A stretch of DNA of 64,000 nt from a virus. The notes under the pieces were generated by a model, which saw only the letters and a program-made list of their open reading frames with translations, was not told where the DNA came from and did not search any database. The stretch is taken from positions 1 to 64,000 of IMG/VR virus record IMGVR_UViG_3300020421_000005; one strand, written 5' to 3'. Below, one piece after another: positions 1 through 64,000 of this stretch; positions within the stretch are counted from its first letter, which is position 1; the number at the start of each line of letters is the position of its first letter. A program made the position numbers and the translations under genes.

Positions 1-1434
1 ACTGTCAGATGTTGCACTCAAAATGGCATTAGAGGTGGATCAGCGACTGTCCACTTCCCCATCTGGCACCAAGAAATAGAGGACATTTTAGTTCTCAAGA
101 ACAACAAAGGAACCGAAGACAATCGTGTCAGAAAACTCGACTACTCAATCCAAATCTCAAAACTCTTCTATGAAAGGTTTATCGAAGATAAGGAAATCAC
201 GCTTTTTTCTCCCCATAGTTGTCCTGACTTGTTTGAGAGTTTTGGGACCCCTGACTTTGATGAGTTATATTGCCGTTACGAACTGGATGAATCAATCCCC
301 AAGCGAACAATCGGAGCTCAAGAACTGATTATGAATCTCCTTAAGGAGAGAGCAGAGACAGGTCGTATCTATATCATGAATATTGATCACTGTAATGAAC
401 ACTCTTCCTTCAAGGACAAGGTAAGTATGAGTAATCTCTGTCAAGAGATCACTCTACCCACAGAACCTCTCCAACATATTGACTCTATAGATGGCGAGAT
501 TGCCCTCTGTATCTTGTCTGCAATCAATGTAGGTAAGTTGACTAAGTTGGAGGAGTTGGAAGACCTCTGTGACCTTTCTGTGAGGTCTCTAGAGGAGTTG
601 ATTGACTATCAAGATTATCCAGTAAGAGCAGCAGAGATTGCCACATTGGGTCGTAGATCCCTTGGAGTGGGTTATATTGGTCTTGCTCATTATCTTGCTA
701 AGAATGGATGGAAATACGACTCACAGGAGGCCTGGGACGCAGTACATAAACTTACTGAGTCATTCCAGTATTATCTACTGAAAGCATCAAATGATATTGC
801 TAAAGAGAAAGGTCCTTGTGCTGATTTTTCATCTACAAAATACTCTGATGGAATCCTACCGATTGATACATACAAAAGAGATGTAGATGAGATTACAAAG
901 GTAGAACTGAAACATGATTGGGAAACTCTTAGGGGATCTATTCTTGAGTTCGGACTCAGGCACAGCACTCTGTCCGCACAAATGCCTTCGGAGAGCAGTT
1001 CCGTTGTGTCAAATGCCACAAATGGAATCGAACCACCTAGAGATTACCTGTCCATTAAAAAATCAAAGAAAGGACCTCTTAAGCAAGTTGTTCCGTCTTT
1101 TGGATCTTTGAAAAATAACTATACCCTACTATGGGATATGGAAGGTAATGATGGATACATCAAAGTAGTTGCAGTAATGCAGAAGTTCTTTGATCAGGCC
1201 ATCAGTGGGAACTGGAGTTACAATCCAACTCACTATCCAGATAATGAAGTGCCTATTTCTGTTATGGCACAGGACTTTCTCGCCACATATAAGTATGGTT
1301 GGAAGACCTCATACTATCAGAATACTTATGACATGAAGAGTGATGATGTAGATGTTGAAGAAGCGAAACCACAATTAGAAAAACTATTCACCGAACTATC
1401 AGAGGAGCAAGAGTGTGACAGTTGCACCATCTAA
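1..1434 (+). CDS. nrdA: Ribonucleotide reductase class Ia large subunit, 3' part (5' end outside window)
   Basis: C-terminal part of the alpha subunit that reduces ribonucleoside diphosphates to deoxynucleotides for phage DNA synthesis. The frame is open from base 1, so the start lies upstream. Visible active-site signatures are the DHCN motif (one redox cysteine), NLCQEI (the N-x-C-x-E radical/acid triad), the adjacent tyrosine pair in SYYQNTYD (radical transfer chain) and a C-terminal CDSC pair that would be re-reduced by glutaredoxin. The stop overlaps the start of nrdB, and two glutaredoxin genes lie further along the window. The assignment is secure from motifs; only the amino terminus is missing. 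Confidence 0.97.
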   Translation, partial: TVRCCTQNGIRGGSATVHFPIWHQEIEDILVLKNNKGTEDNRVRKLDYSIQISKLFYERFIEDKEITLFSPHSCPDLFESFGTPDFDELYCRYELDESIPKRTIGAQELIMNLLKERAETGRIYIMNIDHCNEHSSFKDKVSMSNLCQEITLPTEPLQHIDSIDGEIALCILSAINVGKLTKLEELEDLCDLSVRSLEELIDYQDYPVRAAEIATLGRRSLGVGYIGLAHYLAKNGWKYDSQEAWDAVHKLTESFQYYLLKASNDIAKEKGPCADFSSTKYSDGILPIDTYKRDVDEITKVELKHDWETLRGSILEFGLRHSTLSAQMPSESSSVVSNATNGIEPPRDYLSIKKSKKGPLKQVVPSFGSLKNNYTLLWDMEGNDGYIKVVAVMQKFFDQAISGNWSYNPTHYPDNEVPISVMAQDFLATYKYGWKTSYYQNTYDMKSDDVDVEEAKPQLEKLFTELSEEQECDSCTI

Positions 1435-2578
1435 AAAAGTAGAAAGAATGACTGTTTTTAACAAACAGCATGTAGACACTAAGACTCAACCAATGTTCTT
1501 TGGTGCTCCACTTGGAGTTCAAAGATATGATGAGTATAAGTATCCAGTGTTTGATAAACTAACAACTCAAATGCTAGGATATTTCTGGAGACCAGAGGAG
1601 GTGTCTCTACAAAAAGACCGAGCTGACTATCAATCACTAAGACCAGAACAGAAACACATCTTTACATCCAATCTAAAATACCAAATTCTTTTAGATTCTG
1701 TACAAGGTCGTGGTCCTGGCATGGCTTTTGCACCATATTGTGCCTTGCCTGAACTGGAAGGTGCTATGAATGTGTGGCAATTTATGGAGATGATACATTC
1801 TAGATCCTATACATATATTATCAAGAACGTGTATCCGAATCCATCAGAAGTCTTTGACACGATTCTAGATGATGAAAAGATTTTAAAGAGAGCAAACTCT
1901 GTAACAGCAGCCTACGACGACTTTATAAATGATGCCCACGAATGGGATCAGGGACGTATGTGGGAAAAAGATTGGAAGGATTCACCTTCATCACAATGGA
2001 CAATTCATGAACTCAAAAGGAAACTCTATCGAGCAATCGCAAATGTCAATATCTTGGAAGGAATTAGGTTCTATGTCTCCTTCGCGTGCTCGTTTGCTTT
2101 TGGAGAACTTAAGCTTATGGAAGGATCGGCAAAGATCATCAGCCTTATCAGTAGGGATGAAAACCAACATCTAGTTCTCACTCAACAGATTCTTAAGAAG
2201 TGGGCAGATGGAGACGATCCAGAAATGCAACAGATCGCAAAGGAAGAGAGAAGTAATGTAATAGGCATGTTCAAAAATGCCGTTGAAGAAGAGAAGGAAT
2301 GGGCAGAGTATCTGTTCAGTGGTGGTTCTATGATAGGTTTGAATGACAAACTACTCAATCAATATGTTGAGTGGATTGCTAACAAGAGAATGAAAGCTCT
2401 TGGTCTAGATCCAATCTATGATCAACCATTAAAGAACAATCCATTGCCTTGGACACAACACTGGATCTCATCTAAGGGATTACAAGTTGCACCACAGGAA
2501 ACAGAGGTTGAATCCTACGTTGTTGGTGGTATCAAACAAGATATCAAGAAGAATCAGTTCAGCGGATTCAAACTGTAG
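1415..2578 (+). CDS. nrdB: Ribonucleotide reductase class Ia small subunit
   Basis: Beta subunit that houses the di-iron centre and tyrosyl radical and partners NrdA. The motif EMIHSRSYTYI holds a metal-ligand Glu and His plus the radical Tyr in the same spacing as E. coli NrdB, and DENQH supplies another ligand pair. Length (about 380 aa) is normal for the family. The start is uncertain: a GTG at 1415 sits 7 nt after AGGAG inside the end of nrdA, while an in-frame ATG at 1448 gives the N-terminus MTVFNKQ with a weaker ribosome site. Transcriptional and translational coupling with nrdA is likely. Confidence 0.96.
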   Translation: MTVAPSKKVERMTVFNKQHVDTKTQPMFFGAPLGVQRYDEYKYPVFDKLTTQMLGYFWRPEEVSLQKDRADYQSLRPEQKHIFTSNLKYQILLDSVQGRGPGMAFAPYCALPELEGAMNVWQFMEMIHSRSYTYIIKNVYPNPSEVFDTILDDEKILKRANSVTAAYDDFINDAHEWDQGRMWEKDWKDSPSSQWTIHELKRKLYRAIANVNILEGIRFYVSFACSFAFGELKLMEGSAKIISLISRDENQHLVLTQQILKKWADGDDPEMQQIAKEERSNVIGMFKNAVEEEKEWAEYLFSGGSMIGLNDKLLNQYVEWIANKRMKALGLDPIYDQPLKNNPLPWTQHWISSKGLQVAPQETEVESYVVGGIKQDIKKNQFSGFKL

Positions 2579-2609
2579 ACTAAATAATATAAAAGTAGTC
2601 CTGTAAAGA

Positions 2610-4766
2610 ATGGCTAAGCAACAAATTGGTGTAGGTTCTGCCAGTAATGACGGAACAGGAGACACCCTGCGACAAGGAGCAGTAAAGGTAAACGCAAACT
2701 TTAGCGAGATATACTCGATATTTGGTGATGCGACTAATTTGGTAAGCTTCGCCAAGACTTCTGGTATCTCTAGTGACTCTAATAAGTTTGGTGGTCAGTT
2801 ACCTTCTTACTATCAAAATGCAACTAACTTAACCTCTGGTTTACTTTCACCTGATCGTTTACCAGAGGTTGTTGTAGCAACTGCTTTTAGTGGTGGGTTG
2901 ATAGGAAGTGTAACTGGTAATGTTACAGGTGATCTCACTGGTACTGCATCCACATCTGTCAATGCTTCTTTTGCATATGGTATATCTGGACAACCAGATA
3001 TCTTAGCCAAGGATATAGTTGCAGTCAGTATTGCTTGCACCAACGTTATAGGTGATCTTACTGGGGCTGCAGCGTATGCTCAGACTGCTGGACTTGGGAA
3101 CTATGCTTTCGTAGCGGGTCTTTCTACGGACTCTCAGAGATCAGTCTATTCTCAACTCGCTGGTGTATCTACTGTAGCTGGGTATGCAACCACCGCTGGT
3201 ATCGCCACTCTTGCAGTCAACTCTCAAGGCCTGACTGGATCACCTGATATTGTTGTTGGTCTTGCTAGTGGAACGTTCAAGGGTGATGGATCTCAACTGA
3301 CTGGAGTTGTTGCTGCATCTTCTGGTATCCTTATTAGGGATAACGGTACTCCTATTGGTATTGCTGCTAGTGTTAATTTTGGATATGGTTCTACAGTATC
3401 ACCCCTATCTGCTGGTATTGTCACAGTAACCGCTGTTAACCAATACGATCAATTAGAAGTTTCTGGTGTCTCAACCTTTACTGGGGACATCAAACCAAAT
3501 GGAAATATTACAGGTGATGGTAACACAGTCATAACTGGTGTAGCATCTGCTTATATCACTGATGTTCATGGTGGATTGATTGGAAATGTAATCACCGCAG
3601 CACAACCAAATATCACATCACTAGGCACTCTAACTTCATTGAATGTCAGTGGTGACGTAAGTATTGGTGGAACATTAACATACGAAGACGTAACTAATAT
3701 TGATTCTGTCGGTCTTATCACCGCAAGATCTGGTATGGTCGCTACTGGTGTTGTAACTGCAACAACATTTAGTGGTCCTTTAGCTGGAAATGCAGACACT
3801 GCTACTTCTGCTGGCACTGCAACCACTGCCTCACGGTCAAATAACATTGCAGTTGTTGATGAATCTACAGATACAACATGTAGTGTATTGTTCGCTGGGG
3901 AATCATCAGGATATGTTGCTGCAAAAACAGGAACTAACTTACTATTTGATGCAGTACAGGGAACTTTACAACCCACAAATATAAATGCAACTGGTATTAT
4001 CACGGCATCATCATTCAGTGGTAATGCAACGAGTGCCACCACTGCATCTACTGCTGATGTTGCAACAAAAGTTACCGTAACGGATCAATCTGGTGACACT
4101 TCATGTAATCTCTTGTTTGCTCAAGCAGCAACTGGTGATGTTACACCTCATACTGGAAGTAATCTTACATTCAATTCCAATACAGGTCAGTTATACGCCA
4201 CCCAGTTCAATGGATCTGGAGCTGGTCTTTCTAATGTACCAGCAGCTGCTATTACTGGTCTTAATGTTGATGCTAGACCACTCTGCAAACAGACAATATA
4301 TAGTACGGCCACAAGTTTTAGTGTGATTGGTTGGCAAAGTGGTTGGACAGCAGCTCCATTTTCTGTTAGTATTACTCCCACTCAAGCAAGTAGTAAGATT
4401 CTAATTGAAGGTGCTATGTTTGCAGACGCTTACCAATATGATTATGCTTTCTTATATGGTATTAGAAGAGCGATATCTGGTGGTGGTACAACTAATATTG
4501 TTCCAGCAAACAATGGTAATTATAGACAAGGATCAATGGCAGCTGTTGCACCGTATAGTAACCTTAACTATAGAATCGATCAAGTTACTTACTCCCCATA
4601 TCTAGATTCACCAAATACTACTTCTACAGTTACATACACGTTCATTATTAGAAACCAAACTACATCATCTTATGATTACTATATCAATAGAGATAGCTTT
4701 GATGGGGATAACTCAACTAGTAGAAGAACTTGGAGTCGTATCACCGTAACGGAGGTAAAATCTTAA
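2610..4766 (+). CDS. Fibre-like virion protein with repeated G-D-L/G-N-V-T beta motifs
   Basis: A 718-aa protein that is low in charge and rich in Ala, Gly, Ser, Thr and Val, typical of phage fibres. The first 45 residues (NDGTGDTLRQGAVKVNANFS, then EIY..FGD) match the head of the 893-aa protein encoded at 13566-16247 on the other strand, so this is probably a shared virion attachment module. The middle contains repeats such as GNVTGDLTG, FKGDGSQLTG and GVVTATTFSG, probably beta-helical or trimeric shaft. The last about 150 residues are Tyr/Ser-rich with a different composition and could be a receptor-binding tip. A CTAAATAATATAAA stretch lies between nrdB and the start and may carry a late promoter. 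The exact fibre name cannot be decided from sequence alone. Confidence 0.8.
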   Translation: MAKQQIGVGSASNDGTGDTLRQGAVKVNANFSEIYSIFGDATNLVSFAKTSGISSDSNKFGGQLPSYYQNATNLTSGLLSPDRLPEVVVATAFSGGLIGSVTGNVTGDLTGTASTSVNASFAYGISGQPDILAKDIVAVSIACTNVIGDLTGAAAYAQTAGLGNYAFVAGLSTDSQRSVYSQLAGVSTVAGYATTAGIATLAVNSQGLTGSPDIVVGLASGTFKGDGSQLTGVVAASSGILIRDNGTPIGIAASVNFGYGSTVSPLSAGIVTVTAVNQYDQLEVSGVSTFTGDIKPNGNITGDGNTVITGVASAYITDVHGGLIGNVITAAQPNITSLGTLTSLNVSGDVSIGGTLTYEDVTNIDSVGLITARSGMVATGVVTATTFSGPLAGNADTATSAGTATTASRSNNIAVVDESTDTTCSVLFAGESSGYVAAKTGTNLLFDAVQGTLQPTNINATGIITASSFSGNATSATTASTADVATKVTVTDQSGDTSCNLLFAQAATGDVTPHTGSNLTFNSNTGQLYATQFNGSGAGLSNVPAAAITGLNVDARPLCKQTIYSTATSFSVIGWQSGWTAAPFSVSITPTQASSKILIEGAMFADAYQYDYAFLYGIRRAISGGGTTNIVPANNGNYRQGSMAAVAPYSNLNYRIDQVTYSPYLDSPNTTSTVTYTFIIRNQTTSSYDYYINRDSFDGDNSTSRRTWSRITVTEVKS

Positions 4767-5077
4767 TGGCAACTTACAATCACGAAGCTATTCGTGCAGC
4801 ATATCCAGACAAAAATTTATTAATTCAAGATGATATTGGTATATTTGATAGGGATATTAGTGACACTACACCGTTTGAAATAGATCAAGCGTTAGTAGAT
4901 GCAGCTGCAGTCACAACAGATAAAGAAAAACAGAATGCTTACCATAAATTTATGCGTGAACAAGAGTTCCGTGAGGTCACAGACCCAATGTATTTCAAAG
5001 TGCAAAGAGGCGAGATAACACAGGCAGACTACGATGCGAAAGTCGAAGAGATCAGGACAAAGTATCCTTATATATAA
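4766..5077 (+). CDS. Small acidic protein following the fibre gene
   Basis: A 103-aa soluble protein (MATYNHEAIRAAYPDKNLLI...). The ATG at 4766 overlaps the fibre TAA and has a strong GGAGGT site 10 nt upstream, which is why it is preferred over the longer frame opening at 4730. Short charged helices dominate; no membrane segment or catalytic motif is visible. Position and coupling suggest a fibre-associated protein or fibre chaperone, but this is inference. I do not recognise a family. Confidence 0.75.
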   Translation: MATYNHEAIRAAYPDKNLLIQDDIGIFDRDISDTTPFEIDQALVDAAAVTTDKEKQNAYHKFMREQEFREVTDPMYFKVQRGEITQADYDAKVEEIRTKYPYI

Positions 5078-5097
5078 TAAGGTTATAATATTTTACC

Positions 5098-5562
5098 ATG
5101 CCAGAATCTGTTAAAACTTCCCCTAAGAAAGAAGAAGAGAAACCGAAAGGCGTTCTCGAAAAAATAAAAGACAAAATCTTACCCGATGAAGATGAGCAGG
5201 CTGCTATCATTAGTACATTTGTTCGTCTTGGCGTGTTGGTTTGGAGCGGCGGAATTTTGACTTTAAATTATGTGGCCATTCCAGGCGTTCCTCAACAGAA
5301 AATTGATCCGACATTTATAGCATCAGTTTTTACAGGCGTGCTAGCGAGCTTTGGCATCCAGACCGCATCTAAGAAAGGTGACGGTACTATGAAGATGAAT
5401 GGTAACGGTACTGCTAATGGTGGTGGCAGTGGAGTAACTAAGGCAGATATGGAAAAACTTATTGCTGCGGCATCACAAACTGCACCAGCACAAGTCATCC
5501 GTGTCGAACAAGCACCTTTAAAAATAACTACCGAAACTGATCCTAAAAAGTATGAGATGTAA
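5098..5562 (+). CDS. Membrane protein with two hydrophobic segments
   Basis: A 154-aa protein: a Lys/Glu-rich head (residues 1-40), a hydrophobic hairpin with segments near residues 40-60 and 72-86 (VRLGVLVWSGGILTLNYV; FIASVFTGVLASFGI), then a Gly/Asn/Thr-rich linker and a soluble tail. One small basic head with two close membrane spans resembles the topology of a class II holin, but the long tail is unusual and no lysin gene adjoins it. It precedes another one-span protein by 2 nt. A holin role is only a hypothesis. Confidence 0.7.
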   Translation: MPESVKTSPKKEEEKPKGVLEKIKDKILPDEDEQAAIISTFVRLGVLVWSGGILTLNYVAIPGVPQQKIDPTFIASVFTGVLASFGIQTASKKGDGTMKMNGNGTANGGGSGVTKADMEKLIAAASQTAPAQVIRVEQAPLKITTETDPKKYEM

Positions 5563-5564
5563 TT

Positions 5565-5843
5565 ATGTTTCAAAAAATCGTAAATGGAATCGCTATTGCT
5601 AGTGGTGTTGTATCTATCGCCGTCGTGGGTACTGCTGGGTATCTATATGTTAATAAGGATGCAATCATCGAAGATGTTAAAGGCAAAGTAATGGAATCTG
5701 TTCTCCCTGCTGGACTTGGTGGTGGAGCATTAGGGGGAATCGGAGGTGCTCTTGGCGGAATGTCAGCAGATGCACCAGACAAAGGTGGTGACTCTACTCC
5801 ATTACCTTCATTAAGACCAGATATGCCTATCAATCCATTTTAG
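5565..5843 (+). CDS. Small one-span membrane protein with Gly-rich tail
   Basis: A 92-aa protein with one N-terminal transmembrane segment (about residues 7-30, IAIASGVVSIAVVGTAGYLY), a short amphipathic stretch, a Gly/Ala-rich segment (GLGGGALGGIGGALGGM) and a Pro-rich end. It starts 2 nt after the preceding membrane gene, so the two probably act together at the envelope or in the virion. No family recognised. Its stop codon lies inside a perfect inverted repeat. Confidence 0.68.
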   Translation: MFQKIVNGIAIASGVVSIAVVGTAGYLYVNKDAIIEDVKGKVMESVLPAGLGGGALGGIGGALGGMSADAPDKGGDSTPLPSLRPDMPINPF

Positions 5844-5860
5844 TCTCAACTGAGACTAAA
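5839..5860 (+). repeat. Perfect 10-bp inverted repeat over the stop codon
   Basis: TTTAGTCTCA, two bases, then TGAGACTAAA. It spans the TAG of the 92-aa membrane gene and ends in CTAAATAG, similar to the late-promoter core. As RNA it would form a tight hairpin without a long U run, so it may be a processing or operator site rather than a classical terminator. Confidence 0.55.
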
Positions 5861-5895
5861 TAGTTGTTTATAGTCACGCAAGGGGAGTAACCTTG

Positions 5896-6099
5896 ATGGA
5901 CCAAGAACAAGAACTTTGGTTTGCTTTTGACCTAGAATATAGGTCTGTAAAGCAAATCTACCAATCATTGTGTTTCCATTTAGAAAAATGGCCTGGAAAC
6001 AATGCTGATCCATATGAACAAGAACGTTTAAGAGATTTAAAAAGTAATTTCTATAAACTAATGCTTGAAAAGCAGTACATTTATTGTGATAGTGAGTAA
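5896..6099 (+). CDS. Small charged hypothetical protein
   Basis: A 67-aa soluble protein rich in aromatic and charged residues (MDQEQELWFAFDLEYRSVKQ). The ATG at 5896 follows AGGGGAGT, a good ribosome site, and is preferred over the TTG just before it. Mostly helical; no motif recognised. Separated by 2 nt from the next gene, so probably in one operon with the following small genes. Confidence 0.65.
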   Translation: MDQEQELWFAFDLEYRSVKQIYQSLCFHLEKWPGNNADPYEQERLRDLKSNFYKLMLEKQYIYCDSE

Positions 6100-6101
6100 T
6101 T

Positions 6102-6347
6102 ATGAACATCAGAACATGCCCACGGTGCGAAGCTAAATGGATAGATGAACAATTATATTGGTCAACTGGTAAACAGGGATGTCCTCATGATCTTGCAGGG
6201 TTAGTTTGTAACACGCAAGACTTTGAGGAGTGTATTAACCCATGTAAAGGTTCTACTAGTGGACAAACATGGGCACAACGTAGAGCTTTCCTAGATACAT
6301 TAGGTGACTTCGGTTTACCTAAAGATGATGATACCCCATACCACTAA
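6102..6347 (+). CDS. Small Cys-rich protein, possible zinc-binding
   Basis: An 81-aa protein with an N-terminal CPRC knuckle at residues 5-8 and further cysteines at about residues 27, 36, 44 and 48. Such a pattern suggests metal binding, with CPRC as one half-site, though I do not recognise the family. The stop overlaps the ATG of the next gene by one base, indicating translational coupling. Confidence 0.68.
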   Translation: MNIRTCPRCEAKWIDEQLYWSTGKQGCPHDLAGLVCNTQDFEECINPCKGSTSGQTWAQRRAFLDTLGDFGLPKDDDTPYH

Positions 6348-6589
6348 TGGACTTACAAAAAATGGCTACCTATGGAACCGCAGCAGCAGTTGTAGGAACT
6401 GGTGCAGTGGTAGGTGGAGGTCAACTTATTGATCAACAGATGGGTGGTCCTGCAAAGAGACAGGAAGTACAACTGCAACAAATTAGAGAAGTGGTTAGAG
6501 AAGAAGTTCGTTCTGCTTTGATTGAAGCATGGCCTACTCAATCTGGACAAGTTAAGGGATTGAAATTGGTGATTCCTAATGCCAAATAA
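6347..6589 (+). CDS. Small membrane-anchored helical protein
   Basis: An 80-aa protein with an Ala/Gly-rich hydrophobic segment at about residues 8-26 (TYGTAAAVVGTGAVVGGGQL) followed by a charged, probably coiled-coil helix (VQLQQIREVVREEVRSALIE). An alternative ATG lies at 6362. It overlaps the next gene by 11 bases. Function unknown; in context a virion or envelope accessory. Confidence 0.65.
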   Translation: MDLQKMATYGTAAAVVGTGAVVGGGQLIDQQMGGPAKRQEVQLQQIREVVREEVRSALIEAWPTQSGQVKGLKLVIPNAK

Positions 6590-7457
6590 TCAGATCCCAC
6601 AGATCTTTATTAATGGGAGTGGATTGAGATTTATCCAACCCATAGACACAGGCACACTTACTATTGCAAATATTCCTAGACCTTGGATGGCGACCCCTCC
6701 ACAGGCAGTTCCTTACACTCCACCTGTAACTGTCAATATAGGAGTGCCTGTCGTAGATATGCCAGGATGTGTCAAGGTAAATAAAGAAAACGCTAAGAGA
6801 GATCCATCCAGAAATAAAAATTTGGTCAATGATGACCCTAAAGGTAATGTAGTATTATGTGATGGTGGTATGCCATACTATGAACCACCTGACTATCAGG
6901 CAAATGAACTAACATGGACTACAGTATACGGCGAACCAGAGGAAGTTACAGGTGGTGTCGATACAGGTGATCCACCTCCACCACCAGAGTCCAATACTAG
7001 TAGACCAAATACTCCAGAAGATTATAAAGATCCTGAGTGCCCTGGTCCTAATCAACTTAGAGTGGGTGATGTAACTTCGTCAGGAGACGAGAGGGTGACT
7101 GGACATCAGTTGATAACTGATCCAAATAATCCTAAACAGAAAATATGTGAGACGTTGTATGAACCTACTACAACTCTTGAGAAATTTTTGCCAAGTACAA
7201 ATCAGGTAAGTACAACAGCATCAATCGCAATAGTGGCTACTGCAGCGGCAGCTGCAACACCTCTACTACTGAGAGTTGTCAAACCCTTAGTCAAACAGGT
7301 TATCAAGAGAGTTCAGAAAGCATTAGGTAAGAAAGAGAATAAACTCTCTGCAGCCGAGATAAGAACTAATAAGTATAGAAAACAAAAAGGATTACCAGAA
7401 CTAAGGTTTGGTGATCGAAAGAATATGATAAAGGACTTAAAGAAGTCTAGTAAGTAA
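6579..7457 (+). CDS. Pro-rich putative virion structural protein
   Basis: A 292-aa protein. Residues 1-100 are beta-rich (NNQIPQIFINGSGLRFIQPI), followed by a Pro/Asp linker containing PPPPP, then a hydrophobic Ala-rich segment near residues 205-225 (ASIAIVATAAAAATPLLLRV) and a strongly basic C-terminus. The hydrophobic helix plus basic tail could insert into a membrane or contact DNA. Its end overlaps the convergent 2OG-oxygenase gene by 11 bases, marking a strand switch. The structural role is inferred from neighbours. Confidence 0.65.
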   Translation: MPNNQIPQIFINGSGLRFIQPIDTGTLTIANIPRPWMATPPQAVPYTPPVTVNIGVPVVDMPGCVKVNKENAKRDPSRNKNLVNDDPKGNVVLCDGGMPYYEPPDYQANELTWTTVYGEPEEVTGGVDTGDPPPPPESNTSRPNTPEDYKDPECPGPNQLRVGDVTSSGDERVTGHQLITDPNNPKQKICETLYEPTTTLEKFLPSTNQVSTTASIAIVATAAAAATPLLLRVVKPLVKQVIKRVQKALGKKENKLSAAEIRTNKYRKQKGLPELRFGDRKNMIKDLKKSSK

Positions 7458-7944
7458 AAGTTATATTACCAGAGACAATCAACCTTTGTTCATCAGTTGG
7501 TATGGTTTCATGCCATAACCATGAAGGGAAACAAATTATATCACCACTACTCTGACCATCAGGAACTAATGTGTTCCCTTTGGTGTCAGTAAAACGAAAG
7601 CACTTTTGATCTGGCACATCTACGAAGTGAACCCAAGATATATCTGAGGGAATGTGATTATGTTCCCCTATATTATTACCCTGATCATATAGTTGTGACC
7701 AGAATGTATATGTGTATGCCATTTTGTTGAAAGCACCTACACTCTTCACGATATCTTCTACAATAATATCGTATCTTTCATTTAAAAATCTATCTGGTGC
7801 CTGATCTTCATACTCTTGATTGATCCAGTAAGAACTTTTATGATTGTCAATCAATTCTATCTCTGACAGTCGGGATTTTAATTTGTTTATTATACTATCA
7901 GAGAGTTGAACATTATCATGAGACCAGTATGGCGGTCTAAACAT
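7447..7944 (-). CDS. Putative 2OG-Fe(II) oxygenase
   Basis: A 165-aa protein with a double-stranded beta-helix signature: EHNHIPSDISWVHFVDV (H-x-H metal site), then GDIICFPSWLWHETIPT (second metal His) and a basic residue in QRLIVSGN for 2-oxoglutarate. The same layout is seen in the protein at 39896-40429 (PHIHSGAQWSF...FPSWIEHFV), so they are paralogues. Likely Fe(II)/2OG-dependent hydroxylation of a phage or host substrate. Last gene of the leftward block and convergent with its + strand neighbour. Confidence 0.78.
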   Translation of the reverse strand: MFRPPYWSHDNVQLSDSIINKLKSRLSEIELIDNHKSSYWINQEYEDQAPDRFLNERYDIIVEDIVKSVGAFNKMAYTYTFWSQLYDQGNNIGEHNHIPSDISWVHFVDVPDQKCFRFTDTKGNTLVPDGQSSGDIICFPSWLWHETIPTDEQRLIVSGNITFTY

Positions 7945-8795
7945 TAATCTTTAGTGTCTCCGATAGAGAATGTTCCTAGAACATTTGCGTCATTACTTGT
8001 CTTTTCTTCTTTCCAATTTGGTGCAGGCATATCATGTGTGTGAGGAAGTAATTGACCGCCAGGATTTGTAACTACTACATCAGCACATACTGAATAGTAG
8101 GGTGATTTGGGGTGGAAAAATATGCCACTCTTTTTCAATTCGCCACAATTCTTCAGTCTCGCTAGTTCAAAATCTAATCTCTTGTTAGCAATCAGTTGAG
8201 TCTGCATATTGTTTTGTAGTTGTGCTGCCTCCATACATTGCTTTTGTAGTTTTCTATTCAATGGTATGGATAGGGTGGCAGACAAACCAAGATTCAATGA
8301 CTGGTTTGCTGTCATGTCAGTACGAACAGGTTTCTCCCAGACCACTTGGCCAGGATTGTCTGGTATGCCGTCTGGACCATCTACGTCTACTGTTATCTCC
8401 ATGTCTTCCCCATCAGGGAACCATCTAGTTCCATCTGCTTTAGTCCTTGTGTCATACCATGACTCCCAAGGATAGTTCTTTACAGTAACAGTTTGTTGTG
8501 TGGTACGACCAGTGAAGTCAGTAGTATTATACTGAGGTTCCATTACTACATCTCTCCACGGATCTTTTCTACTGTCCGCAAATTGTAAGTAGGGTGTGAA
8601 GTTAACAGTAGCACCTTGACATTGCACGCCACCACCGTAAGTATTAGTTATATACGGTCCCTGTAGCACCTGTATAGCTTGATTTGTGACACTGCCCGAG
8701 CTGTTCGCGATTGGATTTGCTGTAGCTGATACCCCTCCAACATTCTCTGCTAATGCCGCCGTCGGAGAGATAATTGATAGTACTAATGTACTTAT
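7944..8795 (-). CDS. Putative exported/virion protein with unclear start codon
   Basis: The frame gives a plausible signal peptide (ISTLVLSIISPTAALA, then ENVGG) followed by a beta-rich, Asn/Thr-rich domain and a C-terminal segment with several cysteines and HTHD. No ATG, GTG or TTG lies at a sensible place: the only upstream ATG in frame (9110) would prepend about 105 residues that are clearly the out-of-frame shadow of the upstream gene. An ATA at 8795, overlapping the TAA of the upstream gene, would give 283 aa. Alternatives are a frameshift joining it to the 161-aa gene, or an assembly error. Function unknown; position suggests a virion or host-envelope role. Confidence 0.6.
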   Translation of the reverse strand: MSTLVLSIISPTAALAENVGGVSATANPIANSSGSVTNQAIQVLQGPYITNTYGGGVQCQGATVNFTPYLQFADSRKDPWRDVVMEPQYNTTDFTGRTTQQTVTVKNYPWESWYDTRTKADGTRWFPDGEDMEITVDVDGPDGIPDNPGQVVWEKPVRTDMTANQSLNLGLSATLSIPLNRKLQKQCMEAAQLQNNMQTQLIANKRLDFELARLKNCGELKKSGIFFHPKSPYYSVCADVVVTNPGGQLLPHTHDMPAPNWKEEKTSNDANVLGTFSIGDTKD

Positions 8796-9277
8796 TGCGT
8801 AAACGTTGAAGTTGTGTCGGTCACGCTTTCTATGGTGGTGACTCTCTGTATTATTGTCTGATTGGTCATGCCAGGCCCTTGGTAGCTCTGTGTAAATTGG
8901 AAAGCTCCGCCTGGATTTGTTATTGTAAAGCTGCTTGGGTTGGAGAAGTCTAAGGAGTCGAAGGAACTTGTTACTGTTCCTGTCACCACTGCTCCTCCTG
9001 TTGCACCCGCTGAACTGCTCGGTGTCACATTCACCGTTGATGTATTCACTGGTGGGTTGAGGGCTTCTCCATTGTTGGAGACCCCTGTGCCCGTCACGCT
9101 GTACTCCCATCCTGTCCTCATATCGATTGAATTTATGGTCTCGGTCACTGTCGAAGTCGTTTCGGTCCGAGATGTCATGCTGCCCTGTTGGAAATTAGGG
9201 ACCACAGGCACAGCCTTCGCAGTCCTCACATTCGCAAGGGCAAGTGCAACCACAAATGTCGCAAGAAGTTTCTTCAT
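8792..9277 (-). CDS. Putative exported Thr/Ser-rich protein
   Basis: A 161-aa protein with a clear Sec-type signal peptide (MKKLLATFVVALALANVRTAKA, probable cleavage near residue 22) and a mature part rich in Thr, Ser and Val with TSTVTETINS-type beta repeats. It is the middle one of three neighbouring leftward genes with exported-type N-termini. Its stop overlaps the presumed start of the next gene. It may form a secreted or surface-deposited beta structure; no family recognised. Confidence 0.7.
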   Translation of the reverse strand: MKKLLATFVVALALANVRTAKAVPVVPNFQQGSMTSRTETTSTVTETINSIDMRTGWEYSVTGTGVSNNGEALNPPVNTSTVNVTPSSSAGATGGAVVTGTVTSSFDSLDFSNPSSFTITNPGGAFQFTQSYQGPGMTNQTIIQRVTTIESVTDTTSTFTQ

Positions 9278-9286
9278 TAGTCATGT

Positions 9287-9799
9287 TCAATCTATCGAAA
9301 TTTCTGAAACGAATTGGCCAGTAGCACTAGTGCCTGCGCCTCCAGCTGTTAGCGTCATAACGCCCGCTGAGGTAATCGTGCCAGCAAGACTGCCTGCCAC
9401 GCCGCCACTTTGTGTTACTACACTACCATATGCAGGCATGTCAGCAACAATACCAGCAGATACGTCAACACCAGTTCCTATTGGATTTACTGCATCGCCT
9501 AGAATAAATGATTCTGTTAGGCTGAAGGCACTGCCAGCAGTAGTAACTGAGTAAGAACCTTGAGTCTGACTAGCCGCCGCAGTTGTAATTGTATCTCCAG
9601 CTGACTTGGTGAGTCCACCCATAGTACCAGCGGTGATATTGTTACCGCTTACGCTATAAGTTGAGCCAATTCTTGTAGCCTGAGTCGCTGCGCCGTCAAC
9701 ACTGAGTTGGGTACTCGTAGTCAATCTGTGAATCAAATCGGCCCTCGCTGCCATGGGAGCCGCCATCAAAAGCATAATTATAGGTAAAAATCTTTTCAT
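9287..9799 (-). CDS. Putative exported Ala/Gly/Thr-rich protein
   Basis: A 170-aa protein with a signal peptide (MKRFLPIIMLLMAAPMAARA, probable cleavage near residue 20). The mature domain has low charge and is rich in Gly, Thr and Ala, as in fibrous beta proteins. A perfect late promoter sits 28 bases upstream, so expression should be late. Ten bases separate it from the next signal-peptide gene. Function unknown. Confidence 0.72.
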   Translation of the reverse strand: MKRFLPIIMLLMAAPMAARADLIHRLTTSTQLSVDGAATQATRIGSTYSVSGNNITAGTMGGLTKSAGDTITTAAASQTQGSYSVTTAGSAFSLTESFILGDAVNPIGTGVDVSAGIVADMPAYGSVVTQSGGVAGSLAGTITSAGVMTLTAGGAGTSATGQFVSEISID

Positions 9800-9827
9800 G
9801 TTGATTTCCCACTACTTAGTCTGCCTG

Positions 9828-9835
9828 TATTTATA
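9828..9835 (-). promoter_or_regulatory. T4-type late promoter TATAAATA
   Basis: On the minus strand the bases read TATAAATA, identical to the T4 late promoter core recognised by gp55-modified RNA polymerase. It is correctly placed upstream of the exported-protein gene starting at 9799. Confidence 0.72.
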
Positions 9836-9860
9836 CGGAAAAAAATTATATAATTTGTTA

Positions 9861-10460
9861 CTAATAATCTTCAAAAGTTATCTGATATGTGTTTAAGTCA
9901 ATGATGGCACGAGCTAATCGTTGACCAGTGCCTTCTCGGTCAACACTTGTAACAACTTTGGGTATACTTTCTTTGTAATTTGTAAAGGATTGAGCGTATC
10001 CTACATTAATAAATCCGAATCCAGGCACGTTAGGTGTGTCTCTTTCTAATGACATGCTTCCACCTTGATATGAAGAAGCTCTTACTACTACTGGGTTTGT
10101 GCCAACTTCTGCATACCACATACCTCTGAAATCTAATTCTATTACATTGTTTGCAACTCCGCCTGGCACGGTTTTGATTGCATTTATGTCAATGTATATG
10201 CCTTCATACCCCTCTGTGTCTTGGGTATTGTCTCCACCCCATTTCATATATGTAACTGAACCACCACCATCTACAATCTGAGGTAGTTTATCAGTTCCTA
10301 CTATTTGACCAGCTAATTGAGTAGGGCGAATGAACTCACATCTGAGGTCAAAGTCCTTACCATCAGTCCAGTGCCAGTAGAACTGTAATAAATTTGAGTA
10401 AAATACTGGAGGATCAAACTGAGCTCCCCTTGACTTTCCAATTCCAAATGCTAATGGCAT
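9861..10460 (-). CDS. Putative virion structural protein
   Basis: A 199-aa aromatic-rich soluble protein starting MPLAFGIGKSRGAQFDPPVF. No signal peptide, membrane span or catalytic motif is seen; strands predominate (SNLLQFYWHWTDGKDFDLRC). It starts 4 bases after the cupredoxin-fibre gene, so it is probably translated with it and could be an adaptor or tail component. Family not recognised. Confidence 0.65.
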   Translation of the reverse strand: MPLAFGIGKSRGAQFDPPVFYSNLLQFYWHWTDGKDFDLRCEFIRPTQLAGQIVGTDKLPQIVDGGGSVTYMKWGGDNTQDTEGYEGIYIDINAIKTVPGGVANNVIELDFRGMWYAEVGTNPVVVRASSYQGGSMSLERDTPNVPGFGFINVGYAQSFTNYKESIPKVVTSVDREGTGQRLARAIIDLNTYQITFEDY

Positions 10461-10464
10461 AATC

Positions 10465-11328
10465 TTAACTAGGGATAATAAATGTGCCTTTCATACCACC
10501 ATGAATGGTGCATTGATATTCATATGCTCCAGGCGCAGTGTGCGGTATGATGAATACTTGTTCTCCATTCTGAGATCCACTAACATATGTTCCTACACCT
10601 GTTGATGTGCCTTGGAATTGAATACGGAATGGGTGTGAAGACCCAGTGGTGTTGTTGAAGATATAGGTCATTCCTCTCTGTAGATATAGAGTAGGATTTG
10701 ACATGTTATTAAGGATGCCAGGACCTGCAAACCAGTATGAAGAAGCACCGTTTGATCCCACAGTATATCTTATTGCAAATGATCTATCAGTTCCATTACC
10801 AGTGGTAAGATCGGTGACAAAACTACCAGCAGTACAGATACCAGATACATCTAGAGTAGTTGCAGTAAGGTTTGCAGGGACAGATCCTCCAGAAGCTTCA
10901 AAATTAAGTTTACCAGAAGTGTCATTATAAGTTACTGTGATGTTGGTTTCAGTTCCACCATCAACCATACCACCTACGATGTCTTGAACTTCCTCAGTGG
11001 AAAGTTGTGTGTTTGCAGCGGTGACTGTGACCACACCAGCTGATGCTGGAGAAACAGATAAGGCATCGCCAAAGTTAATTGTTCCAGCAGTTCCAATAAG
11101 AGAGTTGGTGTCCTTAATTACAATACCAGAACCAGTACCAGTAACTCCTGTGAGTCCTGATCCATCACCAACAAATGAAGATGCAGTAACAACTCCTGTG
11201 ACTGTGGTGTTAGTCTGGATAGCAACTTGACCAGCTTTTAAATTTAGGTCACCATTACTTTCTATAGTTGGATCACCACTCGCTCCAACTATATTCAGGT
11301 CCTTTACACCAAATGATTTGTCTGCCAT
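10465..11328 (-). CDS. Fibre-type protein with C-terminal cupredoxin-like (blue copper) domain
   Basis: A 287-aa protein. Residues 40-110 carry the fibre repeats shared with the large fibres (VTASSFVGDGSGLTGV; GTINFGDALSVSPASAGVVT). Residues about 185-287 resemble a plastocyanin/cupredoxin fold: SSHPF (His232), then YQCTIHGGMKGTF (Cys273, His276, Met279). These are the four residue types of a type-1 copper site in the right order, His-Cys-His-Met, although the His-Met spacing is short. It may bind copper or just use the fold for receptor contact. It has its own late-type promoter at 11347. Confidence 0.75.
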   Translation of the reverse strand: MADKSFGVKDLNIVGASGDPTIESNGDLNLKAGQVAIQTNTTVTGVVTASSFVGDGSGLTGVTGTGSGIVIKDTNSLIGTAGTINFGDALSVSPASAGVVTVTAANTQLSTEEVQDIVGGMVDGGTETNITVTYNDTSGKLNFEASGGSVPANLTATTLDVSGICTAGSFVTDLTTGNGTDRSFAIRYTVGSNGASSYWFAGPGILNNMSNPTLYLQRGMTYIFNNTTGSSHPFRIQFQGTSTGVGTYVSGSQNGEQVFIIPHTAPGAYEYQCTIHGGMKGTFIIPS

Positions 11329-11346
11329 TTCGCTAGTCTTTTGTAG

Positions 11347-11354
11347 TATTTATT
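11347..11354 (-). promoter_or_regulatory. Late-type promoter AATAAATA
   Basis: The minus strand reads AATAAATA, one base from the T4 late core, ending 19 bases before the cupredoxin-fibre start codon and touching the stop of the peptidase gene. Confidence 0.5.
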
Positions 11355-13569
11355 AGGAGAATTTTATCTCAACTCCACCACTAAACTTTAAGTTTGGTGA
11401 GTTTGTGATTCTAATCTCAGGTTTCTTTGGTTCAGTAGGTGAACCAGTAGGAGCATCCCATATTACAACAGGTCCTTGACCATACATCTGGACGGAATAC
11501 ATATCCTCCCATGCAGCTGTTGTCGATGTGAATCCTGTTATGTTATCACCATAGTAAAATCTGTCAGGAGATTGAGCACCACAACTGTTATTTAACCAGT
11601 TTCTTACATCAGTGTAAGTCCAATCTCTATTATATTGTAGTTTGGTAGTGATCCATCCAGCACATGTAGGACATCCAGAACTAGTGCCACCAAAATCAAT
11701 ATCATACGGAGTTAAAGTCAACCCACTATATGTTTCTGGGTGTGGATATGTAAGAGATGACGCTCTACCATCTGCTGTCATTGTGTCATCAGCAGCACCA
11801 TAACAATCAATACCTGTTCCCATGTCACTATAGGAAACTTTCTTTTCTTTATAGTCTGTGGTGTTACCACCCAGTCCACCACTTACAATTTGATCATCTA
11901 ACGCACCAATATTGATAGCAGCATACTCAGTTCCAGCAGTAGATAAACCAGATGTAGTTTTACCTAATGACTGTGGCCACCCTCTTCTATTGATAGTGTT
12001 ATAACATTGTAAACCAAATTCAAAATGAGTGCTCGCTGATAGAGGAGAATCATTTCCTTGAGCAGCTGTAGCCCAATAGTTGTCAAAATCAAGATCGCCA
12101 GGCCTTACCTGAGTTTGATTACTATTACCAGCAGCACAGACGAAGATCACTCCAGCGTCAGACAGTTCTTTACCAGATGCGGTTACAGAACTATCTACCA
12201 TCTCTCCTTTCATTCTACTACCATCACCATATGCACCTAGTAAATCAATGAATTCTGGTTCACTACCACTTGTATATGATGTGCCAGGCACTAATCCATC
12301 TATAGATGATGGTCTATACCAGTAGAATCCACCATCATGAATGGCATCGTCCCTATATCCCCAACTATTACTTGACAGTGTTGGGTTTTTAGTATCATTT
12401 TGTTTGCCAGTAACAGCAGAATGTCTATCATAGTTTGGTTTATATAAGTGGAAGAGTTTTTGTATATCAAATTGACTACCATTGATTCCAGCATTGGAAC
12501 CACCAATACCATTTAACACCCACTTGTTACAGTTGTATGCAGATCCATAATTTTTACCAAATACTTGACCAGCACATTGAGTTCCGTGGTCAGATCCGTT
12601 GGTTGGTTTCTGTGTATTACTTCCATTGCAACTTTGTCTACTGTAGAAAGCACTGAAACCACTAGTAGTACCAATGGTAGAGAATCCTACTGATCTCTGA
12701 CTTGAATCAGACCACCATGCTCTTGCTACAGACTCTACTGGGACTGTTGTACCATCCCAACGTTGAGTCAATCTATTGCCTGGATCTGCATTGAACCAGT
12801 CTGGGTCAATATAATATGGACCATCAAGAAGTACATCTAGGACACCACATGTGCCTGGTGTTGTAGATATACCACTCCATGTCAATGCGTTTCCTGTTGA
12901 GTATCCTACAGGATCATCATCAGTTGTTACAAATTCTGGGTGTGCAATCCAGAAACCATCATCAGACACGATTGCATCTACACCAGTGCCATCGCCTAAT
13001 TGTTTTGTCTCTGTCTCTATAATAATATGATCAGATTGAGTTAGTCCAGTGGATGTTGCATCCCAAGGATTCTCTTTCTGTGTGTGTCTTAGTATCTGAT
13101 ATCCAGTTCTGTTCTTATCTGATGCACCTATACCAGCCTGAGATGTAGGTGGTCTAGTGCCTGTCGGTGAAGTATTCCATGCTCTGTAGTTGGATACCGA
13201 CCCTGTTCCTCTACCAAACTTTTGTATACTAGCAACAATATCTTTTGGATCGGGAGCGTAGTTGCCTGGGTAAGCGTCATAATCAATACAGACAAACTCT
13301 ACCCTCTCATGTTTTCTTAGGTCTTCTGCTTCCGCATCAGTCAACATGTAGGTTGCTCTGGTATCACTATGTTCCTTTTTATCGGGACACACTATTGATG
13401 GATCTGGAATATTATCTTCCAGTGAACCATCTTTTTCTAGTTCTTCATGAATGAATACCCAGTCATCTTTGGTATAACATTTGATAGAGTATGCCTTCTT
13501 GTCGTTAGCTCCAGTTGGTTTGACAGCTAACCCTGTCCTATCAAGAGTGTTCGTACTAGTGTGAATCAT
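11353..13569 (-). CDS. Subtilisin-like (S8) serine peptidase, probable virion protein
   Basis: A 738-aa protein with a complete subtilase triad: Asp203 in AIVSDDGFWIAHPEF, His328 in SDHGTQCAG, and Ser630 in DFGGTSSGCPTCAG, which aligns with the family GTSxAxP box. Asn482 in FVCAAGN fits the oxyanion hole and SSNSWG is also a subtilase signature. About 100-150 N-terminal residues precede the catalytic core, and residues 690-738 form a tail with KKPEIRITNS. There is no signal peptide, and it is sandwiched between two fibre genes with a 4-base overlap, so it is probably carried on the virion. Possible roles are maturing fibre proteins or digesting host surface protein. Confidence 0.82.
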   Translation of the reverse strand: MIHTSTNTLDRTGLAVKPTGANDKKAYSIKCYTKDDWVFIHEELEKDGSLEDNIPDPSIVCPDKKEHSDTRATYMLTDAEAEDLRKHERVEFVCIDYDAYPGNYAPDPKDIVASIQKFGRGTGSVSNYRAWNTSPTGTRPPTSQAGIGASDKNRTGYQILRHTQKENPWDATSTGLTQSDHIIIETETKQLGDGTGVDAIVSDDGFWIAHPEFVTTDDDPVGYSTGNALTWSGISTTPGTCGVLDVLLDGPYYIDPDWFNADPGNRLTQRWDGTTVPVESVARAWWSDSSQRSVGFSTIGTTSGFSAFYSRQSCNGSNTQKPTNGSDHGTQCAGQVFGKNYGSAYNCNKWVLNGIGGSNAGINGSQFDIQKLFHLYKPNYDRHSAVTGKQNDTKNPTLSSNSWGYRDDAIHDGGFYWYRPSSIDGLVPGTSYTSGSEPEFIDLLGAYGDGSRMKGEMVDSSVTASGKELSDAGVIFVCAAGNSNQTQVRPGDLDFDNYWATAAQGNDSPLSASTHFEFGLQCYNTINRRGWPQSLGKTTSGLSTAGTEYAAINIGALDDQIVSGGLGGNTTDYKEKKVSYSDMGTGIDCYGAADDTMTADGRASSLTYPHPETYSGLTLTPYDIDFGGTSSGCPTCAGWITTKLQYNRDWTYTDVRNWLNNSCGAQSPDRFYYGDNITGFTSTTAAWEDMYSVQMYGQGPVVIWDAPTGSPTEPKKPEIRITNSPNLKFSGGVEIKFS

Positions 13570-16247
13570 AAGTTCTCAATGTAAGTCTTGACAAATCTGT
13601 ATGTAGATAATCCAGATATCCCTGCCTCTGGAGTGACTTTAACTAAAACGTTGTTGCCACTTACTGTTGAAGCAACTGATACCTGTTGTTCTGGGGAGAA
13701 CATAATAGCATACTCTTGTGAGAATGCTGTGGTTCCATCGTGCATCACGAGAAGTTTTTGTGATTGTCTGAATGTTCCTAGACCGATCATCAATGTGTAC
13801 TCTGCACCAGAGTAACTGAGTTTAGAGAATGAATCTATCTGTTGTTCCACACCAGCAGATGCAGTGTATGTTCCTACACCAGTTGTGGAAATAGAACCAC
13901 CTCCACCAGTACCAGCAGTGACTGTGATAGTTGCGTTTGAACCAGTTGCAGTTGCACTTACGGTAGATCCAACGAAGTCAATCGAAGTAATCCCTGATGC
14001 AACTTGAGTTCCCTCTTCTTTGATTATGATTCCAGAACCAGTTCCACCTGTAGGTGCGGCTGGTGCCCACTCTGATCCACTCCATGTCAATACATCACTA
14101 CTATTTGGAGATGCACTGGAAACATTAGATAAGTTACCTAAGTTTTGTCCACCTAGACCTGTTAGATATCCAGCAAGTGCATGGTTGCCCCATGAGTATG
14201 CAGTCTCATACTGTGTGATATCCAGTTGAGTTATTTGATTTCCACCAACAGAAATGAATGATGAGGCAGCGAAAGATGTACCTGTAACAACTCCAACTCT
14301 GTAGTTGTCAGTTCCAGTTCCTACTGTGCCATCTGCCTCTCTGTTGACTAATTCTTTCCATCCAGCGTGTGCAAAATATAATCTACCAGTGTCATGGGAG
14401 TGAGCAACTGCACCATGATAGGTAGATGATGATGGGAAGTCACTGTAATTGTCGTAGTAGAATGGTATTACGTTATCTGTTTGAATACCAACGATTCTGG
14501 TAGTAAAGACAGATCCACCACCGCCACCACCTGATGTGGTGACTGTTACAACACCAGCAGATGCTGGGGAAACACTGAAACCAGTTCCGAAGTTTACAGT
14601 TCCAATAGTTCCTACGAGTGTGCCACCTTCTCTAATGATGATACCACTACCAGATGCAGTAATACCTGTAAGACCAGAACCATCTCCAACGAATACTGCA
14701 CCAGTAACAATACCAGTACAGTTGATGTTAGCAACTAAGATGTCTGGTTTACCCTCTAGTCCTTGTGAAAGAGAGGCGATACCAGCAGATGCTGCGTATG
14801 CAACAGAAATATTACTTAAACCAGAACCATCACCTGTAAATGATATTCCAGTTACAACACCAACTCTATAGTTTTCAGTTCCAGTTCCAACTGATTGATC
14901 TTGATTCTTGTTGACTAGTTCATTCCAACCAGCGTGTGCATAGTATGCCTTACCTGTTTCGTGAACGTGAGCAAACTGACCATGATATGTGGATGATGAT
15001 GGTAGAGATGCGTAGGTTGACCATAAGAATGGTAGTAAGTTATCTGTGGCAGTACCATCTAAACGACCAGAAAGTTTAAGATTGCCTACAACCTTCAGTT
15101 TATATGACTCTGTATTAGTAGTTCCAAGACCAACGTTACTGAGAGTGTGAATACCAGTGGAGTTTGATCTCCAAATACTATCTGTTGATGGTAAGTTTGT
15201 AAGTTCAGATCCATCACCAGCAAACTTAGATGCAGTTACAACACCCACAGTGAAGTAGTTACCTAGATGATCACCGTGAAGTATCTGTCTCCAACCATTG
15301 TAACCACCCATTGTGGTTCCACTGGAAACGTATGCAGTCTTAGTATTATTTGCCCATGCAAACATACCTCTCCAAGAGGTTGCTTGAGGTAGATCACCTG
15401 TTGCGTCAAAGTCGAAACGCATCTTACTACCTTGGCCTGGGAAGGTTACAATTCCAAGACCATTGACATTATCAACAACTATTGATGGAGTTCCTGTTAA
15501 ATTCTGTGCGACTGAGGCGATACCAGCTGTGTGTGCATACCCTGCCATGGTTGCAAACCCTGTGTTACCAGTGTATGTTGCAACACCAGCCACCTTTGCA
15601 TACTCGGCTACTCCTGAGTTAGTTGAAACTCCAGATGCAGATGCGTATGTTACGATACCAGCGACTGAGGCGAAGTTTGCAGTCAGTGCCAGTGTTGCCG
15701 TGTCAGCAAACCCAGCAGTTCCTGATGTAGTAGATACTCCAGCAACGTTTGAGTAACCAGATGTGGTAGAGAATCCAGAAGTAAATGCAAATCCTACTGT
15801 GTCAGCAGCAGAAACTGTGACATTACCACCAAATACTTGTGTAATATCTAAGTTTCTATCGAAGTTAAGACTCTGTGCAACACCAACTAGAACACCACTA
15901 TCTTTAATGACAACACCAGAACCTGTTGCAGTCACACCTGTAAGACCAGAACCATCTCCAACGAATGTTCCAGTTGTAATACCTGTTAATTGAACGTTAC
16001 CTGATACAAACAAAGCAGCACTAGGATCGGTTGTGCCGATACCTACGTTCTTACTTGTGTATATTCCAGAGTTCCCTGCCTTCGTCCAAGTACCAGCACT
16101 GCCTGCGTTGACACTAAGGTTGTTACCGTCACCAAACGTGGTATAAATCTCTGTAAAGTTTTGATTTACTTTGGTTGCACCCAAGGCAAGGGAATCTCCC
16201 AGACCATCATTCGGTGTGAATCCAGTAAATATTCCCTGACGAGCCAT
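13566..16247 (-). CDS. Large fibre-like virion protein
   Basis: An 893-aa low-charge protein that begins MARQGIFTGFTPNDGLGDSL, the same attachment module as the fibre at 2610-4766. The shaft has many repeats of FVGDGSGLTGVTATGSGVVI type and two almost identical blocks ending in HDTGRLYFAHAGWKELVN and HETGKAYYAHAGWNELVN, so internal duplication is evident. It is first in the leftward structural operon, with a late-type promoter just upstream. The exact fibre (side or tail) cannot be stated. Confidence 0.8.
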   Translation of the reverse strand: MARQGIFTGFTPNDGLGDSLALGATKVNQNFTEIYTTFGDGNNLSVNAGSAGTWTKAGNSGIYTSKNVGIGTTDPSAALFVSGNVQLTGITTGTFVGDGSGLTGVTATGSGVVIKDSGVLVGVAQSLNFDRNLDITQVFGGNVTVSAADTVGFAFTSGFSTTSGYSNVAGVSTTSGTAGFADTATLALTANFASVAGIVTYASASGVSTNSGVAEYAKVAGVATYTGNTGFATMAGYAHTAGIASVAQNLTGTPSIVVDNVNGLGIVTFPGQGSKMRFDFDATGDLPQATSWRGMFAWANNTKTAYVSSGTTMGGYNGWRQILHGDHLGNYFTVGVVTASKFAGDGSELTNLPSTDSIWRSNSTGIHTLSNVGLGTTNTESYKLKVVGNLKLSGRLDGTATDNLLPFLWSTYASLPSSSTYHGQFAHVHETGKAYYAHAGWNELVNKNQDQSVGTGTENYRVGVVTGISFTGDGSGLSNISVAYAASAGIASLSQGLEGKPDILVANINCTGIVTGAVFVGDGSGLTGITASGSGIIIREGGTLVGTIGTVNFGTGFSVSPASAGVVTVTTSGGGGGGSVFTTRIVGIQTDNVIPFYYDNYSDFPSSSTYHGAVAHSHDTGRLYFAHAGWKELVNREADGTVGTGTDNYRVGVVTGTSFAASSFISVGGNQITQLDITQYETAYSWGNHALAGYLTGLGGQNLGNLSNVSSASPNSSDVLTWSGSEWAPAAPTGGTGSGIIIKEEGTQVASGITSIDFVGSTVSATATGSNATITVTAGTGGGGSISTTGVGTYTASAGVEQQIDSFSKLSYSGAEYTLMIGLGTFRQSQKLLVMHDGTTAFSQEYAIMFSPEQQVSVASTVSGNNVLVKVTPEAGISGLSTYRFVKTYIENL

Positions 16248-16276
16248 TTAGCTAAAATTATAGAGTCCCTGTCTTC

Positions 16277-16284
16277 TATTTATT
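16277..16284 (-). promoter_or_regulatory. Late-type promoter AATAAATA (leftward)
   Basis: The minus strand reads AATAAATA 29 bases before the start of the 893-aa fibre gene. It is one arm of a divergent promoter pair. Confidence 0.55.
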
Positions 16285-16289
16285 GATAT

Positions 16290-16297
16290 AATAAATA
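16290..16297 (+). promoter_or_regulatory. Late-type promoter AATAAATA (rightward)
   Basis: The plus strand reads AATAAATA 31 bases before the ATG at 16329. T4-type late transcripts start a few bases after this box, so the ATG at 16302 would be at or upstream of the transcript end and is unlikely to be the start. Confidence 0.55.
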
Positions 16298-16328
16298 CGT
16301 TATGATAGCTATACTGTATCCTTTCAAA

Positions 16329-18020
16329 ATGGACAAACTTTCTGAAGCCTATTCTGCAATTTATGAAGCGCCTTTACATCCTAATCTACAAAAGAATGAG
16401 GATAATATAAAGAAAAAGAACGAGGCACTGGCTGCTAAGAACAAACAAAGAGATGCAGACAGAGCAAAGTCAGCTGCTGAGTTTCAAGCACATAAAAAAG
16501 ATGTGATGTCAAAAGGAGGTCGTCCTGTTGACGCTTTAGACTCTTGGCAACAAAAGAAATTGAAGAAGGAAGGTAAGTATAGAGCCGAGTGGGAGACACT
16601 TAAACTTCTAGAGAAAGAAGATTACAGAGAGACATTCGATACTTGGTTAACAGGTCTTGCAGAAGAAGGATATGATATAGACAGATGGACTGATGAAGAA
16701 TTAGTAGAAGCATTTATCAATGAGAATGATCTTTGGGGTGCTAGTGATATGGTTATGGAGGCTCTTCTAGAAGAAGAGTCAGAAGAATTAAACGAAGTTA
16801 AAGATAAGAAAGGTAAGGGTAGTGGTACAAAGGATGCCTGTTATCATAAGGTAAAAGCACGTTATGATGTATGGCCAAGTGCATATGCGTCTGGAGCATT
16901 ATCCAAGTGCAGAAAGAAGGGTGCAAAGAACTGGGGTAACAGTTCTAAGAAAGAAGAAGTTGATTATAGTATTGATGAAATCTATCAAGGAAAGCACGGT
17001 CAGACTGAGAAACAGTATCAGGACAGCAGATCTAATGCTGGTAAGATGATCTCTGGTGATTCTAAGATGAGTGGTGCTAAGTACACTCATGGTAGAAGAG
17101 TGAGTGATGGTGGTGCTGGTCCTCAACCTGCTGGTGGTTCTAAGAAACCAGAAGCACAGGGTAGAATGGACAGCGGCAGTCGCACTGATCTAACATTCCG
17201 TAAGGTAGCACTGAAGAAGAAAGAAGCAGAGAAGAAAGAATCAATGAAAAATGAAGAGTTTGTTGATGAAGGCCTTGGTGCAGTAGTATCAGGACTAGGT
17301 AAAGCTGCTGTAAGAACAGGGATCAAGGTAGGTGGAAAGACAGGTGGTAAGATAGTCCAAGGCGCTATCAAACACGGTGGGCAGGAACTGAAGAACCAAG
17401 CAATAAATGCTGCTGGAGAAGCTGCTGCCGCTGCTGTAAGAAAAGGTGGTGAGAAGGTAAGAAAAAAGATACCACAGGATGATACCAATGTCAATGAAAT
17501 GGCTATGGCTAACCCAATCAGTCAATCAAATCAAAGACAGGCACTACAAAAAGCGAAACAAACACAACTCGCAAAAAGAGCATTGGTTAACAAGTTAATC
17601 AAAAAAGACAACAAACAAGATACAAAGTTACAACAAAAGGTAGCACAAATTCAAATGAGTAGTTTCTCTAATTGGAGAGATGAACTATCCTCACTCGATG
17701 AGAATAGAATGACTGCTTACAATGCTGGTGCTGGTGAAGGTAATGAAGACAGAGGTATAAGTAAGAAAGTTGCAGATAAGTTGGGTAGAAGTAATGATGA
17801 ATCAATGTTTAAGATGAGAAAGACAGGAGGGAAGACAAACAGATCCTACGAAAAGATGATAAGAAAGTCTATTCCTAGCGACAAACCAAACAGAAACAAA
17901 ACTGGTAGAGGTACACCTCAAAACTATCGTAAAGGTTATGAAGATCCAGAGATGGGTAGGTATCAATCTAAAATAGTACAAGGCAAAGGATCTATCAAAG
18001 ACTTGGGTAAAAAGAAATGA
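16329..18020 (+). CDS. Lys/Glu-rich putative virion protein with SEAYSAIYEA head
   Basis: A 563-aa, highly charged protein with N-terminus MDKLSEAYSAIYEA. A compact Cys-containing motif around residues 160-205 (DACYHKVKARYDVWPSAYAS, then GALSKCRKKGAKNWG) looks like a conserved small basic domain; a Gly/Ala-rich amphipathic stretch (VVSGLGKAAVRTGIKVGG) lies near 320-380. An alternative ATG at 16302 is disfavoured by the late promoter position. Composition and late promoter suggest an internal head protein or packaged DNA-binding protein; function not recognised. Confidence 0.7.
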   Translation: MDKLSEAYSAIYEAPLHPNLQKNEDNIKKKNEALAAKNKQRDADRAKSAAEFQAHKKDVMSKGGRPVDALDSWQQKKLKKEGKYRAEWETLKLLEKEDYRETFDTWLTGLAEEGYDIDRWTDEELVEAFINENDLWGASDMVMEALLEEESEELNEVKDKKGKGSGTKDACYHKVKARYDVWPSAYASGALSKCRKKGAKNWGNSSKKEEVDYSIDEIYQGKHGQTEKQYQDSRSNAGKMISGDSKMSGAKYTHGRRVSDGGAGPQPAGGSKKPEAQGRMDSGSRTDLTFRKVALKKKEAEKKESMKNEEFVDEGLGAVVSGLGKAAVRTGIKVGGKTGGKIVQGAIKHGGQELKNQAINAAGEAAAAAVRKGGEKVRKKIPQDDTNVNEMAMANPISQSNQRQALQKAKQTQLAKRALVNKLIKKDNKQDTKLQQKVAQIQMSSFSNWRDELSSLDENRMTAYNAGAGEGNEDRGISKKVADKLGRSNDESMFKMRKTGGKTNRSYEKMIRKSIPSDKPNRNKTGRGTPQNYRKGYEDPEMGRYQSKIVQGKGSIKDLGKKK

Positions 18021-18382
18021 AGAATTTTCAAGACTTCCAAGAGGCCACTCGTCTCAAAAAAGAGATGGGATATGATAAAGGTGGAACTAAGAAACCATCA
18101 TCTAAATCTAAGGACTCTGTACTAGATGCAGTAAAGAAATCCATTACAGCACAGTATGGTAAGGGTGCTATCATGAGAAGTGGTAGTAATCAACAGAAGA
18201 AAGTCAAAGGTCAGAAGACTGATGGTGAAGGTAAGTATCTCAAACAACATAAGGCAAACCAACAACTTAAGAAAGATGCCAAAGAGATGGGTTACGGTGA
18301 TGATACAAAAGGGTATGTAGAAACAAGAGCTAGATACGGTAGTAAAGAAAACATGAAATCAGGAAAAGGATTAGGTACATGA
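18017..18382 (+). CDS. Small Lys-rich protein
   Basis: A 121-aa basic protein starting MKNFQDFQEATRLKKEMGYD, overlapping the upstream gene by 4 bases (ATGA). Rich in Lys, Gly and Ser with no predicted membrane region. Its composition matches its large neighbours, so it probably belongs to the same virion-internal set. Confidence 0.68.
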   Translation: MKNFQDFQEATRLKKEMGYDKGGTKKPSSKSKDSVLDAVKKSITAQYGKGAIMRSGSNQQKKVKGQKTDGEGKYLKQHKANQQLKKDAKEMGYGDDTKGYVETRARYGSKENMKSGKGLGT

Positions 18383-18383
18383 C

Positions 18384-21300
18384 ATGCCATCAGTCTCGAA
18401 AAAGCAACAAAGGTTCTTTGGAATTGTTAGAGCGTATCAAAAAGGCACTCTCCCGACAGGGAAAACGTCGCCTGAGGTTCAAAGAGCTGCTACCAGCATG
18501 AAGAAAGGAGATGTAAAGAAATTTGCATCTACTAAACACAAAGGATTACCTGAAAAGAAAAAATCTCTTCCTGAAGGGTACAAGGGAGAGAAAAAAGATA
18601 AGAGTCTCTTTGCTAGATACAAAGATCTACAGGATCCTAAAGACCCAAACACTTTAGAAACCCTCCTCAAGAAAAAATCCCAACAGAAAAAGATGAATGA
18701 GTCAGTCGCTGTTAAAGAATTGGAAGATGGTCTAGTAAAATTAGACTATCCATCCTACGGTGAAGTTGATGACCTGATGAAGAGAATTGCTTCACGAAAT
18801 GGCATCGATACCACTCTCTTGCACATGCAATTTAAAGCAAAACATCTCATGATTCCAGATGATTGGGCTAAGAAGAAGATGTTTGAACCTGTCATGATTC
18901 CTAAGACACCAGTAAAGGAGAATTTAGGTGTGATGCCTAACAGAAGAGGTCCAAATATTGATGAATTAGATAAAAGATATCAAAAGAAGAAGGATCCAAT
19001 AGTTGAACTTGGAGCAGCAATTTTAAAATCAAATTTAAAATCAAAAAAAGAACAAGAAAAAGTAGATGAAGGTAAAAAAGGAACATTTGAAAAGATTGGT
19101 GGTGCCGTGGCTGGTACTGCTGGAAGTATAGCTGGTGGTATAGGTGGTGCTGCTGCCATGGGAGCTGCTGGTAGTGCAGTGCCTCTCGCAGGCACTGCTG
19201 CAGGGGGATTAGCTGGAGGAGTTTTAGGATCAATCGCTGGTGGCGAACTCGCTGGACTAAAAGGTAGAATGGTTGGAAGAACTGTGGACAAGGCACTAGG
19301 GACAGTCACTAAACCTATAAAGGGTGCTGGTAAAAATATTAAATCTTCCCTCCCAAAAAGATCTAGAACACTAACCACAGAAGAAGGCCTCCGTGATTGG
19401 TTTGGTAAATCTAAATCAAAAGATGGTAAAGGTGGTTGGGTCAACGTAGTTACAGGTGGAACCTGTGCTAGTGACGAACCAGGCGAGGGTACTCCCAAGT
19501 GTGTGTCATCATCTAAACGTGCGAGTATGACCAAGGCAGAAAGAAAGTCTGCGGCAAGAAGAAAGAAGGCAGCAGATCCAGGCCAACAATCAAAGTCAGG
19601 TGCTGCAAAACCTACATATGTTAGTACGGATAAAAAGAAAAAGGTGAACGAAGAGAAGGTATCTAAGGATCATCCTAATCATCCTGACAAACACGAAGAC
19701 CATCCTGATATGTCTTACAAAGACGCTGCTAAGATCAGAGTGGAAAAGAAAACTGCAAAGAAACAAGTAGAATCTGGTAACAGATCTAGGTTTACTGATA
19801 AATATTATCCAGAAAAGAAAAAAGACCTTAAGTATCCTGTAGGTAACAAGATCGTGAAAACTGGCAAACTCACAAAAGAACAATTCGCTGCTATCTTAGA
19901 AGATGCTAAGATGCACAGACAGACTGACATCAACTTAGATAGACTTCACGATAAGTTTAGTAAGATGGATCAGAGTATGCCATCTAATAAGTTTATGTTG
20001 AAGAGAATACAGAAAGAAAAGAAGAGGAGACAAGATAAAGCGAAGAAAGAAAATCTAAATCCTACTACTCAGATTAACGATAGCTTTGAGATTGATCCTA
20101 AGAAGCATAAGGATGCACAGAAGAAACAGAAGATGAGGAATCTTGCCATAGGCAATGAGAATTCTAATGAGAAGAAAGTTGCAGAGAAGAAAGCAGGCGG
20201 TCCTAAAATGATGGGTGAGGCAAAAAAACCTGTAGTCAAGGTGAAACTGAATCCTGATAAAAAAATTGGAGTCAAGGTTACTGACATAGGGGCTGGTGGA
20301 AAAGAGTATGTGAGAAAGAATACGATGGATGAGGCAAAAAATCCAGCACAACAGGCTGCTATTGCAATCTCTAAGAAAAATAGATTGCAAGATATGATGG
20401 TGTCTAGAAAGAAAAAGTTGAAAGAAACTGTTGAGATGTCAAGGAAAAAATGGAAGAAGACACATAAGGATTTTAGAAATGATGATGAAAAGAACCCTAG
20501 AGTCACAAGATACGTTGATGGAAAGGGAACTGTCTCAAGTCCTGTAAAATTTACTGAGGGTTCTATTGATCCTACAAGGAGCAAACCAAAAGAAGAACCA
20601 AAAGACCCTGCCAACATGGCAAAGAAAAAGGGAACAGTAAAGAAGGGTGAACCAGACTATAGAAATCTTGCAGCAGACTACACTCCTGATACTTCTATGA
20701 CAGAGGCTGCAGCATGGACAAGAAAGGCTGGTAAGAACTCGTCAGGTGGTTTGAATGAGAAGGGTCGTAAGTCTTACGAACGTGAGAACCCAGGCTCAGA
20801 TCTAAAAGCACCTAGTAAAAAGAAAGGTAACAAGAGAAGAGCATCATTCTGTGCAAGAATGAAAGGTATGAAAAAGAAACTTACCTCAGCTAAGACTGCA
20901 AGAGATCCTGATTCTAGAATCAATAAGTCTCTCAGAGCATGGAACTGTGGTTACGAACCAGAGACAGGTGAGTTGATTTCTGAGAAACTTGGTGGTATGG
21001 TGGCGGCAGTCAAAAGAAAAAAGGCAGTATTGAAACAGCCTATGAAAGCTATGGATGCTGGTGCTAGAGGGAGGAGACTCTTACAGAGAAAAGAGCATCA
21101 AAGATATGTGTCTGACATCATTCCAGATCATTTAAAGGATGAGTATACTCCTGTAATTGAAACAAAAGAAGTTCCTAAAGGTGTTAAAAAGATTGCCAAA
21201 GAATTAGATGCTGCAGTAAAGATGCACTCTAGTCAGGCAAGTAGATTAAGGAAAGCAGGCATCAGTGAGGGAAAGAAAAAGTGTGGTGAAGGTGAATACT

Positions 21301-21497
21301 ATTGTAATGATATGAAGAAATGTCGTCCCATTCCTAAAGGATATCGTGTAGGATATGGTGGAATGTTAAAACCAGAAAACGAATCAGAAGAAACTAAAGG
21401 AAAGAACGGTAATGGTAGCAATGGCGGTAATGGTAATGGTAATGGCAATGGCGGGTCTCATGGTGGCAATGGTGGATCCAACGGAGGAGATGCTTGA
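18384..21497 (+). CDS. Very large Lys-rich putative virion protein with Asn/Gly-repeat tail
   Basis: A 1037-aa basic protein beginning MPSVSKKQQRFFGIVRAYQK. Features in order: a hydrophobic Gly/Ala block near residues 235-310 (GGAVAGTAGSIAGGIGGAAA), a segment with GGWVNVVTGGTCASDEPG, a Cys-containing module near residues 810-855 (RASFCARMKGMKKK, then SRINKSLRAWNCG), CGEGEYYCNDMKKCRPIPKG near 970, and a terminal NGNGNGGSHGGNGG run. Several short basic modules joined by Lys-rich linkers suggest a DNA- or capsid-binding internal protein. Its stop codon is inside the -35 box of the next promoter. Confidence 0.7.
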   Translation: MPSVSKKQQRFFGIVRAYQKGTLPTGKTSPEVQRAATSMKKGDVKKFASTKHKGLPEKKKSLPEGYKGEKKDKSLFARYKDLQDPKDPNTLETLLKKKSQQKKMNESVAVKELEDGLVKLDYPSYGEVDDLMKRIASRNGIDTTLLHMQFKAKHLMIPDDWAKKKMFEPVMIPKTPVKENLGVMPNRRGPNIDELDKRYQKKKDPIVELGAAILKSNLKSKKEQEKVDEGKKGTFEKIGGAVAGTAGSIAGGIGGAAAMGAAGSAVPLAGTAAGGLAGGVLGSIAGGELAGLKGRMVGRTVDKALGTVTKPIKGAGKNIKSSLPKRSRTLTTEEGLRDWFGKSKSKDGKGGWVNVVTGGTCASDEPGEGTPKCVSSSKRASMTKAERKSAARRKKAADPGQQSKSGAAKPTYVSTDKKKKVNEEKVSKDHPNHPDKHEDHPDMSYKDAAKIRVEKKTAKKQVESGNRSRFTDKYYPEKKKDLKYPVGNKIVKTGKLTKEQFAAILEDAKMHRQTDINLDRLHDKFSKMDQSMPSNKFMLKRIQKEKKRRQDKAKKENLNPTTQINDSFEIDPKKHKDAQKKQKMRNLAIGNENSNEKKVAEKKAGGPKMMGEAKKPVVKVKLNPDKKIGVKVTDIGAGGKEYVRKNTMDEAKNPAQQAAIAISKKNRLQDMMVSRKKKLKETVEMSRKKWKKTHKDFRNDDEKNPRVTRYVDGKGTVSSPVKFTEGSIDPTRSKPKEEPKDPANMAKKKGTVKKGEPDYRNLAADYTPDTSMTEAAAWTRKAGKNSSGGLNEKGRKSYERENPGSDLKAPSKKKGNKRRASFCARMKGMKKKLTSAKTARDPDSRINKSLRAWNCGYEPETGELISEKLGGMVAAVKRKKAVLKQPMKAMDAGARGRRLLQRKEHQRYVSDIIPDHLKDEYTPVIETKEVPKGVKKIAKELDAAVKMHSSQASRLRKAGISEGKKKCGEGEYYCNDMKKCRPIPKGYRVGYGGMLKPENESEETKGKNGNGSNGGNGNGNGNGGSHGGNGGSNGGDA

Positions 21498-21521
21498 CAA
21501 ACTGAGGAAATAGGTTATACT
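21494..21521 (+). promoter_or_regulatory. Sigma70-type promoter (TTGACA-16-TATACT)
   Basis: TTGACA at 21494-21499, 16-bp spacer, TATACT at 21516-21521. The TGA stop of the 1037-aa gene lies within the -35 box. It would serve the phosphomannomutase and the small genes after it. Confidence 0.78.
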
Positions 21522-21545
21522 AGTGTATGTAACCTTTTGTAATTC

Positions 21546-22238
21546 GTGACAAAATACATTTTTGATGTCGATGGGACTCTTACTCCCAGCCGACAAAAAA
21601 TTGATCCTGATTTTCTGATATTCTTCAATAGTTTTGTTCTAGCGAACGAAGTATATCTCGTCACAGGAAGTAATAGAGAGAAAACTATAGAACAAATTAC
21701 GCACCTTCTCTACTGTAATTGTAAGAGGGTGTATAATTGTGCTGGCAATGATGTGTACGAAGGTGATATTAGAGTATATACAAATCCGTGGGAACTTCCC
21801 GAAGAAGCAAGAGAGTTTCTCACAGAGGAACTACACAATAGTACATTTCCAGTAAGAACTGGAACACACATTGAGGAGAGGCCTGGATGTGTCAATTTTA
21901 GTATCGTAGGTAGAGGTGCGACTCTGGTAGAGAGACAGGTGTATTGTGATTGGGATGATATAAAGAAAGAAAGAGTAGAGATAGCAAATAGATTTAACAA
22001 ACAGTTCCCAGAACTCTATGCTTTTGTTGGTGGACAAACAGGTGTGGATATTTCAAGTAAGGGAAGTGATAAGAGTCAAATTGTTAGAGACTTCATGGAT
22101 GGTGATGTAGCATTCTTTGGTGATAGAATGGATGAACACGGTAATGATAGACCACTGGCAGATAAGATCATTGGAAATAGATTGGGTCAGGTTATTGAAG
22201 TGAAAGGTTGGGAAGATACATGGAGCAAACTCAAATGA
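21546..22238 (+). CDS. Phosphomannomutase, eukaryotic (PMM/HAD) type
   Basis: A 230-aa HAD-family protein. Motif I is FDVDGTLTPSRQKI (catalytic Asp pair, DxDGTLTPxRxxI as in eukaryotic PMMs); ERPGCVNFSIVGR and GGQTGVDISSKGSDKSQIV match PMM substrate and cap motifs, and FFGDRMDEHGND is the metal-binding motif IV. It would interconvert mannose 6-phosphate and mannose 1-phosphate, feeding GDP-mannose synthesis. The start is GTG at 21546. This links it with the GDP-mannose 3,5-epimerase at 28272. A related HAD sugar phosphatase is the alternative. Confidence 0.8.
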   Translation: MTKYIFDVDGTLTPSRQKIDPDFLIFFNSFVLANEVYLVTGSNREKTIEQITHLLYCNCKRVYNCAGNDVYEGDIRVYTNPWELPEEAREFLTEELHNSTFPVRTGTHIEERPGCVNFSIVGRGATLVERQVYCDWDDIKKERVEIANRFNKQFPELYAFVGGQTGVDISSKGSDKSQIVRDFMDGDVAFFGDRMDEHGNDRPLADKIIGNRLGQVIEVKGWEDTWSKLK

Positions 22239-22363
22239 CAATTCAATGGTCGAACGTAGTAATTATATTATCCCTAGTGTTATTCCAAACGTTGTATGTT
22301 TGCTCGATGCACTGGTGGGTACAACAGGATCAGAGACCTCATATACATAGTGTGAAGATATGA
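22235..22363 (+). CDS. Small one-span membrane protein (42 aa)
   Basis: The ATG overlaps the upstream stop (ATGA). The peptide MTIQWSNVVIILSLVLFQTL is a membrane span followed by a short Trp/His/Gln-rich tail. Translational coupling supports it being real; function unknown. Confidence 0.55.
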   Translation: MTIQWSNVVIILSLVLFQTLYVCSMHWWVQQDQRPHIHSVKI

Positions 22364-22373
22364 AAATGATGAA

Positions 22374-22811
22374 ATGGTTGAAGGAGGAGTTTACGAAAAC
22401 CCCTGGCTATATGAGGGTAAACCTTTTACTTCTGACGACATTGGCGATTTCTTCGGTTACGTCTACCTCATTACTAATAAGACAACAGGCAAGAAGTACA
22501 TCGGTAGAAAATATTTCGTACAGAAACGAAAGCCTAAGGGAGGTAAGAGACGAGTTACCTCTGAGTCAGACTGGAAGAAATATTATGGATCATCCCCCGA
22601 GCTCAAAGCCGACGTATCCGAATATGGAAAGACAAATTTTTCAAGAGAGATCATATCCCTTCATAGAACCCTCGGAAGAACAAATTATGAGGAGACCAGA
22701 CAACTCTTTCTAAATAACGTGTTGACTGAGGCTCTTGACAATGGAGAGCCTGCCTACTATAATTCTAATGTTCTAGGACGTTACTACCGAAAGGACTATT
22801 TCGATGCTTGA
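22374..22811 (+). CDS. GIY-YIG family endonuclease
   Basis: A 145-aa protein with FFGYVYLITNKTTGKKYIGR, the GIY-YIG core (GYVYLI...KKYIGR), and downstream basic residues plus Glu102 region (NYEETRQLFLN) expected for the single-domain nuclease. It could be a homing or DNA-repair nuclease. An overlapping frame from 22360 exists but shows no domain. It sits between non-homologous small genes, consistent with a free-standing mobile endonuclease. The stop overlaps the next start. Confidence 0.82.
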   Translation: MVEGGVYENPWLYEGKPFTSDDIGDFFGYVYLITNKTTGKKYIGRKYFVQKRKPKGGKRRVTSESDWKKYYGSSPELKADVSEYGKTNFSREIISLHRTLGRTNYEETRQLFLNNVLTEALDNGEPAYYNSNVLGRYYRKDYFDA

Positions 22812-22971
22812 CCCCTCATTTCAATCCGATCTCTTCCAATTCACTCAAGATTATGAAGAGGAGAAACTTACACAAGATTATATCATCGACAGGATTCATG
22901 ACCTGTACGATCAAGGTGCCTATGAGGAAGCGGTAGCTTTCTACGAAGAATGGAGAGAGGATATTGAATAG
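22804..22971 (+). CDS. Small acidic protein (55 aa)
   Basis: MLDPSFQSDLFQFTQDYEEE...; Asp/Glu/Tyr-rich helical peptide. The ATG overlaps the nuclease stop by 8 bases and its TAG overlaps the next gene. No family recognised; the strict packing supports coding. Confidence 0.55.
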   Translation: MLDPSFQSDLFQFTQDYEEEKLTQDYIIDRIHDLYDQGAYEEAVAFYEEWREDIE

Positions 22972-23545
22972 TTATCAACAGTGGCAGAGACCACCTGTTC
23001 CCGATCCTATGCCGTATCTTCAAGAGGCGGCAGATATTATACAATCACATGAAATAAATTTAGATGAAGAAGGTATTCTTGATCTGCTTCAAATAAAATA
23101 TAGATGGCCAGAACCATCTCTTGAGGTCATCAATCAGTGCCAGAAAAAATCTAATGGATTCTTTGATTCTAGAGGTTACATAATCTATGATAAATGGAAG
23201 AGGTTATTTGATCTGGGGTTCACTAGTCTCTTAAGTAACGTCATGGATCTGACATCAGATCTTAGATCTCTTGATCAAAAATTATTTGAATACAAGGGAT
23301 CAGAAACTAATGCTAATATGTACTTGAGTGCTGGAACTGTTTTCAATAGAGCAAGTTTTGATCCACACAATCATGACTACCATGTCATAGTAAAACCAAT
23401 CTATGGCACTTGCACATGGAGTATCAATGGACAGACTAAAGAAGCAGATCCATCAGGTGTTCTTATCATACCAGAGGGAACTATGCACTCTGTCATAGCC
23501 AACCCAGAACCTAGATTGTCATTAACTATTAATATGTCAGGATGA
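22964..23545 (+). CDS. Cupin-like protein, possible iron oxygenase
   Basis: A 193-aa protein with a C-terminal cupin/double-stranded beta-helix: His135, His137 and His140 in DPHNHDYHVIVKP, then GVLIIPEGTMHSVIAN with His175. The HxH...H pattern fits a mononuclear Fe or Mn site. The start is a TTG at 22964 with AGAGAGG 5-10 bases upstream; an ATG at 23009 would be the alternative. Substrate unknown. It is coupled to the next gene (ATGATG overlap). Confidence 0.65.
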   Translation: MNSYQQWQRPPVPDPMPYLQEAADIIQSHEINLDEEGILDLLQIKYRWPEPSLEVINQCQKKSNGFFDSRGYIIYDKWKRLFDLGFTSLLSNVMDLTSDLRSLDQKLFEYKGSETNANMYLSAGTVFNRASFDPHNHDYHVIVKPIYGTCTWSINGQTKEADPSGVLIIPEGTMHSVIANPEPRLSLTINMSG

Positions 23546-23976
23546 TGGATGAATATATAAACTACATGGTCAAACTTGGGGTAGATCACATACCTCATTT
23601 GGAAGGCGATCTCTTATCACATTGCATGAGAGTAGCTGGTATGTTGTATTCTTATGGAAGACCAGAAGATGAGGTGAAGGCAGGGTTGTTTCACTCTGTT
23701 TATGGTAATGAATTTCAGATGTACAAAGTTGATGTTGACAGAGATGAACTCTGTTACTTGATTGGAAATTATTCAGAATACTTGGTAGCAAAATTTAACA
23801 GTTTAGAGGATCGACCTTATACTATTTTATGTGGAAAGGGATTGAAAGATCCAGAGAAGACTGCTCTTAGGTGGTTGGAATACTGTAACATTAGAGATCA
23901 AGATCCAGAAGCTGATATATTAAAAGAGTTTGAGTTAGTTTTGAAGGTAGAAGACAATGTTGAAAGCGAGATGTAA
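23542..23976 (+). CDS. HD-like domain protein (DUF6817-like)
   Basis: A 144-aa helical protein with HLEGDLLSHCMRVAGML and EDEVKAGLFHSVYGNEF, the two His-containing helices of a small HD-like fold often seen in uncharacterised proteins near sugar or cofactor genes. Metal-dependent phosphohydrolase or related activity is possible. The family assignment rests on motif memory only. Confidence 0.6.
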   Translation: MMDEYINYMVKLGVDHIPHLEGDLLSHCMRVAGMLYSYGRPEDEVKAGLFHSVYGNEFQMYKVDVDRDELCYLIGNYSEYLVAKFNSLEDRPYTILCGKGLKDPEKTALRWLEYCNIRDQDPEADILKEFELVLKVEDNVESEM

Positions 23977-24205
23977 ACTATGTAATACAGAGTTGCGAGC
24001 AACGACTAAAGTTCAAGTCTGTAGATGTGAAAATCAAATGATGGTTGTTGATGAGACTGTTGGGGCTATCGATCTTAATCAGGTAATCCTTACAGAATAT
24101 GACAAAACTATTAAATATGATGGTATTCTGACATTTGATGATCTAAAATACCAAGAGGAACGCCGAAGAAGAGGCGTTAAAAAATTAATCTACGAGGAAC
24201 GATGA
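23957..24205 (+). CDS. Small zinc-ribbon-like protein
   Basis: An 82-aa protein with CKLCNTELRATTKVQVCRCE: a CxxC and a CxC pair separated by about 14 residues, typical of a zinc ribbon. The tail is Arg/Lys-rich (EERRRRGVKK). It overlaps the upstream gene by 20 bases and the downstream gene by 4. A nucleic-acid or protein adaptor role is likely but unproven. Confidence 0.65.
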   Translation: MLKARCKLCNTELRATTKVQVCRCENQMMVVDETVGAIDLNQVILTEYDKTIKYDGILTFDDLKYQEERRRRGVKKLIYEER

Positions 24206-24414
24206 TCAGTCTAGACGAGAAGTACCATAGCTACCTTGAAAAAGGTAAGTCATTGAAAATTGATGGCGTAAATGAAAAACTTACGGGCTATGGATACAGT
24301 TGTGACGGATCAGAAATTGTTGGGTTTTACTTGACAACTGTAAATTATAAGTTACACTATAATCTCAACGAACAATTTATTAAACTTGAGGCACTCAGAG
24401 AACTCTCCGAGTAA
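24202..24414 (+). CDS. Small hypothetical protein (70 aa)
   Basis: MISLDEKYHSYLEKGKSLKI...; soluble, mixed alpha/beta, with YLTTVNYKLHYNLNEQFI as its most hydrophobic part. ATGA overlap with the upstream zinc-ribbon gene. Not recognised. Confidence 0.6.
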   Translation: MISLDEKYHSYLEKGKSLKIDGVNEKLTGYGYSCDGSEIVGFYLTTVNYKLHYNLNEQFIKLEALRELSE

Positions 24415-24450
24415 CCTTATACATACTATACATGAAAGTAAATTAGAAAA

Positions 24451-25092
24451 ATGAATTTATTGCCTGATGCAGAGTTGTTCTTTTGGAATAACAAATCAAA
24501 AAAATTAGTGAAGAAATCAGTACACTCATTGTTCGAGGGTAAAGATGTTCTTCTTGTCTCTGTGTGCGGTGCTTTCACACCTCCATGTACAGAGATGGTC
24601 AAGGAGTATGAGAAACTCTATGACAGCTTCATCAAAGAAACTATTGTTGATGAGATCTATGTCGTTTCTATGAACGATTCATTTGTGATGGACAAGTGGT
24701 TTAAAGACATGAAGATCAAAAAACTTAAGTATCTTCCAGATGGAAATGGAGCATACGTTCTAAGACTTGCAAAGCAAGGTGGAATGGCTGCAACTCAATG
24801 TTCCGTCAAGATGTACAATAAAGGTATGGGAATGAGAGCATGGCGTTGGGTTATGCTAATTGAAAATAATATTCAGATGGTTTACCTTGAGGAAGAGACA
24901 CCAGATGGTGTTGGAAGTAGAGACAACTTACCTAATGATCCATTTGAACTCACACATGCAAGTCAGATGTTAGAGTTCTTAAAGAACAGAGATCAGATTG
25001 ATCATATTAACGAGGTAAACGCAGCAACGGCTAAAGACAGCGCACACATGCCAGGATCATTTGAACATTTACCTAAACAACCGCAAATGTAA
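24451..25092 (+). CDS. Peroxiredoxin (Prx5/AhpC-TSA fold)
   Basis: A 213-aa thioredoxin-fold protein. SVCGAFTPPCTEMVKEYEKL holds the peroxidatic Cys in the T-P-x-C box, and DEIYVVSMNDSFVMDKWF matches the Prx5 signature VDEVxCxSVNDxFVxxxW. It reduces peroxides; reducing power could come from the phage glutaredoxins. The first Pro of the usual PGAFTP box is Cys here, which might give a different resolving disulfide. The C-terminal 40 residues extend beyond the core. The stop overlaps the next start (TAATG). Confidence 0.85.
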   Translation: MNLLPDAELFFWNNKSKKLVKKSVHSLFEGKDVLLVSVCGAFTPPCTEMVKEYEKLYDSFIKETIVDEIYVVSMNDSFVMDKWFKDMKIKKLKYLPDGNGAYVLRLAKQGGMAATQCSVKMYNKGMGMRAWRWVMLIENNIQMVYLEEETPDGVGSRDNLPNDPFELTHASQMLEFLKNRDQIDHINEVNAATAKDSAHMPGSFEHLPKQPQM

Positions 25093-25292
25093 TGCAAGTA
25101 ATTTCTCTTGAATATCTTGAAGAAAACTTTGAAGAATTGGTCGATCGAGCGTCAGCTGGAGAGACCTTTTTAATAGATACTCCTGATGGACAGGTAGCAC
25201 TTGTTCCTCATAATGATATTCTAAAACCACTTATTGATTCTGGACAGGCTCAGGATATAGAGCACATGTGGAATCATGATGACGGTGCTTGA
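25092..25292 (+). CDS. Phd/YefM-like antitoxin-fold protein, no toxin partner seen
   Basis: A 66-aa protein starting MQVISLEYLEENFEELVDRA, then SAGETFLIDTPDGQVALVPH, the beta-alpha fold typical of Phd/YefM antitoxins. No toxin-like gene adjoins it. It could neutralise a host toxin or autoregulate like Phd. Its TGA overlaps a strong promoter. Confidence 0.65.
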   Translation: MQVISLEYLEENFEELVDRASAGETFLIDTPDGQVALVPHNDILKPLIDSGQAQDIEHMWNHDDGA

Positions 25293-25317
25293 CAAAAACT
25301 AAATACAGGACTACAAT
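25289..25317 (+). promoter_or_regulatory. Sigma70-type promoter (TTGACA-17-TACAAT)
   Basis: TTGACA at 25289-25294 contains the stop of the antitoxin-like gene; spacer 17; TACAAT at 25312-25317. It drives the run starting at 25341. Confidence 0.75.
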
Positions 25318-25340
25318 AGTAACGTAAACACAATCGGAAA

Positions 25341-25556
25341 ATGTCCACTTTCATTTCTAAGTTCAAGAAAAATCTTGATGCTTTGGAGGGAGCAGTAGAC
25401 CAAGAGTTTGCACTCGACTTCAAGTATCCAAAGATTTACAAAAAAGTTTTGAGGTACTATAAGGGAGAAGGTTATGAGTTCAGCGATGAGGATCCAGAAC
25501 AGGAGTATTCATTGCTAATGAGTCTGATTGCGGAAGATCTAGGAGTTTCTAAATGA
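25341..25556 (+). CDS. Small acidic protein (71 aa)
   Basis: MSTFISKFKKNLDALEGAVD...; helical and acidic, first gene after a strong promoter, so probably expressed early. No family recognised. ATGA-type overlap with the next gene. Confidence 0.62.
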   Translation: MSTFISKFKKNLDALEGAVDQEFALDFKYPKIYKKVLRYYKGEGYEFSDEDPEQEYSLLMSLIAEDLGVSK

Positions 25557-25783
25557 TTGATGTAGTATGCCACAACGAACCATATAGGTACGTTCAAATG
25601 GAAGAACTCTTGGATAATGGTAATCCCGATTACCGTATTCAAAAGTACAATCAGTTCTCAGGTAGATACAAAGACATGTATCTATGTGATAATTACATGC
25701 AGTTCAAACTTGCCATTGATGACTTTGAATATACAAAGTGGTTAGACCCAGCTGGGGTTCCATGTTATATCAAGGATGACTGA
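25553..25783 (+). CDS. Small aromatic-rich protein (76 aa)
   Basis: MIDVVCHNEPYRYVQMEELL...; rich in Tyr, Asp and Asn. It overlaps its neighbours by 4 and 8 bases. Not recognised; translation coupling supports it. Confidence 0.6.
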   Translation: MIDVVCHNEPYRYVQMEELLDNGNPDYRIQKYNQFSGRYKDMYLCDNYMQFKLAIDDFEYTKWLDPAGVPCYIKDD

Positions 25784-26018
25784 TCCTTCTCTACCAGAGA
25801 AGGCGGCTAACTTATCAAAGACCGCCTATGATATTGTTAAAGGTTTCGTCTTTGACGGAACCTTGCTTGTTCCTGATGAGGTCAAAAAAGCACGAATAGA
25901 TATATGTAGAGACTGTAATCGATTTGATCCAGACCGACACTTGTGTAAAGAGTGTGGTTGTTTTTTAGTAAATAAGGTCAAATTTAGTGCAGCACATTGC
26001 CCACTAAATCTTTGGTAA
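25776..26018 (+). CDS. Small zinc-finger-like protein (80 aa)
   Basis: Residues 44-64 hold CRDCNRFDPDRHLCKECGCF, a pair of CxxC knuckles 11 residues apart, and HCPLNLW near the end. This is a rubredoxin-like or zinc-ribbon arrangement common in phage T4-like genomes. Binding partner unknown. Confidence 0.68.
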   Translation: MTDPSLPEKAANLSKTAYDIVKGFVFDGTLLVPDEVKKARIDICRDCNRFDPDRHLCKECGCFLVNKVKFSAAHCPLNLW

Positions 26019-26022
26019 CATA

Positions 26023-26640
26023 ATGGACACCGAAATTAAATATGAATTCCATGACTTTATTGGAATATTTGAGAACGCAGTAGACCCACGCTTCTGTGAC
26101 TTCCTTGTAGACTACATGGACAAGGCAGAGTTTACAGATTTTAAAAGAAATTTTAGTCATGTAAAAGATAAACAAATATGTCTGGATGGATTTTCTCCTA
26201 GTGAGTGTTCCCAGTTGATGAAGTATGTTACTAATTGTTTATTTCATTACATCAATGAATATACCTACCTAGGCAATTTCAGTTATGTAAGTTCTCTGTG
26301 TCTACTTCAAAAGACAGAACCCACTAACGGATATCATTTGTTCCATGCAGAAAATGTGAATTGGAATCTAGGTAATAGAACTATGGCATGGATGGTATAT
26401 TTGAATGATGTAGAAGAGGGTGGAGAGACAGAATTTTTATATCAAAAGAGAAAAGTAAAACCAAAGAAAGGAACTATTCTTATTTGGCCTGGTGGATATA
26501 CTCATTTACATAGAGGCAATCCTCCTATGAGTGATAAGTATATTGCTACTGGTTGGTGGCAAGGAAACATTGGACTGCAACAAGTAAACACAGCAGGGAT
26601 TCTTGATAACCAATACAATGAAAGTTTAAACGCAAACTGA
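26023..26640 (+). CDS. 2OG-Fe(II) oxygenase (prolyl-4-hydroxylase-like)
   Basis: A 205-aa protein. YHLFHAENVNW carries the H-x-E variant of the metal motif, GGETEFLYQ is the family turn, and KGTILIWPGGYTHLHRGNPP supplies the distal His; the basic residue for 2-oxoglutarate is in SDKYIATGW. It would hydroxylate a protein or small molecule. The one-base TGATG overlap with the next oxygenase suggests the two act together, possibly on glycan or fibre components. Confidence 0.82.
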   Translation: MDTEIKYEFHDFIGIFENAVDPRFCDFLVDYMDKAEFTDFKRNFSHVKDKQICLDGFSPSECSQLMKYVTNCLFHYINEYTYLGNFSYVSSLCLLQKTEPTNGYHLFHAENVNWNLGNRTMAWMVYLNDVEEGGETEFLYQKRKVKPKKGTILIWPGGYTHLHRGNPPMSDKYIATGWWQGNIGLQQVNTAGILDNQYNESLNAN

Positions 26641-27290
26641 TGTCTCATATTCATATTCTATTTCCAACACCAGTTTATCAAAATGTCTTAGACTTCAGAC
26701 CATCTGAATTGAAACACATGTTAGATTTTTTAAAGACATGTGAATGGGCACCAGATACGGATATAGTCAACAGACCTAACGGAGAGACAACAAAATTGCA
26801 AGCGGATTTATTGTCAAGTCCAGAGTTGAGGTTGTTAGAAAATAGTATTGAGAATGAAGTTTATAAGTTCGCTAAGTCCCTACAACTTGATTTGAAAAAA
26901 CATGGGTTGAAAAGAATCAATTCTTGGGGTAACCTACAAACGAAGGGAAATTATATTGCAGAACATCGTCACAACAATACTCAGTTTGCTGGAGTGTTTT
27001 ATCTACAGGTTCCTGAGAACAGTGGCGACATTGTTTTTACAACCAAACAATCTACTTGGATCACTAGTCATTGGGAACCATCCGTGACTGGCTATGATGA
27101 TCTCAATAGTTTTGAGAAAAAATTTGAACCAGAAGAGTGTGGTCTATTTCTTTTCCCTGCACACCTAGATCACTATGTGACTCCTTCATTTTCTAATGAG
27201 GAAAGATATAGTATCTCATTCAATTACAATCTAGACGGCAAGTTCTTTGGGGATTGTAATAATCATCTCACATTTGAAGTTAAAACATGA
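26640..27290 (+). CDS. 2OG-Fe(II) oxygenase (TIGR02466-like)
   Basis: A 216-aa protein starting MSHIHILFPTPVYQNVLDFR, the typical head of this group, with INSWGNLQTKGNYIAEHRHN (first metal His region), AGVFYLQVPENSGDIVF and LFLFPAHLDHYVTPSFSNEE (distal His) then RYSISFNYNL (Arg for 2-oxoglutarate). Substrate unknown. Overlaps both neighbours. Confidence 0.82.
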   Translation: MSHIHILFPTPVYQNVLDFRPSELKHMLDFLKTCEWAPDTDIVNRPNGETTKLQADLLSSPELRLLENSIENEVYKFAKSLQLDLKKHGLKRINSWGNLQTKGNYIAEHRHNNTQFAGVFYLQVPENSGDIVFTTKQSTWITSHWEPSVTGYDDLNSFEKKFEPEECGLFLFPAHLDHYVTPSFSNEERYSISFNYNLDGKFFGDCNNHLTFEVKT

Positions 27291-27496
27291 TGACTCCAGA
27301 AGAGAAGGAACTCAGATCAACTTATAATTATTATAAGGATACTAAGATGGGTTTCTTTACTAAAGATGGATACGCTGCTGTACCATGCGGTAAATCCAAA
27401 AGAGTGATAGTATATGAAGGAGAGATCCTACACACAGCTCTTAATGATGACACAGCAAGGAATTGGATTGCACGCCACAGGAAGAAAAGAAAATGA
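27287..27496 (+). CDS. Small basic protein (69 aa)
   Basis: MMTPEEKELRSTYNYYKDTK...; soluble with a C-terminal RHRKKRK cluster. ATGA overlaps on both sides. No family recognised. Confidence 0.58.
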   Translation: MMTPEEKELRSTYNYYKDTKMGFFTKDGYAAVPCGKSKRVIVYEGEILHTALNDDTARNWIARHRKKRK

Positions 27497-28236
27497 CTAG
27501 AATTTTAATAACTGGCCACAAAGGTTTTATTGGCAAGGAACTGTTCTCTTCTCTAAGAGAAGTTTTTGGATACGGTGTTCAAGGATTAGACAGACCAGAT
27601 GACATTGGAGACTTTGTAGGTCCTTCTGGTATGTTCGCAGAACATTGGGATTGTATTATACATCTTGCAGCCTACGCTGCACTGAGAGATAGTGTGGATA
27701 ATCCACATAAGTTCTGGAATAATAATGTAGAGAAGTCTAAACCTATCTTTGATTATTGTAGAGAGAATAACGTTAGGTTATTGTATGCAAGTTCTGCTGG
27801 AGCACACGAGTGGTGGCAGAATCCTTATGCTATCACAAAGAAAGCAAATGAACTCATGGCACCACCTAACAGTGTGGGCATGAGATTTTTTAATGTGTGG
27901 GCAGAAGAAGGAAGTAGAGATGATATGTTATATGAAATGTTGAAACAAAGAACTGCAAAATATTTGACAAGACATAAGAGAGATTGGATTCATGTATTGG
28001 ATGTTGTGAGAGCAATCCATTACTTGATTACCAGTACATACACAGGAACTATTGATATCGGAACAGGACAGATGACATCTGTATTGGATCTTGCTGAGTC
28101 TTTAGGTATGAGTCATCTTCCTATCAAGGAGGAAACTCCCAACGAACCTGACGAGTTATGTGCAAATGTAGAACCTATGATGGAACTCGGTTGGTTTCCA
28201 ACTGTAAACATTATTGCACAAACCGCTGAAGTCTGA
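27493..28236 (+). CDS. NAD-dependent epimerase/dehydratase (SDR)
   Basis: A 247-aa short extended SDR. RILITGHKGFIGKEL is the NAD(P) Rossmann motif GxxGxxG, LLYASSAGAHEW holds the active-site Ser, and NPYAITKKANEL gives the YxxxK dyad. It probably modifies a nucleotide sugar. The ATG at 27493 overlaps the previous stop and gives a normal N-terminus. First enzyme of the 12-kb sugar island. Confidence 0.82.
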   Translation: MTRILITGHKGFIGKELFSSLREVFGYGVQGLDRPDDIGDFVGPSGMFAEHWDCIIHLAAYAALRDSVDNPHKFWNNNVEKSKPIFDYCRENNVRLLYASSAGAHEWWQNPYAITKKANELMAPPNSVGMRFFNVWAEEGSRDDMLYEMLKQRTAKYLTRHKRDWIHVLDVVRAIHYLITSTYTGTIDIGTGQMTSVLDLAESLGMSHLPIKEETPNEPDELCANVEPMMELGWFPTVNIIAQTAEV

Positions 28237-28239
28237 TAC

Positions 28240-28247
28240 AATAAATA
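28240..28247 (+). promoter_or_regulatory. Late-type promoter AATAAATA
   Basis: AATAAATA in the 35-bp gap before the GDP-mannose 3,5-epimerase gene, one base from the T4 late core. The spacing to the ATG (24 bases) is suitable. Confidence 0.5.
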
Positions 28248-28271
28248 AGATGAAGTTTATTTCAAACTTGT

Positions 28272-29327
28272 ATGGATAAGAAGACAGCACTAGTATTGGG
28301 TGCAGGCGGCTTCATTGGAAGTCACATGGTAAAACGACTACGATCAGAAGGGTATTGGGTTCGTGGCGTTGATATTAAGTACCCCGATTTCTCTATGAGT
28401 GCTGCCGATGATTTTGTTCAAGGTGATCTTAGAGAAGTAGGACTTGTAGCACAAGTCTTAGATGTAAATGGAGATTCTTTTGATGAGATCTACCAGTTCG
28501 CTGCCGACATGGGTGGTGCTGGATACATCTTTACAGATGAACACTCTGCTGACATCATGCACAACTCAGCAACTATTAATTTGAATGTTCTGAACGAACA
28601 AGTTCAACTTAATAGATTACTTGGTACAAACAAAACTAAGATCTTCTATTCTAGTTCTGCTTGTATGTACCCAGAACATAATCAATTAGATCCAGACAAT
28701 CCTGATTGCCGTGAGAACTCTGCCTACCCAGCCAATCCAGACTCAGAGTATGGATGGGAAAAACTCTTTTCGGAGAGATTGTATTTTGCCTATGCTCGCA
28801 ACTACAACCTTGACGTTTCTGTGGCTCGCTATCATAACATTTTTGGTCCTGAAGGGACTTGGGATGGCGGAAAAGAAAAAGCCCCTGCAGCAATCTGTAG
28901 AAAGGTCGCATCTTTACCAGACACAGGAGGAACTATTGAGGTATGGGGAGACGGTTTACAAACCAGATCATTCCTATACATTGATGAGTGCATTGAAGCA
29001 ACTCGTAGGTTGATTGATTCTGATTTTGAAGGACCTGTCAACATTGGTTCTGAAGAAATGGTTACTATCAATCAGTTGGTAGAAACTGCTGCTAAGGTAT
29101 CAGGTAAGGTTGTTAGAAAGGCACACAAACTTGATGCACCTTTGGGTGTCCGTGGACGTAATTCAAACAACGATCTTATTCGTGAGAAACTTGGATGGGA
29201 TTATTCACAGACTCTTGAAGAAGGTATCTCCAAGACTTATGCTTGGATCACTGAACAAATTAAATCTCGTCAACATGGCGTAGTTGAAATTACATCAAAG
29301 GAACTAGAACATGCGAAAAGTAACTAA
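28272..29327 (+). CDS. GDP-mannose 3,5-epimerase-like SDR
   Basis: A 351-aa extended SDR closely resembling plant GDP-mannose 3,5-epimerase. LVLGAGGFIGSHMVKRL binds NAD; QFAADMGGAGYIFTD, SSSACMYPEHNQL (acid/base Cys), SEYGWEKLFSERL (YxxxK), RYHNIFGPEGTWDGGKEKAP, EVWGDGLQTRSFLYIDEC and GVRGRNSNNDLIREKLGW are family blocks. It would make GDP-L-galactose (and GDP-L-gulose) from GDP-mannose. The phosphomannomutase upstream could provide the precursor. It overlaps the next gene by 17 bases. Confidence 0.88.
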   Translation: MDKKTALVLGAGGFIGSHMVKRLRSEGYWVRGVDIKYPDFSMSAADDFVQGDLREVGLVAQVLDVNGDSFDEIYQFAADMGGAGYIFTDEHSADIMHNSATINLNVLNEQVQLNRLLGTNKTKIFYSSSACMYPEHNQLDPDNPDCRENSAYPANPDSEYGWEKLFSERLYFAYARNYNLDVSVARYHNIFGPEGTWDGGKEKAPAAICRKVASLPDTGGTIEVWGDGLQTRSFLYIDECIEATRRLIDSDFEGPVNIGSEEMVTINQLVETAAKVSGKVVRKAHKLDAPLGVRGRNSNNDLIREKLGWDYSQTLEEGISKTYAWITEQIKSRQHGVVEITSKELEHAKSN

Positions 29328-29898
29328 GAAGAATATCAAACTTGATAAGGATGCAATCCGTTCTCTAGATGTTTCGCATCTTGCAGAACAATCACTCAAC
29401 CCAAATGATTGGCTCACTGCTGGTCAGAGTGAATACCGATTGTATTCTTGGTTATCTACACAGTTCAATGATTCTATCATCTTAGATGTTGGTACAAGGA
29501 CAGGAGGTTCTGCCCTTGCACTATCTTACAATGATAAGAATAAAGTTATTAGTTATGACTTAGTTGAGCAGGGTGCATCCGAAGGAATCAAAAAAGATAA
29601 TGTTGAGTTTAAGGTTCAAGACTTTAGAACTGATGACTTGAATTGGGATCACGTTTCTATTATAATGATTGACGTTGACCCTCATGATGGAACGGCAGAG
29701 GAAGAGATGTTTGAATACCTAGAAGAGAAAGGATGGTCTGGTATTGTTCTTCTCGATGATATCGGTCCTCAGTGGCCTGAGATCGAAGACTTCTGGAACA
29801 GAATCACATTCCCTAAAATTAATGTCACTGAGATTGGACACATGAGTGGTACAGGTCTTGTCAATTTTGATGAGAAACATTCCGTTGCTTGGCTTTGA
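29311..29898 (+). CDS. Class I SAM-dependent methyltransferase-like protein
   Basis: A 195-aa protein. SIILDVGTRTGGSALALSYN resembles SAM motif I, NKVISYDLVE the acidic loop II, and SIIMIDVDPHDGTAEEEM motif IV with a DPHDG metal-like loop found in cephalosporin-hydroxylase/Methyltransf_24 relatives. Probably O-methylates a sugar made in this island. Overlaps both neighbours. Confidence 0.68.
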   Translation: MRKVTKKNIKLDKDAIRSLDVSHLAEQSLNPNDWLTAGQSEYRLYSWLSTQFNDSIILDVGTRTGGSALALSYNDKNKVISYDLVEQGASEGIKKDNVEFKVQDFRTDDLNWDHVSIIMIDVDPHDGTAEEEMFEYLEEKGWSGIVLLDDIGPQWPEIEDFWNRITFPKINVTEIGHMSGTGLVNFDEKHSVAWL

Positions 29899-30803
29899 TG
29901 GAGGTTGTTATTACAAAAATGGATTATGAAGACATGTATTACGAGCAAAGGGCTCGTAAGATATTGGTGCTAGGATCTGGTGGTCAAGTTGGAGCATATC
30001 TGACTGACTACCTTAATCGTATGGGGAATGAAGTCCTTGAGTTTGATATCACTAATGGTAGTGAACAGGACATGACAGTCATTCCTAATGGTGAACTTGA
30101 AGCCAAAATTTATATGGCAGATTTTGTGTACTTCCTTGCCTTTGATGTGGGAGGATCACACTATCTTAAAAAGTATCAACATACTTTTCAGTTCATCGAT
30201 AACAATACAAGATTGATGGCAAATGCCTTTGGTCTACTTGAGAAACACAATAAACCATTTGTATTTGCATCATCACAGATGAGTAATATGTCTTACTCTC
30301 CCTATGGTGTATTGAAAAGAGTTGGCGAACTTTATACCAAGTCTCTTGGTGGATTGATCGTCAAGTTCTGGAATGTATATGGTATTGAGAAAGACATGGA
30401 CAAGGCACATGTCATTACAGATTTCATCCGTAAAGGGTTTGAGTCTGGTGATATAGATATGATGACAGACGGAACCGAAGCGAGGGAATTTCTTTATGCG
30501 GAAGACTGTTGTGAGGCGCTGGAGACTGTTATGGAGACATACCATGATCTCCATTCTGACGATGAACTTCATATTACTACTGGTGTTTATACAACTGTGT
30601 TGGAGATTGCGTCTGAAATTAAGTCATTATTTTCGGGTATTGGCAAGGAGATCACGATTACTCCAGCACAGTCGAAGGACGAAGTGCAGAAGGATGCTAG
30701 GAACGTCCCCGACCCATTCATCCAGAAGTTTTGGAAACCAAAAACATCTGTCCCAGAAGGTTTGAAAAAAGTATTTGAGGAGATGAAAAAGGATTATGAA
30801 TAA
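29898..30803 (+). CDS. NAD-dependent epimerase/dehydratase (SDR)
   Basis: A 301-aa SDR with KILVLGSGGQVGAYLTDYLN (Rossmann motif), FVFASSQMSNMSYSPYGVLK (active-site Ser and YxxxK) and SGDIDMMTDGTEAREFLYAE (sugar-nucleotide binding). Distinct from the other two SDRs in the island. The ATG at 29898 overlaps the previous stop (TGATG); ATG 29922 is possible. The exact sugar cannot be told. Confidence 0.8.
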   Translation: MEVVITKMDYEDMYYEQRARKILVLGSGGQVGAYLTDYLNRMGNEVLEFDITNGSEQDMTVIPNGELEAKIYMADFVYFLAFDVGGSHYLKKYQHTFQFIDNNTRLMANAFGLLEKHNKPFVFASSQMSNMSYSPYGVLKRVGELYTKSLGGLIVKFWNVYGIEKDMDKAHVITDFIRKGFESGDIDMMTDGTEAREFLYAEDCCEALETVMETYHDLHSDDELHITTGVYTTVLEIASEIKSLFSGIGKEITITPAQSKDEVQKDARNVPDPFIQKFWKPKTSVPEGLKKVFEEMKKDYE

Positions 30804-31773
30804 GTATGATGCCGAAGCGGCAGCACTAAGAGAGGCAGTTGAAAAGGCGAAGAAGAGTCCTACAGGAATTGACTTTCCTGTTCTAGGACCTGAGTCAAAA
30901 TTTCCTATCAATCTTTATTGTAATGATTCATTAGAACCATCTACTTCGGCAAACAATAGGTCGGTCTATACTAGATGGATTCGTAATGGTACTGGACTTG
31001 TGAATCTCTATGTAAATGGAGAGGCACTAAAAGTCTTGGAGGACGATAGCGACAAACCAAAATTTATTTGGTTGTTAGAGTCTAGGGAGATTATCCCAGA
31101 TCAGTATAGATTTATAGAGGAGAATTATGATTTTGTTGCTAGTCGTGTTGATGGTATCTTTACTTGTGATCAGAGACTCACAACTGAGGCTGGCCCTGAT
31201 GGTAAATTTCTCTATTGTTTATCTAACGCTGCTCCTTGGGTCATGGATAGGGCAGTCTATCGCAAATCAAAACTCGTCTCAATGGTCGCATCTAACAAAG
31301 GGTATACAGTGGGACATCAACGTCGCCTCAAAGTCGTAGAATCATACTATAAAAAACAAGGTGGCGATGATTTATTTGGTTGGGGATTACCTCAAGAGTT
31401 ACCACTAAAAGAAAAGTCAAGAGCATTGAGAGATTATATGTTCTCCTTTGCAGTAGAGAACGCAAACTATCCAACTTACTTTACTGAGAAGTTGACAGAT
31501 TGTTTTGCGTGTGGAACTATTCCAGTGTATTATGGTACTGCTGGAGTGGCACAATACTTCAATCCAGAAGGTATCATTTTCCTAGATGAGAAAAAACCTT
31601 GGGATAATATTCCTTGGGATAAACTCACACCAGAGTATTATGAATCCAAGAAAGATGTAATACAAGAAAACTTTGAGATTGCTCAGTGCATGAGAGTCGC
31701 AGAGGATTACATGTATGGAAATTATTTTGCACAAATCGACCCACTTAGACATCAAAAACCTAGAGTATCATGA
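30796..31773 (+). CDS. GT10-family glycosyltransferase (alpha-1,3-fucosyltransferase-like)
   Basis: A 325-aa protein. The C-terminal block YMFSFAVENANYPTYFTEKL and TDCFACGTIPVYYG matches the GT10 donor-binding motif FxFxFENSxxxxYxTEKLxxAxxxGxIPVYxG. It should transfer L-fucose or a near analogue such as L-galactose from its GDP form. N-terminal acceptor domain is shorter than in bacterial FucTs. It overlaps its neighbours by 8 and 4 bases. Confidence 0.85.
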   Translation: MNKYDAEAAALREAVEKAKKSPTGIDFPVLGPESKFPINLYCNDSLEPSTSANNRSVYTRWIRNGTGLVNLYVNGEALKVLEDDSDKPKFIWLLESREIIPDQYRFIEENYDFVASRVDGIFTCDQRLTTEAGPDGKFLYCLSNAAPWVMDRAVYRKSKLVSMVASNKGYTVGHQRRLKVVESYYKKQGGDDLFGWGLPQELPLKEKSRALRDYMFSFAVENANYPTYFTEKLTDCFACGTIPVYYGTAGVAQYFNPEGIIFLDEKKPWDNIPWDKLTPEYYESKKDVIQENFEIAQCMRVAEDYMYGNYFAQIDPLRHQKPRVS

Positions 31774-32582
31774 GTGAAATTATTGACGTATCTGCAACTA
31801 CTGTCACAGATGACCGTAGTGGATGGCAAGCAGAAGATCAGATTGCCGTAGAGTATCTTGAAGCATGTAAAGAAGCAGTTGCATCTGATGATGCCTTTGC
31901 AAACTTTAAATCTAATCCAAAGTACAAGACTATCCTAGAACATGTACTTAAGGATCAAGGACAAGCATACCTAAACATCTGTAAGGATATGAATGAGGAT
32001 GCTGTATGGGATAACATCGAAGCATTTAAAGAGAATGACAAGATTGGTAATCCAGAATTGTATCCTTACCCAGGCATGACAGGTACGATATCTCCTACAA
32101 CTCTCAGGTATATGAAGAATACTTTTGAGTGTGGATTCTTACTTGATGGTGCTCCTGTTAGTAAGATTGTAGAAGTAGGTGGTGGATATGGTGGACTCTG
32201 TAGAGTCTTGAGTAAAGTGTGTGAGTTTGATCAATACATTCTCATTGATTTACCAGAGGTATCTGCCTTGCAAAGAAAATATCTAGATCAGTTTGAAGAT
32301 CTAAAAGATAAGGTAACATGTATTCCGTGTACAGAGTACGAAGAGATCAAAGATGTAGATCTTTTCATTAGTAACTATGCTCTATCTGAATGTGATCTGC
32401 CTACACAGATGGCATATTACGATAAGATTATCACGAATTCAAAATATGTTTATATGATATACAACCTTGTCAACTTTAATGAATTCTATTATAATGATTT
32501 CATTGAGAAGATCAAAAAAGATTACACCTTTGATACAGGTCGTGATTATGAAAACACTGTCATTCTAGCAACTAGAAAATGA
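31770..32582 (+). CDS. Putative sugar O-methyltransferase
   Basis: A 270-aa protein with KIVEVGGGYGGLCRVL (SAM motif I), YILIDLPEVSALQRKYL and DVDLFISNYALSECDL, the blocks of the putative sugar O-methyltransferase group found in polysaccharide loci. It would methylate a sugar residue. ATGA overlaps on both ends place it firmly in the glycan operon. Confidence 0.78.
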   Translation: MSEIIDVSATTVTDDRSGWQAEDQIAVEYLEACKEAVASDDAFANFKSNPKYKTILEHVLKDQGQAYLNICKDMNEDAVWDNIEAFKENDKIGNPELYPYPGMTGTISPTTLRYMKNTFECGFLLDGAPVSKIVEVGGGYGGLCRVLSKVCEFDQYILIDLPEVSALQRKYLDQFEDLKDKVTCIPCTEYEEIKDVDLFISNYALSECDLPTQMAYYDKIITNSKYVYMIYNLVNFNEFYYNDFIEKIKKDYTFDTGRDYENTVILATRK

Positions 32583-33340
32583 ATCGAATTGAAGATTACA
32601 AAACACTGACTATTGATATGGTTGGGTGGTTGTGTAAGTATGCACATGATAATCATGTGACCAGTTTTGTGGTAGGAGTTTCTGGTGGAATTGATTCTGC
32701 CGTTGCTTCTACCCTTGCTGCAAGAACAGGATTACCAACTTTCGTTATTGGTATGCCACTGAATCAAAAGAAAGATCAGGAGACACTCTCTGATGCACAC
32801 ATGTTTTGGTTGGCAAAAAACTATACCAATGTAAAACATCTCAAGGCAGATCTTTCCGAAAGTTACGCCAAGTTAATGTCGGATTTGACAAATGAGTTTG
32901 GTATGGAGTATACTGGAAATCCATTGGCGAAAGCCAATACAAAATCACGCCTCCGCATGGTGACACTATATCATGTCGCTGCAAATGTAGGAGGTATCGT
33001 AGTAGGTACAGGTAACAAGGTAGAAGATTATGGAGTCGGTTTTTATACTAAGTATGGTGATGGTGGGGTTGACATTGCTCCGATTGCGGACCTTTACAAG
33101 TCCGAAGTCAGACGACTCGGAAGAGAACTCGGAGTGATCCCTGAGATCATCAATGCAACTCCTACAGATGGACTGTGGGAGGATGGTAGAAACGATGAAG
33201 ACCAGATTGGCGCTTCATACGAACAACTAGAAGAGGCAATGGAAACTGGTGCAGGTCCTGCCTTAGAGATCTTGAACAAATTTAATGCACAAAACAAACA
33301 CAAAATGGATCCTATCCCAACGTATAAATTAGAGGTTTAA
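32579..33340 (+). CDS. nadE: NH3-dependent NAD+ synthetase
   Basis: A 253-aa N-type ATP pyrophosphatase. FVVGVSGGIDSAVAS holds the SGGxDS PP-loop; GNPLAKANTKSRLRMVTLYH, VVGTGNKVEDYGVGFYTKYG and DGGVDIAPIADLYKSEVRRL are NadE blocks. There is no glutaminase domain, so ammonia is the likely nitrogen donor. It would finish NAD+ synthesis; NAD is cofactor of the neighbouring SDRs and dehydrogenase. Confidence 0.92.
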   Translation: MNRIEDYKTLTIDMVGWLCKYAHDNHVTSFVVGVSGGIDSAVASTLAARTGLPTFVIGMPLNQKKDQETLSDAHMFWLAKNYTNVKHLKADLSESYAKLMSDLTNEFGMEYTGNPLAKANTKSRLRMVTLYHVAANVGGIVVGTGNKVEDYGVGFYTKYGDGGVDIAPIADLYKSEVRRLGRELGVIPEIINATPTDGLWEDGRNDEDQIGASYEQLEEAMETGAGPALEILNKFNAQNKHKMDPIPTYKLEV

Positions 33341-33347
33341 TTTCAAA

Positions 33348-34499
33348 ATGAAAATCGGTGTTATCGGTGCAGGGAGACTTGGCATTTGCTTTGCCCTTCT
33401 TGCTGAGTCCGCTGGTCATGATGTATTCGTTTCTGACATACAACAAAGTTATGTCAGTAAACTTAATGCTAAAGAACTTTATAGTAACGAACCAGAAGTA
33501 GAAGATCTTTTGCTTCGATCTAAGAAACTAAGAGCGAGTACCAACAATCAAGATGTTATTAAATCCTCTGACGTTATCTTTACTTTTGTTCCTACTCCCT
33601 CTCTAGATGATGGCAGTTATGATTGTAGTTTAGTTGATGATGTTGTGTGTGATCTTCTCAGGTCTCCCAACTTGGAAGGAAAGAAATTTATTGTCGGATG
33701 CACAACCAATCCAGGCTTTGTAGATAGGGTAGATAAGAAATTAGAAGGAAGAGGTATAAGTGTATTCTATAGTCCTGAGTTTGTTGCACAAGGAACAATC
33801 ATCAGAGACATGAAAAATGCAGATATGATTCTGTGTGGTGGCAATGATGAGGAAGGATTTGAACTTATCAAATCAATCTATCTTTCATTCATGGAGAGAG
33901 AGGTAAACTTCTATCCCATGTCTAATACTGCTGCAGAGATCACTAAGATTGGTATCAACTGTTTCCTTACATACAAGATCAGTTATGCTAACATGATGGG
34001 TCAGATTCTATACAACTCTGGGTGTGGTAAGGAGATTGAAAAGATCCTGTCATCCATTGGAGCGGACAGCAGAATTGGGTCTAAATATTTGAACTATGGT
34101 TTGGGTTTCGGAGGTCCTTGCTTGCCCCGTGACAACCGTGCTTTAGGATACTATGCTGATAAGGTTGGTCTTAAGTATAGTCTTCCTCAAGTGACTGATG
34201 ATTTTAATGAAGCACATGCAGAGTTCATTAAGAACTACTGTGTAGAGTGCAATACAGAAGGTCTTGCTTTTTTCATTGATAGTATTGGTTACAAGGTAGG
34301 ATGTGATCTGGTAGTTGAAAGTCCACGACTTAGACTCGTAGAAGATCTATTGAAGGATGGTCACACAGTATATGTGCAAGAGATTGATGATGTCGTAGAT
34401 GAGTATGGCGAAGAACTCGAAGAAGATTATGGAGATAATATTATCTTTGTCAAGAACCATAATGAAATACATGAGAAGACATGGAGGATTGACCTTTGA
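33348..34499 (+). CDS. UDP-glucose/GDP-mannose dehydrogenase family protein
   Basis: A 383-aa nucleotide-sugar dehydrogenase. MKIGVIGAGRLGICFAL binds NAD, FTFVPTPSLDDGSYD is the family loop, SPEFVAQGTIIRDM and the catalytic Cys box GLGFGGPCLPRDNRALGYYA are present. It oxidises a nucleotide hexose to the uronic acid form. The C-terminal domain is a bit shorter than usual. The sugar (UDP-Glc, GDP-Man or other) is not determined. Confidence 0.88.
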   Translation: MKIGVIGAGRLGICFALLAESAGHDVFVSDIQQSYVSKLNAKELYSNEPEVEDLLLRSKKLRASTNNQDVIKSSDVIFTFVPTPSLDDGSYDCSLVDDVVCDLLRSPNLEGKKFIVGCTTNPGFVDRVDKKLEGRGISVFYSPEFVAQGTIIRDMKNADMILCGGNDEEGFELIKSIYLSFMEREVNFYPMSNTAAEITKIGINCFLTYKISYANMMGQILYNSGCGKEIEKILSSIGADSRIGSKYLNYGLGFGGPCLPRDNRALGYYADKVGLKYSLPQVTDDFNEAHAEFIKNYCVECNTEGLAFFIDSIGYKVGCDLVVESPRLRLVEDLLKDGHTVYVQEIDDVVDEYGEELEEDYGDNIIFVKNHNEIHEKTWRIDL

Positions 34500-35356
34500 C
34501 GATTAGTTATAATCGCCTCGGTAGTAATGGTAGACTTGGAAACCAAATGTTTCAGTATGCCTCACTCAGAGGAATCGCAAATTACAATCAGTATCAGTGG
34601 ATGATTCCGCCACCTGATTGTAACCATAAAGATAATTATGGATTGTTTGATACATTTGAAATGAAGCATGTACAACCTGAGAATCTTGGGTTCAATGATG
34701 GCATGACAGTCAAAGAATCTACACATGCTTTTGATGAGAGTTTATTTTACTGTACAGATGGTGTCAACATAGATGCCTATCTACAAACAGAAGATTACTT
34801 TGTACACATTGCAGATCAGATCCGTGAAGACTTCACATTTAAAAAAGATGTTCTCGAACCTTGTACTGATTACATCAGGTCTTTGGATAGCCCTCCTATT
34901 TTTCTGCACATTCGTCAGTCCGATAATATTGGAAGAGAGGAATTCCACCCCATCCTCCCGCTTACATTTTTTAAAACTGCGCTAGAATTTTGGAGTCCTG
35001 ATACTCCATGTTTTGTATTCACAGATGATTTAGATTGGTGTAAGAATCAATCATTCTTTGACAACGATAGGTTTATCTTTAATGATAATCCTGAGAGATA
35101 TGAATATCAAACTATCGATGGCACAGGCCAGATGCAGAACACTCTTCTGCCTCAGGTTGATCTATGTTTGATGAGTCTTTGTTCTGGTGCCATCATCGCC
35201 AACAGTTCATTCAGTTGGTGGGGTGCATGGTTGCAAGGAGATAGGGGTAAAGTCATCGCCCCCGACCCAGAGAAGTGGTATGGTTCTTCCATGTCACACT
35301 TGGATACAAGTATGATGGTTCCTGCCCGTTGGCAGACACACTATTGGAGTAAATAA
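34496..35356 (+). CDS. GT11-family glycosyltransferase (alpha-1,2-fucosyltransferase-like), copy 1
   Basis: A 286-aa protein. NGRLGNQMFQYASLRGIAN is the GT11 head and SGAIIANSSFSWWGAWL the C-terminal family motif. The donor motif HxRRGD reads HIRQSDN, so the second Arg is replaced. The start is a TTG overlapping the previous TGA, with GGAGG 8 bases upstream. First of three GT11 genes in 3.5 kb. Confidence 0.85.
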   Translation: MTISYNRLGSNGRLGNQMFQYASLRGIANYNQYQWMIPPPDCNHKDNYGLFDTFEMKHVQPENLGFNDGMTVKESTHAFDESLFYCTDGVNIDAYLQTEDYFVHIADQIREDFTFKKDVLEPCTDYIRSLDSPPIFLHIRQSDNIGREEFHPILPLTFFKTALEFWSPDTPCFVFTDDLDWCKNQSFFDNDRFIFNDNPERYEYQTIDGTGQMQNTLLPQVDLCLMSLCSGAIIANSSFSWWGAWLQGDRGKVIAPDPEKWYGSSMSHLDTSMMVPARWQTHYWSK

Positions 35357-36282
35357 TGGCAATTTCATTTCAAGGATTAGGAAACGAAGGTAGACTAGGA
35401 AATCAAATGTTCCAGTATGCTTTTGTAAGAGGACTTGCTGCACATAAAGAATATGATTGGGTCATCCCAGGCCCTGATGCAGATAGACTTGACAACTATG
35501 GTTTGTTCGATGCGTTTGAATTGTATGGTTGCCTCCCACAAAATCAGGGAGAACCATTCTTCCATAAACAGAAAGTCTATAGAGACATGAAGTTCAATAA
35601 AGAGATATGGGATTGGGCTGAAGACGATACTAATTTCTCTGGTAATTTTCAAACAGAATTATACTTTGAAAGTATCTCTGCTGATATTAGACATGACTTT
35701 ACATTTAAGAAAGAATATCTAGAACCCTGTACAGAGTTTATTGAAGAGAACGGTGGACAAGATAATAATATCTTCCTACATGTTCGCAGAGGTAATCCTA
35801 ATGTGACAGGCAGAAGAGGAGAGAAATGGTCTTATCAGATGGTGCAAGAGTATCATCCTATTTGTAAGAAAGAATATTATATTGAGGCACTATCAAAGTT
35901 TCCAGAAGATAAAAATGTTATTGTAGTTTCTGACACTATTGATTGGTGTAAGAAACAGGATTGGTTACAGGGAGATAGATTCCTATTCTCTGATGCCTCT
36001 TATGAGGAGTTTGGAGATGGTGCATCTGTTCCTTATATTGATCTCTGTCTTATGACACTATGCGGTGGTGGTATTATCGCCAACTCATCTCTATCATGGT
36101 GGGGTGCATGGTTGCAGAAAGGTGGAGATAAGATGGGTAAAAACTCTATCCAAAGACACTGGCAAGTTGTTGCTCCTGATCCTTGGTTTGGAATTAAGTA
36201 TGACATGTATGACATGAGCGATTTGATTCCCCCACGTTGGATTAAATTACACAATGATCCCTCTTACATTGAGCCTGAATAA
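35356..36282 (+). CDS. GT11-family glycosyltransferase (alpha-1,2-fucosyltransferase-like), copy 2
   Basis: A 308-aa protein with NEGRLGNQMFQYAFVRGLAA, FLHVRRGNPNVTGRRG (Asp of HxRRGD replaced by Asn) and GGIIANSSLSWWGAWLQ. The central part has an insertion (RGEKWSYQMVQEYHP) shared with copy 3, suggesting these two are closer relatives. TAATG overlap with copy 1. Confidence 0.86.
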   Translation: MAISFQGLGNEGRLGNQMFQYAFVRGLAAHKEYDWVIPGPDADRLDNYGLFDAFELYGCLPQNQGEPFFHKQKVYRDMKFNKEIWDWAEDDTNFSGNFQTELYFESISADIRHDFTFKKEYLEPCTEFIEENGGQDNNIFLHVRRGNPNVTGRRGEKWSYQMVQEYHPICKKEYYIEALSKFPEDKNVIVVSDTIDWCKKQDWLQGDRFLFSDASYEEFGDGASVPYIDLCLMTLCGGGIIANSSLSWWGAWLQKGGDKMGKNSIQRHWQVVAPDPWFGIKYDMYDMSDLIPPRWIKLHNDPSYIEPE

Positions 36283-37119
36283 ATGAAAGATATAACCTAC
36301 CTACTGCCATGTAGGATAGAGACGGAGGACAGACTACGAAATGTAATCACCTCCATTACTTACATAATGAAATGCTTTCCCGAAGCAAAAGTTATTGTAA
36401 AAGAAGTAGACACGCAATCACACTTCAGTGAGAGTGCTTTGCCTCGCATCAAAAGTTATGTGGGAGATACTTCACAACTGAAACATATCTTTGAACAAAG
36501 TTCAGAGAAGTTTTTTCATAAAACAAGAATACTAAATGACCTATGCGTTGCCGCTGATACTCCTATTCTATACAATCATGATGTGGATGTTGTTGTCCTA
36601 AAGAACTCACATCAACTTGCTCACCGTGCCATCACACAGGAAGGATCCGATGCTGTCTATCCTTTTGGATGTGGTATCTACCAGTGGGCAGTAACTTACT
36701 CCGATCAACTATTGGATAAGTTTTTATCATCACATGATGGTAACGATGCTGACTTTGAAGTTCTCAAGGATCACAAAGTTAGGATTCCATCATCTATTGG
36801 ATGGGGTCAAATGATAACCAAAACCGCAGAAGTATCTGCTGGACTATGGAATGAAGAATTCATATCATGGGGAGCAGAAGATTGTGAGTTTTATTACCGA
36901 CTAAATTGTTTTGGATTTAAAGTTGGCAGAGTCATTGATGACATCTATCACTTTGAACATGGCAGAACATTCAATTCACATTATCACAATCCTAAGTTTC
37001 AAGATAACGATAGATTGTGGAACTGGATTAGGACTCAAGATAAAGAGTCTTTGACACAATACTATGCAAAGTTAGACTACATCAAACGCAGGGGGAACGA
37101 ACTAAATGCTAGCCTTTAA
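36283..37119 (+). CDS. GT-A glycosyltransferase (GT7/chondroitin-synthase-like)
   Basis: A 278-aa protein. ILYNHDVDVVVLKNS holds the DxD metal motif and WNEEFISWGAEDCEFYYRLN is the W-G-x-E-D catalytic block of GT7-C type galactosyl/hexosaminyl transferases, followed by HFEHGRTFNSHYHNP. A UDP-sugar transferase extending the glycan is likely. It directly abuts copy 2 and overlaps copy 3. Confidence 0.8.
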   Translation: MKDITYLLPCRIETEDRLRNVITSITYIMKCFPEAKVIVKEVDTQSHFSESALPRIKSYVGDTSQLKHIFEQSSEKFFHKTRILNDLCVAADTPILYNHDVDVVVLKNSHQLAHRAITQEGSDAVYPFGCGIYQWAVTYSDQLLDKFLSSHDGNDADFEVLKDHKVRIPSSIGWGQMITKTAEVSAGLWNEEFISWGAEDCEFYYRLNCFGFKVGRVIDDIYHFEHGRTFNSHYHNPKFQDNDRLWNWIRTQDKESLTQYYAKLDYIKRRGNELNASL

Positions 37120-37963
37120 TCAAATGGGTAACCTAGGCAGACTAGGTAATCAAATGTTTCAGTATGCTGCCGTTAGGGGTATCTCTGCTATGCGTGGATA
37201 TGAATTTGGTATTCCACCTTTTGAATCTAAGAGAGTAGATAATTATAGTTTACACAGAGCCTTTACATTAGAGAGTGTAGGAAGAAGTAATCTTGCAGTT
37301 CTTGATAGAGGTCACGCTCCTGTAGTAATCGAAAAACATTTTGAGTTTGATGAAGAACTCCATAGAATGTGCCCCAATGATGTAAGTTTATTTGGATTCT
37401 TTCAGACAGAAAAATATTTCAAAAATATAGAACAAGATATCAGGAGAGATTTTACTTTCCATGATTCTATTCTAGGACCTTGTAAGGAAATGGTAGATTC
37501 ATTAGATCAGGTTCCATTGTTCTTACATGTAAGGAGAGGAGATCCTAATCTAGTAGATGCCAGAGGGTTTAAATGGTCTTACACCGAATGTTCTGGTCAA
37601 CATCCACCACAACCTGTAGAATACTATGAGAAGGCACTCAAGGAGTTTCCAGAGGATCAACCCATAGTAGTTTGTTCAGACTCTCCTGAGTGGGTAAACG
37701 AACAGGAGTTCTTTGCTGATGATAGATTCCTTGTATCAGAACCAACAGACAAATATCCCGATGGATCTTATGAACCATTCGTTGATCTCTGCATCATGAG
37801 TTTATGTTCTGGTGCAATCATTGCTAACTCATCCCTATCATGGTGGGGTGCATGGTTACAAAATGGTAGAGGAAAAGTCGTAGCACCTAAACAATGGTTC
37901 GGTCCAGATTATAAAGACAAAAATCTTAAGGACTTATATTGTGACGGATGGATCGTAATTTAA
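37106..37963 (+). CDS. GT11-family glycosyltransferase (alpha-1,2-fucosyltransferase-like), copy 3
   Basis: A 285-aa protein with LGRLGNQMFQYAAVRGISAM, the full consensus donor motif FLHVRRGDPNL and SGAIIANSSLSWWGAWLQ. It is the only copy of the three with an unaltered HxRRGD. Overlaps the GT-A gene by 14 bases and the next gene by 16. Confidence 0.88.
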   Translation: MLAFNQMGNLGRLGNQMFQYAAVRGISAMRGYEFGIPPFESKRVDNYSLHRAFTLESVGRSNLAVLDRGHAPVVIEKHFEFDEELHRMCPNDVSLFGFFQTEKYFKNIEQDIRRDFTFHDSILGPCKEMVDSLDQVPLFLHVRRGDPNLVDARGFKWSYTECSGQHPPQPVEYYEKALKEFPEDQPIVVCSDSPEWVNEQEFFADDRFLVSEPTDKYPDGSYEPFVDLCIMSLCSGAIIANSSLSWWGAWLQNGRGKVVAPKQWFGPDYKDKNLKDLYCDGWIVI

Positions 37964-38454
37964 TTGTAATAGATAATTTTTTAGATGACCCAGACAGGAT
38001 AAGGTTTCATGCCTTATCCTTAGATTTTGATAGGATTCAAAAATCTGTGCCTGGTGTAAGGTCTCATAGGTTAGGTGGGGATCTACAAAAAGAAGTAGAG
38101 ACTAAACTAAAGACTGCTCTCGGAGGAGAGATTGTATGGGATTGGACACAGGACACTTTTTGTTTTCAATCATGCCAAGAAGGAACAGAAACTTGGGTTC
38201 ATGTTGATAGTCAGGGAGAAAATCAAGGAGAGTGGGCAGCAGTATTATATCTGACTCCCGATCCTATTCTTGATTCTGGAACTGGTATCTATGAGTCGCC
38301 CGACACTGATATGAATATCGGTGTAGGAAATATTTACAATAGACTGGTTGCGTATCGTGGCAAAGTGTTGTATCATAGAAGTATTCTGCCTGGTTTTGGC
38401 AACACGCTAGAAACAAGTAGACTCACACAAACATTCTTTTTCGATGTCAAATAA
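37948..38454 (+). CDS. DUF6445-like 2OG-Fe(II) oxygenase
   Basis: A 168-aa protein: ETWVHVDSQGENQGEWAAVL (H-x-D metal motif), YLTPDPILDSGTGIYES, YNRLVAYRGKVLYHRSILPG (distal His) and SRLTQTFFFDV. This arrangement matches the DUF6445 group of DSBH proteins. Its place between glycosyltransferases suggests action on the same glycan or on a protein carrier. Confidence 0.72.
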   Translation: MDRNLIVIDNFLDDPDRIRFHALSLDFDRIQKSVPGVRSHRLGGDLQKEVETKLKTALGGEIVWDWTQDTFCFQSCQEGTETWVHVDSQGENQGEWAAVLYLTPDPILDSGTGIYESPDTDMNIGVGNIYNRLVAYRGKVLYHRSILPGFGNTLETSRLTQTFFFDVK

Positions 38455-39253
38455 ATCTGCATACAAACTTAGAGGATTCGGTCCGCTTTACATCATTAAT
38501 CTGGATGAACAACCAGAGAGGATGAAGTGGATGGAAGAACAACTCAAAGAATGGGAGATTGAAAACTACACTCGTATCTCTGCATATGATGGTAGACCTT
38601 CCACAGGTGACGACCTGAGTGAGATCTTGGTTGGTAAGTATCCTGACAGTATTACGCCTGGTGAGATTGGTTGTGTGACTTCTCACCTCAAGGCACTCAA
38701 ACATTTTGTTGAGGAGACTGATGAACCATACGCAATCATCATGGAAGATGATTGTGACATTAGTATCGCACAGTTCTGGACATTCACATGGAGACAATTC
38801 ATCTCTAGGATGCCATACGACTGGGACACAGTTCAAGTTGCAGTGATCTGCCCTGGCGAACTACATGTACAGGTTCATCGTAGATTTATTAATGACTTTT
38901 CTACTGCATGTTATGTCATAACTAGACATCATGCTGAGAAACTATTGAAACTTCATGTCAGAGGAGAGAAATATAAACTCGACAATGGCGTGAAACCTAG
39001 ACCTGTCGCTGATGACCTGATCTACAACTCAGGTGCATCTTATGCCTGTCCTGTCTTCCTATACAAGATCGAACTAGGTTCCTCAATCCATGAAGAACAC
39101 ATTGAGATCTTCCATAGGGGGAGTCACGATGGTCTCAGAGAACTCTGGACTACAAGGGGTGGGGACATCACTATTGATATGTTATCCGACTTTGATCCTT
39201 ATCTAGGTAGGATTGCTGGTGGTGATCCTAGAAACAAAGGACAGGGAGCTTGA
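38444..39253 (+). CDS. GT25-family glycosyltransferase (LPS-type)
   Basis: A 269-aa protein. LYIINLDEQPERMKWMEEQL, TPGEIGCVTSHLKALKHFVE and YAIIMEDDCDIS are the GT25 blocks, the last holding the metal-binding acidic run. Usually a galactosyltransferase of LPS or collagen. Last gene of the sugar island; its TGA is within the next -35 box. Confidence 0.88.
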   Translation: MSNKSAYKLRGFGPLYIINLDEQPERMKWMEEQLKEWEIENYTRISAYDGRPSTGDDLSEILVGKYPDSITPGEIGCVTSHLKALKHFVEETDEPYAIIMEDDCDISIAQFWTFTWRQFISRMPYDWDTVQVAVICPGELHVQVHRRFINDFSTACYVITRHHAEKLLKLHVRGEKYKLDNGVKPRPVADDLIYNSGASYACPVFLYKIELGSSIHEEHIEIFHRGSHDGLRELWTTRGGDITIDMLSDFDPYLGRIAGGDPRNKGQGA

Positions 39254-39278
39254 CAAATCCTAAAAAATTTGTTAAACT
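39250..39278 (+). promoter_or_regulatory. Sigma70-type promoter (TTGACA-17-TAAACT)
   Basis: TTGACA at 39250-39255 contains the stop of the GT25 gene; TAAACT at 39273-39278, followed by CTAAATAAA, which may double as a late element. It drives the structured leader and the porin-like gene. Confidence 0.72.
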
Positions 39279-39469
39279 AAATAAATGGAACTAGCGATCC
39301 CGCTAGTGTCACGATTCCATAACAGACGTGTTGTGGAGGAACAAGTATTCCGAATGCCTCAATTACTCGCGCTAGGTCTATCTTCGATTCAAACCTAACA
39401 CGAAGTCATGTCGAGACTTCTATCATCTGCTGGTAAAAAAACTCAGCAAGTAAATTAGAGAGAAATTAA
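39279..39469 (+). ncRNA. Structured 5' leader (possible cis RNA element)
   Basis: About 190 bases without an ORF between the promoter and the porin-like start. Hairpins: CTAGCG-ATCC-CGCTAG at 39291-39306, a weaker GAGGAA/TTCC-CCTC fold around 39340-39360, and GAAGTC-ATGTCGA-GACTTC at 39402-39420. The A-rich end carries AGAGAGAAA as ribosome site. It may stabilise or regulate the mRNA; no known RNA family recognised. Confidence 0.5.
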
Positions 39470-39820
39470 ATGTTCAAAAATGTAATCGCAGCCGCAGCTG
39501 CTGCTCCCCTTTTCGCTGGTGCTGCTTTCGCAGGACCTTATGTAAACGTTGAAACCAATTCTTCATTCACTGGTGGAGACTACACTGCAACTACAGCCGA
39601 GTTTGCACTTGGTTACGAAGGATCTAACTGGTATGTCCAAGGTGGTCCTATTGTAAACTCACCTGATGGTGGTGACTCTGACACAGAATTCCTTGCAAAG
39701 GCAGGTGGATCTGTTGATTTGTCTGAGTCTGTTGTTGGTTACGGCGAACTCACCTTCCAAACTGCTGATGGTGCAGACAACGGATACGGTGCTAAAATCG
39801 GTGCTAAGTACGTTTTCTAA
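39470..39820 (+). CDS. Porin-like small outer-membrane-type protein
   Basis: A 116-aa protein with a signal peptide (MFKNVIAAAAAAPLFAGAAFA, cleavage near residue 21), alternating beta strands (TAEFALGYEGSNWYVQGGP; DLSESVVGYGELTFQ) and a C-terminal AKIGAKYVF ending in Phe, the typical outer membrane insertion signal. Its size would fit a very small barrel or oligomer. Own promoter, long leader and terminator, so it is a single-gene unit. It may alter host envelope permeability. Confidence 0.72.
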   Translation: MFKNVIAAAAAAPLFAGAAFAGPYVNVETNSSFTGGDYTATTAEFALGYEGSNWYVQGGPIVNSPDGGDSDTEFLAKAGGSVDLSESVVGYGELTFQTADGADNGYGAKIGAKYVF

Positions 39821-39847
39821 GTACAAATACGTTAGTATATAAAAACA

Positions 39848-39879
39848 AAAGACCCCTGTGATTGCAGTGGGTCTTTTTT
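39848..39879 (+). terminator. Rho-independent terminator
   Basis: AAAGACCC-CTG...CAG-GGGTCTTT hairpin followed by a T run, just after the porin-like gene. Confidence 0.85.
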
Positions 39880-39895
39880 CTGTTATAATTATTAT

Positions 39896-40429
39896 ATGAG
39901 AAACCCACACGCTATATTCGCTGCACCATTTTTCATTGAGGAAATTGACCTCGATAAAGTAAACTTGGTGTCAGAGAATTTTCAACCTACATTCCTCAGT
40001 GCTTGTCCTACAACACTAGGAAATGATAACTTTACAGAGGAATCATATGAATATGTTAAAGGACTTATCTCAGAGTGCATACAACAGTTCATACCAGATG
40101 ATTTTGTAATTGGACAGGTATGGCGTAACAAATACGGTAAACACGACTGGCAAGATCCACACATCCACTCAGGAGCTCAATGGAGTTTCGTTATTGTGGA
40201 GTCTGTGGATTATTCCAGAACTGTTTTCATGAATCCTTCTCGTAAACTGATAATGAATCAGTGGGCAATGTATGGTACTGCAATCTCTATGGATTTCATT
40301 CCCAATGCTCCTGCTGGTAGTATCATTATCTTTCCCTCGTGGATAGAACACTTTGTAACGAGTGGTGGAGAAGGAACTACTATATCAGGCAACGTATATC
40401 TAACAGAACCGCCTAGAGGACCCTCATGA
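39896..40429 (+). CDS. Putative 2OG-Fe(II) oxygenase
   Basis: A 177-aa DSBH protein with WQDPHIHSGAQWSFVIVE (H-x-H), GSIIIFPSWIEHFVTSG (distal His) and TTISGNVYL. Paralogue of the gene at 7447-7944. Substrate unknown. Confidence 0.76.
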   Translation: MRNPHAIFAAPFFIEEIDLDKVNLVSENFQPTFLSACPTTLGNDNFTEESYEYVKGLISECIQQFIPDDFVIGQVWRNKYGKHDWQDPHIHSGAQWSFVIVESVDYSRTVFMNPSRKLIMNQWAMYGTAISMDFIPNAPAGSIIIFPSWIEHFVTSGGEGTTISGNVYLTEPPRGPS

Positions 40430-40590
40430 ACGGAAGATTAACCAAATGCTATATGGAATCTAGACTCTTAAAGATCAAACATGGCATTGACACAAAGAAT
40501 TGGTATCCCACTTGGGATGATAAGGAAAGATGGGCAGCACAGCAGGCTTTAAACTGCGCCCTAGAGATCTTACAAGAGTACGAATATTAG
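40426..40590 (+). CDS. Small hypothetical protein (54 aa)
   Basis: MNGRLTKCYMESRLLKIKHG...; ATGA overlap with the oxygenase, helical, ends ILQEYEY. Not recognised. Confidence 0.55.
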   Translation: MNGRLTKCYMESRLLKIKHGIDTKNWYPTWDDKERWAAQQALNCALEILQEYEY

Positions 40591-40618
40591 AATACAGAAA
40601 TAATTAATGTTAAGAAAC

Positions 40619-40647
40619 TTGACAAAATTTTATCTTTTATATATAAT
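40619..40647 (+). promoter_or_regulatory. Sigma70-type promoter (TTGACA-17-TATAAT)
   Basis: Perfect consensus boxes TTGACA at 40619-40624 and TATAAT at 40642-40647 with the optimal spacer, directly upstream of the hli array. Probably a strong early promoter. Confidence 0.85.
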
Positions 40648-40671
40648 TATGTTACGTTTCTTAATAATTCA

Positions 40672-40875
40672 ATGACAATCGCAAAAGGTAAAGTTACAGA
40701 ATCGGGCGGAAGACAGAACATCTATTCTATCGAACCTCGTATGACTCTTGACGAATCCTATGAAGGGTATGGCAAGAACGCTGAAAAAACCAATGGTCGT
40801 TGGGCTATGTTAGGTTTTGTATCACTACTTGTTGCATACACAACAACAGGTCAAATCATTCCAGGCATATTCTAA
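40672..40875 (+). CDS. hli: High-light-inducible protein, copy 1
   Basis: A 67-aa HLIP. The conserved chlorophyll-binding helix is AEKTNGRWAMLGFVSLLVAY, followed by TTTGQIIPGIF. The 35-residue N-terminal extension (AKGKVTESGGRQNIYSIEPR) is longer than in the other four copies. It protects photosystems under excess light during infection. Confidence 0.92.
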   Translation: MTIAKGKVTESGGRQNIYSIEPRMTLDESYEGYGKNAEKTNGRWAMLGFVSLLVAYTTTGQIIPGIF

Positions 40876-40876
40876 A

Positions 40877-40990
40877 ATGAATTATTGGAAGAACGCAGAA
40901 CAGATCAACGGTCGTCTAGCGATGATGGGTTTGTTCGCAGCCGTAGTTAATTACGGATTCACAGGCTGGATAATTCCAGGCTTTTTCTAA
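40877..40990 (+). CDS. hli: High-light-inducible protein, copy 2 (37 aa)
   Basis: MNYWKNAEQINGRLAMMGLF then VNYGFTGWIIPGFF. One chlorophyll a/b-binding-like helix with the NGRLAMMG core. Separated by 1 base from copy 1. Confidence 0.88.
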   Translation: MNYWKNAEQINGRLAMMGLFAAVVNYGFTGWIIPGFF

Positions 40991-41020
40991 ACACAATCAA
41001 CACACAAACGGTACACTATC

Positions 41021-41128
41021 ATGACTCCAGAAGCAGAAAGATTTAATGGTTGGGCAGCTATGCTCGGTTTCGTTGCAGCAGTAGGTGCATACGCAACAAC
41101 AGGAAATATCATCCCAGGCATCTTTTAA
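41021..41128 (+). CDS. hli: High-light-inducible protein, copy 3 (35 aa)
   Basis: MTPEAERFNGWAAMLGFVAA then GAYATTGNIIPGIF. The usual Arg after NG is Trp here (FNGWAAM), which removes the ion-pair Arg of the canonical ExxNGRxAM motif. TAATG overlap with copy 4. Confidence 0.85.
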   Translation: MTPEAERFNGWAAMLGFVAAVGAYATTGNIIPGIF

Positions 41129-41241
41129 TGTCTAACAAAGATATTTTCGTCAAGGCACAAGGACGTGCTGCAATGATGGGATTCGTCACACTTTGCACAG
41201 TTTATGCCTTCACAGGTCAACTTATACCAGGCATTGTTTAA
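41128..41241 (+). CDS. hli: High-light-inducible protein, copy 4 (37 aa)
   Basis: MSNKDIFVKAQGRAAMMGFV then VYAFTGQLIPGIV. The QGRAAMMGF core replaces NGR with QGR. Start and stop both overlap neighbours by one base, so the array is translated as a coupled unit. Confidence 0.86.
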   Translation: MSNKDIFVKAQGRAAMMGFVTLCTVYAFTGQLIPGIV

Positions 41242-41414
41242 TGACTAAAACACTTAAGCAAAAATCAGTGGATAAACTCTTTGAGAAGAACGCAAGAGTA
41301 GAACCCCAGAAAATCTGGGCAGAGACATGGAATGGTAGAGCAGCAATGGTTGGTCTATTAGCAGCATGTATCTCTGACTTAACCACAGGTCACATGTTCT
41401 TCGGTATGTTCTAG
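41241..41414 (+). CDS. hli: High-light-inducible protein, copy 5 (57 aa)
   Basis: A 57-aa HLIP with a basic N-terminus (KTLKQKSVDKLFEKNARVEP) and the helix WAETWNGRAAMVGLLAACIS, then DLTTGHMFFGMF. Last gene of the array. Confidence 0.87.
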   Translation: MTKTLKQKSVDKLFEKNARVEPQKIWAETWNGRAAMVGLLAACISDLTTGHMFFGMF

Positions 41415-41436
41415 GGTCAAATTTTTTTTCCCCTAG
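41411..41436 (+). repeat. Inverted repeat with T-rich loop after the hli array
   Basis: CTAGGG at 41411-41416 and CCCTAG at 41431-41436 enclose a loop containing eight T residues. The T run is in the loop, so it is not a classical terminator, but it may attenuate read-through. Confidence 0.4.
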
Positions 41437-41439
41437 AAC

Positions 41440-41467
41440 TTTACAAAACTAAATAAAAACATATTAA
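41440..41467 (+). promoter_or_regulatory. Probable sigma70-type promoter (TTTACA-16-TATTAA)
   Basis: TTTACA at 41440-41445 and TATTAA at 41462-41467; the spacer contains ACTAAATAA. It lies 31 bases before the next gene. Confidence 0.5.
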
Positions 41468-41498
41468 AAATTTTCAATCCAACACATAGGGACAATAT

Positions 41499-41702
41499 AT
41501 GAATGAATATCAGTTTGCTGCCGACTCTTATCCAGTATGGAAAGCAATAGTCTGGTTGTTCTACCCCATGGCTGTTCTCGTATTGTTAGAGTTATATCTC
41601 AGAATCATCAATGATGATGACGACGATGATGACGGTGGTGGATTAGGTGTCAGGGTTTCAGACCAACAGTTAGTCCCAGTTCAAGTTCCATCAGGTGCAT
41701 AA
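41499..41702 (+). CDS. Membrane protein with poly-Asp stretch (67 aa)
   Basis: One transmembrane helix (YPVWKAIVWLFYPMAVLVLL) followed by NDDDDDDDGGG and a polar tail. The Asp run could bind cations. It opens a group of small membrane proteins upstream of psbA, so a thylakoid role is possible, but no family is recognised. Confidence 0.6.
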   Translation: MNEYQFAADSYPVWKAIVWLFYPMAVLVLLELYLRIINDDDDDDDGGGLGVRVSDQQLVPVQVPSGA

Positions 41703-41703
41703 C

Positions 41704-41787
41704 ATGATCCATCTTATCTCAACAAGTCTATTCCTAGTAAGTGTAATAGCTTGTGCAAACGGCGGAATGTCATTCGTATTCGCATGA
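41704..41787 (+). CDS. Tiny membrane peptide (27 aa)
   Basis: MIHLISTSLFLVSVIACANG then GMSFVFA; almost entirely one hydrophobic helix. Its TGA overlaps the next ATG. Size and hydrophobicity recall the small single-helix subunits of photosynthetic complexes; identity unknown. Confidence 0.42.
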   Translation: MIHLISTSLFLVSVIACANGGMSFVFA

Positions 41788-41897
41788 TATTCCTCGCCTC
41801 ACTATTAAATACTATCCCACCAGGCTCCAGAGATCTTATGGAGTTTGGTTTTTTCGTTTTCGTAGGTATCACAGCAGGGTCTTTAGGATTATTATGA
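41784..41897 (+). CDS. Tiny membrane peptide (37 aa)
   Basis: MIFLASLLNTIPPGSRDLME then FGFFVFVGITAGSLGLL; one helix with a Pro/Gly-containing loop before it. ATGA overlaps on both ends. Not recognised. Confidence 0.48.
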   Translation: MIFLASLLNTIPPGSRDLMEFGFFVFVGITAGSLGLL

Positions 41898-42250
41898 TGT
41901 CAGACATGTTCCCACAATCATACCATGATGTTATGGAAGTATATAAGAGACCAATGAGTGTCAAATATATACCTTCAATTTTCTGGGCATTTATAACTTT
42001 CATTTCATTGTCTTTATCGTTTCCAGTACTCGCCCACGCAGAGACATTGTGGGTACAAGTTCCTCAATGGTCTGATGATTGGTCTGAGTGTGCAGTAGAT
42101 CTACCAGACACATCTTGCCATTGGTATGTTGCCAATGCAGACAACACATTTGGAGAAGGTTTCGACTGGGAGAGTGCTCCTTGGTTTAGTGCGGAAGGAC
42201 TCTTAGATGTGAAGTCAAACGTATTAAAGGGGTTGCAGAAAGTAGGATAA
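41894..42250 (+). CDS. Putative exported or membrane-anchored protein
   Basis: A 118-aa protein. A hydrophobic segment at about residues 26-50 (FWAFITFISLSLSFPVLAHA) ends in an AHA-E cleavage-like site, then a Trp-rich domain with two cysteines (SDDWSECAVDLPDTSCHW) that could form a disulfide outside the cytosol. Start ATGATG overlaps the previous stop. Function unknown. Confidence 0.6.
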   Translation: MMSDMFPQSYHDVMEVYKRPMSVKYIPSIFWAFITFISLSLSFPVLAHAETLWVQVPQWSDDWSECAVDLPDTSCHWYVANADNTFGEGFDWESAPWFSAEGLLDVKSNVLKGLQKVG

Positions 42251-42261
42251 ATTATTATAAT
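42233..42261 (+). promoter_or_regulatory. Probable sigma70-type promoter (TTGCAG-17-TATAAT)
   Basis: TTGCAG at 42233-42238 and a perfect TATAAT at 42256-42261, spacer 17, before the gene starting at 42277. Confidence 0.55.
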
Positions 42262-42276
42262 AGAACTATTAATTGA

Positions 42277-42477
42277 GTGAAAAAATTCTGGAGAGTATGG
42301 GCAAAAGCACTTGGAGACAAGTCTGGTAAGTCTGATAAAGAGGCCGACAAGGTTGCTTTAATAAGAACTCTTATCTTTGTCCAACTTGTAGTAACTAATT
42401 GCTTTATCATTGCAGGCAATATTCGCCATTGGAATGATCACTACACACCACCACAGTACGAAAGATGCCAGCACTAA
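42277..42477 (+). CDS. Small one-span membrane protein (66 aa)
   Basis: GTG start; basic amphipathic head (KKFWRVWAKALGDKSGKSDK) and one helix (IRTLIFVQLVVTNCFIIAGN). Overlaps the next gene by 13 bases. Not recognised. Confidence 0.58.
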   Translation: MKKFWRVWAKALGDKSGKSDKEADKVALIRTLIFVQLVVTNCFIIAGNIRHWNDHYTPPQYERCQH

Positions 42478-43124
42478 TTTGTAATCTACCCTCCTATCAT
42501 GTGTGGGTAAGAAAAGAATATTTAACAGACCATAAGAGTGGACACGGAGAATTTGTAGAAGGATATTGGGTATCTGCAAAGTCAATTCCAGGCCGTGCCT
42601 TCTACTTCGAGACATATTTGCCAGACTATGCAGCGATGTATGATAAGTTACCTATCAGTGCTTTCGTATCATCACCAGAGTTACCAACACCAGACCTGAC
42701 ACTTCACAACTTACAGTTCTGGAACTGTATGGACTATGGTGTGGTAGCAGTACAGAAACAGTTCATTGGATCAATGCACTACGAGATCATGACTAGAGAT
42801 TTCGGCAACCAAACAGGAACATACATCTGTACTCTTGACAACTATCATCAGGACGTAGACGCAGTAGATTATTCCACGAGTGAACAACCTCCAGAACATA
42901 AAAGTCATAACCTTATAGAGCTTGACAACGGACAGTTCGCTTTGTACCCTAACAATAGGATGAGAATTTACGATAACAGTCTGACTCCTGAGAAACCAAC
43001 AGACCCTGACTTCAAGGTGTCTACTGTCTACTACCAAGTAGAGAACGGTCATGATCGGGATGGACTGGGATCAGAAGAAAATTATTTTTGGAAAACTAGC
43101 AAAGAACGCCATGAATCAGAATGA
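42465..43124 (+). CDS. Hypothetical protein preceding psbA
   Basis: A 219-aa soluble protein, MPALICNLPSYHVWVRKEYL then TDHKSGHGEFVEGYWVSAKS. Rich in Tyr, His and Asp, beta-type, no signal peptide. I recognise no enzymatic motif. Its place in the photosynthesis block is the only functional clue. Confidence 0.7.
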   Translation: MPALICNLPSYHVWVRKEYLTDHKSGHGEFVEGYWVSAKSIPGRAFYFETYLPDYAAMYDKLPISAFVSSPELPTPDLTLHNLQFWNCMDYGVVAVQKQFIGSMHYEIMTRDFGNQTGTYICTLDNYHQDVDAVDYSTSEQPPEHKSHNLIELDNGQFALYPNNRMRIYDNSLTPEKPTDPDFKVSTVYYQVENGHDRDGLGSEENYFWKTSKERHESE

Positions 43125-43266
43125 AAAGGATCCACTGCTTGATGAATTGGAGGAGAGAATTTTAGAAGGACCAATAGTATTCACACCTGACGAGGAGTTT
43201 CTGGAAAGATTAAAAGAAAAGGAAGAAGTCCAAGAAACGGTTGACAAGAATGTAAATAACTGTTAA
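43051..43266 (+). CDS. Small acidic protein upstream of psbA
   Basis: About 71 aa (MIGMDWDQKKIIFGKLAKNA...), charged and helical, starting inside the previous gene; an ATG at 43060 is an alternative. The psbA promoter lies in its 3' end. Not recognised. Confidence 0.55.
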   Translation: MIGMDWDQKKIIFGKLAKNAMNQNEKDPLLDELEERILEGPIVFTPDEEFLERLKEKEEVQETVDKNVNNC

Positions 43267-43278
43267 CATATATAAATG
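43241..43278 (+). promoter_or_regulatory. psbA promoter region: sigma70-type plus late-like box
   Basis: TTGACA at 43241-43246 and TAACAT at 43264-43269 (spacer 17), followed immediately by TATAAATG at 43271-43278, seven of eight bases of the T4 late core. psbA may thus be transcribed early and late. Confidence 0.65.
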
Positions 43279-43283
43279 TAGGG

Positions 43284-43333
43284 GTGTTGATTTCAACACT
43301 TCCTTCGACCCGCTAACCGAGACCTATGGGTCG
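43284..43333 (+). promoter_or_regulatory. psbA 5' UTR hairpins
   Basis: GTGTTG-ATTT-CAACAC at 43284-43299 and CGACCC...GGGTCG at 43306-43333 form two stem-loops in the leader. 5' hairpins may stabilise the mRNA, as in many psbA transcripts. Confidence 0.55.
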
Positions 43334-43378
43334 TTAAATTACGTCTCTATTTTACTCACATAACATCGCACTCTTTCA

Positions 43379-44464
43379 ATGACAACTCTTTCACAACGCA
43401 AACGTGGCGGATTGTTAGCTGGATGGGACGAGTTTTGCGAGTGGACTACATCCACTAACAATCGTATCTACGTCGGTTGGTTCGGAGTCTTAATGATTCC
43501 TTGCCTCCTCGCAGCTACCACTTGTTTCATCGTAGCTTTCATCGCTGCACCTCCTGTCGATATCGACGGAATCAGAGAGCCAGTTGCTGGTTCTTTAATG
43601 TATGGTAACAACATCATCTCTGGTGCTGTTGTCCCAAGTTCAAACGCAATCGGACTACACTTCTACCCAATCTGGGAAGCAGCTTCACTAGACGAGTGGC
43701 TCTATAACGGAGGCCCTTATCAGTTAGTTGTATTCCATTTCCTAATCGGCATCACAGCATACTGTGGTCGTCAGTGGGAATTATCATACAGATTAGGTAT
43801 GAGACCTTGGATCTGTGTTGCTTATTCCGCACCTGTATCTGCTGCAATGGCAGTATTCCTTGTGTATCCATTCGGTCAAGGTTCATTCTCTGACGGTATG
43901 CCACTTGGAATTTCTGGAACATTCAACTTCATGTTTGTTTTCCAGGCAGAGCACAACATTCTTATGCACCCATTCCACATGATTGGAGTAGCTGGTGTAT
44001 TCGGAGGTTCACTCTTCTCTGCAATGCACGGTTCACTTGTAACATCTTCTTTGATCAGGGAGACAACTGAGCAAGAGTCTCAGAACTATGGTTACAAGTT
44101 CGGACAAGAAGAAGAAACATACAACATCGTAGCTGCACACGGTTACTTCGGTAGATTAATCTTCCAGTATGCTTCGTTCAACAACTCAAGAAGTTTACAC
44201 TTCTTCCTTGCCGCTTTCCCAGTTGTTTGCATCTGGATTACCGCAATGGGTATCAGCACAATGGCATTTAACCTTAACGGTTTCAACTTCAACCAGTCTG
44301 TTCTAGACAACTCTGGTAAAGTGATTCCTACATGGGCAGATGTTCTTAACCGTGCTAACCTTGGTATGGAAGTAATGCACGAGCGTAACGCTCACAACTT
44401 CCCACTAGACTTGGCTGCTGCCGAGACAAGTGAAGTTGCTTTAACTGCACCTTCTATTGGTTAA
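43379..44464 (+). CDS. psbA: Photosystem II D1 protein
   Basis: A full-length 361-aa D1 ([20 protein letters not shown]...). Five-helix reaction-centre protein that turns over quickly in light; the phage copy keeps PSII running while host synthesis stops. Visible family blocks: [34 protein letters not shown], the stromal [20 protein letters not shown] (plastoquinone pocket) and the C-terminal [12 protein letters not shown] processing region. No intron or interruption. Own promoter, structured leader and terminator. Confidence 0.99.
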
Positions 44465-44486
44465 GATACTAAATCTTAAATCTTTC

Positions 44487-44516
44487 AAAACCCTCTCTCT
44501 GAGAGGGTTTTTTTTA
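44487..44516 (+). terminator. Rho-independent terminator after psbA
   Basis: AAAACCCTCTC-TCT-GAGAGGGTTTT hairpin with an eight-T run. Confidence 0.92.
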
Positions 44517-44551
44517 TGGCAACTGTGGTATAATAACGGAGTGACGCACAA

Positions 44552-44623
44552 GGGACTGTCGCATATTGGTTAATGCGCTCTGCTTATAACGGAGTCAATC
44601 GGGTTCAATTCCCGACAGTCCTA
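44552..44623 (+). tRNA. tRNA-Ile (anticodon UAU, reads AUA)
   Basis: Acceptor GGGACTG pairs with CAGTCCT; anticodon stem CTCTG/CGGAG with loop CTTATAA; T loop GTTCAATTC. Reads AUA, a codon rare in GC-richer hosts. The CCA end is not encoded. Confidence 0.82.
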
Positions 44624-44626
44624 CCA

Positions 44627-44700
<74 letters not shown>

Positions 44701-44703
44701 TTC

Positions 44704-44787
44704 GGGAGTGTGGTGGAATCGGTAGACACACCAGACTTAAAATCTGTTGACAGCAATGTCGTGAGGGTTCGAGTCCCTCCTCTCCCA
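44704..44787 (+). tRNA. tRNA-Leu (anticodon UAA, reads UUA)
   Basis: Class II tRNA with a long variable arm (TTGACAGCAATGTC), anticodon stem CCAGA/TCTG with loop CTTAAAA, T arm GAGGG-TTCGAGT-CCCTC. Acceptor GGGAGTG/CTCTCCC with one T-T mismatch at pair 6. Confidence 0.88.
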
Positions 44788-44816
44788 TAGACAAAAGATC
44801 ATTTGATTGATATAAT
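44788..44816 (+). promoter_or_regulatory. Probable sigma70-type promoter (TAGACA-17-TATAAT)
   Basis: TAGACA at 44788-44793 and TATAAT at 44811-44816, immediately after the tRNAs and 7 bases before the Mom-like gene. Confidence 0.55.
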
Positions 44817-44822
44817 TATTGT

Positions 44823-45446
44823 ATGTTGAAGTCACTTCTCTATGACGATTATTCAGTGCCCTTGGGTAAAAGGGTAACGGATTTTGATGTCAAGGTAACT
44901 AACATACAATGTGTGAGAGATTTTATAGAGACATGGCACTACTCTAAGAGTGTCAATGGACTCAGAATATCTCATGTGTTTGGACTTTACTGTGACTCTA
45001 CCTTGATAGGTGCAATGATATATGGTCCTCTAGGTATGGCAAATGCGTGGAGGAAGTATGGAGAGAGTGAGAGTGATGTCATTGAACTCAGGAGACTGTG
45101 TTGCATTGATGCCACCCCTAAGTGTACAGAGAGTTACTTCATAGGAAAGACTCAGAGGTGGTTGAAAAAGAATACCGACCACAAGGTCATCGTGTCCTAT
45201 GCAGACGCATTTCACGGTCACAGAGGGGTCATATACAAGGCGACCAATTTCAAATATGAGGGTTTAACTTCGCCAGGCAGACTCATACAGTACGGTGATA
45301 AAACTTATCATGATAAGGCAATCAGAACAAAGTATAAGAATAAATTAAAACCATTTGCACAGAAACTTAGAGATGCACTGGAGTCAGGAGATGCACATTA
45401 TGTCAACACGCCAGGCAAACACATTTACACTTTCAAGTTGAAGTGA
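44823..45446 (+). CDS. Mom-like GNAT-fold DNA modification protein
   Basis: A 207-aa protein. FIETWHYSKSVNGLRISHVF, LIGAMIYGPLGMAN, VIELRRLCCID and VSYADAFHGHRGVIYKATNF are blocks shared with phage Mu Mom and its relatives, which modify adenine in DNA through a GNAT-like fold. It could mark phage DNA against host nucleases. No Com-like translation regulator is seen. It may have another acyl-transfer role. Confidence 0.72.
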   Translation: MLKSLLYDDYSVPLGKRVTDFDVKVTNIQCVRDFIETWHYSKSVNGLRISHVFGLYCDSTLIGAMIYGPLGMANAWRKYGESESDVIELRRLCCIDATPKCTESYFIGKTQRWLKKNTDHKVIVSYADAFHGHRGVIYKATNFKYEGLTSPGRLIQYGDKTYHDKAIRTKYKNKLKPFAQKLRDALESGDAHYVNTPGKHIYTFKLK

Positions 45447-45452
45447 TATAAT
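45424..45452 (+). promoter_or_regulatory. Probable sigma70-type promoter (TTTACA-17-TATAAT)
   Basis: TTTACA at 45424-45429 and TATAAT at 45447-45452, then CTAAATAG. The -35 lies in the end of the Mom-like gene. Confidence 0.58.
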
Positions 45453-45477
45453 CTAAATAGTTTTTTTCACATAACGT

Positions 45478-45639
45478 ATGAGTTGTTTCAAGCATAAAGC
45501 AAAAGGTGCTTTCGATAAGGCAGTAGAATGGGATAAGAAAATGATTGATAAGTTTCAAAAGAAATTCAATCTAACAGACTATCAAATCAAATGTATTGCT
45601 TTCGCTAAAGGATTTATTATTGGAGCGATACTTCTCTGA
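45478..45639 (+). CDS. Small protein with C-terminal hydrophobic helix (53 aa)
   Basis: MSCFKHKAKGAFDKAVEWDK then ...CIAFAKGFIIGAILL. Basic head and a short membrane-like end. TGATG overlap with the next gene. Not recognised. Confidence 0.55.
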   Translation: MSCFKHKAKGAFDKAVEWDKKMIDKFQKKFNLTDYQIKCIAFAKGFIIGAILL

Positions 45640-45860
45640 TGGATACATCTTGGAGAAAAGAATACTTAGGGATGAAGGTGGTGTCCAAGAGACAAAGAGA
45701 ACTCTTGGAAGAAGGACCTCATTCCCTTAGCCAGAGTTGGTTACTCATGGCAATGCACAATGACTATAAAAAGATGAAGGGGATCAAGGAACCTCCTTAT
45801 CGTGAATCTGGTTATCAAATTTCACTCAAAGAGTGGTTCCAAACATACGAGGCAAAATGA
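45639..45860 (+). CDS. Small charged protein (73 aa)
   Basis: MDTSWRKEYLGMKVVSKRQR...; soluble, with LSQSWLLMAMHNDYKKMKGI as core helix. Overlaps the glutaredoxin start. Not recognised. Confidence 0.6.
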   Translation: MDTSWRKEYLGMKVVSKRQRELLEEGPHSLSQSWLLMAMHNDYKKMKGIKEPPYRESGYQISLKEWFQTYEAK

Positions 45861-46093
45861 ATTTCACCGTTTACTCAAAATTAGGTTGTGGTCATTGCGA
45901 GAAAGTTATTTCCGTGTTACAATTAGCACAACTAAACTTTGTAGAATACAAACTTGACGAACACTTCGACAAGAAAGAATTTATCTCTCAGTTTGGAGAG
46001 GGATCTACATTCCCTCAAGTCTCAGTTGATGACCGCACCATTGGAGGCGCTGCAGAAACTGTTAAATACTTACAACAATACAAACTGGTTTAA
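45857..46093 (+). CDS. Glutaredoxin (CGHC active site)
   Basis: A 78-aa thioredoxin-fold protein, MNFTVYSKLGCGHCEKVISV, with redox motif CGHC, cis-Pro in STFPQVSVDD and the GG turn in TIGGAAET. It reduces disulfides, probably of ribonucleotide reductase. The ATG at 45857 (overlapping the upstream stop) gives the canonical N-terminus rather than the earlier frame opening. Confidence 0.92.
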   Translation: MNFTVYSKLGCGHCEKVISVLQLAQLNFVEYKLDEHFDKKEFISQFGEGSTFPQVSVDDRTIGGAAETVKYLQQYKLV

Positions 46094-46095
46094 TT

Positions 46096-46311
46096 ATGGT
46101 TAACTTGCGTGATGACATTCTAAAGTCACAAATCCGTTATTATGAAGGATTAATCGCTAAACATCAGCAGAACGTTGAGATCTATCTCAATCAACCTGTG
46201 GGAATTGGAGAGCATCCAGACCTCATGGGAGCCATAGATGGTGAACTTAACGCTGTCGCTCAAGCACATGAGAAGATTGAAGTAATCAATCACTATTTCT
46301 TAGGAAGATAA
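46096..46311 (+). CDS. Small helical protein (71 aa)
   Basis: MVNLRDDILKSQIRYYEGLI...; coiled-coil-like. 2 bases after the glutaredoxin. Not recognised. Confidence 0.6.
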   Translation: MVNLRDDILKSQIRYYEGLIAKHQQNVEIYLNQPVGIGEHPDLMGAIDGELNAVAQAHEKIEVINHYFLGR

Positions 46312-46313
46312 CA

Positions 46314-46505
46314 ATGCACGGAAACTTAGAGCCAGAAGAAAATGTTTTTCCGAAAGAACATATTAATGATCTTTGGGAAGACATGGAAAGATTGAATGCT
46401 TTGTACGAGGAAATGCACTGGCCTCACGAAGATGTACTGGACTTCATTCCAGACTACGCTAACAACCAAATCATCATTAGGAATAGATCTCAGTATGGAA
46501 GATAA
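46314..46505 (+). CDS. Small acidic protein (63 aa)
   Basis: MHGNLEPEENVFPKEHINDL...; Trp/Glu/Asn-rich, soluble. Overlaps the next gene by 11 bases. Not recognised. Confidence 0.58.
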   Translation: MHGNLEPEENVFPKEHINDLWEDMERLNALYEEMHWPHEDVLDFIPDYANNQIIIRNRSQYGR

Positions 46506-46767
46506 GATTGATCTGATCCTCTACAAGTTAAAGGATCTACAGAAAGAGTTGACATCAATTAAAGAAATTGTTGAAGCTCATAGGGTGGAACATGGGTTCG
46601 AGAAGATGCAACCAGGCGGAGTCAACAGACAGTTTGGTGGCGGACAAGATCAACAAGGACCTCCTGGCATGCCTCCTGGCATGGGTAGTGGTGGTGGAAT
46701 GGATTTCGGATACGGTATGCCTGGTTCTGGTATGCCTGTCGATGATCCTTCGATGCCTCCAATGTAA
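46495..46767 (+). CDS. Coiled-coil protein with Gly/Met/Pro-rich tail (90 aa)
   Basis: Helical head (MEDKIDLILYKLKDLQKELT) and a low-complexity tail with GMPPGMGSGGGMDFGYGMPG. The ATG at 46495 is chosen because the longer frame would overlap the neighbour fully. Function unknown. Confidence 0.6.
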   Translation: MEDKIDLILYKLKDLQKELTSIKEIVEAHRVEHGFEKMQPGGVNRQFGGGQDQQGPPGMPPGMGSGGGMDFGYGMPGSGMPVDDPSMPPM

Positions 46768-46836
46768 AATCAGCTTTTAAAACACAAAAAGCTGGAAAAA
46801 AAATTCGGGTAAAATTTTGAGCCGTAGGGTCGCATA
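46766..46836 (+). repeat. 71-nt repeated leader, copy A (before speD)
   Basis: Begins AAAATCAGCTTTTAAAAC and includes AAAAAAAATTCGGGTA; ends directly before the speD ATG. The first 46 bases match the copy at 50477-50547 at 43 positions and the whole at 55 of 71, with no gap. CAGCTTTT...AAAAGCTG can form an 8-bp stem. The conserved AGGGTC near the end may serve as ribosome site or operator. Confidence 0.8.
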
Positions 46837-47169
46837 ATGAAACATATATTATTTGATTTAATTGAGTGCTCTCCCACTCTGTTGGATAGTGAATCCCATG
46901 TTAGGGATTGTTTACTAGAGGCATCAGAGAAAGCAGGGTGCAAAGTAATCACAGTACATACACATAAATTTGAACCACAAGGAGTGACAGGATTCGCTCT
47001 TCTTGCAGAGAGTCACATGAGTATTCACACTTGGCCTGAAAAAAATATTGCTAAGTGTGATATTTTTACTTGTAGTTATGACAATGAACCAAAAGAGGCG
47101 ATAGAATATTTAAGACAACACTTTCATGCAATGGAAGTTAGAAGATGGGCTTGTGATAGATCATTATGA
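46837..47169 (+). CDS. speD: S-adenosylmethionine decarboxylase proenzyme
   Basis: A 110-aa AdoMet decarboxylase that provides the aminopropyl donor for spermidine. LLAESHMSIHTWPE contains the Glu-Ser autocleavage site that generates the pyruvoyl group; KCDIFTCSYD holds the conserved Cys. Size is normal for the prokaryotic class. Overlaps the carbamoyltransferase by 4 bases. Confidence 0.94.
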   Translation: MKHILFDLIECSPTLLDSESHVRDCLLEASEKAGCKVITVHTHKFEPQGVTGFALLAESHMSIHTWPEKNIAKCDIFTCSYDNEPKEAIEYLRQHFHAMEVRRWACDRSL

Positions 47170-48701
47170 AATTATTGGGTTTGAGATTAGATGCTCATGA
47201 CGCAAACGTAACATACTATGATGGTGAGACTGTAAGATACAGATCTTTCGAGAGAGATTACCAATGTAAGCATGTTGGTTTTGAGAACGGAGTATATCAA
47301 TGGACAAGAATACTTGAGGATTGGAATATTCAACCTTGGTTTATTGATGGTGTCTGTATCATCATGGACTGTGCTGGAACCGAATATGAAAGGATGGGTG
47401 TCGTACATCAATCCATTGCCATAAATTCCAAAGAGATATCAGAAGTAGTAGAAATACCTTTCTTTAGAGACTTGGGATTTAGATGCCCTATTCATAGAAT
47501 AGATCATCACTATGCACATACACTAAGTTTCTGGCCTATGAAGGTCAAACCTAATCTTCACTTTGTCTTTGATGGATTTGGTGATGATTGGATGTACCGT
47601 AGTGTGTGGAGAGATGATAAACTCATAGACTATGGTAAGACTGAAGGCATATATCCAAGTCAAGTGGGTTCGCCCAGTCTTGGATTTATTATGACTAGGA
47701 TGGGTGCTGCCTTACAATTAGGTGGACACTACTTAGATCAGGCAGGGAAGATCATGGCTCTGAAAGCGTTTGGTAAACACAATCCAGACGTATGTGATAA
47801 GAGTCTAGGTATAGATGATCTGGAAATATTATGGGATTTTGATGTAATAGATCAACATCTTCATGATCAACAATACATCATGGATTATATTCATACAGCA
47901 CATGAATATACAGAACAGATTTATCTCAGACATTTCCAAGAGTTCATCAAACCAGATGATGTAGTGGGATACTCTGGTGGTGTAGCACAAAATACTATTA
48001 TTAATAAGGTATTGAAAGATGCTATACCTAATCTGGTCATACCTCCACACGCATATGATCAGGGTCTAAGTCTCGGTGCTATTGAGTTTCTGAGAAGGGA
48101 ACATAACATGATGAGACTTCCTGTAGAAGGATTCCCCTTCATGCAAGATGATCAGGCTCCTGTTGACAGACCTTCCACTAAAACTATCAAGGAGACCGCA
48201 GAGAGACTCGCCAAAGGTGAGATTGTTGGATGGTATCAAGGACATGGTGAGGTAGGTCCCAGAGCATTGGGTAACAGAAGTATTCTTATGAACCCCTTTG
48301 ACCCTCATGGTAAAGACTACATTAATAATAAGGTAAAACACAGAGAACCATTCAGACCATTCGGTGCCTCAGTATTAGAAGAGAAAGTGAGTGAAAATTT
48401 TGATTGGAATGGTCCTAGTCCATACATGTTATATGTGACTGATGTATTAGAACCAGACAGGTATCCTACAATCACACATGCAGATGGAACATGTAGAATC
48501 AACACAGTAAATGAATCTCAGGAAGATTATTACAGTCTACTACAGGAGTTTGAGAAGTTGACAGGATCACCTGTCTTGCTCAACACCTCTCTAAATAATG
48601 GTGGTAAACCCATAGCTGGAAGGTTTGGGGATGCCTTGGAACTATTTTACGAAACTGGTCTAGACACTCTAGTGCTAGGTGACAATCTTAAATCTTCATA
48701 A
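47166..48701 (+). CDS. Carbamoyltransferase (NodU/CmcH family)
   Basis: A 511-aa protein. N-terminal ASKHA-type domain (MKLLGLRLDAHDANVTYYDG; DHHYAHTLSFW with the His motif; FVFDGFGDDWMYRSVW) and YrdC-unlike C-terminal domain (GWYQGHGEVGPRALGNRSIL; PFRPFGASVLEEK; VLLNTSLNNGGKPIAG). It carbamoylates a hydroxyl of a sugar or other acceptor. Substrate in cyanophages is unknown; sugar modification would match the glycan island. Confidence 0.9.
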   Translation: MKLLGLRLDAHDANVTYYDGETVRYRSFERDYQCKHVGFENGVYQWTRILEDWNIQPWFIDGVCIIMDCAGTEYERMGVVHQSIAINSKEISEVVEIPFFRDLGFRCPIHRIDHHYAHTLSFWPMKVKPNLHFVFDGFGDDWMYRSVWRDDKLIDYGKTEGIYPSQVGSPSLGFIMTRMGAALQLGGHYLDQAGKIMALKAFGKHNPDVCDKSLGIDDLEILWDFDVIDQHLHDQQYIMDYIHTAHEYTEQIYLRHFQEFIKPDDVVGYSGGVAQNTIINKVLKDAIPNLVIPPHAYDQGLSLGAIEFLRREHNMMRLPVEGFPFMQDDQAPVDRPSTKTIKETAERLAKGEIVGWYQGHGEVGPRALGNRSILMNPFDPHGKDYINNKVKHREPFRPFGASVLEEKVSENFDWNGPSPYMLYVTDVLEPDRYPTITHADGTCRINTVNESQEDYYSLLQEFEKLTGSPVLLNTSLNNGGKPIAGRFGDALELFYETGLDTLVLGDNLKSS

Positions 48702-48737
48702 AATTGTATCACTACGGTAGGTATTGATACAAAAAAC

Positions 48738-48766
48738 TTGCATAAATAATTGAAATGTGTTATAAT
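48738..48766 (+). promoter_or_regulatory. Sigma70-type promoter (TTGCAT-17-TATAAT)
   Basis: TTGCAT at 48738-48743, TATAAT at 48761-48766, immediately upstream of the riboswitch. The box CATAAATA overlaps the -35. Confidence 0.7.
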
Positions 48767-48773
48767 TAACACA

Positions 48774-48838
48774 CACGTTCATCCCCCAAGTTGCCTTTGG
48801 CGACCAAGCGGGACGCAAGTAAGCCGACACGGAACGGA
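48774..48838 (+). promoter_or_regulatory. Glutamine riboswitch (glnA / Downstream-peptide type), first aptamer
   Basis: CGTTCATCC at 48776, a nested hairpin GTTGCC-TTT-GGCGAC, then GGGACGCAAGTA, a CCG-ACA-CGG hairpin and GGAACGG closing with CGTTC (P1). These are the conserved strings and three-way junction of glutamine-binding glnA RNA. It sits before a short YRG-motif peptide gene, the typical Downstream-peptide context. Identification is from pattern memory and hand folding. Confidence 0.72.
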
Positions 48839-49024
48839 TCGTTCATCCCATGATACCTCTCTTGCTACTCTATACTTCACTGGAGTGTTCCCAAGCATAC
48901 GATCTTACAGATCGGGTGGTAAAGAACAACACAATGAATGAGTACGAGAAGGCGGAACTAGTTCTTGTTATACAAGACGCAACGCCTGGGTGCTGGGACG
49001 CAAATGCCGACTGAAGGAACGGAG
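48838..49024 (+). promoter_or_regulatory. Possible second glutamine aptamer with expanded arm
   Basis: A second CGTTCATCCCA at 48840 and a second TGGGACGCAAATGCCG...GGAACGG at 48994-49022. TCCCA/TGGGA and CGTTC/GAACG could pair, giving the same junction with an enlarged (about 140-nt) stem region between. It could also be a degenerate copy. The ORF that crosses this stretch is not coding-like. Confidence 0.5.
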
Positions 49025-49060
49025 TTTTCACAAACCCCTATTACTTACAGGAGAAACCAA

Positions 49061-49204
49061 ATGGCTAAGGTCACATACAGAGGTGTCGAGTATGACACCG
49101 CAGAGTACAACGCAAAGGTACTCGCAGAAGCTGCTCAAAAGCAACGTCACGAACTAATGTATCGTGGTATTAAGGTAGAACGCAAGTTCGCATCTAAGAG
49201 CTGA
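49061..49204 (+). CDS. DUF4278/PirA-like small regulatory peptide
   Basis: A 47-aa protein MAKVTYRGVEYDTAEYNAKV with a second YRG near the end (LMYRGIKVERKF). This is the YRG-repeat pattern of DUF4278-type small proteins, which includes cyanobacterial small proteins linked with PII/nitrogen control. It has an AGGAG site 9 bases upstream. A glutamine riboswitch in front suggests nitrogen-status control; that it binds PII is inference. Confidence 0.72.
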   Translation: MAKVTYRGVEYDTAEYNAKVLAEAAQKQRHELMYRGIKVERKFASKS

Positions 49205-49235
49205 TGGACAGTTGACAAATACATACTTGTCGTTT

Positions 49236-49264
49236 AACCTCTACATATTGTAGAGGTTTTTTAT
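49236..49264 (+). terminator. Rho-independent terminator
   Basis: AACCTCTAC-ATATT-GTAGAGGTT hairpin followed by TTTTTTA, after the DUF4278-like gene. Confidence 0.9.
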
Positions 49265-49268
49265 TGCC

Positions 49269-49451
49269 GTGAAGTATCTGAGGTATTTGGGTCATCCATT
49301 GACAGTTATGAACCTATGTCTTGTAGGATCAGTGGGAATGATACAAGTAATTCACACTCGTGCTCATCATAAAATGGAGATAGATGTTCACGCCTATTGT
49401 AAAAACAATATGGAATATCAGGACTCTTTGAACTCAGAAGGTGATTGGTAG
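49269..49451 (+). CDS. Small one-span membrane protein (60 aa)
   Basis: GTG start; helix LTVMNLCLVGSVGMIQVIHT then a charged tail. Close behind a terminator, so its own promoter must be elsewhere. Not recognised; moderately supported. Confidence 0.48.
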   Translation: MKYLRYLGHPLTVMNLCLVGSVGMIQVIHTRAHHKMEIDVHAYCKNNMEYQDSLNSEGDW

Positions 49452-49459
49452 TATAAATA
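49452..49459 (+). promoter_or_regulatory. T4-type late promoter TATAAATA
   Basis: Exact TATAAATA directly after the stop of the preceding gene and 24 bases before the tiny membrane gene at 49483. Confidence 0.65.
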
Positions 49460-49482
49460 TTACGTTATGTTAAGTAAATTTA

Positions 49483-49581
49483 GTGGACGTAGTACAAACA
49501 ACAATATTAGCATTGTCAGGAACTGTTGCCATTACTGCATGTTTTCTGACAATGGTTTATATGAATGATCGTAAGTATTAA
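49483..49581 (+). CDS. Tiny membrane peptide (32 aa)
   Basis: GTG start; MDVVQTTILALSGTVAITAC then FLTMVYMNDRKY, one hydrophobic helix with a charged end. A late promoter lies just upstream. An overlapping ATG frame from 49467 lacks any structure. Weakly supported. Confidence 0.42.
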   Translation: MDVVQTTILALSGTVAITACFLTMVYMNDRKY

Positions 49582-49643
49582 TTCTTGGGTAAAAATACGC
49601 CATTACAGTGTGTGAAGTTCAACACAAATATCGGGGATCATTA

Positions 49644-49651
49644 TATAAATA
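49644..49651 (+). promoter_or_regulatory. T4-type late promoter TATAAATA
   Basis: Exact TATAAATA in a 148-bp gap with no other ORF, 79 bases upstream of the gene at 49730. Confidence 0.6.
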
Positions 49652-49729
49652 ATGGTAGAATTAGGACGAACAAGATGAAGTGATGCTAAACTTCGTTATG
49701 TAGACCACAATTCAGAGGAGAAGAAATTT

Positions 49730-49894
49730 ATGCGAAATCGGATGTCCCACAATCAAATGGCAGAATGGATTCATCACGACGATATAAAGACGCTTGAATA
49801 TTCTCAAGACAATCTAATCGACGAATACTTCGACTGCATGATAGATTGTACGGACAATTATTGCAGACAAGTATGTACCGAAATCTTAAGGTAA
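49730..49894 (+). CDS. Small Cys-containing protein (54 aa)
   Basis: MRNRMSHNQMAEWIHHDDIK then EYFDCMIDCTDNYCRQVCTE. Four cysteines in the last 20 residues spaced C-x3-C-x4-C-x3-C suggest a helical hairpin with disulfides or metal. GAGGAG site 8 bases before the ATG. Confidence 0.6.
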   Translation: MRNRMSHNQMAEWIHHDDIKTLEYSQDNLIDEYFDCMIDCTDNYCRQVCTEILR

Positions 49895-49918
49895 TTAAAA
49901 ACCAATGAACTAAACTCT

Positions 49919-49943
49919 GAGACCTCCGAAAGGGGGTCTCTTC
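49919..49943 (+). terminator. Stem-loop with GAAA tetraloop, terminator-like
   Basis: GAGACCTCC-GAAA-GGGGGTCTC, then a weak TTCG tail. Strong hairpin; the short U tract makes termination uncertain. Confidence 0.6.
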
Positions 49944-49949
49944 GCATTT

Positions 49950-50099
49950 ATGAGCATTATTATCTACGCAGAACACTGCGACTTCCTAGAAAAGGAAAAC
50001 GAGAAACTTAAACAGGAGGTTCGCTTCCTTAGAGAGTTACTCGAAATAAAAACAATGGGATTCCCCTTGACAGAGGAGCAAAATCCCGATATAATTTAA
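49950..50099 (+). CDS. Small coiled-coil protein (49 aa)
   Basis: MSIIIYAEHCDFLEKENEKL then KQEVRFLRELLEI, a leucine-zipper-like helix. A strong promoter for the next gene is embedded in its last codons. Not recognised. Confidence 0.5.
   Translation: MSIIIYAEHCDFLEKENEKLKQEVRFLRELLEIKTMGFPLTEEQNPDII
50067..50095 (+). promoter_or_regulatory. Sigma70-type promoter (TTGACA-17-TATAAT)
   Basis: Perfect consensus TTGACA at 50067-50072 and TATAAT at 50090-50095, within the end of the preceding small ORF. Confidence 0.82.
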
Positions 50100-50115
50100 A
50101 CAATTACGCATTACA

Positions 50116-50202
50116 ATGCCTTTAGTACTAATTCCTAGTGTCCTAGCAACCATTTACATTGCATGGACACTTTTATATTATGATCCACACAGAGGACTAT
50201 GA
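50116..50202 (+). CDS. Tiny membrane peptide (28 aa)
   Basis: MPLVLIPSVLATIYIAWTLL then YYDPHRGL, one helix. First ORF after a consensus promoter; ATGA overlap with the next gene. Identity unknown. Confidence 0.48.
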   Translation: MPLVLIPSVLATIYIAWTLLYYDPHRGL

Positions 50203-50468
50203 AAATAGGAGATCAAGTCAGATTTTTGGGTTGTACACCTGAGCAAGTTAGGTGGGGGAACAACGATGATCCTCAGCTCAAACTTATCAAAGGAAATACA
50301 TACTTAGTAGAAGAAGTTGAGATTCGTTCTCAACATACTAAGATAAAGTTGATCGGAGTAGATGGCAGATTCAATTCAGTTTGTTTTGAAAGAGCTGTTG
50401 GATGTATCCGACAAGCGAAACCTCTAGACTACCGTGAAAGTTATGACAAAATTCCAGATCGATACTAG
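50199..50468 (+). CDS. Small beta-rich protein (89 aa)
   Basis: MKIGDQVRFLGCTPEQVRWG...; strands of an SH3-like barrel (GNTYLVEEVEIRSQHTKIKL). No family recognised with confidence. Confidence 0.6.
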   Translation: MKIGDQVRFLGCTPEQVRWGNNDDPQLKLIKGNTYLVEEVEIRSQHTKIKLIGVDGRFNSVCFERAVGCIRQAKPLDYRESYDKIPDRY

Positions 50469-50476
50469 CCAAAACG

Positions 50477-50547
50477 AAAATCAGCTTTTAAAACCTAAAA
50501 AGCTGCAAAAAAAATTCGGGTATTTTTCTGTCCTACAGGGTCAGCTT
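50477..50547 (+). repeat. 71-nt repeated leader, copy B
   Basis: Same element as 46766-46836, again ending exactly before an ATG. Shares AAAATCAGCTTTTAAAAC, AAAAAGCTG, the A8-TTCGGGTA block and AGGGTC. Confidence 0.8.
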
Positions 50548-50880
50548 ATGGATTTACCTATTTCCGACGTGTATAAACCAAAAAGGGATACATACACAAA
50601 AGAAGAAGTTGACGAACTCATCAAATACGCTATAGACGAGGCGAGAAAGATTGATGAGGCATCTATGGCAAAACACAATAGAGATGCAACAGTTATCTCT
50701 ATGATTCTTGGATTTACCACTCTTGCTCTATTTGTAGACGGATTACTTCGTTTACTAGGTGTCATTCCTCCATTCATGCAGATTGATATCGATTTATTAG
50801 ACAAGATCGTAGATAGAGTCGAAGTTGACGTTATAGATAAATTGAGGCAAGTTCCTATCCAAAAGATATTCAACAGATGA
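50548..50880 (+). CDS. Membrane protein (110 aa) behind the repeated leader
   Basis: MDLPISDVYKPKRDTYTKEE, a charged helix, one membrane segment (ATVISMILGFTTLALFVDGL) and an amphipathic C-terminus. The ATG at 50548 directly follows the repeat; the longer frame from 50434 reads through the repeat and is not favoured. ATGA overlap with the next gene. Confidence 0.68.
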   Translation: MDLPISDVYKPKRDTYTKEEVDELIKYAIDEARKIDEASMAKHNRDATVISMILGFTTLALFVDGLLRLLGVIPPFMQIDIDLLDKIVDRVEVDVIDKLRQVPIQKIFNR

Positions 50881-51122
50881 ACGATTTCATGGTATTTTTG
50901 TATTTGACCTTTTTTGTCGCTCTATTTGGGGCGACATTTGCGTTTATGTTCAAAACTATGACTGCGACGTTTGATGAAATGAACAAACCGACAAAAACCA
51001 AGAGATCCGACTTACATCCAGAAATGCAAGATGTACAGTCTGGAGAACAGCTATTAGTCTTCAATCCTCAAAGAGATGAAGATGAAGATGGCGAAGATGA
51101 TGTTTTTATTGTACGAAGATGA
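50877..51122 (+). CDS. One-span membrane protein with HPEM motif, paralogue 1
   Basis: An 81-aa protein: helix FMVFLYLTFFVALFGATFAF, then SDLHPEMQDVQSGEQLLVFN and an acidic tail. The HPEM-D-x-G-x-L-x-F pattern recurs in the protein at 55180. Function unknown. Confidence 0.65.
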   Translation: MNDFMVFLYLTFFVALFGATFAFMFKTMTATFDEMNKPTKTKRSDLHPEMQDVQSGEQLLVFNPQRDEDEDGEDDVFIVRR

Positions 51123-51361
51123 CTTTTATTACTTTAATACCACATGCAGAATTGCAAGGTGGAGCTGCATATGCAGTATTTTTAGGTGTTTTACTACTGG
51201 CAACAGTTGTGTACGGACTATACATGACTTTTGGTGCAGGGGGTAAAGATCTCAAAGATGAAATTGCCGAACATGCAAGAGAGCATGAATTAGGTATTGC
51301 TCACGGACATGGGCGTAATGAGAGGTTCAGTAATCTTGGTGGACATGACCATGACTCTTGA
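51119..51361 (+). CDS. PsbN-like small membrane protein
   Basis: An 80-aa protein with helix AAYAVFLGVLLLATVVYGLY followed by MTFGAGGKDLKDEIAEHARE. The segment G-x-Y-x-x-FG...K-x-L-x-D...EH resembles PsbN, the photosystem II assembly factor carried by some cyanophages. The His-rich tail (AHGHGRNERF...HDHDS) is extra. Moderately certain. Confidence 0.55.
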   Translation: MTFITLIPHAELQGGAAYAVFLGVLLLATVVYGLYMTFGAGGKDLKDEIAEHAREHELGIAHGHGRNERFSNLGGHDHDS

Positions 51362-51476
51362 ATTGCTCTCAGATAAATTAAAACAAGAAATTAAAAAACT
51401 ATTACATGAAGTTCTTGATGAAAGAGAACTAGAACGTAAACTAAAAGGACCATATGACTTCCCCGAAGAAGATTAA
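51345..51476 (+). CDS. Small charged helical protein (43 aa)
   Basis: MTMTLELLSDKLKQEIKKLL...; Lys/Glu-rich single helix. Overlaps both neighbours (17 and 23 bases). An ATG at 51351 is possible. Not recognised. Confidence 0.5.
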   Translation: MTMTLELLSDKLKQEIKKLLHEVLDERELERKLKGPYDFPEED

Positions 51477-51930
51477 AACTATTGGAGATAGATGCCTCAG
51501 AGTTATCTCTGAGGAAGTCGTTTTTGATAAAAAGGAAATGACAGAACTCTATAAAGACATGTGTGATGCTATGTGGGAAGCAGATGGTATTGGTTTAGCA
51601 GCACCACAGATAGGAATCAATAAAAGAGTGATAATAGTAGATGAGACAACAGAGGAACATGGCAAATATGCTCATTTGATGGTAAATCCAAAAATAACGT
51701 GGAAAAGTGAAGAAAAGGTCTTATTTGATGAAGGGTGTTTGAGCGTTCCAGACCAAAATGGGGAGGTATTACGTCCAAAAGAGATAAAAATAACCTTCCA
51801 GAATAAAGAGGGTAAATATAAGAAATGGAAACTAGATGGTATTGCCGCAAGGGTAGTTCAACATGAAATTGACCATCTAGAAGGCATTTTATTTGTTGAT
51901 TATATAAAGAAAAATGATTCAGAAGATTAA
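51454..51930 (+). CDS. def: Peptide deformylase
   Basis: A 158-aa metalloenzyme with all three motifs: GIGLAAPQIG, EGCLSVP (metal Cys) and QHEIDHLEG (HExxH). It removes the formyl group from nascent proteins, and in cyanophages is thought to help with D1 and other rapidly made proteins. Lys/Asp-rich C-terminus is slightly truncated compared with E. coli Def. Confidence 0.97.
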   Translation: MTSPKKIKTIGDRCLRVISEEVVFDKKEMTELYKDMCDAMWEADGIGLAAPQIGINKRVIIVDETTEEHGKYAHLMVNPKITWKSEEKVLFDEGCLSVPDQNGEVLRPKEIKITFQNKEGKYKKWKLDGIAARVVQHEIDHLEGILFVDYIKKNDSED

Positions 51931-52045
51931 AAGACTGTTTAATAGACTTTTTAAAAAAAAGCATGTGTTGAACAATACCAAGTTTAAATGGGATAATGAA
52001 TACTCTTTCCATCCAGCTGGACAAAAAGAGAAAGACACACTATAA
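51914..52045 (+). CDS. Small basic protein (43 aa)
   Basis: MIQKIKRLFNRLFKKKHVLN...; strongly basic amphipathic head. Overlaps the deformylase end by 17 bases and ends 7 bases before ho1. Not recognised. Confidence 0.52.
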   Translation: MIQKIKRLFNRLFKKKHVLNNTKFKWDNEYSFHPAGQKEKDTL

Positions 52046-52052
52046 TGACATT

Positions 52053-52745
52053 ATGAATTTTTCAAAAGAAATCAAAGAAGGCACCAAGGTTTCTCATACC
52101 GCTGCAGAAAACACTGGATTTGTTTCCAATTTTCTCTCTGGTGTCATCAGTAAGGAGAATTACAGGAAACTGGTTGCTAATTTCTATTTTGTCTATCAAG
52201 CTCTTGAAAAAGAAATTGACAAAAATAAGGAACACCCTGCAATCGCTCCTATTGCCTTTGATCAACTCAAGAGAGTTGATTCTTTAGCAAGAGATTGTGA
52301 GTATTTTTATGGATCTGATTGGAAAAAGACAGTATCTCCTTCTGCCGCTGCCAAACAGTACATTGCTCGTATTGAAGAGGTAGAACCAGAATTACTTGTA
52401 GGACATCACTACACACGTTACTTGGGTGACTTATCTGGTGGAATGATTCTTAAGAATATTGCACAAAAGGCACTTAACTTGTATGATGGAGGTCTTGACT
52501 TCTACAAGTTTGACGAAATACCTCATTCTAAAATCTTTAAAGATAAGTATCGTAAAGCACTGGATTCTCTACCTTTAAAGAGTTCAGAAAAAAATGATGT
52601 AATAGTTGAAGCAAATTACGCATTTCGTTTGAACATGTATATGTTCAATGAATTGTCAGAGGGAGATCCATACCCTGCCATGACAGTATTGTGGAGTTTC
52701 GCCAAAATGACCTTTGGATTTGTTAAATCGAAATTTAAGAAATGA
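52053..52745 (+). CDS. ho1: Heme oxygenase (biliverdin-producing)
   Basis: A 230-aa heme oxygenase: EGTKVSHTAAENTGFVSNFL contains the proximal His, and VGHHYTRYLGDLSGGMILKN is the distal helix signature with the GDLSGG flexible kink. It opens heme to biliverdin for bilin synthesis. The ATG at 52053 gives the canonical N-terminus MNFSKEIKEGTKVSH. No pebS or pcyA is in the window. Confidence 0.95.
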   Translation: MNFSKEIKEGTKVSHTAAENTGFVSNFLSGVISKENYRKLVANFYFVYQALEKEIDKNKEHPAIAPIAFDQLKRVDSLARDCEYFYGSDWKKTVSPSAAAKQYIARIEEVEPELLVGHHYTRYLGDLSGGMILKNIAQKALNLYDGGLDFYKFDEIPHSKIFKDKYRKALDSLPLKSSEKNDVIVEANYAFRLNMYMFNELSEGDPYPAMTVLWSFAKMTFGFVKSKFKK

Positions 52746-53047
52746 CTTTTTTCTGGATTCTCTTTACTAACCTGATTCTTTATGTTATACTAAGAATCCA
52801 CTTGGTTCGTAAATTCCGAACATCCTACTCAATTTACCTCAAAGATGAGGATGGTAATAGGCAAACTCTTGCTCATACCATTGCATATCTTTTAGAAACT
52901 GTAGATATACAGAACAAAAAGATTTCTTATTTGGTATCGGAGATGGAAAAGCAGTGGATGACCATTGAACAAGTAAAAATAGTCACTGGTGCTGATAAAT
53001 ACTGCACCGAACACCCAGAAAACCCTCCGAAACCTTTAGAATTATGA
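52742..53047 (+). CDS. One-span membrane protein (101 aa)
   Basis: N-terminal helix FFWILFTNLILYVILRIHLV, then a soluble domain with a helix-rich ETVDIQNKKISYLVSEMEKQ. ATGA overlap with ho1. Not recognised. Confidence 0.62.
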   Translation: MTFFWILFTNLILYVILRIHLVRKFRTSYSIYLKDEDGNRQTLAHTIAYLLETVDIQNKKISYLVSEMEKQWMTIEQVKIVTGADKYCTEHPENPPKPLEL

Positions 53048-53238
53048 ATGACAGACTTAAGATAGACGAACATGAATCTCAAGATGTTAAATGGAATCGT
53101 GGACTTGACATCTTTATTGAATCTGTTCATCAACCAGACTCTAAACTTAGATCTTGTGCTCATAATCAAGGTTGCTATAACGAACTAATGTGGATTCGTG
53201 AGGAGGTTCTGAACTACTTGCAGACACTAAGACGTTGA
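53044..53238 (+). CDS. Small hypothetical protein (64 aa)
   Basis: MNDRLKIDEHESQDVKWNRG...; soluble, one CAHNQGC motif with two Cys. Overlaps neighbours by 4 bases. Not recognised. Confidence 0.58.
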   Translation: MNDRLKIDEHESQDVKWNRGLDIFIESVHQPDSKLRSCAHNQGCYNELMWIREEVLNYLQTLRR

Positions 53239-53417
53239 ACATACTAGAAGAACAACTCTTGATTGTCAGAAAGTTAAGAGAATCTGGATGTTATGGTTCC
53301 AAAGCGTACTTTTACCTATCTGGTGTGTTAAATAGTAAAACACGGAGTAGAGAAAAAGAGCGAACATGTTGGACGAAATCATTAGAAAGGATCAGAGAAA
53401 AACAGCAAAACGACTAA
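53235..53417 (+). CDS. Small basic protein (60 aa)
   Basis: TTG start sharing TTGA with the previous stop. MNILEEQLLIVRKLRESGCY then GSKAYFYLSGVLNSKTRSRE. Lys/Arg-rich end. Not recognised. Confidence 0.5.
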   Translation: MNILEEQLLIVRKLRESGCYGSKAYFYLSGVLNSKTRSREKERTCWTKSLERIREKQQND

Positions 53418-53530
53418 TAAAGGTTGCAAAAAAGCATCCTAGCTGGTATACTGAAGAGGACGTGAAATACGCCAAGTTAATAAAGAAACTTTACAAAAAA
53501 CCCAAACCAAATGATGAAAATCTTTCTTGA
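53366..53530 (+). CDS. Small Lys-rich protein (54 aa)
   Basis: MLDEIIRKDQRKTAKRLIKV then AKKHPSWYTEEDVKYAKLIK. Basic helices. Overlaps the upstream ORF by 52 bases and talC by 20, so one of these overlaps may be wrong; the composition looks genuine. Confidence 0.5.
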   Translation: MLDEIIRKDQRKTAKRLIKVAKKHPSWYTEEDVKYAKLIKKLYKKPKPNDENLS

Positions 53531-54164
53531 CACAGCAGAATATGATGAAATCGCCAAACGTGACCAGTCGGGTCTGATTGACGGCGTAACTACAAACCCC
53601 ACACTTATCCGCAAAAGCGGTAGAGACCCTGTAGAGGTCATTAGACAACTCTCTCAGGACTTCCCTCATTTTGAGTCTATCTCTGCTGAAGTTGTTGCAG
53701 ATAATGCTCTGGACATGATTGAACAGGCTCAAGTCTTCAAAGAAATGAAGAATGTGACTATCAAAGTTCCATGTACAGTTGAAGGACTGAAAGCATGTAA
53801 GTTACTTGTATCCGATGGATTCACTACCAATGTGACTTTGGTATTCTCTGTTTCCCAGGCGATTCTTGCTGCAAAAGCAGATGCAACATATGTTTCTCCT
53901 TTTGTTGGAAGGTTGAATGACAATTCCTTCTCTGGAGTTTCACTTGTACAGACAATCTCTGCTGTATATCGTGAACACCTTGCAAGAACTCAGGTTCTTT
54001 CTGCATCTCTAAGAGATGTTCATCATGTAGGACGTTGTTTTGGTGCTGGTAGTGATGTTTGTACATTACCTGTTGGTGTATTCGATAAGATGTATAATCA
54101 TATTCTTACAGACAAAGGACTTGACCTGTTCCAGAAAGATTGGGATTCAATTCAGAAAAACTGA
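53511..54164 (+). CDS. talC: Transaldolase, small (TalC/F6P-aldolase-like) type
   Basis: A 217-aa TIM-barrel aldolase. MKIFLDTAEYDEIAKRDQSG, LIDGVTTNPTLIRKSG, NVTIKVPCTVEGLKAC (Schiff-base Lys) and SPFVGRLNDN are TalC blocks. It drives the pentose phosphate pathway to supply NADPH and ribose for nucleotide synthesis in cyanophage infection. Start is one of two adjacent ATGs (53511 or 53514). Confidence 0.95.
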   Translation: MMKIFLDTAEYDEIAKRDQSGLIDGVTTNPTLIRKSGRDPVEVIRQLSQDFPHFESISAEVVADNALDMIEQAQVFKEMKNVTIKVPCTVEGLKACKLLVSDGFTTNVTLVFSVSQAILAAKADATYVSPFVGRLNDNSFSGVSLVQTISAVYREHLARTQVLSASLRDVHHVGRCFGAGSDVCTLPVGVFDKMYNHILTDKGLDLFQKDWDSIQKN

Positions 54165-54373
54165 TGGCATTATCTAAACAAGTAGAAGACAGTATGAAAG
54201 AGGCGGAGAGGAACATTCGAGAAGCTCTCGCCTTCGCTGCAAGAACAGAAAGACCTTACATTTGTAGGGAGTTGGGAGGTATGTTATCTCACATAGAGAC
54301 TTTGATGACTACCGATGGGCTCTTTGATAAACTAGATAGAGCAATCAAGGAGAGTAAGGAAGATGGTGAATGA
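54164..54373 (+). CDS. Small helical protein (69 aa)
   Basis: MALSKQVEDSMKEAERNIRE...; coiled-coil-like with Arg/Glu periodicity. ATG overlaps the talC stop (TGATG). Not recognised. Confidence 0.58.
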   Translation: MALSKQVEDSMKEAERNIREALAFAARTERPYICRELGGMLSHIETLMTTDGLFDKLDRAIKESKEDGE

Positions 54374-54563
54374 CTGGCGTTATAATGAAGAGCGCATGGC
54401 CATCCGTCAAAAGACCTTCCTCGCTCTCAAAAAATACAACACCCTCTCTCATGTCCGACAACTCTACGAATTCTGCGATATCTGGGTATCGCAAGGGAAA
54501 GCAGACACCAACGGAATCGAAGCCCATTTTCTTAGACACTGCGAAAACGAGATCTATTCGTGA
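54363..54563 (+). CDS. Small hypothetical protein (66 aa)
   Basis: MVNDWRYNEERMAIRQKTFL then ALKKYNTLSHVRQLYEFCDI. Helical, with two Cys and HFLRHCENEIYS end. Overlaps the frame of the following gene; this frame has the more protein-like composition here. Confidence 0.6.
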   Translation: MVNDWRYNEERMAIRQKTFLALKKYNTLSHVRQLYEFCDIWVSQGKADTNGIEAHFLRHCENEIYS

Positions 54564-54771
54564 AGGATCAGTAGTTAGAGTACCTGATGTTTTAGGTGGA
54601 AAACCACTAGAAGGTCGGGTTCTTTTTGTAGATTCTCAAGACGCTCCCAAAAGGAGACTTGACGGTAAAAAACTACAATCATACTTTACAGTATGCTATA
54701 ACGAAGAAACACTCGGAGGTTTACTTGTCTATCAATGTGAGTGGGAAAAAGTAGAAGTAATTAGGTATTAA
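54556..54771 (+). CDS. Small beta-rich protein with unclear start (about 71 aa)
   Basis: The well-formed part IREGSVVRVPDVLGGKPLEG then RVLFVDSQDAPKRRLDGKKL and QSYFTVCYNEETLGGLLVYQ looks like an SH3-like/KOW fold. No ATG, GTG or TTG precedes it closely in frame: the open frame reaches back to 54370 but that part lies over the upstream gene. An ATT at 54556, just before the upstream stop, could be the start; alternatively ATG 54451. Confidence 0.55.
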   Translation: MREGSVVRVPDVLGGKPLEGRVLFVDSQDAPKRRLDGKKLQSYFTVCYNEETLGGLLVYQCEWEKVEVIRY

Positions 54772-54773
54772 TT

Positions 54774-55022
54774 ATGTTTACAATTTATGGGAAAGAAGAA
54801 TGCCCCATGTGTTATAAGGTCAAAACGGTCTTTGAAATGTTAGGTAGAGATTATGTCTACAAAGAATTAAACAAAGACTACACAGCAGAGGAATTTGAAC
54901 TCAAATTCCCAGATGTGATTGATTTGCCTCAAGTAATGTTAGATAATAAGGTTATCGGAAACGCAAATCAAACATTAAAATATCTAAAAGAACATAGGGT
55001 TTTCTCCAATGATGCCTCCTGA
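54774..55022 (+). CDS. Glutaredoxin (CPMC active site)
   Basis: An 82-aa thioredoxin-fold protein, MFTIYGKEECPMCYKVKTVF, with cis-Pro in IDLPQVMLDN and an Asn-rich turn (IGNANQTLKYL). Second glutaredoxin of the window, divergent from the CGHC one; together with nrdAB it suggests thiol supply for dNTP synthesis. Confidence 0.9.
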   Translation: MFTIYGKEECPMCYKVKTVFEMLGRDYVYKELNKDYTAEEFELKFPDVIDLPQVMLDNKVIGNANQTLKYLKEHRVFSNDAS

Positions 55023-55170
55023 CATGGACATAAATAAGGGCGTAGAACTTATACTCCGAGGAGAGAGACAACCTAAACCCCAAAACAAACCAAAGTTCTT
55101 CGACATTAAACTGAGTCTATTTAATAGAGAGTTCAGATTATCGTTGGACATAAAAAAGAAACAGCCTTAG
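55009..55170 (+). CDS. Small basic protein (53 aa)
   Basis: MMPPDMDINKGVELILRGER...; Pro/Lys-rich. Overlaps the glutaredoxin end by 14 bases. A CATAAATA box occurs within it. Not recognised. Confidence 0.48.
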   Translation: MMPPDMDINKGVELILRGERQPKPQNKPKFFDIKLSLFNREFRLSLDIKKKQP

Positions 55171-55179
55171 GAGGTCAAA

Positions 55180-55410
55180 ATGGAAACCACTGTACTTCTT
55201 GTCATGTTTAGTATACTTTGCTTTACGTTTCTGCTGATAGGTGGTATAATTGGCTGGTTAGCCCAACAAAACAATTACGTTCACTTACAAAATCAAGTGG
55301 CGTACACGCATCCTGAGATGTATGATGAAAATGGGAATCTTATTCCTGATGAAATAGTAGCCGTGAGGTTTGAAAACAATGACGACAGCGAAGAAGACGA
55401 CGAGGACTAG
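55180..55410 (+). CDS. One-span membrane protein with HPEM motif, paralogue 2
   Basis: A 76-aa protein: helix METTVLLVMFSILCFTFLLI, then TYTHPEM-like segment (AYTHPEMYDENGNLIPDEIV) and acidic end. Shares HPEM and topology with the protein at 50877. AGGAGG site 6 bases before the ATG. Confidence 0.68.
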   Translation: METTVLLVMFSILCFTFLLIGGIIGWLAQQNNYVHLQNQVAYTHPEMYDENGNLIPDEIVAVRFENNDDSEEDDED

Positions 55411-55954
55411 ATCAGCGTCAACTAGGAAGAAAACCACTTCCACTCGCAAAACTGCAACAAAACCAAGGACTGTGACAGTCAAAAAGAAAGAACTGCCACC
55501 AAATCCTATGGTTCATGAACTCTTAGAAGCAGTCGATTCTGAAAGAGTAAAGGCTAAAAAGTTAGAGATTCTTCGCACTCATGGTGATGACTCTTTCAAA
55601 ATGGTTATGATTTGGAACTTTGATGAATCAGTCATTTCCGTACTTCCAGATGGAAACGTCCCATATCAACCTGTAGAGGGTGATGTGCAGGCATCTAAAG
55701 AACAGGGTGTTCCTCAGAGAACAACTATTCGTAATGCTGCAAGACAGTTCTACCGTTTTGTGAAGGGTGGAGACGACCAACTTAACAAGATCAAGAGAGA
55801 GTCTATTTTTATTAATATTCTCCAGACTCTACCTCAACCAGAGGCAGAAATCCTTGTTCTTGTGAAAGATAAAGCTCTCAACACCAAATATAACATCACT
55901 AAGGAGTTAGTGTCAGAAGCCTATCCAGAAATTACTTGGGGGAACCGAAGTTGA
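55379..55954 (+). CDS. Hypothetical protein with basic head
   Basis: A 191-aa protein: Thr/Lys/Arg repeat head (TTAKKTTRTRSASTRKKTTS) and a helical domain of NPMVHELLEAVDSERVKAKK to ITKELVSEAYPEITWG. It resembles a phage DUF6433-type conserved protein, function unknown. The basic head suggests nucleic-acid binding. It begins inside the previous gene (32-base overlap). Confidence 0.66.
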   Translation: MTTAKKTTRTRSASTRKKTTSTRKTATKPRTVTVKKKELPPNPMVHELLEAVDSERVKAKKLEILRTHGDDSFKMVMIWNFDESVISVLPDGNVPYQPVEGDVQASKEQGVPQRTTIRNAARQFYRFVKGGDDQLNKIKRESIFINILQTLPQPEAEILVLVKDKALNTKYNITKELVSEAYPEITWGNRS

Positions 55955-56235
55955 AAATCCTACACGAAAATTGCGATCCAAAACTAGCAGAAAATCCAAA
56001 GTTGCCTTACACGGCATATCTTGTAACTTATGTAAAGGACGACAAAGTGTGTTATGACGTAACTTTATGTCAAAAACAAGTGGAAATGTTTGATTACTAT
56101 TACGATAAGTATAAAACAGGACTACAGGGATGGGTTCAATCTAGAGGCAGTATCAATCCTAAACTCTGGAATGAGGATATGCTCAATCCAGATAAGAAAA
56201 AAACACCAGCTAAAAAACCACAAAAACGTAAATGA
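55951..56235 (+). CDS. Small hypothetical protein with Lys-rich tail (94 aa)
   Basis: MKILHENCDPKLAENPKLPY then TAYLVTYVKDDKVCYDVTLC, beta-rich, ending in KKKTPAKKPQKRK. TTG start sharing TTGA with the previous stop and a GGGGG site upstream; TTG 55936 is an alternative. Confidence 0.62.
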   Translation: MKILHENCDPKLAENPKLPYTAYLVTYVKDDKVCYDVTLCQKQVEMFDYYYDKYKTGLQGWVQSRGSINPKLWNEDMLNPDKKKTPAKKPQKRK

Positions 56236-56402
56236 TTAATCCTATGAGTGTTGTGAAAAATGTAAGAACCTCATATAGCAGATTCTTACAGAAAAATATC
56301 AAGGAAGTAGAAGTGCAGTTCGAGAATGAAGACCCTGCATGGATTCCATATGATACTTTGTTGGCTATGATGAACTTTGAGGGAGATATTGTAAATGGGT
56401 GA
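56232..56402 (+). CDS. Small hypothetical protein (56 aa)
   Basis: MINPMSVVKNVRTSYSRFLQ...; soluble, Trp/Glu-containing. ATGA overlap upstream, 8-base overlap downstream. Not recognised. Confidence 0.55.
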   Translation: MINPMSVVKNVRTSYSRFLQKNIKEVEVQFENEDPAWIPYDTLLAMMNFEGDIVNG

Positions 56403-56640
56403 ATTTAGTGGATCTTCTCCTATGGGAGATGGTAGAAACGTTGCTGGTAGCAAATATACTGGTGATGCTAAACAAGGAAAGGTAGAACTCAATAAAGAAG
56501 AGTTCAATAAAGTGTTGAAAAAATATAAAAAGATCAAAAAGTATATGAAGTCTAATCTATTTCAAGTTAAACTCTTGGACGGCACTGAAAAGGTCGTATC
56601 TCAATTAGAGAAAGAAGCGAATGAAATTGAAGGTAATTGA
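56395..56640 (+). CDS. Small Lys-rich protein (81 aa)
   Basis: MGEFSGSSPMGDGRNVAGSK then ...EEFNKVLKKYKKIKKYMKSN. Gly/Ser head and basic helical tail. Overlaps the next gene by 20 bases. Not recognised. Confidence 0.6.
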   Translation: MGEFSGSSPMGDGRNVAGSKYTGDAKQGKVELNKEEFNKVLKKYKKIKKYMKSNLFQVKLLDGTEKVVSQLEKEANEIEGN

Positions 56641-57103
56641 TGATTTCCTAAAACCAGATGATTACGAAGCCCTCCGCAAAACGATGATGGAGGATTCTTC
56701 GTTTCAATGGCAATTTGGTAACGGTGTTAATACACCTGATGATGGATATTTTCAATTTTGTCATGTGTTTTATGCACAGTTTGAACCTAGAAGTGCTTTC
56801 TTCTACAACCTTATGCCTATCCTAAACGAGTTGGAACCTGTTTCAATCGTCAGGATCAAGGCTAATCTAAATATGAGAACACCCGAAAGGCAAGAATATG
56901 ATCTTCACACAGATGTTGACGATTGTATCACTTCCATATATTATGTAAATACTAATGATGGTTACACACGATTTGAAGATGGTACAAAGGTTGACAGTAT
57001 AGCAAACAGGATGGTAGTATTTAACTCAAATACTTTACATGCTGGATGCTCCCCGACTGATACCCTTCGTAGGTGCGTAATTAACCTTAATTACTTCATC
57101 TAA
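56621..57103 (+). CDS. Putative 2OG-Fe(II) oxygenase
   Basis: A 160-aa DSBH protein: EYDLHTDVDDCITSIYYVN (H-x-D), VVFNSNTLHAGCSPTDTLRR (distal His and Arg). Compact member with a short helix head. Substrate unknown; nearest neighbours are thyX and small unknown proteins. Confidence 0.78.
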   Translation: MKLKVIDDFLKPDDYEALRKTMMEDSSFQWQFGNGVNTPDDGYFQFCHVFYAQFEPRSAFFYNLMPILNELEPVSIVRIKANLNMRTPERQEYDLHTDVDDCITSIYYVNTNDGYTRFEDGTKVDSIANRMVVFNSNTLHAGCSPTDTLRRCVINLNYFI

Positions 57104-57104
57104 C

Positions 57105-57254
57105 ATGGAAAAAGCAAAACTAAAACTCATTGTAAAAAACTTAAAGTTACTCGTAGAGGCACTTGAGTCTGAGGTTTATTCAGATTTATCTCAATATTCC
57201 TCTGATCATGAAAAACAAAAAGTGACGTATGGAGACCAAATAGAGGAATTATGA
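57105..57254 (+). CDS. Small helical protein (49 aa)
   Basis: MEKAKLKLIVKNLKLLVEAL...; amphipathic helix and acidic end. ATGA overlap with thyX. Not recognised. Confidence 0.52.
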   Translation: MEKAKLKLIVKNLKLLVEALESEVYSDLSQYSSDHEKQKVTYGDQIEEL

Positions 57255-57940
57255 CCGTAAAACTGGTAAGTATCACACCAGATGCAGAAAAAACAATGGC
57301 ACATATCGCCAGAGTTTCAAATCCATCCAACCAAGATAATGAGAAGTTTGCTGGACTTCTCAAGTATTGTATCAATCATCAACATTGGTCTGTATTTGAA
57401 CAGTCTAGCATGACTCTAGAGATAGAGACAACAAGGGCTATAGCGGCTCAAATACTGAGGCATAGATCATTTACATTTCAAGAGTTTTCCCAACGATATG
57501 CTGATAGTACACAGTTGGGAGTAATCCCTATTCCTAAACTTAGGAAACAAGATTTAAAGAATCGTCAAAACTCAACAGACGATCTTGACGAGTTTGTCAG
57601 ACAGAAGTTGGAACTACAAATGAAAACTTTGTTTGACTCTGCAACCGCCTTATATCAACAGATGTTAGTGGAAGGAGTTGCAAAAGAATGTGCCAGAATG
57701 GTCTTACCACTTTGCACACCGACAAGAATCTACATGACAGGTTCTTGCAGATCATGGATTCATTATATTGAACTGAGATCCGCTCATGGAACTCAAAAGG
57801 AACACATGGACATTGCACAGGCATGTAAAACTGTCTTTATAGAAGAGTTTCCAATCGTTTCTGAGGCATTAGAATGGAGAAATGGTGTGGTTGAAATTCA
57901 AAAACAAATCAAAAAAGAACTTCACGGAGAACAAACTTAA
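57251..57940 (+). CDS. thyX: Flavin-dependent thymidylate synthase
   Basis: A 229-aa ThyX. The signature RHRSFTFQEFSQRY fits RHRxxSxNExSxRY with Phe/Gln substitutions at variable positions. It makes dTMP from dUMP with FAD and NADPH, without dihydrofolate output. SGSC-like R-S residues (TGSCRSWIHYIELRSAHGTQ) complete the site. TAATG overlap with the next gene. Confidence 0.95.
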   Translation: MTVKLVSITPDAEKTMAHIARVSNPSNQDNEKFAGLLKYCINHQHWSVFEQSSMTLEIETTRAIAAQILRHRSFTFQEFSQRYADSTQLGVIPIPKLRKQDLKNRQNSTDDLDEFVRQKLELQMKTLFDSATALYQQMLVEGVAKECARMVLPLCTPTRIYMTGSCRSWIHYIELRSAHGTQKEHMDIAQACKTVFIEEFPIVSEALEWRNGVVEIQKQIKKELHGEQT

Positions 57941-58209
57941 TGGCAACATACCCTGTAGTCAACACAAAAACTGGTGAACAGAAAGAGGTTGTAATGAGTA
58001 TTATGAAGTGGGACAAATGGAGAGAGGATAATCCCGATTGGACAAGGGATTACTCAGATCCATCCACAATGCCAGGCGTAGGAGAGGTTGGAGAGTGGAG
58101 AGATAAACTCAACAACAAACATCCAGGCTGGAGTGAGATTCTCAAAAAATCTGAGAAAACTGCTGGGGTAAAAGGTCGTTTAGCTAACAGAGGTATTAAT
58201 GTCAACTAA
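57940..58209 (+). CDS. Small conserved phage protein (89 aa)
   Basis: MATYPVVNTKTGEQKEVVMS then KWREDNPDWTRDYSDPSTMP and EVGEWRDKLNNKHPGWSEIL. Trp/Asp-rich, no cysteine; I recognise the pattern as a widespread cyanophage protein but no function. Overlaps phoH by 11 bases. Confidence 0.68.
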   Translation: MATYPVVNTKTGEQKEVVMSIMKWDKWREDNPDWTRDYSDPSTMPGVGEVGEWRDKLNNKHPGWSEILKKSEKTAGVKGRLANRGINVN

Positions 58210-58975
58210 AAAAAGAAGGAACACTAATAGTCAACATCGTGATAGTAACGTTGGAGCTGGAATGACTGCTAAACAAAGACGTAGGAAGAGACCAATCAAC
58301 AACGCTATGTTGGTTGACGTAGAACCTATCACAGATAATCAGAAGATTCTTTTTGAGGAATATGCTAAAGGTAAGAATATCTTTGCATATGGTTGTGCTG
58401 GTACTGGTAAGACATTCATTAGTTTGTATCTTGCACTAAAAGATGTACTTGACGAAATGACACCATATGATAAGGTGTATATTGTTAGGTCATTGGTCTC
58501 CACAAGAGAGATTGGTTTCTTGCCAGGCGACCATGAAGATAAGTCATCACTCTATCAGATTCCATATAAGAATATGGTAAAGTATATGTTTGAGATGCCC
58601 TCAGACAATGACTTTGAAATGTTATACGGTAATTTGAAAGCACAAGAGACTATTTCATTCTGGAGCACATCATTTATCAGGGGTACAACACTTGATAATT
58701 GCATTGTGTTAGTAGATGAGATGCAAAACTTGAATTTTCATGAATTAGATAGTATAATAACAAGAGTAGGAGATAACTGTAAAATAATGTTTTGTGGTGA
58801 CTCTACTCAAACGGATCTTACAAAATCCAATGAGAAGAATGGCATCTTAGATTTTAAACGTATCATTGAGATCATGGAAGATGATTTCGGTACGGTTGAA
58901 TTTGGTTTAGATGATATTGTTCGCTCTGGTCTAGTAAGAAACTACTTGGTTACTAAACTCGCTCTTTCTTTATGA
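58199..58975 (+). CDS. phoH: PhoH-like P-loop ATPase
   Basis: A 258-aa protein with Walker A FAYGCAGTGKTFISL, Walker B CIVLVDEMQNLNFHEL, and RGTTLDNC/GDSTQTDL sensor motifs of the PhoH family. A putative RNA-linked ATPase that is a marker of marine phages. A basic head (KKRRNTNSQHRD) precedes the core. Confidence 0.95.
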   Translation: MSTKKRRNTNSQHRDSNVGAGMTAKQRRRKRPINNAMLVDVEPITDNQKILFEEYAKGKNIFAYGCAGTGKTFISLYLALKDVLDEMTPYDKVYIVRSLVSTREIGFLPGDHEDKSSLYQIPYKNMVKYMFEMPSDNDFEMLYGNLKAQETISFWSTSFIRGTTLDNCIVLVDEMQNLNFHELDSIITRVGDNCKIMFCGDSTQTDLTKSNEKNGILDFKRIIEIMEDDFGTVEFGLDDIVRSGLVRNYLVTKLALSL

Positions 58976-59661
58976 CGTTTACTCATTTGAATAAACTTGG
59001 TGATTTTGAGTTAGAAGCCAATACTATAGATGGAGTTAGATATTACACTCTTCCAAGTGGAAAGAAAGCTCCATCTATTACTTCCATAACCAGTTTTTAT
59101 AATCGCCAAACGTTTATCAAATGGCGTAATAAGATTGGTGAGGAAGAAGCCAATAAGATCACAAAGGTTGCCACCGACAGGGGAACCAAGTTTCATGATC
59201 TGGTTGAAAAGTATCTCTTAAATGAAGATATTAATTCTATGAAGGACATTCTGCCTTCCACAAAATCAAGGTGGATTGCAGCAAGGGACTCCTTAAACAA
59301 TATCAATAATATTCACTGTTTGGAAAAACCCCTATATAGTGAGTACTTCGGTATTGCTGGACGTGTTGATTGCATTGCCGAATATAACGGAGAGTTAGCG
59401 GTAATAGATTTCAAGACATCTAAAAAGATTAAACCAGAGAAGTGGTTAGAAAACTATTTCGTTCAAGAAACTGCATATGCCTGTATGTACTTTGAGATGA
59501 CAGGTATTGCGGTGGAGAAGATTGTGACCTTAATGGTTGCTGATAATGGAGATGTGAAAGTTTATGAAAAAACCAACAAACGTGACTATATTAAGCTTCT
59601 TACCAAGTATATTAAAGAATTCGTCACCCACAAGCTCGGGGAGTATGGAGAAAGAAGTTAA
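58972..59661 (+). CDS. PD-(D/E)XK exonuclease
   Basis: A 229-aa protein with FHDLVEKYL (conserved His/Glu helix) and GRVDCIAEYNGELAVIDFKT (D...D-x-K core) followed by a QxxxY helix FVQETAYACMYFEM. Similar to the RecB/Cas4-type single-strand exonucleases common in T4-like cyanophages. Its end overlaps the gp33-like gene. Confidence 0.82.
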   Translation: MTFTHLNKLGDFELEANTIDGVRYYTLPSGKKAPSITSITSFYNRQTFIKWRNKIGEEEANKITKVATDRGTKFHDLVEKYLLNEDINSMKDILPSTKSRWIAARDSLNNINNIHCLEKPLYSEYFGIAGRVDCIAEYNGELAVIDFKTSKKIKPEKWLENYFVQETAYACMYFEMTGIAVEKIVTLMVADNGDVKVYEKTNKRDYIKLLTKYIKEFVTHKLGEYGERS

Positions 59662-59899
59662 CGACTTACTAAAAGCGAAATTTCTCGACCAGAACAAGTT
59701 CACTACTGATGTTGAACAACTGGTACTTGACACTGAGCTCAATTATATTGAAGCAATCATTAGTTATTGCGAAGAAAATAATATTGAGTTTGAGTCAGTT
59801 GGGAAATTGATCGCAAAACCTCTCAAGGATAAATTAAAAGCGGAAGCAACTGAATTGAATTACTTAAAACGTACTTCTAAATCTAAGTTACCGCTGTGA
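59645..59899 (+). CDS. Late-promoter transcription accessory protein (gp33-like)
   Basis: An 84-aa protein: MEKEVNDLLKAKFLDQNKFT then LVLDTELNYIEAIISYCEEN and SVGKLIAKPLKDKLKAEATE ending in LKRTSKSKLPL. This resembles the T4 gp33 co-activator family of cyanophages, linking gp55-type polymerase to the sliding clamp. Location just before gp32 fits. ATG at 59645 preferred to the earlier opening. Confidence 0.72.
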   Translation: MEKEVNDLLKAKFLDQNKFTTDVEQLVLDTELNYIEAIISYCEENNIEFESVGKLIAKPLKDKLKAEATELNYLKRTSKSKLPL

Positions 59900-60180
59900 T
59901 ATTCTGGATAGGATTTACTGTAATGGTTCTCAACGAAGGTTTTGTAATCATGAGGCATGTATCGCCTTGGTTTGCAAAGCGTAGAGAAGAATTAATAAGT
60001 AAATTTGGAGACGGTTTTAAGAAATTTCACTCAGCACTTGACTGGGTGTGGCTGTCTCTAGTGATCATAGGTATATCATTGGGACCACATAGAAACGTAG
60101 ATATACTCTCACTTGCCGTATGGTGGGGTGGAGTATTATCCCTAGTTTACATACCTAAATGGTTATCAGAAAAAACATAA
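59896..60180 (+). CDS. Membrane protein with two to three spans (94 aa)
   Basis: GTG start; MIFWIGFTVMVLNEGFVIMR, then WVWLSLVIIGISLGPHR and LSLAVWWGGVLSLVYIPKWL. ATGA-type overlap with the gp33-like gene. Function unknown. Confidence 0.62.
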   Translation: MIFWIGFTVMVLNEGFVIMRHVSPWFAKRREELISKFGDGFKKFHSALDWVWLSLVIIGISLGPHRNVDILSLAVWWGGVLSLVYIPKWLSEKT

Positions 60181-60183
60181 ATA
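60176..60183 (+). promoter_or_regulatory. Late-like box CATAAATA
   Basis: CATAAATA at the end of the membrane gene, 22 bases before the DUF1825 start. One mismatch to the T4 late core. Confidence 0.4.
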
Positions 60184-60205
60184 GTACTAGTATCAGATTC
60201 GATTG

Positions 60206-60547
60206 ATGGGTGAATTTTTTAGATCCGCTCCAGTAAGAGCTGCCATGGCAGAGATACAGGAGTTACAAGAAGATATCATGTCAGGACTGGCAATCAACGG
60301 TATGAGGAATCCTACCGTAGATGGTGGTCTTTTGCATATTCAAAAGATGAGGACACTACTCGAAAAGCAGAGGAACTTTATGTTCAGACTGCAATTAGAG
60401 AAGGACGATCCTGATGCTATTGAGATGAGAGAGCAGATCTTAGAGTCTGCCAAGTTTCTGGGACTCCAGCCAGGTCAAAATATTGCAGAATTTTTTGACA
60501 CTCTGACTGAAACCTTAGACAAACTGGAAGAAAATATTCCAGATTGA
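60206..60547 (+). CDS. DUF1825-family protein
   Basis: A 113-aa helical protein, MGEFFRSAPVRAAMAEIQEL then LLEKQRNFMFRLQLEKDDPD, matching the DUF1825 group of cyanobacteria and cyanophages. Role unknown, probably acquired from the host. The ATG at 60206 is preferred to the TTG before it. Its TGA is in the next -35 box. Confidence 0.8.
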   Translation: MGEFFRSAPVRAAMAEIQELQEDIMSGLAINGMRNPTVDGGLLHIQKMRTLLEKQRNFMFRLQLEKDDPDAIEMREQILESAKFLGLQPGQNIAEFFDTLTETLDKLEENIPD

Positions 60548-60571
60548 CAAAACACAATTATCTGTTATAAT
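60544..60571 (+). promoter_or_regulatory. Sigma70-type promoter (TTGACA-16-TATAAT)
   Basis: Perfect TTGACA at 60544-60549, overlapping the DUF1825 stop, and perfect TATAAT at 60566-60571. Probably drives strong expression of gp32. Confidence 0.82.
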
Positions 60572-60610
60572 ACAAACAATCCTACAATACAAAAATACGG
60601 AGAATACTAA

Positions 60611-61525
60611 ATGTCATTTGCTGCACTAAAGAAACAATCTAAAGCAGGCTCTCTTACAGAGAGATTGATGAAAAAAGTTGAGAAACTCAACGAGAAAGGT
60701 AACAATACTGATGAACGTCTTTGGAAACCAGCTGTAGATAAAGCGGGTAACGGATACGCAGTTGTTCGATTCCTCCCTGCACATGCTAATTGTGAACTGC
60801 CATGGACTCAAGTTTGGAGTCACGCTTTTCAAGGACCAGGCGGTTGGTATATTGAGAACAGTTTAACTACTATTGGCAAGGATGATCCTGTTGGAGAACT
60901 GAATCGCAGTCTCTGGAACAGTGGTCGTGAATCTGACAAAGACATTGCTCGTAAGCAAAAGCGTAAGCTTTCTTACTATGCAAATGTTTATGTTGTAAAA
61001 GATTCTAGTAATCCTGAGAACGAAGGACAAGTAAAACTTTACAAGTTTGGTAAGAAGATCTTTGATAAGATCACTGCTGCAATGCAACCTGAGTTCGATG
61101 ATGAAGAAGCAATCAATCCATTTGATTTTTGGAAGGGTGCTAACTTCAAGTTGAAGATCAAACAGGTTGCTGGATTCTGGAACTATGATAGTTCAGAGTT
61201 TGCAAGATCAGAAGCACTCTTGGACGATGATGACAAACTAGAGGAGATCTATAACAAGATCTATGATCTTAGTGAGTTCACTGCTGCAGACCAGTTCAAA
61301 ACATATGAACAACTCAAGGCACGTTTGGACACAGTTCTTTCAAGGAAGGCTGTTGTAACACCTACAAGAGAGGATGTTGAAGTATCCAACGAAGATGCTG
61401 ATCGTGGATCAGTTGAGGAGGAACTATCTAACCTCCGTGCAAGTGCCACTGCTGCATCTGCTGATACGGATACAGAGGAAGAGGACGACGCACTGAGTTA
61501 CTTCCAAAAACTCGCTGAAGAGTAA
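60611..61525 (+). CDS. Single-stranded DNA-binding protein gp32
   Basis: A 304-aa T4 gp32 homologue: LAST-like head (MSFAALKKQSKAGSLTERLM), OB fold with AVVRFLPAH, YYANVYVVKDSSNPENEGQV and KLYKFGKKIFDKI, then an acidic C-terminus (DTDTEEEDDALSYFQKLAEE) for protein contacts. The T4 zinc cysteines are missing: the region reads ENSLTTIGKDDPVGELN instead of the Cys-containing subdomain. Needed for replication, recombination and repair. Confidence 0.95.
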   Translation: MSFAALKKQSKAGSLTERLMKKVEKLNEKGNNTDERLWKPAVDKAGNGYAVVRFLPAHANCELPWTQVWSHAFQGPGGWYIENSLTTIGKDDPVGELNRSLWNSGRESDKDIARKQKRKLSYYANVYVVKDSSNPENEGQVKLYKFGKKIFDKITAAMQPEFDDEEAINPFDFWKGANFKLKIKQVAGFWNYDSSEFARSEALLDDDDKLEEIYNKIYDLSEFTAADQFKTYEQLKARLDTVLSRKAVVTPTREDVEVSNEDADRGSVEEELSNLRASATAASADTDTEEEDDALSYFQKLAEE

Positions 61526-61533
61526 ACAATAAG

Positions 61534-61560
61534 AAAGGGGTCGCAAGACCCCTTTTTTTA
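61534..61560 (+). terminator. Rho-independent terminator after gp32
   Basis: AAAGGGGTC-GCAA-GACCCCTTT hairpin with a T7 run; it also lies between two convergent operons and may stop leftward transcription too. Confidence 0.92.
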
Positions 61561-61563
61561 TTA

Positions 61564-62325
61564 TCAAGTAAGACTACTAGCAATTCTGGGATTGTATGCT
61601 CTCTTAAGTCTTTTACTCTTGAATTGAGATGATTTCTTATATTTGCCTATTCTGGTTAAATCTTGTATCACAGTGCTTAGGTAAAGTGGTCTGATAACTC
61701 TGATTCTTCTCTTAGCATCATTCATAGATACTTCAAACTGATAGTTCGTTACAGGAGTTACGTTGGGATTTTGAATCACATCACCATTGGCATCTCTTGC
61801 AGTTCCAGCTGAATCTATAGTTGATAACTCATTTAACTGAGTGACTCTACTGTATGAGACAATTCTTTGCTCTTCTGGTCTATACTTCAAATATTTAAGA
61901 TCAAAGTTAGAATCTACTCTTAATGCTTCTGGAACAACTATTCTTCCAGCCCAATCTACATCTTCCAAAGTTTCATAGTGATGTATCTTTTCTAATCCCT
62001 CATCACTACCATATTTCTCTAAACAGTATTTTCTGAAATCATTATCGTTTAGTGGCCACTGATCTCTAACCTTTGTTATATTGTTCGCTACTAATATAAC
62101 CCAATCAAATCTAGGATCTCCATATAGAGTGTATGCTAATTGATCTGGTCTTAGATTGCCATGAATAAAGAAATCTTCAAAGGATGTGGCTACTTGATCA
62201 AGATCCTCACGAAGTTTTGCTCTTCTGAAAATATTTTTTACTGGAATATACTCATCATTAGAACTTCTGTCTGGAGATCTAGAGACGTAATCTATATTTG
62301 GTAAATATGAAAAATAACCTTTCAT
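61564..62325 (-). CDS. Baseplate wedge subunit gp53
   Basis: A 253-aa protein, MKGYFSYLPNIDYVSRSPDR, YIPVKNIFRRAKLREDLDQV and DFFIHGNLRPDQLAYTLYGD then RFDWVILVANN, the gp53 blocks. It joins baseplate wedges. Starts 2 bases after the gp48 stop. Confidence 0.9.
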   Translation of the reverse strand: MKGYFSYLPNIDYVSRSPDRSSNDEYIPVKNIFRRAKLREDLDQVATSFEDFFIHGNLRPDQLAYTLYGDPRFDWVILVANNITKVRDQWPLNDNDFRKYCLEKYGSDEGLEKIHHYETLEDVDWAGRIVVPEALRVDSNFDLKYLKYRPEEQRIVSYSRVTQLNELSTIDSAGTARDANGDVIQNPNVTPVTNYQFEVSMNDAKRRIRVIRPLYLSTVIQDLTRIGKYKKSSQFKSKRLKRAYNPRIASSLT

Positions 62326-62326
62326 G

Positions 62327-64000
62327 TTAGTATCCTATCATTGAAGTCTTTGGATCATCCTGATTAATGATATAGATTGGCATCAAATCTCCCATAATAT
62401 TTTTATCACTAAACATTCTATCGTTAGCAGAGTCTCGTTGATAATCTGTGTTGTATATAGGTTCTAATTCGTTAAACTGGAGTGTCAGACTATATGATGT
62501 GGGTTGACCATGTGCATATGCCATCCATTGACCTTCTGGAGTATAACTAACATCTACGCTAGTCAAAGCACATGTTTTGAACATATTTGCACCCATGATA
62601 GGTTTGTTTCCATCAGTAAGATATCTCAACCTAAACACGTTTGGTGTGCCTAGGAAGTAACTAGGTCCTCCAGCAGCACCAGTTCCACCAGTCTGTCCAT
62701 CACCAGTTAGTTTTACCAGTTTTCTAGGAGCAGACCATTCTTTAAAAGCACGAATCATCATTCTGCATATATGTGCTTCATTTTCATCTCTTGGAGTTAA
62801 TAACCATTGGAATTGAAAATTTCTTAAACCAACACCAGCAAATAGAAGTTCAGTGTTGGAGTTTGCAATGACACCACCAGTTCTAGATAATATTTGATCT
62901 GAACTAATATCAAATCCTCCATCTGCAAGCAACTGACTCATTTTGTTTGCCATTATATCAGCTCTACCAGCCTGTTGTGTTGTTAATTGGAAGAAATTGT
63001 TTATTGCGTCAAGAGTTGGAAAGATACCTGTACCTCGGAGAAAAGTCTTAACAACCGTTTTGGAATTAGCTTTTCTGATAGCATCTAGTGCTGCATTATT
63101 CATGTTACTCTCTTCCCAAATTCTTGGGTTTGAATCTTGCATGTTATTAGGCATGGGTAACATGATTGGAGCACCTAGTTTTTTTCTAAGTGGTGATCCT
63201 CTTTGAGCACCATAAGCAGCACCACCGCCACCTTCAGAATTTTCATCTGTTTTAGTAAACTCTCTAGTATATGGAGGTTCATATGTATAACATTGAATGA
63301 CCATATGATCCTGACTCATTGATAGATCTTGTGGATATACAACAGGTCTAAGGAACATGATCTCATTGTCCCTGTCAAAAGCATATTTAATCCTTTCTGT
63401 TACACCAACAAGCCCTTTAGAATCATTATCTGTTCCTCCTGGCTGTTGATTGTTTGCTACTTTTGCTTCTTCTATTGCAACTTGATTTTCAGCATGTCTT
63501 ACTGCTCTATTCCATGTTAGACCCGCTCTCCAGTCGCTTACTGTATTTCCTGTTTTAATATAACCTTCTTCTTTTAGTCTTGCTAAATCTTTTTCTGCTT
63601 TTTGTAGAGGTGTAAGATCTGTGTTTTCTGCCCATGGCGCAACCTCTTCATTTGTTACACTAGCATAACTTCTTACTTCCTCAGCTAATTGTTGTTGTAA
63701 AACTGATTTAGTTGTATCTACATTTCCTTTGCTATCAAAAACAACTCCAGTAAAAGTTACTTTATTTTCATTACTTTTTTTTGTTACAGAACCAGGCTTC
63801 CACTCTCCATTTTCAAATATTGGTTCTGATCCAGCAATAATTTTACCAATGTCGTCAACAGGCCATATTTTTACTTCGCCTTCTTTAATGAATGCTTTAT
63901 ATTTTACAGTATCTCTACCACCTTCGGCATTGATAACGTTTTGTTCCAGATTTGTCTTAAGCCTAAGTTCGTTACCGTACTCTTGAACGTCGTTTTGGAA
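62327..64000 (-). CDS. Baseplate tail-tube cap gp48-like protein (5' end outside window)
   Basis: The frame has no stop from 62327 to the window edge, so at least 557 residues; the ATG at 63358 is internal and the real start is beyond base 64000. LFAGVGLRNFQFQWLLTPRD then ENEAHICRMMIRAFKEW is the gp48/gp54 signature, and the C-terminal half has LTSVDVSYTPEGQWMAYAHG. The N-terminal part (DLARLKEEGYIKTG; DWRAGLTWNRAVRHAENQVA) seems to be a cyanophage extension. It caps the tube and starts polymerisation of the tail tube. Adjacent to gp53 as expected. Confidence 0.85.
   Translation of the reverse strand, partial: FQNDVQEYGNELRLKTNLEQNVINAEGGRDTVKYKAFIKEGEVKIWPVDDIGKIIAGSEPIFENGEWKPGSVTKKSNENKVTFTGVVFDSKGNVDTTKSVLQQQLAEEVRSYASVTNEEVAPWAENTDLTPLQKAEKDLARLKEEGYIKTGNTVSDWRAGLTWNRAVRHAENQVAIEEAKVANNQQPGGTDNDSKGLVGVTERIKYAFDRDNEIMFLRPVVYPQDLSMSQDHMVIQCYTYEPPYTREFTKTDENSEGGGGAAYGAQRGSPLRKKLGAPIMLPMPNNMQDSNPRIWEESNMNNAALDAIRKANSKTVVKTFLRGTGIFPTLDAINNFFQLTTQQAGRADIMANKMSQLLADGGFDISSDQILSRTGGVIANSNTELLFAGVGLRNFQFQWLLTPRDENEAHICRMMIRAFKEWSAPRKLVKLTGDGQTGGTGAAGGPSYFLGTPNVFRLRYLTDGNKPIMGANMFKTCALTSVDVSYTPEGQWMAYAHGQPTSYSLTLQFNELEPIYNTDYQRDSANDRMFSDKNIMGDLMPIYIINQDDPKTSMIGY

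Follow-up and report, generated by a model that had tools for sequence, protein, structure and literature searches.

The window analyzed here, a stretch of 64,000 nucleotides within a virus record of 112,724 bases, encodes a complete subtilisin-family protein beside a fiber gene. Judging from sequence comparison and structure prediction, we consider it reasonably likely that this protein is an active accessory protease borne on the tail, docked on the fiber as a zymogen and acting on a protein of the host surface. The sequence family and its PF00082 domain annotation are already public; what is new is that the catalytic residues are invariant family-wide, that the fiber partner is conserved, and that the protease follows an accessory pattern.

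An intact subtilisin-type protease

The gene and its parts are as follows.

11353 to 13569, minus strand: subtilase gene, 738 amino acids, uninterrupted open reading frame (ORF); member of phrog_9158 / T4-GC292
13279 to 13503, minus strand: probable I9-like prodomain (intramolecular chaperone/inhibitor), residues 23-97; predicted β-α-β-α-β domain
11500 to 13020, minus strand: catalytic subtilisin-fold domain, residues 184-690 (Pfam match, residues 201-668; Foldseek TM score over the target, 0.74-0.76)
12961 to 12963, minus strand: codon of catalytic Asp203, context VSDDGF, from the homologue alignment
12586 to 12588, minus strand: codon of catalytic His328, context DHGTQ, from the homologue alignment
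12124 to 12126, minus strand: codon of oxyanion Asn482, context AAGNSN, from the homologue alignment
11680 to 11682, minus strand: codon of the nucleophile Ser630, context GGTSSGCP, from the homologue alignment
11356 to 11418, minus strand: C-terminal tail, residues 718-738, with alternating hydrophobic residues (NLKFSGGVEIKFS); low-confidence prediction, candidate docking strand

A previous sequence-only reading had described a complete subtilisin-type protease inside a fiber operon, with Asp203, His328, Asn482, and Ser630 in place, and this description holds. All four residues occur at these positions in the 738-residue ORF, and the Peptidase_S8 profile (PF00082) matches residues 201-668 at 36.7 bits (cutoff, 21.8; E = 3.9e-9). 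The features of family S8 are present throughout: the Asp-His-Ser order, the DxG, HGT/S, and GTSxxxP contexts, and the oxyanion Asn. The protein also matches phrog_9158 (E = 4.9e-180). A search of PDB sequences matched subtilisins weakly (E = 0.007). The AlphaFold2 model, built from 55 sequences (the window protein plus IMG/VR or metagenome-assembled genome [MAG] sequences), has a subtilisin alpha/beta fold with a mean pLDDT of 85.6 and a pTM of 0.81. Foldseek aligned this model with proteinase K and subtilisin structures (E = 4.7e-11) at TM scores over the target of at most 0.74-0.76, reached by the proteinase-K-like enzyme 2b6n and the keratinase 5wsl; the best viral match was the protein of phage S-SCSM1.

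Across an alignment of 151 unique homologues reaching down to ~21-25% identity, D203, H328, N482, and S630 are present in every sequence that covers them, as is S402; gaps at the catalytic columns correspond to truncated contigs or a broken frame. Because the patterns used for the IMG/VR scans did not contain the catalytic residues, this invariance is not an artifact of the search. Comparison with ten relatives gave dN/dS values of 0.15-0.21, indicating purifying selection. A chance ORF or a degenerate enzyme is thus ruled out by the intact residues, their invariance, and the dN/dS values, and the best reading of the sequence and the predicted fold is that of an active protease.

The protein resembles subtilisins and proteinase K (MEROPS S8) in the order of the triad, the DxG/HGT/GTS motifs, the fold, and possibly an I9-like prodomain. 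It differs from them in its larger catalytic domain (~500 versus 275 residues), its C-terminal tail, its location in a phage fiber operon, and the lack of a visible secretion signal. Other proteases of tailed phages include the T4 gp21 prohead protease and the S74 intramolecular fiber chaperone. These belong to different families, and neither Pfam family matched the window protein.

Terminal regions of the protease

The absence of a signal peptide, noted in the same reading, was borne out by eye, as the N-terminus (MIHTSTNTLDRTGLAVKPTG...) shows no hydrophobic signal sequence. Instead, AlphaFold2 places a small domain ahead of the catalytic domain, with strands at residues 25-31, 71-76, and 90-95 and helices at residues 34-45 and 78-85; modeled alone, this domain had a pLDDT of 64. 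When the domain was searched by Foldseek against 350,542 PDB chains, nine of the top 50 matches (ranks 1-4, 7, 18, 25, 34, and 47) were propeptide-sized subtilase chains or named prodomains, all with E values of at least 0.083 and thus none below 0.08. Ranks 1-4 were propeptide-sized chains (91-95 residues) from the alkaline protease of Aspergillus fumigatus; PC1/3 prodomains, a subtilisin propeptide, and a short chain of PAM protease ranked lower. Pfam returned no I9 match in the window protein. These suggestive structural similarities make residues 25-95 a probable I9-like subtilase prodomain.

At the opposite end, the alternating hydrophobic pattern of the last 20 residues recurs in very divergent homologues (SISGVSISGVSITNS; GLKLSGINFINT), and we infer that this tail is a candidate docking strand.

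A family widespread among cyanophages

Positions 8000-20000 of the window share ~86% DNA identity over 83% of their length with Synechococcus phage S-SSM7. The S-SSM7 counterpart of the protease, SSSM7_232 (YP_004324284), has 88% protein identity, identical neighbors, and the same ATGA overlap, and differs in sequence divergence only; it is annotated "hypothetical protein; T4-GC 292; contains PF00082 domain." T4-GC292 is also found in P-SSM2. Profile match, homology, and shared synteny all place the window protein in phrog_9158 / T4-GC292, and phrog_9158 also holds the homologues of P-SSM2, S-T4, S-SCSM1, S-TIM54, and S-H9-1. PHROGs lists this family as "unknown function"; the catalytic invariance, partner fiber domain, and fusions are shown in the present analysis. 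Homologues are variously labeled "subtilisin-like serine protease" (S-H9-1, S-H38, and S-WAM2), "peptidase S8 family domain" (S-SCSM2R), and "virion structural protein" (S-TIM54). An S8 peptidase (T4-GC518) has been mentioned for P-HM1/P-HM2 (Sullivan et al. 2010, PMC3037559).

In total, the family was found in ~50 phage records, nearly all from cyanophages, and in 189 and at least 536 stretches in the IMG/VR scans, which identifies the subtilase as a recurrent accessory gene of cyanophages. The search for homologues in cyanophage structural operons that had been proposed earlier was productive, with family members lying beside fiber genes, and the accompanying view that such a protease is unusual for a T4-like phage does not apply to cyanophages. 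In one locus (L158, 4707-8310), two different subtilase genes stand in tandem behind a fiber-type gene. An origin as a host-derived or bacterial gene was rejected, as a scan of genome contigs gave four matches, of which one was a phage-like contig encoding an 88% identical subtilase and three were distant. The former (L177, PAWX01000033.1), binned in a Gammaproteobacteria MAG, is probably a misbinned phage contig.

A conserved fiber partner

The neighborhood of the protease gene contains the following features.

13566 to 16247, minus strand: upstream fiber/baseplate-type gene, 893 amino acids; stop codon shared with the protease start in ATGA
13569 to 13910, minus strand: C-terminal domain of the upstream fiber, common to nearly all upstream partners of the subtilase family
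10465 to 11328, minus strand: downstream gp9-like fiber connector (phrog_677) with a C-terminal cupredoxin-like domain, from Pfam and PHROGs
16277 to 16283, minus strand: ATAAATA (T4-late-promoter-like), 30 nucleotides (nt) before the fiber ATG
11347 to 11353, minus strand: ATAAATA (T4-late-like), lying across the protease stop, 19 nt upstream of the gp9-like ATG

The protease gene had been described as flanked by two fiber-type genes with overlaps. This is correct upstream, where the overlap is the 4-nt ATGA (13566-13569), and incorrect downstream, where a 24-nt gap (11329-11352) separates the genes. No ATAAATA precedes the protease start. The window as a whole shows no enrichment of the motif (12 observed versus 16 expected); late-promoter enrichment was consequently dropped as an argument, and we report positions only.

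Two side observations concern other genes of the window. The cupredoxin-like domain at the C-terminus of the gp9-like protein (10468-10704, minus strand) apparently has all four type-1 copper ligands (HPF...YQCTIHGGM) and is kept in six of seven downstream gp9-like copies checked; a contig end truncates the seventh. Elsewhere in the window (34496-37963, plus strand), ORFs at 34496-35356, 35356-36282, and 37106-37963 share a GRLGNQMFQYA motif; they resemble glycosyltransferase (fucosyltransferase-type) paralogues and lie within a nucleotide-sugar gene cluster.

In 110 of 111 protease loci, the protease start lies between -4 and +15 nt from the stop of an upstream ORF at least 100 codons long, with overlap in 53, and the median gap downstream of the protease is 22 nt; as the loci are mutually related, these counts are not independent. 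Within the window's own clade, the gp9-like gene comes next in all 59 testable loci. The upstream proteins range from 254 to >1000 residues, and 105 of the 111 belong to a single similarity group, having in common a C-terminal domain of ~110 residues (alignments A6 and A7). When this domain was used as a tblastn query against phage records, all 18 high-coverage matches lay directly upstream of a subtilase, and weaker matches lacking a subtilase were found in S-SM2, S-SRM01, and S-TIM phages.

A further IMG/VR scan was begun from the fiber domain alone, which removed selection for the protease, and it recovered 80 loci. The subtilase is the next gene in 47 of these, and in a few more it is broken or lies beyond one small gene. 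In another 29, the gp9-like gene follows directly, 45-65 nt away, and the flanks examined contain no subtilase; four of the subtilase-free records, all fragments, contain no subtilase anywhere. Exclusive pairing of fiber domain and protease is therefore ruled out, and the protease is instead stably associated with this fiber type yet dispensable. In the tree of the fiber domain, one well-supported clade nested among subtilase-bearing rows gathers all but two of the rows without subtilase, and one of these two exceptions has a subtilase close by. The clade in which the partner domain runs straight into the gp9-like gene is represented in IMG/VR by the L216-L257 set. A second protease-free clade was considered and discarded, leaving one main clade: a subtilase lies one gene further in L256 and L258, and L263 has a frame-broken match. 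No subtilase was found in the flank examined of L219.

Evidence from virions and fused domains

Indirect evidence for a virion location of the family comes from S-SCSM1. Its gp144 (1411 residues) is labeled "baseplate wedge subunit (virion protein)," one of 47 "(virion protein)" labels in that record. According to the S-SCSM1 paper, 45 proteins were detected by mass spectrometry (MS) in CsCl-purified particles, and the three non-structural proteins that the authors name there all carry this label (PMC9602691). Given the closeness of 47 labels to 45 MS proteins and the labeling of the three non-structural ones, the label very probably marks MS detection. The available passages on S-SCSM1 do not mention a protease. 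Like the window protein, gp144 has a prodomain-like N-terminus, a subtilase domain with an intact triad, and a coupled upstream gene with the fiber C-terminal domain; it differs in being fused to a LamG/ConA lectin and has ~22-25% identity to the window protein. The proposal that the window protease is virion borne thus gains indirect support, through the label of a fusion homologue in a record whose labels agree with a published proteome of CsCl-purified virions. The virion proteome of Sullivan et al. 2010 covers S-SM1 only, not S-SSM7 (PMC3037559).

Several other homologues are also fused to additional domains. LamG/ConA lectin domains share a chain with the subtilase in L149 and L115 as well as in S-SCSM1 gp144, and He_PIG domains do so in L154. 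In S-TIM54 (L005, 9010-15432; 2140 residues), the subtilase and Ig domains share one tail protein with a prodomain-like start and a BD-FAE/carboxylesterase domain. AG-345-F15 (L004) carries a cupredoxin, the kind of domain that also ends the gp9-like protein, as an insertion within its subtilase, and a cupredoxin-type domain is located at the C-terminus of the S-H9-1 subtilase. Lectin, Ig, esterase, and cupredoxin-type modules are characteristic of parts of the tail that face the surface.

Proposed role and alternatives

Based on the gene layout, the protease would be synthesized late together with the upstream fiber through ATGA translational coupling. The predicted fold suggests that the I9-like N-terminal prodomain would assist folding and remain inhibitory until cleaved off. 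The protein may then be built into the tail beside the fiber bearing the conserved C-terminal domain, perhaps via its own C-terminal strand. In the virion, for which the S-SCSM1 homologue provides support, it would be displayed near receptor-binding modules. There it may cut a protein on the cyanobacterial surface, for example in the S-layer or outer membrane, and thereby expose a receptor or open the way for the tail. The S-layer is one possible substrate class only.

More tentatively, the two chains may form an enzyme cassette at the fiber tip. Here, the conserved fiber C-terminal domain would dock the separate zymogen subtilase by its C-terminal strand, and the enzyme, maturing on the virion, would strip protein from the host surface during adsorption. 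Direct fusion to a lectin or esterase would take the place of the dock in some lineages.

The sequence-only reading had also offered fiber maturation as a role. In this alternative, a morphogenetic protease would act during assembly by clipping itself, another baseplate protein, or the upstream fiber (perhaps at the C-terminal domain of the fiber), with retention in the virion optional. Maturation proteases are widespread in phages, and both the tight translational coupling to the fiber gene and the presence of one C-terminal domain across very different fibers agree with such a role. We nevertheless regard it as unlikely. The 29 of 80 fiber-domain loci that lead directly to the gp9-like gene with flanks examined free of subtilase, in one nested clade and including the four fragment records, indicate that the partner fiber survives without the enzyme, and fusion to lectin and esterase modules would be odd for a purely morphogenetic enzyme. 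Obligatory fiber maturation is disfavored on both counts. Host-surface action fits better, given the lectin, Ig, and esterase fusions and the clade that keeps the partner fiber without the protease.

A protease that acts late inside the cell, degrading host proteins or helping lysis, and is merely sited in the fiber operon seems improbable. Subtilases can work in the cytoplasm, and no signal peptide was seen when the N-terminus was read, but such a role is at odds with the constant attachment to fiber genes, the surface-type domain fusions, the virion protein label of a homologue, and the possible inhibitory prodomain. Phage fibers do reuse enzyme folds for binding, yet a catalytically dead subtilase serving structurally as a fiber adhesin is very improbable, since invariance of the triad and the oxyanion Asn in 151 unique homologues would be unexpected for a pseudo-enzyme.

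Significance

Tail-borne polysaccharide depolymerases are well known, and to our knowledge, tail-borne proteases that act on the cell surface have hardly been described. The literature searched contained no functional study of a phage subtilase of this kind. Because the catalytic residues and the fiber partner are conserved, the role of the protease is directly testable. If the proposed host-surface role is correct, a widespread cyanophage enzyme that cuts surface proteins would bear on the limits of infection in marine Synechococcus and Prochlorococcus.

Follow-up and report, generated by a model that had tools for sequence, protein, structure and literature searches.

What would a marine cyanobacterial virus do with 14 sugar genes, and which L-sugar would their products place on a glycan? 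The genes form an island at 27493-39253 (first ATG to last stop) of the window, the 64,000-nucleotide stretch that was analysed. The source record (112,724 bp), screened family by family with profile models, is a T4-like cyanophage near Synechococcus phage S-SSM7, and the same island is present in the complete S-SSM7 genome. All 14 reading frames lie on the plus strand and for the most part overlap; neighbouring frames overlap at 10 of the 13 junctions, abut at one and are separated by 35 and 7 nt at the other two. The sequence-only reading had described thirteen overlapping genes. Its coordinates and the overlap hold, and the count is corrected to 14, to which its own gene list also adds up. 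The gene families that it assigned to the island were borne out by Pfam, NCBIfam and PDB matches and by structure models, with one methyltransferase assigned by annotation only.

Two 2OG-Fe(II) oxygenase genes on the plus strand (26023-26640, PF13640; 26640-27290, PF13759) flank the island, and a gene for a phage outer-membrane beta-barrel protein (PF24653) directly follows it. Farther along the window, psbA is found at 43379 and tRNAs at 44552-44787. The tRNAs and a PhotoRC-II element before psbA were the sole Rfam matches, and none of the known RNAs falls in the island.

The key enzyme for the L-sugar question is encoded at 28272-29327 and had been read as a GDP-mannose 3,5-epimerase (GME), an identity with which both PDB matches and catalytic residues agree. 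Its top PDB matches are the Arabidopsis GME structures 2c59 (E 1.8e-83), 2c54, 2c5a and 2c5e, all at about 1e-83, as against about 1e-17 for GDP-fucose synthases. The protein is thus nearer to characterised GM35E (E about 1e-83) than to Fcl, GalE or RmlB (1e-17 to 1e-21). Residues S129, C131, Y160, K164, N189, K203, R232 and R296 are invariant among 110 viral and 79 bacterial relatives, and S129, Y160 and K164 form the SDR triad SxnYx3K in every one of these sequences. GM35E enzymes are marked by a Cys acid, a Lys base and an Arg acidifying the Cys, whereas GMER/Fcl have a His base and a Lys instead of the Arg (PMC8787198); the corresponding residues here are the invariant C131, K203 and R296. 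Judged by this full catalytic signature, the protein is a genuine GME. The earlier label "plant-type" misleads, as bacteria commonly have members of the family and dozens of cyanophages do too; with close relatives widespread among bacteria, a plant-type origin is not supported.

The GME gene is also set apart by its upstream region. At 28214-28247 (plus strand) lies TTGCAC-17 nt-(TGa)TACAAT, which overlaps a T4-late-like motif, AATAAATA. Of 79 distinct GME upstream regions, 30 have the late-like octamer 27-36 nt ahead of the GME start codon, compared with 0/71 for GMD, 0/109 for GT11 and 1.7% in random sequence. A sigma70-like score of at least 10 was reached by 57% of GME upstreams versus 4% of random ones. 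GME is thus equipped with its own conserved, GME-specific promoter-like element.

Four genes encode transferases of the families GT10 and GT11, whose usual donor is GDP-L-fucose. The GT10 enzyme (30796-31773) matches PF00852 (E 8.9e-9) and Helicobacter pylori FucT (2nzw, E 2.9e-8) and retains the YxTEK donor motif. The three GT11 enzymes, GT11a (34496-35356, E 4.6e-15), GT11b (35356-36282, E 2.3e-14) and GT11c (37106-37963, T4-GC260, E 9.9e-17), score 54-62 bits with PF01531, where the cut-off is 23.9. In the HxRRxD motif region, GT11c has HVRRGDP, GT11b HVRRGNP and GT11a the variant HIRQSD. A PDB sequence search with GT11c and with the GT-A enzyme gave no match, so folds were predicted. The GT11a model (pLDDT 90) has FUT8, NodZ, AtFUT1 and POFUT1 as nearest folds, and the predicted GT-B fold is common to it and to fucosyltransferases. 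The GT-A enzyme (36283-37119) had been called GT7-like; its model (AlphaFold, pLDDT 94) supports GT-A, with K4CP (chondroitin polymerase), SpsA and B4GalT1 nearest, and its PF02709 match falls just under the cut-off (22.5 vs 23 bits). The cassette closes with a GT25 enzyme (38444-39253, T4-GC266, PF01755 E 1.1e-15), a weak PDB match to procollagen galactosyltransferase.

Among the remaining island genes, the SDR family PF01370 is present three times, GME included; the other two are nucleotide-sugar epimerases/dehydratases, a short one at 27493-28236 (T4-GC265, E 4.2e-21, with its orthologue group in P-SSM2) and one at 29898-30803 (T4-GC254, E 4.5e-20). The latter was ruled out as Fcl by its 46 bits against a 500-bit cut-off. 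Two methyltransferases had been proposed. The one at 31770-32582 scores 72.6 bits with TIGR04371 (cut-off 44 bits), which makes it a NanM-type sugar O-methyltransferase, and the putative one at 29311-29898 is named after the annotation of the corresponding Sf-FS3 gene, its product having no Pfam or NCBIfam match. This gene is conserved in GME cassettes, occurring in 25 of 80 GME viral loci. Also encoded are an NAD synthetase NadE (32579-33340; PF02540 E 1.1e-45; TIGR00552 161 vs a 64-bit cut-off), a nucleotide-sugar 6-dehydrogenase of the UDPG/MGDP type (33348-34499; TIGR03026 210 vs a 190-bit cut-off; sugar dehydrogenase 3gg2, E 6.9e-36) and a 2OG oxygenase-like DUF6445 protein (37948-38454; PF20043 E 5.7e-9; phrog_1644).

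Outside the island, at 21546-22238 on the plus strand, we found a predicted eukaryote-type phosphomannomutase of the HAD class (PF03332 E 6.8e-15; PDB 5ue7 E 1.6e-16), which the sequence-only reading had missed and which would feed GDP-mannose. It has the substrate motif RTGTHIEERPGCVNFSIVGR, the DxDGT nucleophile motif and three substrate arginines, and its dN/dS is 0.06. Among cyanophage isolates, S-SSM7/6a and P-TIM68 alone have the gene, and both carry GME.

Whether such clusters work at all has been in question since Sullivan et al. (2010) raised the idea that they are stuffer DNA for headful packaging (PMC3037559). Size differences of S-SSM7 and P-SSM2 do stem mostly from such clusters (PMC3037559), as a non-functional filler or transient passenger would have it. 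However, all 14 genes have dN/dS values of 0.03-0.17 against S-SSM7 (0.035 for GME) and contain no stops. Purifying selection acts on every island gene and holds in all pairs compared, so chance or decayed sequence cannot account for the island. The invariant catalytic residues of 110 viral GMEs, and a gene order and promoter-like element conserved across many contigs, likewise speak against filler, a reading that is already contradicted and that we regard as extremely improbable.

We turn to the donor of the GT10 and GT11 enzymes. GMD (TIGR01472, curated cut-off) and Fcl (NF047922, E at most 1e-30) had no match in the 112,724-bp record or in complete S-SSM7, and S-SCSM1 as positive control gave 569 and 455 bits, respectively. 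The absence noted earlier thus extends beyond the window, to the whole record and to a complete sister genome. Neither gene was found in six other complete GME phages, nor was GMD in a 231-kb GME record. Around GME-seeded viral loci, GMD/Fcl occurred within 10 kb in 0 of 80 and GT10/GT11 in about 60 of 80; GMD-seeded loci contained GME in 4 of 80. Among cyanophage isolates with GME, all 21 have GT11, and S-SCSM1 alone has GMD-Fcl too. The idea that GME and GMD strictly exclude each other was nevertheless rejected: besides S-SCSM1, 10 loci in the GT11-seeded set carry both heads, so exclusivity is not absolute. In bacteria, the models used seldom detected GT10/GT11 close to GME, and the link may therefore be peculiar to cyanophages.

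Orthologues of T4-GC254, 260, 265 and 266 go together with GME in S-SSM7, and with GMD-Fcl in P-SSM2; GT11c belongs to one of these groups. GMD-Fcl and GME look interchangeable, in gene content, as the head of a cassette before common orthologues, which suggests that related viruses swap the L-sugar that goes onto a surface glycan. The GT11 proteins cluster by donor head (GMD, 13 changes vs 42.6 in shuffles). Residues separating GME-linked from GMD-linked GT11 enzymes were sought, and none remained after phylogenetic control. The x of HxRRxD as a donor marker (T for GMD-linked, G/S for GME-linked) failed, as T occurs in both groups over 138 sequences and seven independent pairs gave no support; among the 40 most divergent columns, no residue had enough independent switches.

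The proposal that GT10/GT11 may use the epimerase product is thus supported by comparative genomics and by no donor-specific residue, and the lack of phage GMD/Fcl says little on its own, given that GMD is present in 88 of 151 sampled host-family genomes (GME is in 2 of 151, both genomes being seeds found by GME). The stand-alone argument that a phage without GMD must use GDP-L-galactose was therefore rejected, and host GDP-fucose may be at hand for these transferases. On that account GT10/GT11 would take host GDP-L-fucose, and GDP-L-galactose or GDP-L-gulose would go to a different transferase or pathway, e.g., GT25, the GT-A enzyme or an SDR route, giving fucose plus a separate L-sugar. Apart from the host genes, S-SCSM1 points this way, where GMD, Fcl and GME lie next to one another together with several fucosyltransferases (PMC9602691), as does Synechococcus phage B23, whose GT11 stands without GME and GMD, so that GT11 can occur without phage donor genes. 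Yet most cyanophages that have GT11 but lack GME encode GMD-Fcl themselves, even though GMD is frequent in hosts, and GT11 phages therefore usually bring the donor pathway. That GT11 cyanophages carry either GMD-Fcl or GME is a stronger argument than the GMD/Fcl absence. Moreover, none of the members of the GT11a and GT11b clades is GMD-only, and the gene directly after GME is GT11 in Bellamy, S-CAM9 and SynMITS9220M01 and GT10 in S-SM2. We consider use of host fucose unlikely.

The best explanation, and in our judgement a probable one, is a functional phage transcription unit for an L-hexose-containing glycan, in which GT10/GT11 use the GME product as L-galactosyl or L-gulosyl donor. The phosphomannomutase would form mannose-1-phosphate, a host enzyme would convert this to GDP-mannose, and GME would produce GDP-L-galactose plus some GDP-L-gulose. 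GT10/GT11 would transfer that sugar, replacing L-fucose, onto acceptors built with GT25 and the GT-A enzyme, while the SDRs, dehydrogenase and methyltransferases would provide other residues or modify them. The cyanophage glycan cassette would thereby have GME as a second type of donor head, in place of GMD-Fcl.

All 14 island proteins look soluble, and the cassette contains no flippase, polymerase, lipid-carrier initiating transferase or membrane protein; it therefore probably modifies an existing acceptor, most likely host envelope glycan or LPS during infection, alternatively virion proteins. The same lack of flippase, polymerase and membrane protein would suit a glycan on the phage's own tail fibres or capsid, with GT25 glycosylating residues hydroxylated by the flanking 2OG-Fe(II) oxygenases in collagen fashion. 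That reading is compatible with the donor hypothesis and could draw on the weak procollagen galactosyltransferase likeness of GT25, the late-like motif before GME and the filing of DUF6445 under "minor coat protein" in PHROGs. But 2OG oxygenases are common throughout cyanophages, GME has a sigma70-like promoter upstream as well, and the beta-barrel gene after the island hints at the host envelope. Collagen-like GXY repeats, sought as a glycosylation target, were absent from the tail and baseplate proteins that were checked. A virion target is, on balance, somewhat unlikely.

With selection now seen, the cyanophage "LPS" cluster yields a chemical prediction: one lineage should attach L-galactose in the place where another attaches L-fucose, which is testable with cultured isolates, S-SSM7 versus P-SSM2 or S-SKS1. 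We give about even chances to the broader view of one cassette with two interchangeable heads, GMD-Fcl for L-fucose and GME (in some with phage phosphomannomutase) for L-galactose. GME-linked GT11/GT10 would then be true viral L-galactosyltransferases, and the surface of the infected cell or the virion would receive from them a sugar that the host makes seldom, if at all. If true, viruses alter the sugar alphabet of host surfaces or their own particles, which would bear on superinfection, grazing and host range, and natural L-galactosyltransferases and viral GMEs would become tools for rare L-sugar synthesis.

Among known systems, the LPS cluster of S-SSM7/S-SSM6a (SSSM7_252-265) is closest, with the same 14 genes in colinear order and a GME 98% identical; S-SSM7 covers 93% of window positions 22000-44000 at 89% nucleotide identity. 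These are related phages in separate records, where the only annotations given to GME are UDP-glucose 4-epimerase and nucleotide-sugar epimerase. The LPS cassette of T4-like cyanophages lies near hli03 and tRNAs and includes T4-GC260, 265 and 266 (Sullivan et al., 2010; PMC3037559); the island has these orthologues (assigned through S-SSM7 colinearity) and the nearby tRNAs. The P-SSM2-type cassette is of the same kind, with GT25 and hli genes at its end and, in P-SSM2, T4-GC254, 260, 265 and 266 shared, but has a GMD-Fcl (GDP-L-fucose) head instead of GME, as do S-SKS1, ACG-2014f, S-SRM01, DSL-LC02 and S-CAM7. Cyanophage GME is already known from S-SCSM1, the sole published case found, reported in 2022 alongside GMD and Fcl (PMC9602691); the GME-only variant and the phosphomannomutase link appear without earlier report in the literature searched. 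The S-SCSM1 cell-wall cluster likewise combines GME with GT11, NodZ and other transferases (PMC9602691), but GMD, Fcl and GME are adjacent, a mannose-6-phosphate isomerase is included and no GT10 is annotated near GME. GME of Methylacidiphilum fumariolicum belongs to the same family, with a glycosyltransferase and a methyltransferase nearby and a suggested LPS role; it is cellular, and GT10/GT11 are not described in the parts of the source consulted (PMC6678494). GDP-L-galactose is accepted by FUT8, AtFucTA and AtFUT1 (PMC8787198), the first and last of which are among the folds nearest to GT11a and so favour the donor reading. In Arabidopsis mur1, L-galactose replaces L-fucose as fucosyltransferases accept the GME product (PMC8787198). 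There, the swap is caused by the L-fucose deficiency of a mutant, whereas here gene content suggests the substitution.

The epimerase encoded at 28272-29327 matches Arabidopsis GDP-mannose 3,5-epimerase (GME) with an E-value of about 1e-83, versus about 1e-17 for GDP-fucose synthase (Fcl). A review of the family (GM35E) lists functionally important residues, some of which distinguish GM35E from GDP-fucose synthases (GMER) (PMC8787198). The complete set, including these discriminators (S129, C131, Y160, K164, N189, K203, R232 and R296), is present in the window's enzyme and invariant across 110 viral and 79 bacterial relatives. The Arabidopsis match and the full residue set thus bear out the identification as GME made in the sequence-only reading. 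Its label "plant-type" is misleading, since relatives with 61-81% identity come from 80 or more contigs of bacterial or archaeal genomes, some of them possibly phage contigs that ended up in bins. Three GME contigs (L102, L106 and L163) are catalogued under MAGs of Bifidobacterium breve or Klebsiella pneumoniae, labels that look wrong given the dated serial samples and 63-72% identity to cyanophage GME. In three Prochlorococcus single-cell genomes (L097, L098 and L100; 73-76% identity), GME may be a host gene or belong to a co-sorted phage contig.

Pfam and NCBIfam searches confirmed the glycan island at 27493-39253 and its gene families; the count is 14 genes, all on the + strand, rather than the thirteen first proposed. 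Neighbouring genes overlap at ten of the 13 junctions and abut at one; at the remaining two they are 35 and 7 nt apart. The families are three SDR proteins (GME among them), GT10, three GT11 (34496-35356, 35356-36282 and 37106-37963), GT25, a nucleotide-sugar dehydrogenase, NadE, a NanM-type sugar O-methyltransferase and DUF6445. The gene at 29311 had no match in either library and is a putative methyltransferase, named solely via the Sf-FS3 annotation. The GT7-like protein scored under the Pfam threshold; fold prediction confidently places it as a GT-A enzyme, nearest to chondroitin polymerase K4CP and SpsA. The predicted fold of the first GT11 resembles FUT8, NodZ, AtFUT1 and POFUT1. Hydropathy gave no candidate membrane segment in any of the 14 proteins. 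The adjacency of NadE and the sugar dehydrogenase (32579-34499) is conserved across many GME cassettes, where NAD synthetase may serve NAD supply or uronic acid amidation. A carbamoyltransferase C-terminal family protein (PF16861) at 47166-48701 is possibly involved in further sugar decoration; in bleomycin biosynthesis, a carbamoyltransferase is paired with an L-gulose-forming epimerase.

The nearby psbA (43379-44464, with a PhotoRC-II RNA motif, RF01717, just upstream at 43294-43371), tRNAs, heme oxygenase, PhoH and gp32 indicate a T4-like cyanophage. It is close to Synechococcus phage S-SSM7 (complete, 232,878 bp), which has a colinear island (SSSM7_252-265) and a 98% identical GME. Between the two, dN/dS was 0.027-0.166 over all 14 island genes (GME 0.035) and no reading frame was broken, so the cassette is under selection and presumably functional. 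Sullivan et al. (2010; PMC3037559) had raised the idea that clusters of this kind are "stuffer DNA" for headful packaging.

Absence of the GDP-fucose genes GMD and Fcl from the phage, proposed from the window, held when searches with TIGR01472 (GMD) and NF047922 (Fcl) were extended to the 112,724-bp virus record that contains the window and to complete S-SSM7, which gave only weak SDR cross-hits, as did complete P-TIM68, Sf-FS3, SynMITS9220M01, Bellamy, S-SM2 and S-CAM9. S-SCSM1 scored 569 and 455 bits, respectively, in the same searches. GMD was not found in a 231-kb environmental record with GME and phosphomannomutase; one GMD-like gene, scoring 373 bits and so below the cut-off, lies on a 29.7-kb contig with GME (G024).

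We compared loci seeded with GME, GMD or GT11; since these sets were ordered by query similarity, the fractions do not represent population frequencies. None of the 80 GME-seeded viral loci had GMD or Fcl within 10 kb, and 59-61 (two scoring rounds) had GT10 and/or GT11, many of the remainder being short contigs. GME occurred in 4 of 80 GMD-seeded loci and both sets of donor genes in 10 GT11-seeded loci, so exclusivity is not absolute. All 21 GME cyanophage isolates, several of them near relatives of each other, carry GT11, SynMITS9220M01 included; among the matches listed just one, S-SCSM1, has GMD-Fcl, and host tallies allow no others. GMD-Fcl is present in nearly every GT11 phage that lacks GME (P-SSM2, ACG-2014f, S-SRM01, DSL-LC02); the one clear exception is phage B23, with neither. 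GT11 sequences group by donor genes, with at least seven supported switches, and the clades of the window's first two GT11 contain no GMD-only member. No donor-discriminating GT11 residue was left after phylogenetic control, so fucose versus galactose is unreadable from sequence. In the lineage of the first GT11, HIRQSD replaces HxRRxD, and 13 further distinct members have HIRQ. Of the 107 motif-bearing GT11 linked to GME, 16 have Q at this place, versus 0 of 55 GMD-linked ones; the variant could alter donor binding.

GMD was above the cut-off in 88 of 151 host-family genomes and GME in two, both seeds originally found by GME search. Hosts are thus often able to make GDP-fucose, and seldom if ever GDP-L-galactose via GME. 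Host-made fucose could therefore feed GT11, yet fucose-type phages carry their own GMD-Fcl even so.

A predicted eukaryote-type phosphomannomutase (21546-22238, hypothetical in the S-SSM7 annotation) lies 5.3 kb upstream of the island. Among other isolates it occurs only in S-SSM7/6a and P-TIM68, all GME phages, apart from two weak non-cyanophage matches; no mention of a cyanophage phosphomannomutase was found in the literature searched. Viral contigs hold 66 relatives, some without GME in the sequenced part. In 18 larger or chosen contigs with the phosphomannomutase, GME was present in five (the 134- and 231-kb ones included) and GMD in none; the rest are mostly small, with fragments of up to 60 kb lacking GME. 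The segment 28214-28247 combines an extended -10 sigma70-like site with an overlapping late-like octamer; the octamer recurs at near-fixed distance from GME in 30 of 79 distinct GME upstreams and is absent upstream of GMD or GT11. With this GME-specific promoter-like element, GME appears to head a transcription unit.

Gene content, residues, selection and context are established here. In the proposed pathway, the phage phosphomannomutase would convert Man-6-P to Man-1-P, a host enzyme would form GDP-Man, GME would yield GDP-L-Gal/L-Gul, and GT10/GT11 would transfer the L-sugar. Fucosyltransferases of several families (FUT8, AtFucTA, AtFUT1) accept GDP-L-Gal (PMC8787198). The original interpretation is partly supported and strengthened: the GME identity and the lack of GMD/Fcl hold, and donor use by GT10/GT11 is what we infer. 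As target we favour a host envelope precursor, because a cyanophage outer-membrane beta-barrel gene (PF24653, 39470-39820) lies directly downstream and there is no assembly machinery beyond cytosolic transferases. Given the flanking 2OG-Fe(II) oxygenases, GT25 and the late-like motif, the virion may instead be the glycosylated structure. Other cyanophage cassettes are likewise followed by such barrel genes, annotated DUF680 or outer membrane protein.

A cyanophage GME adjoining GMD and Fcl was already published in 2022 for S-SCSM1 (PMC9602691). P-SSM2 and S-SSM7 share orthologue groups T4-GC254, 260, 265 and 266, whereas the donor genes are GMD-Fcl in P-SSM2 and GME in S-SSM7. The cyanophage glycan cassette itself is known; its heading by GME only, with a phage phosphomannomutase, appears to be new relative to the literature searched.
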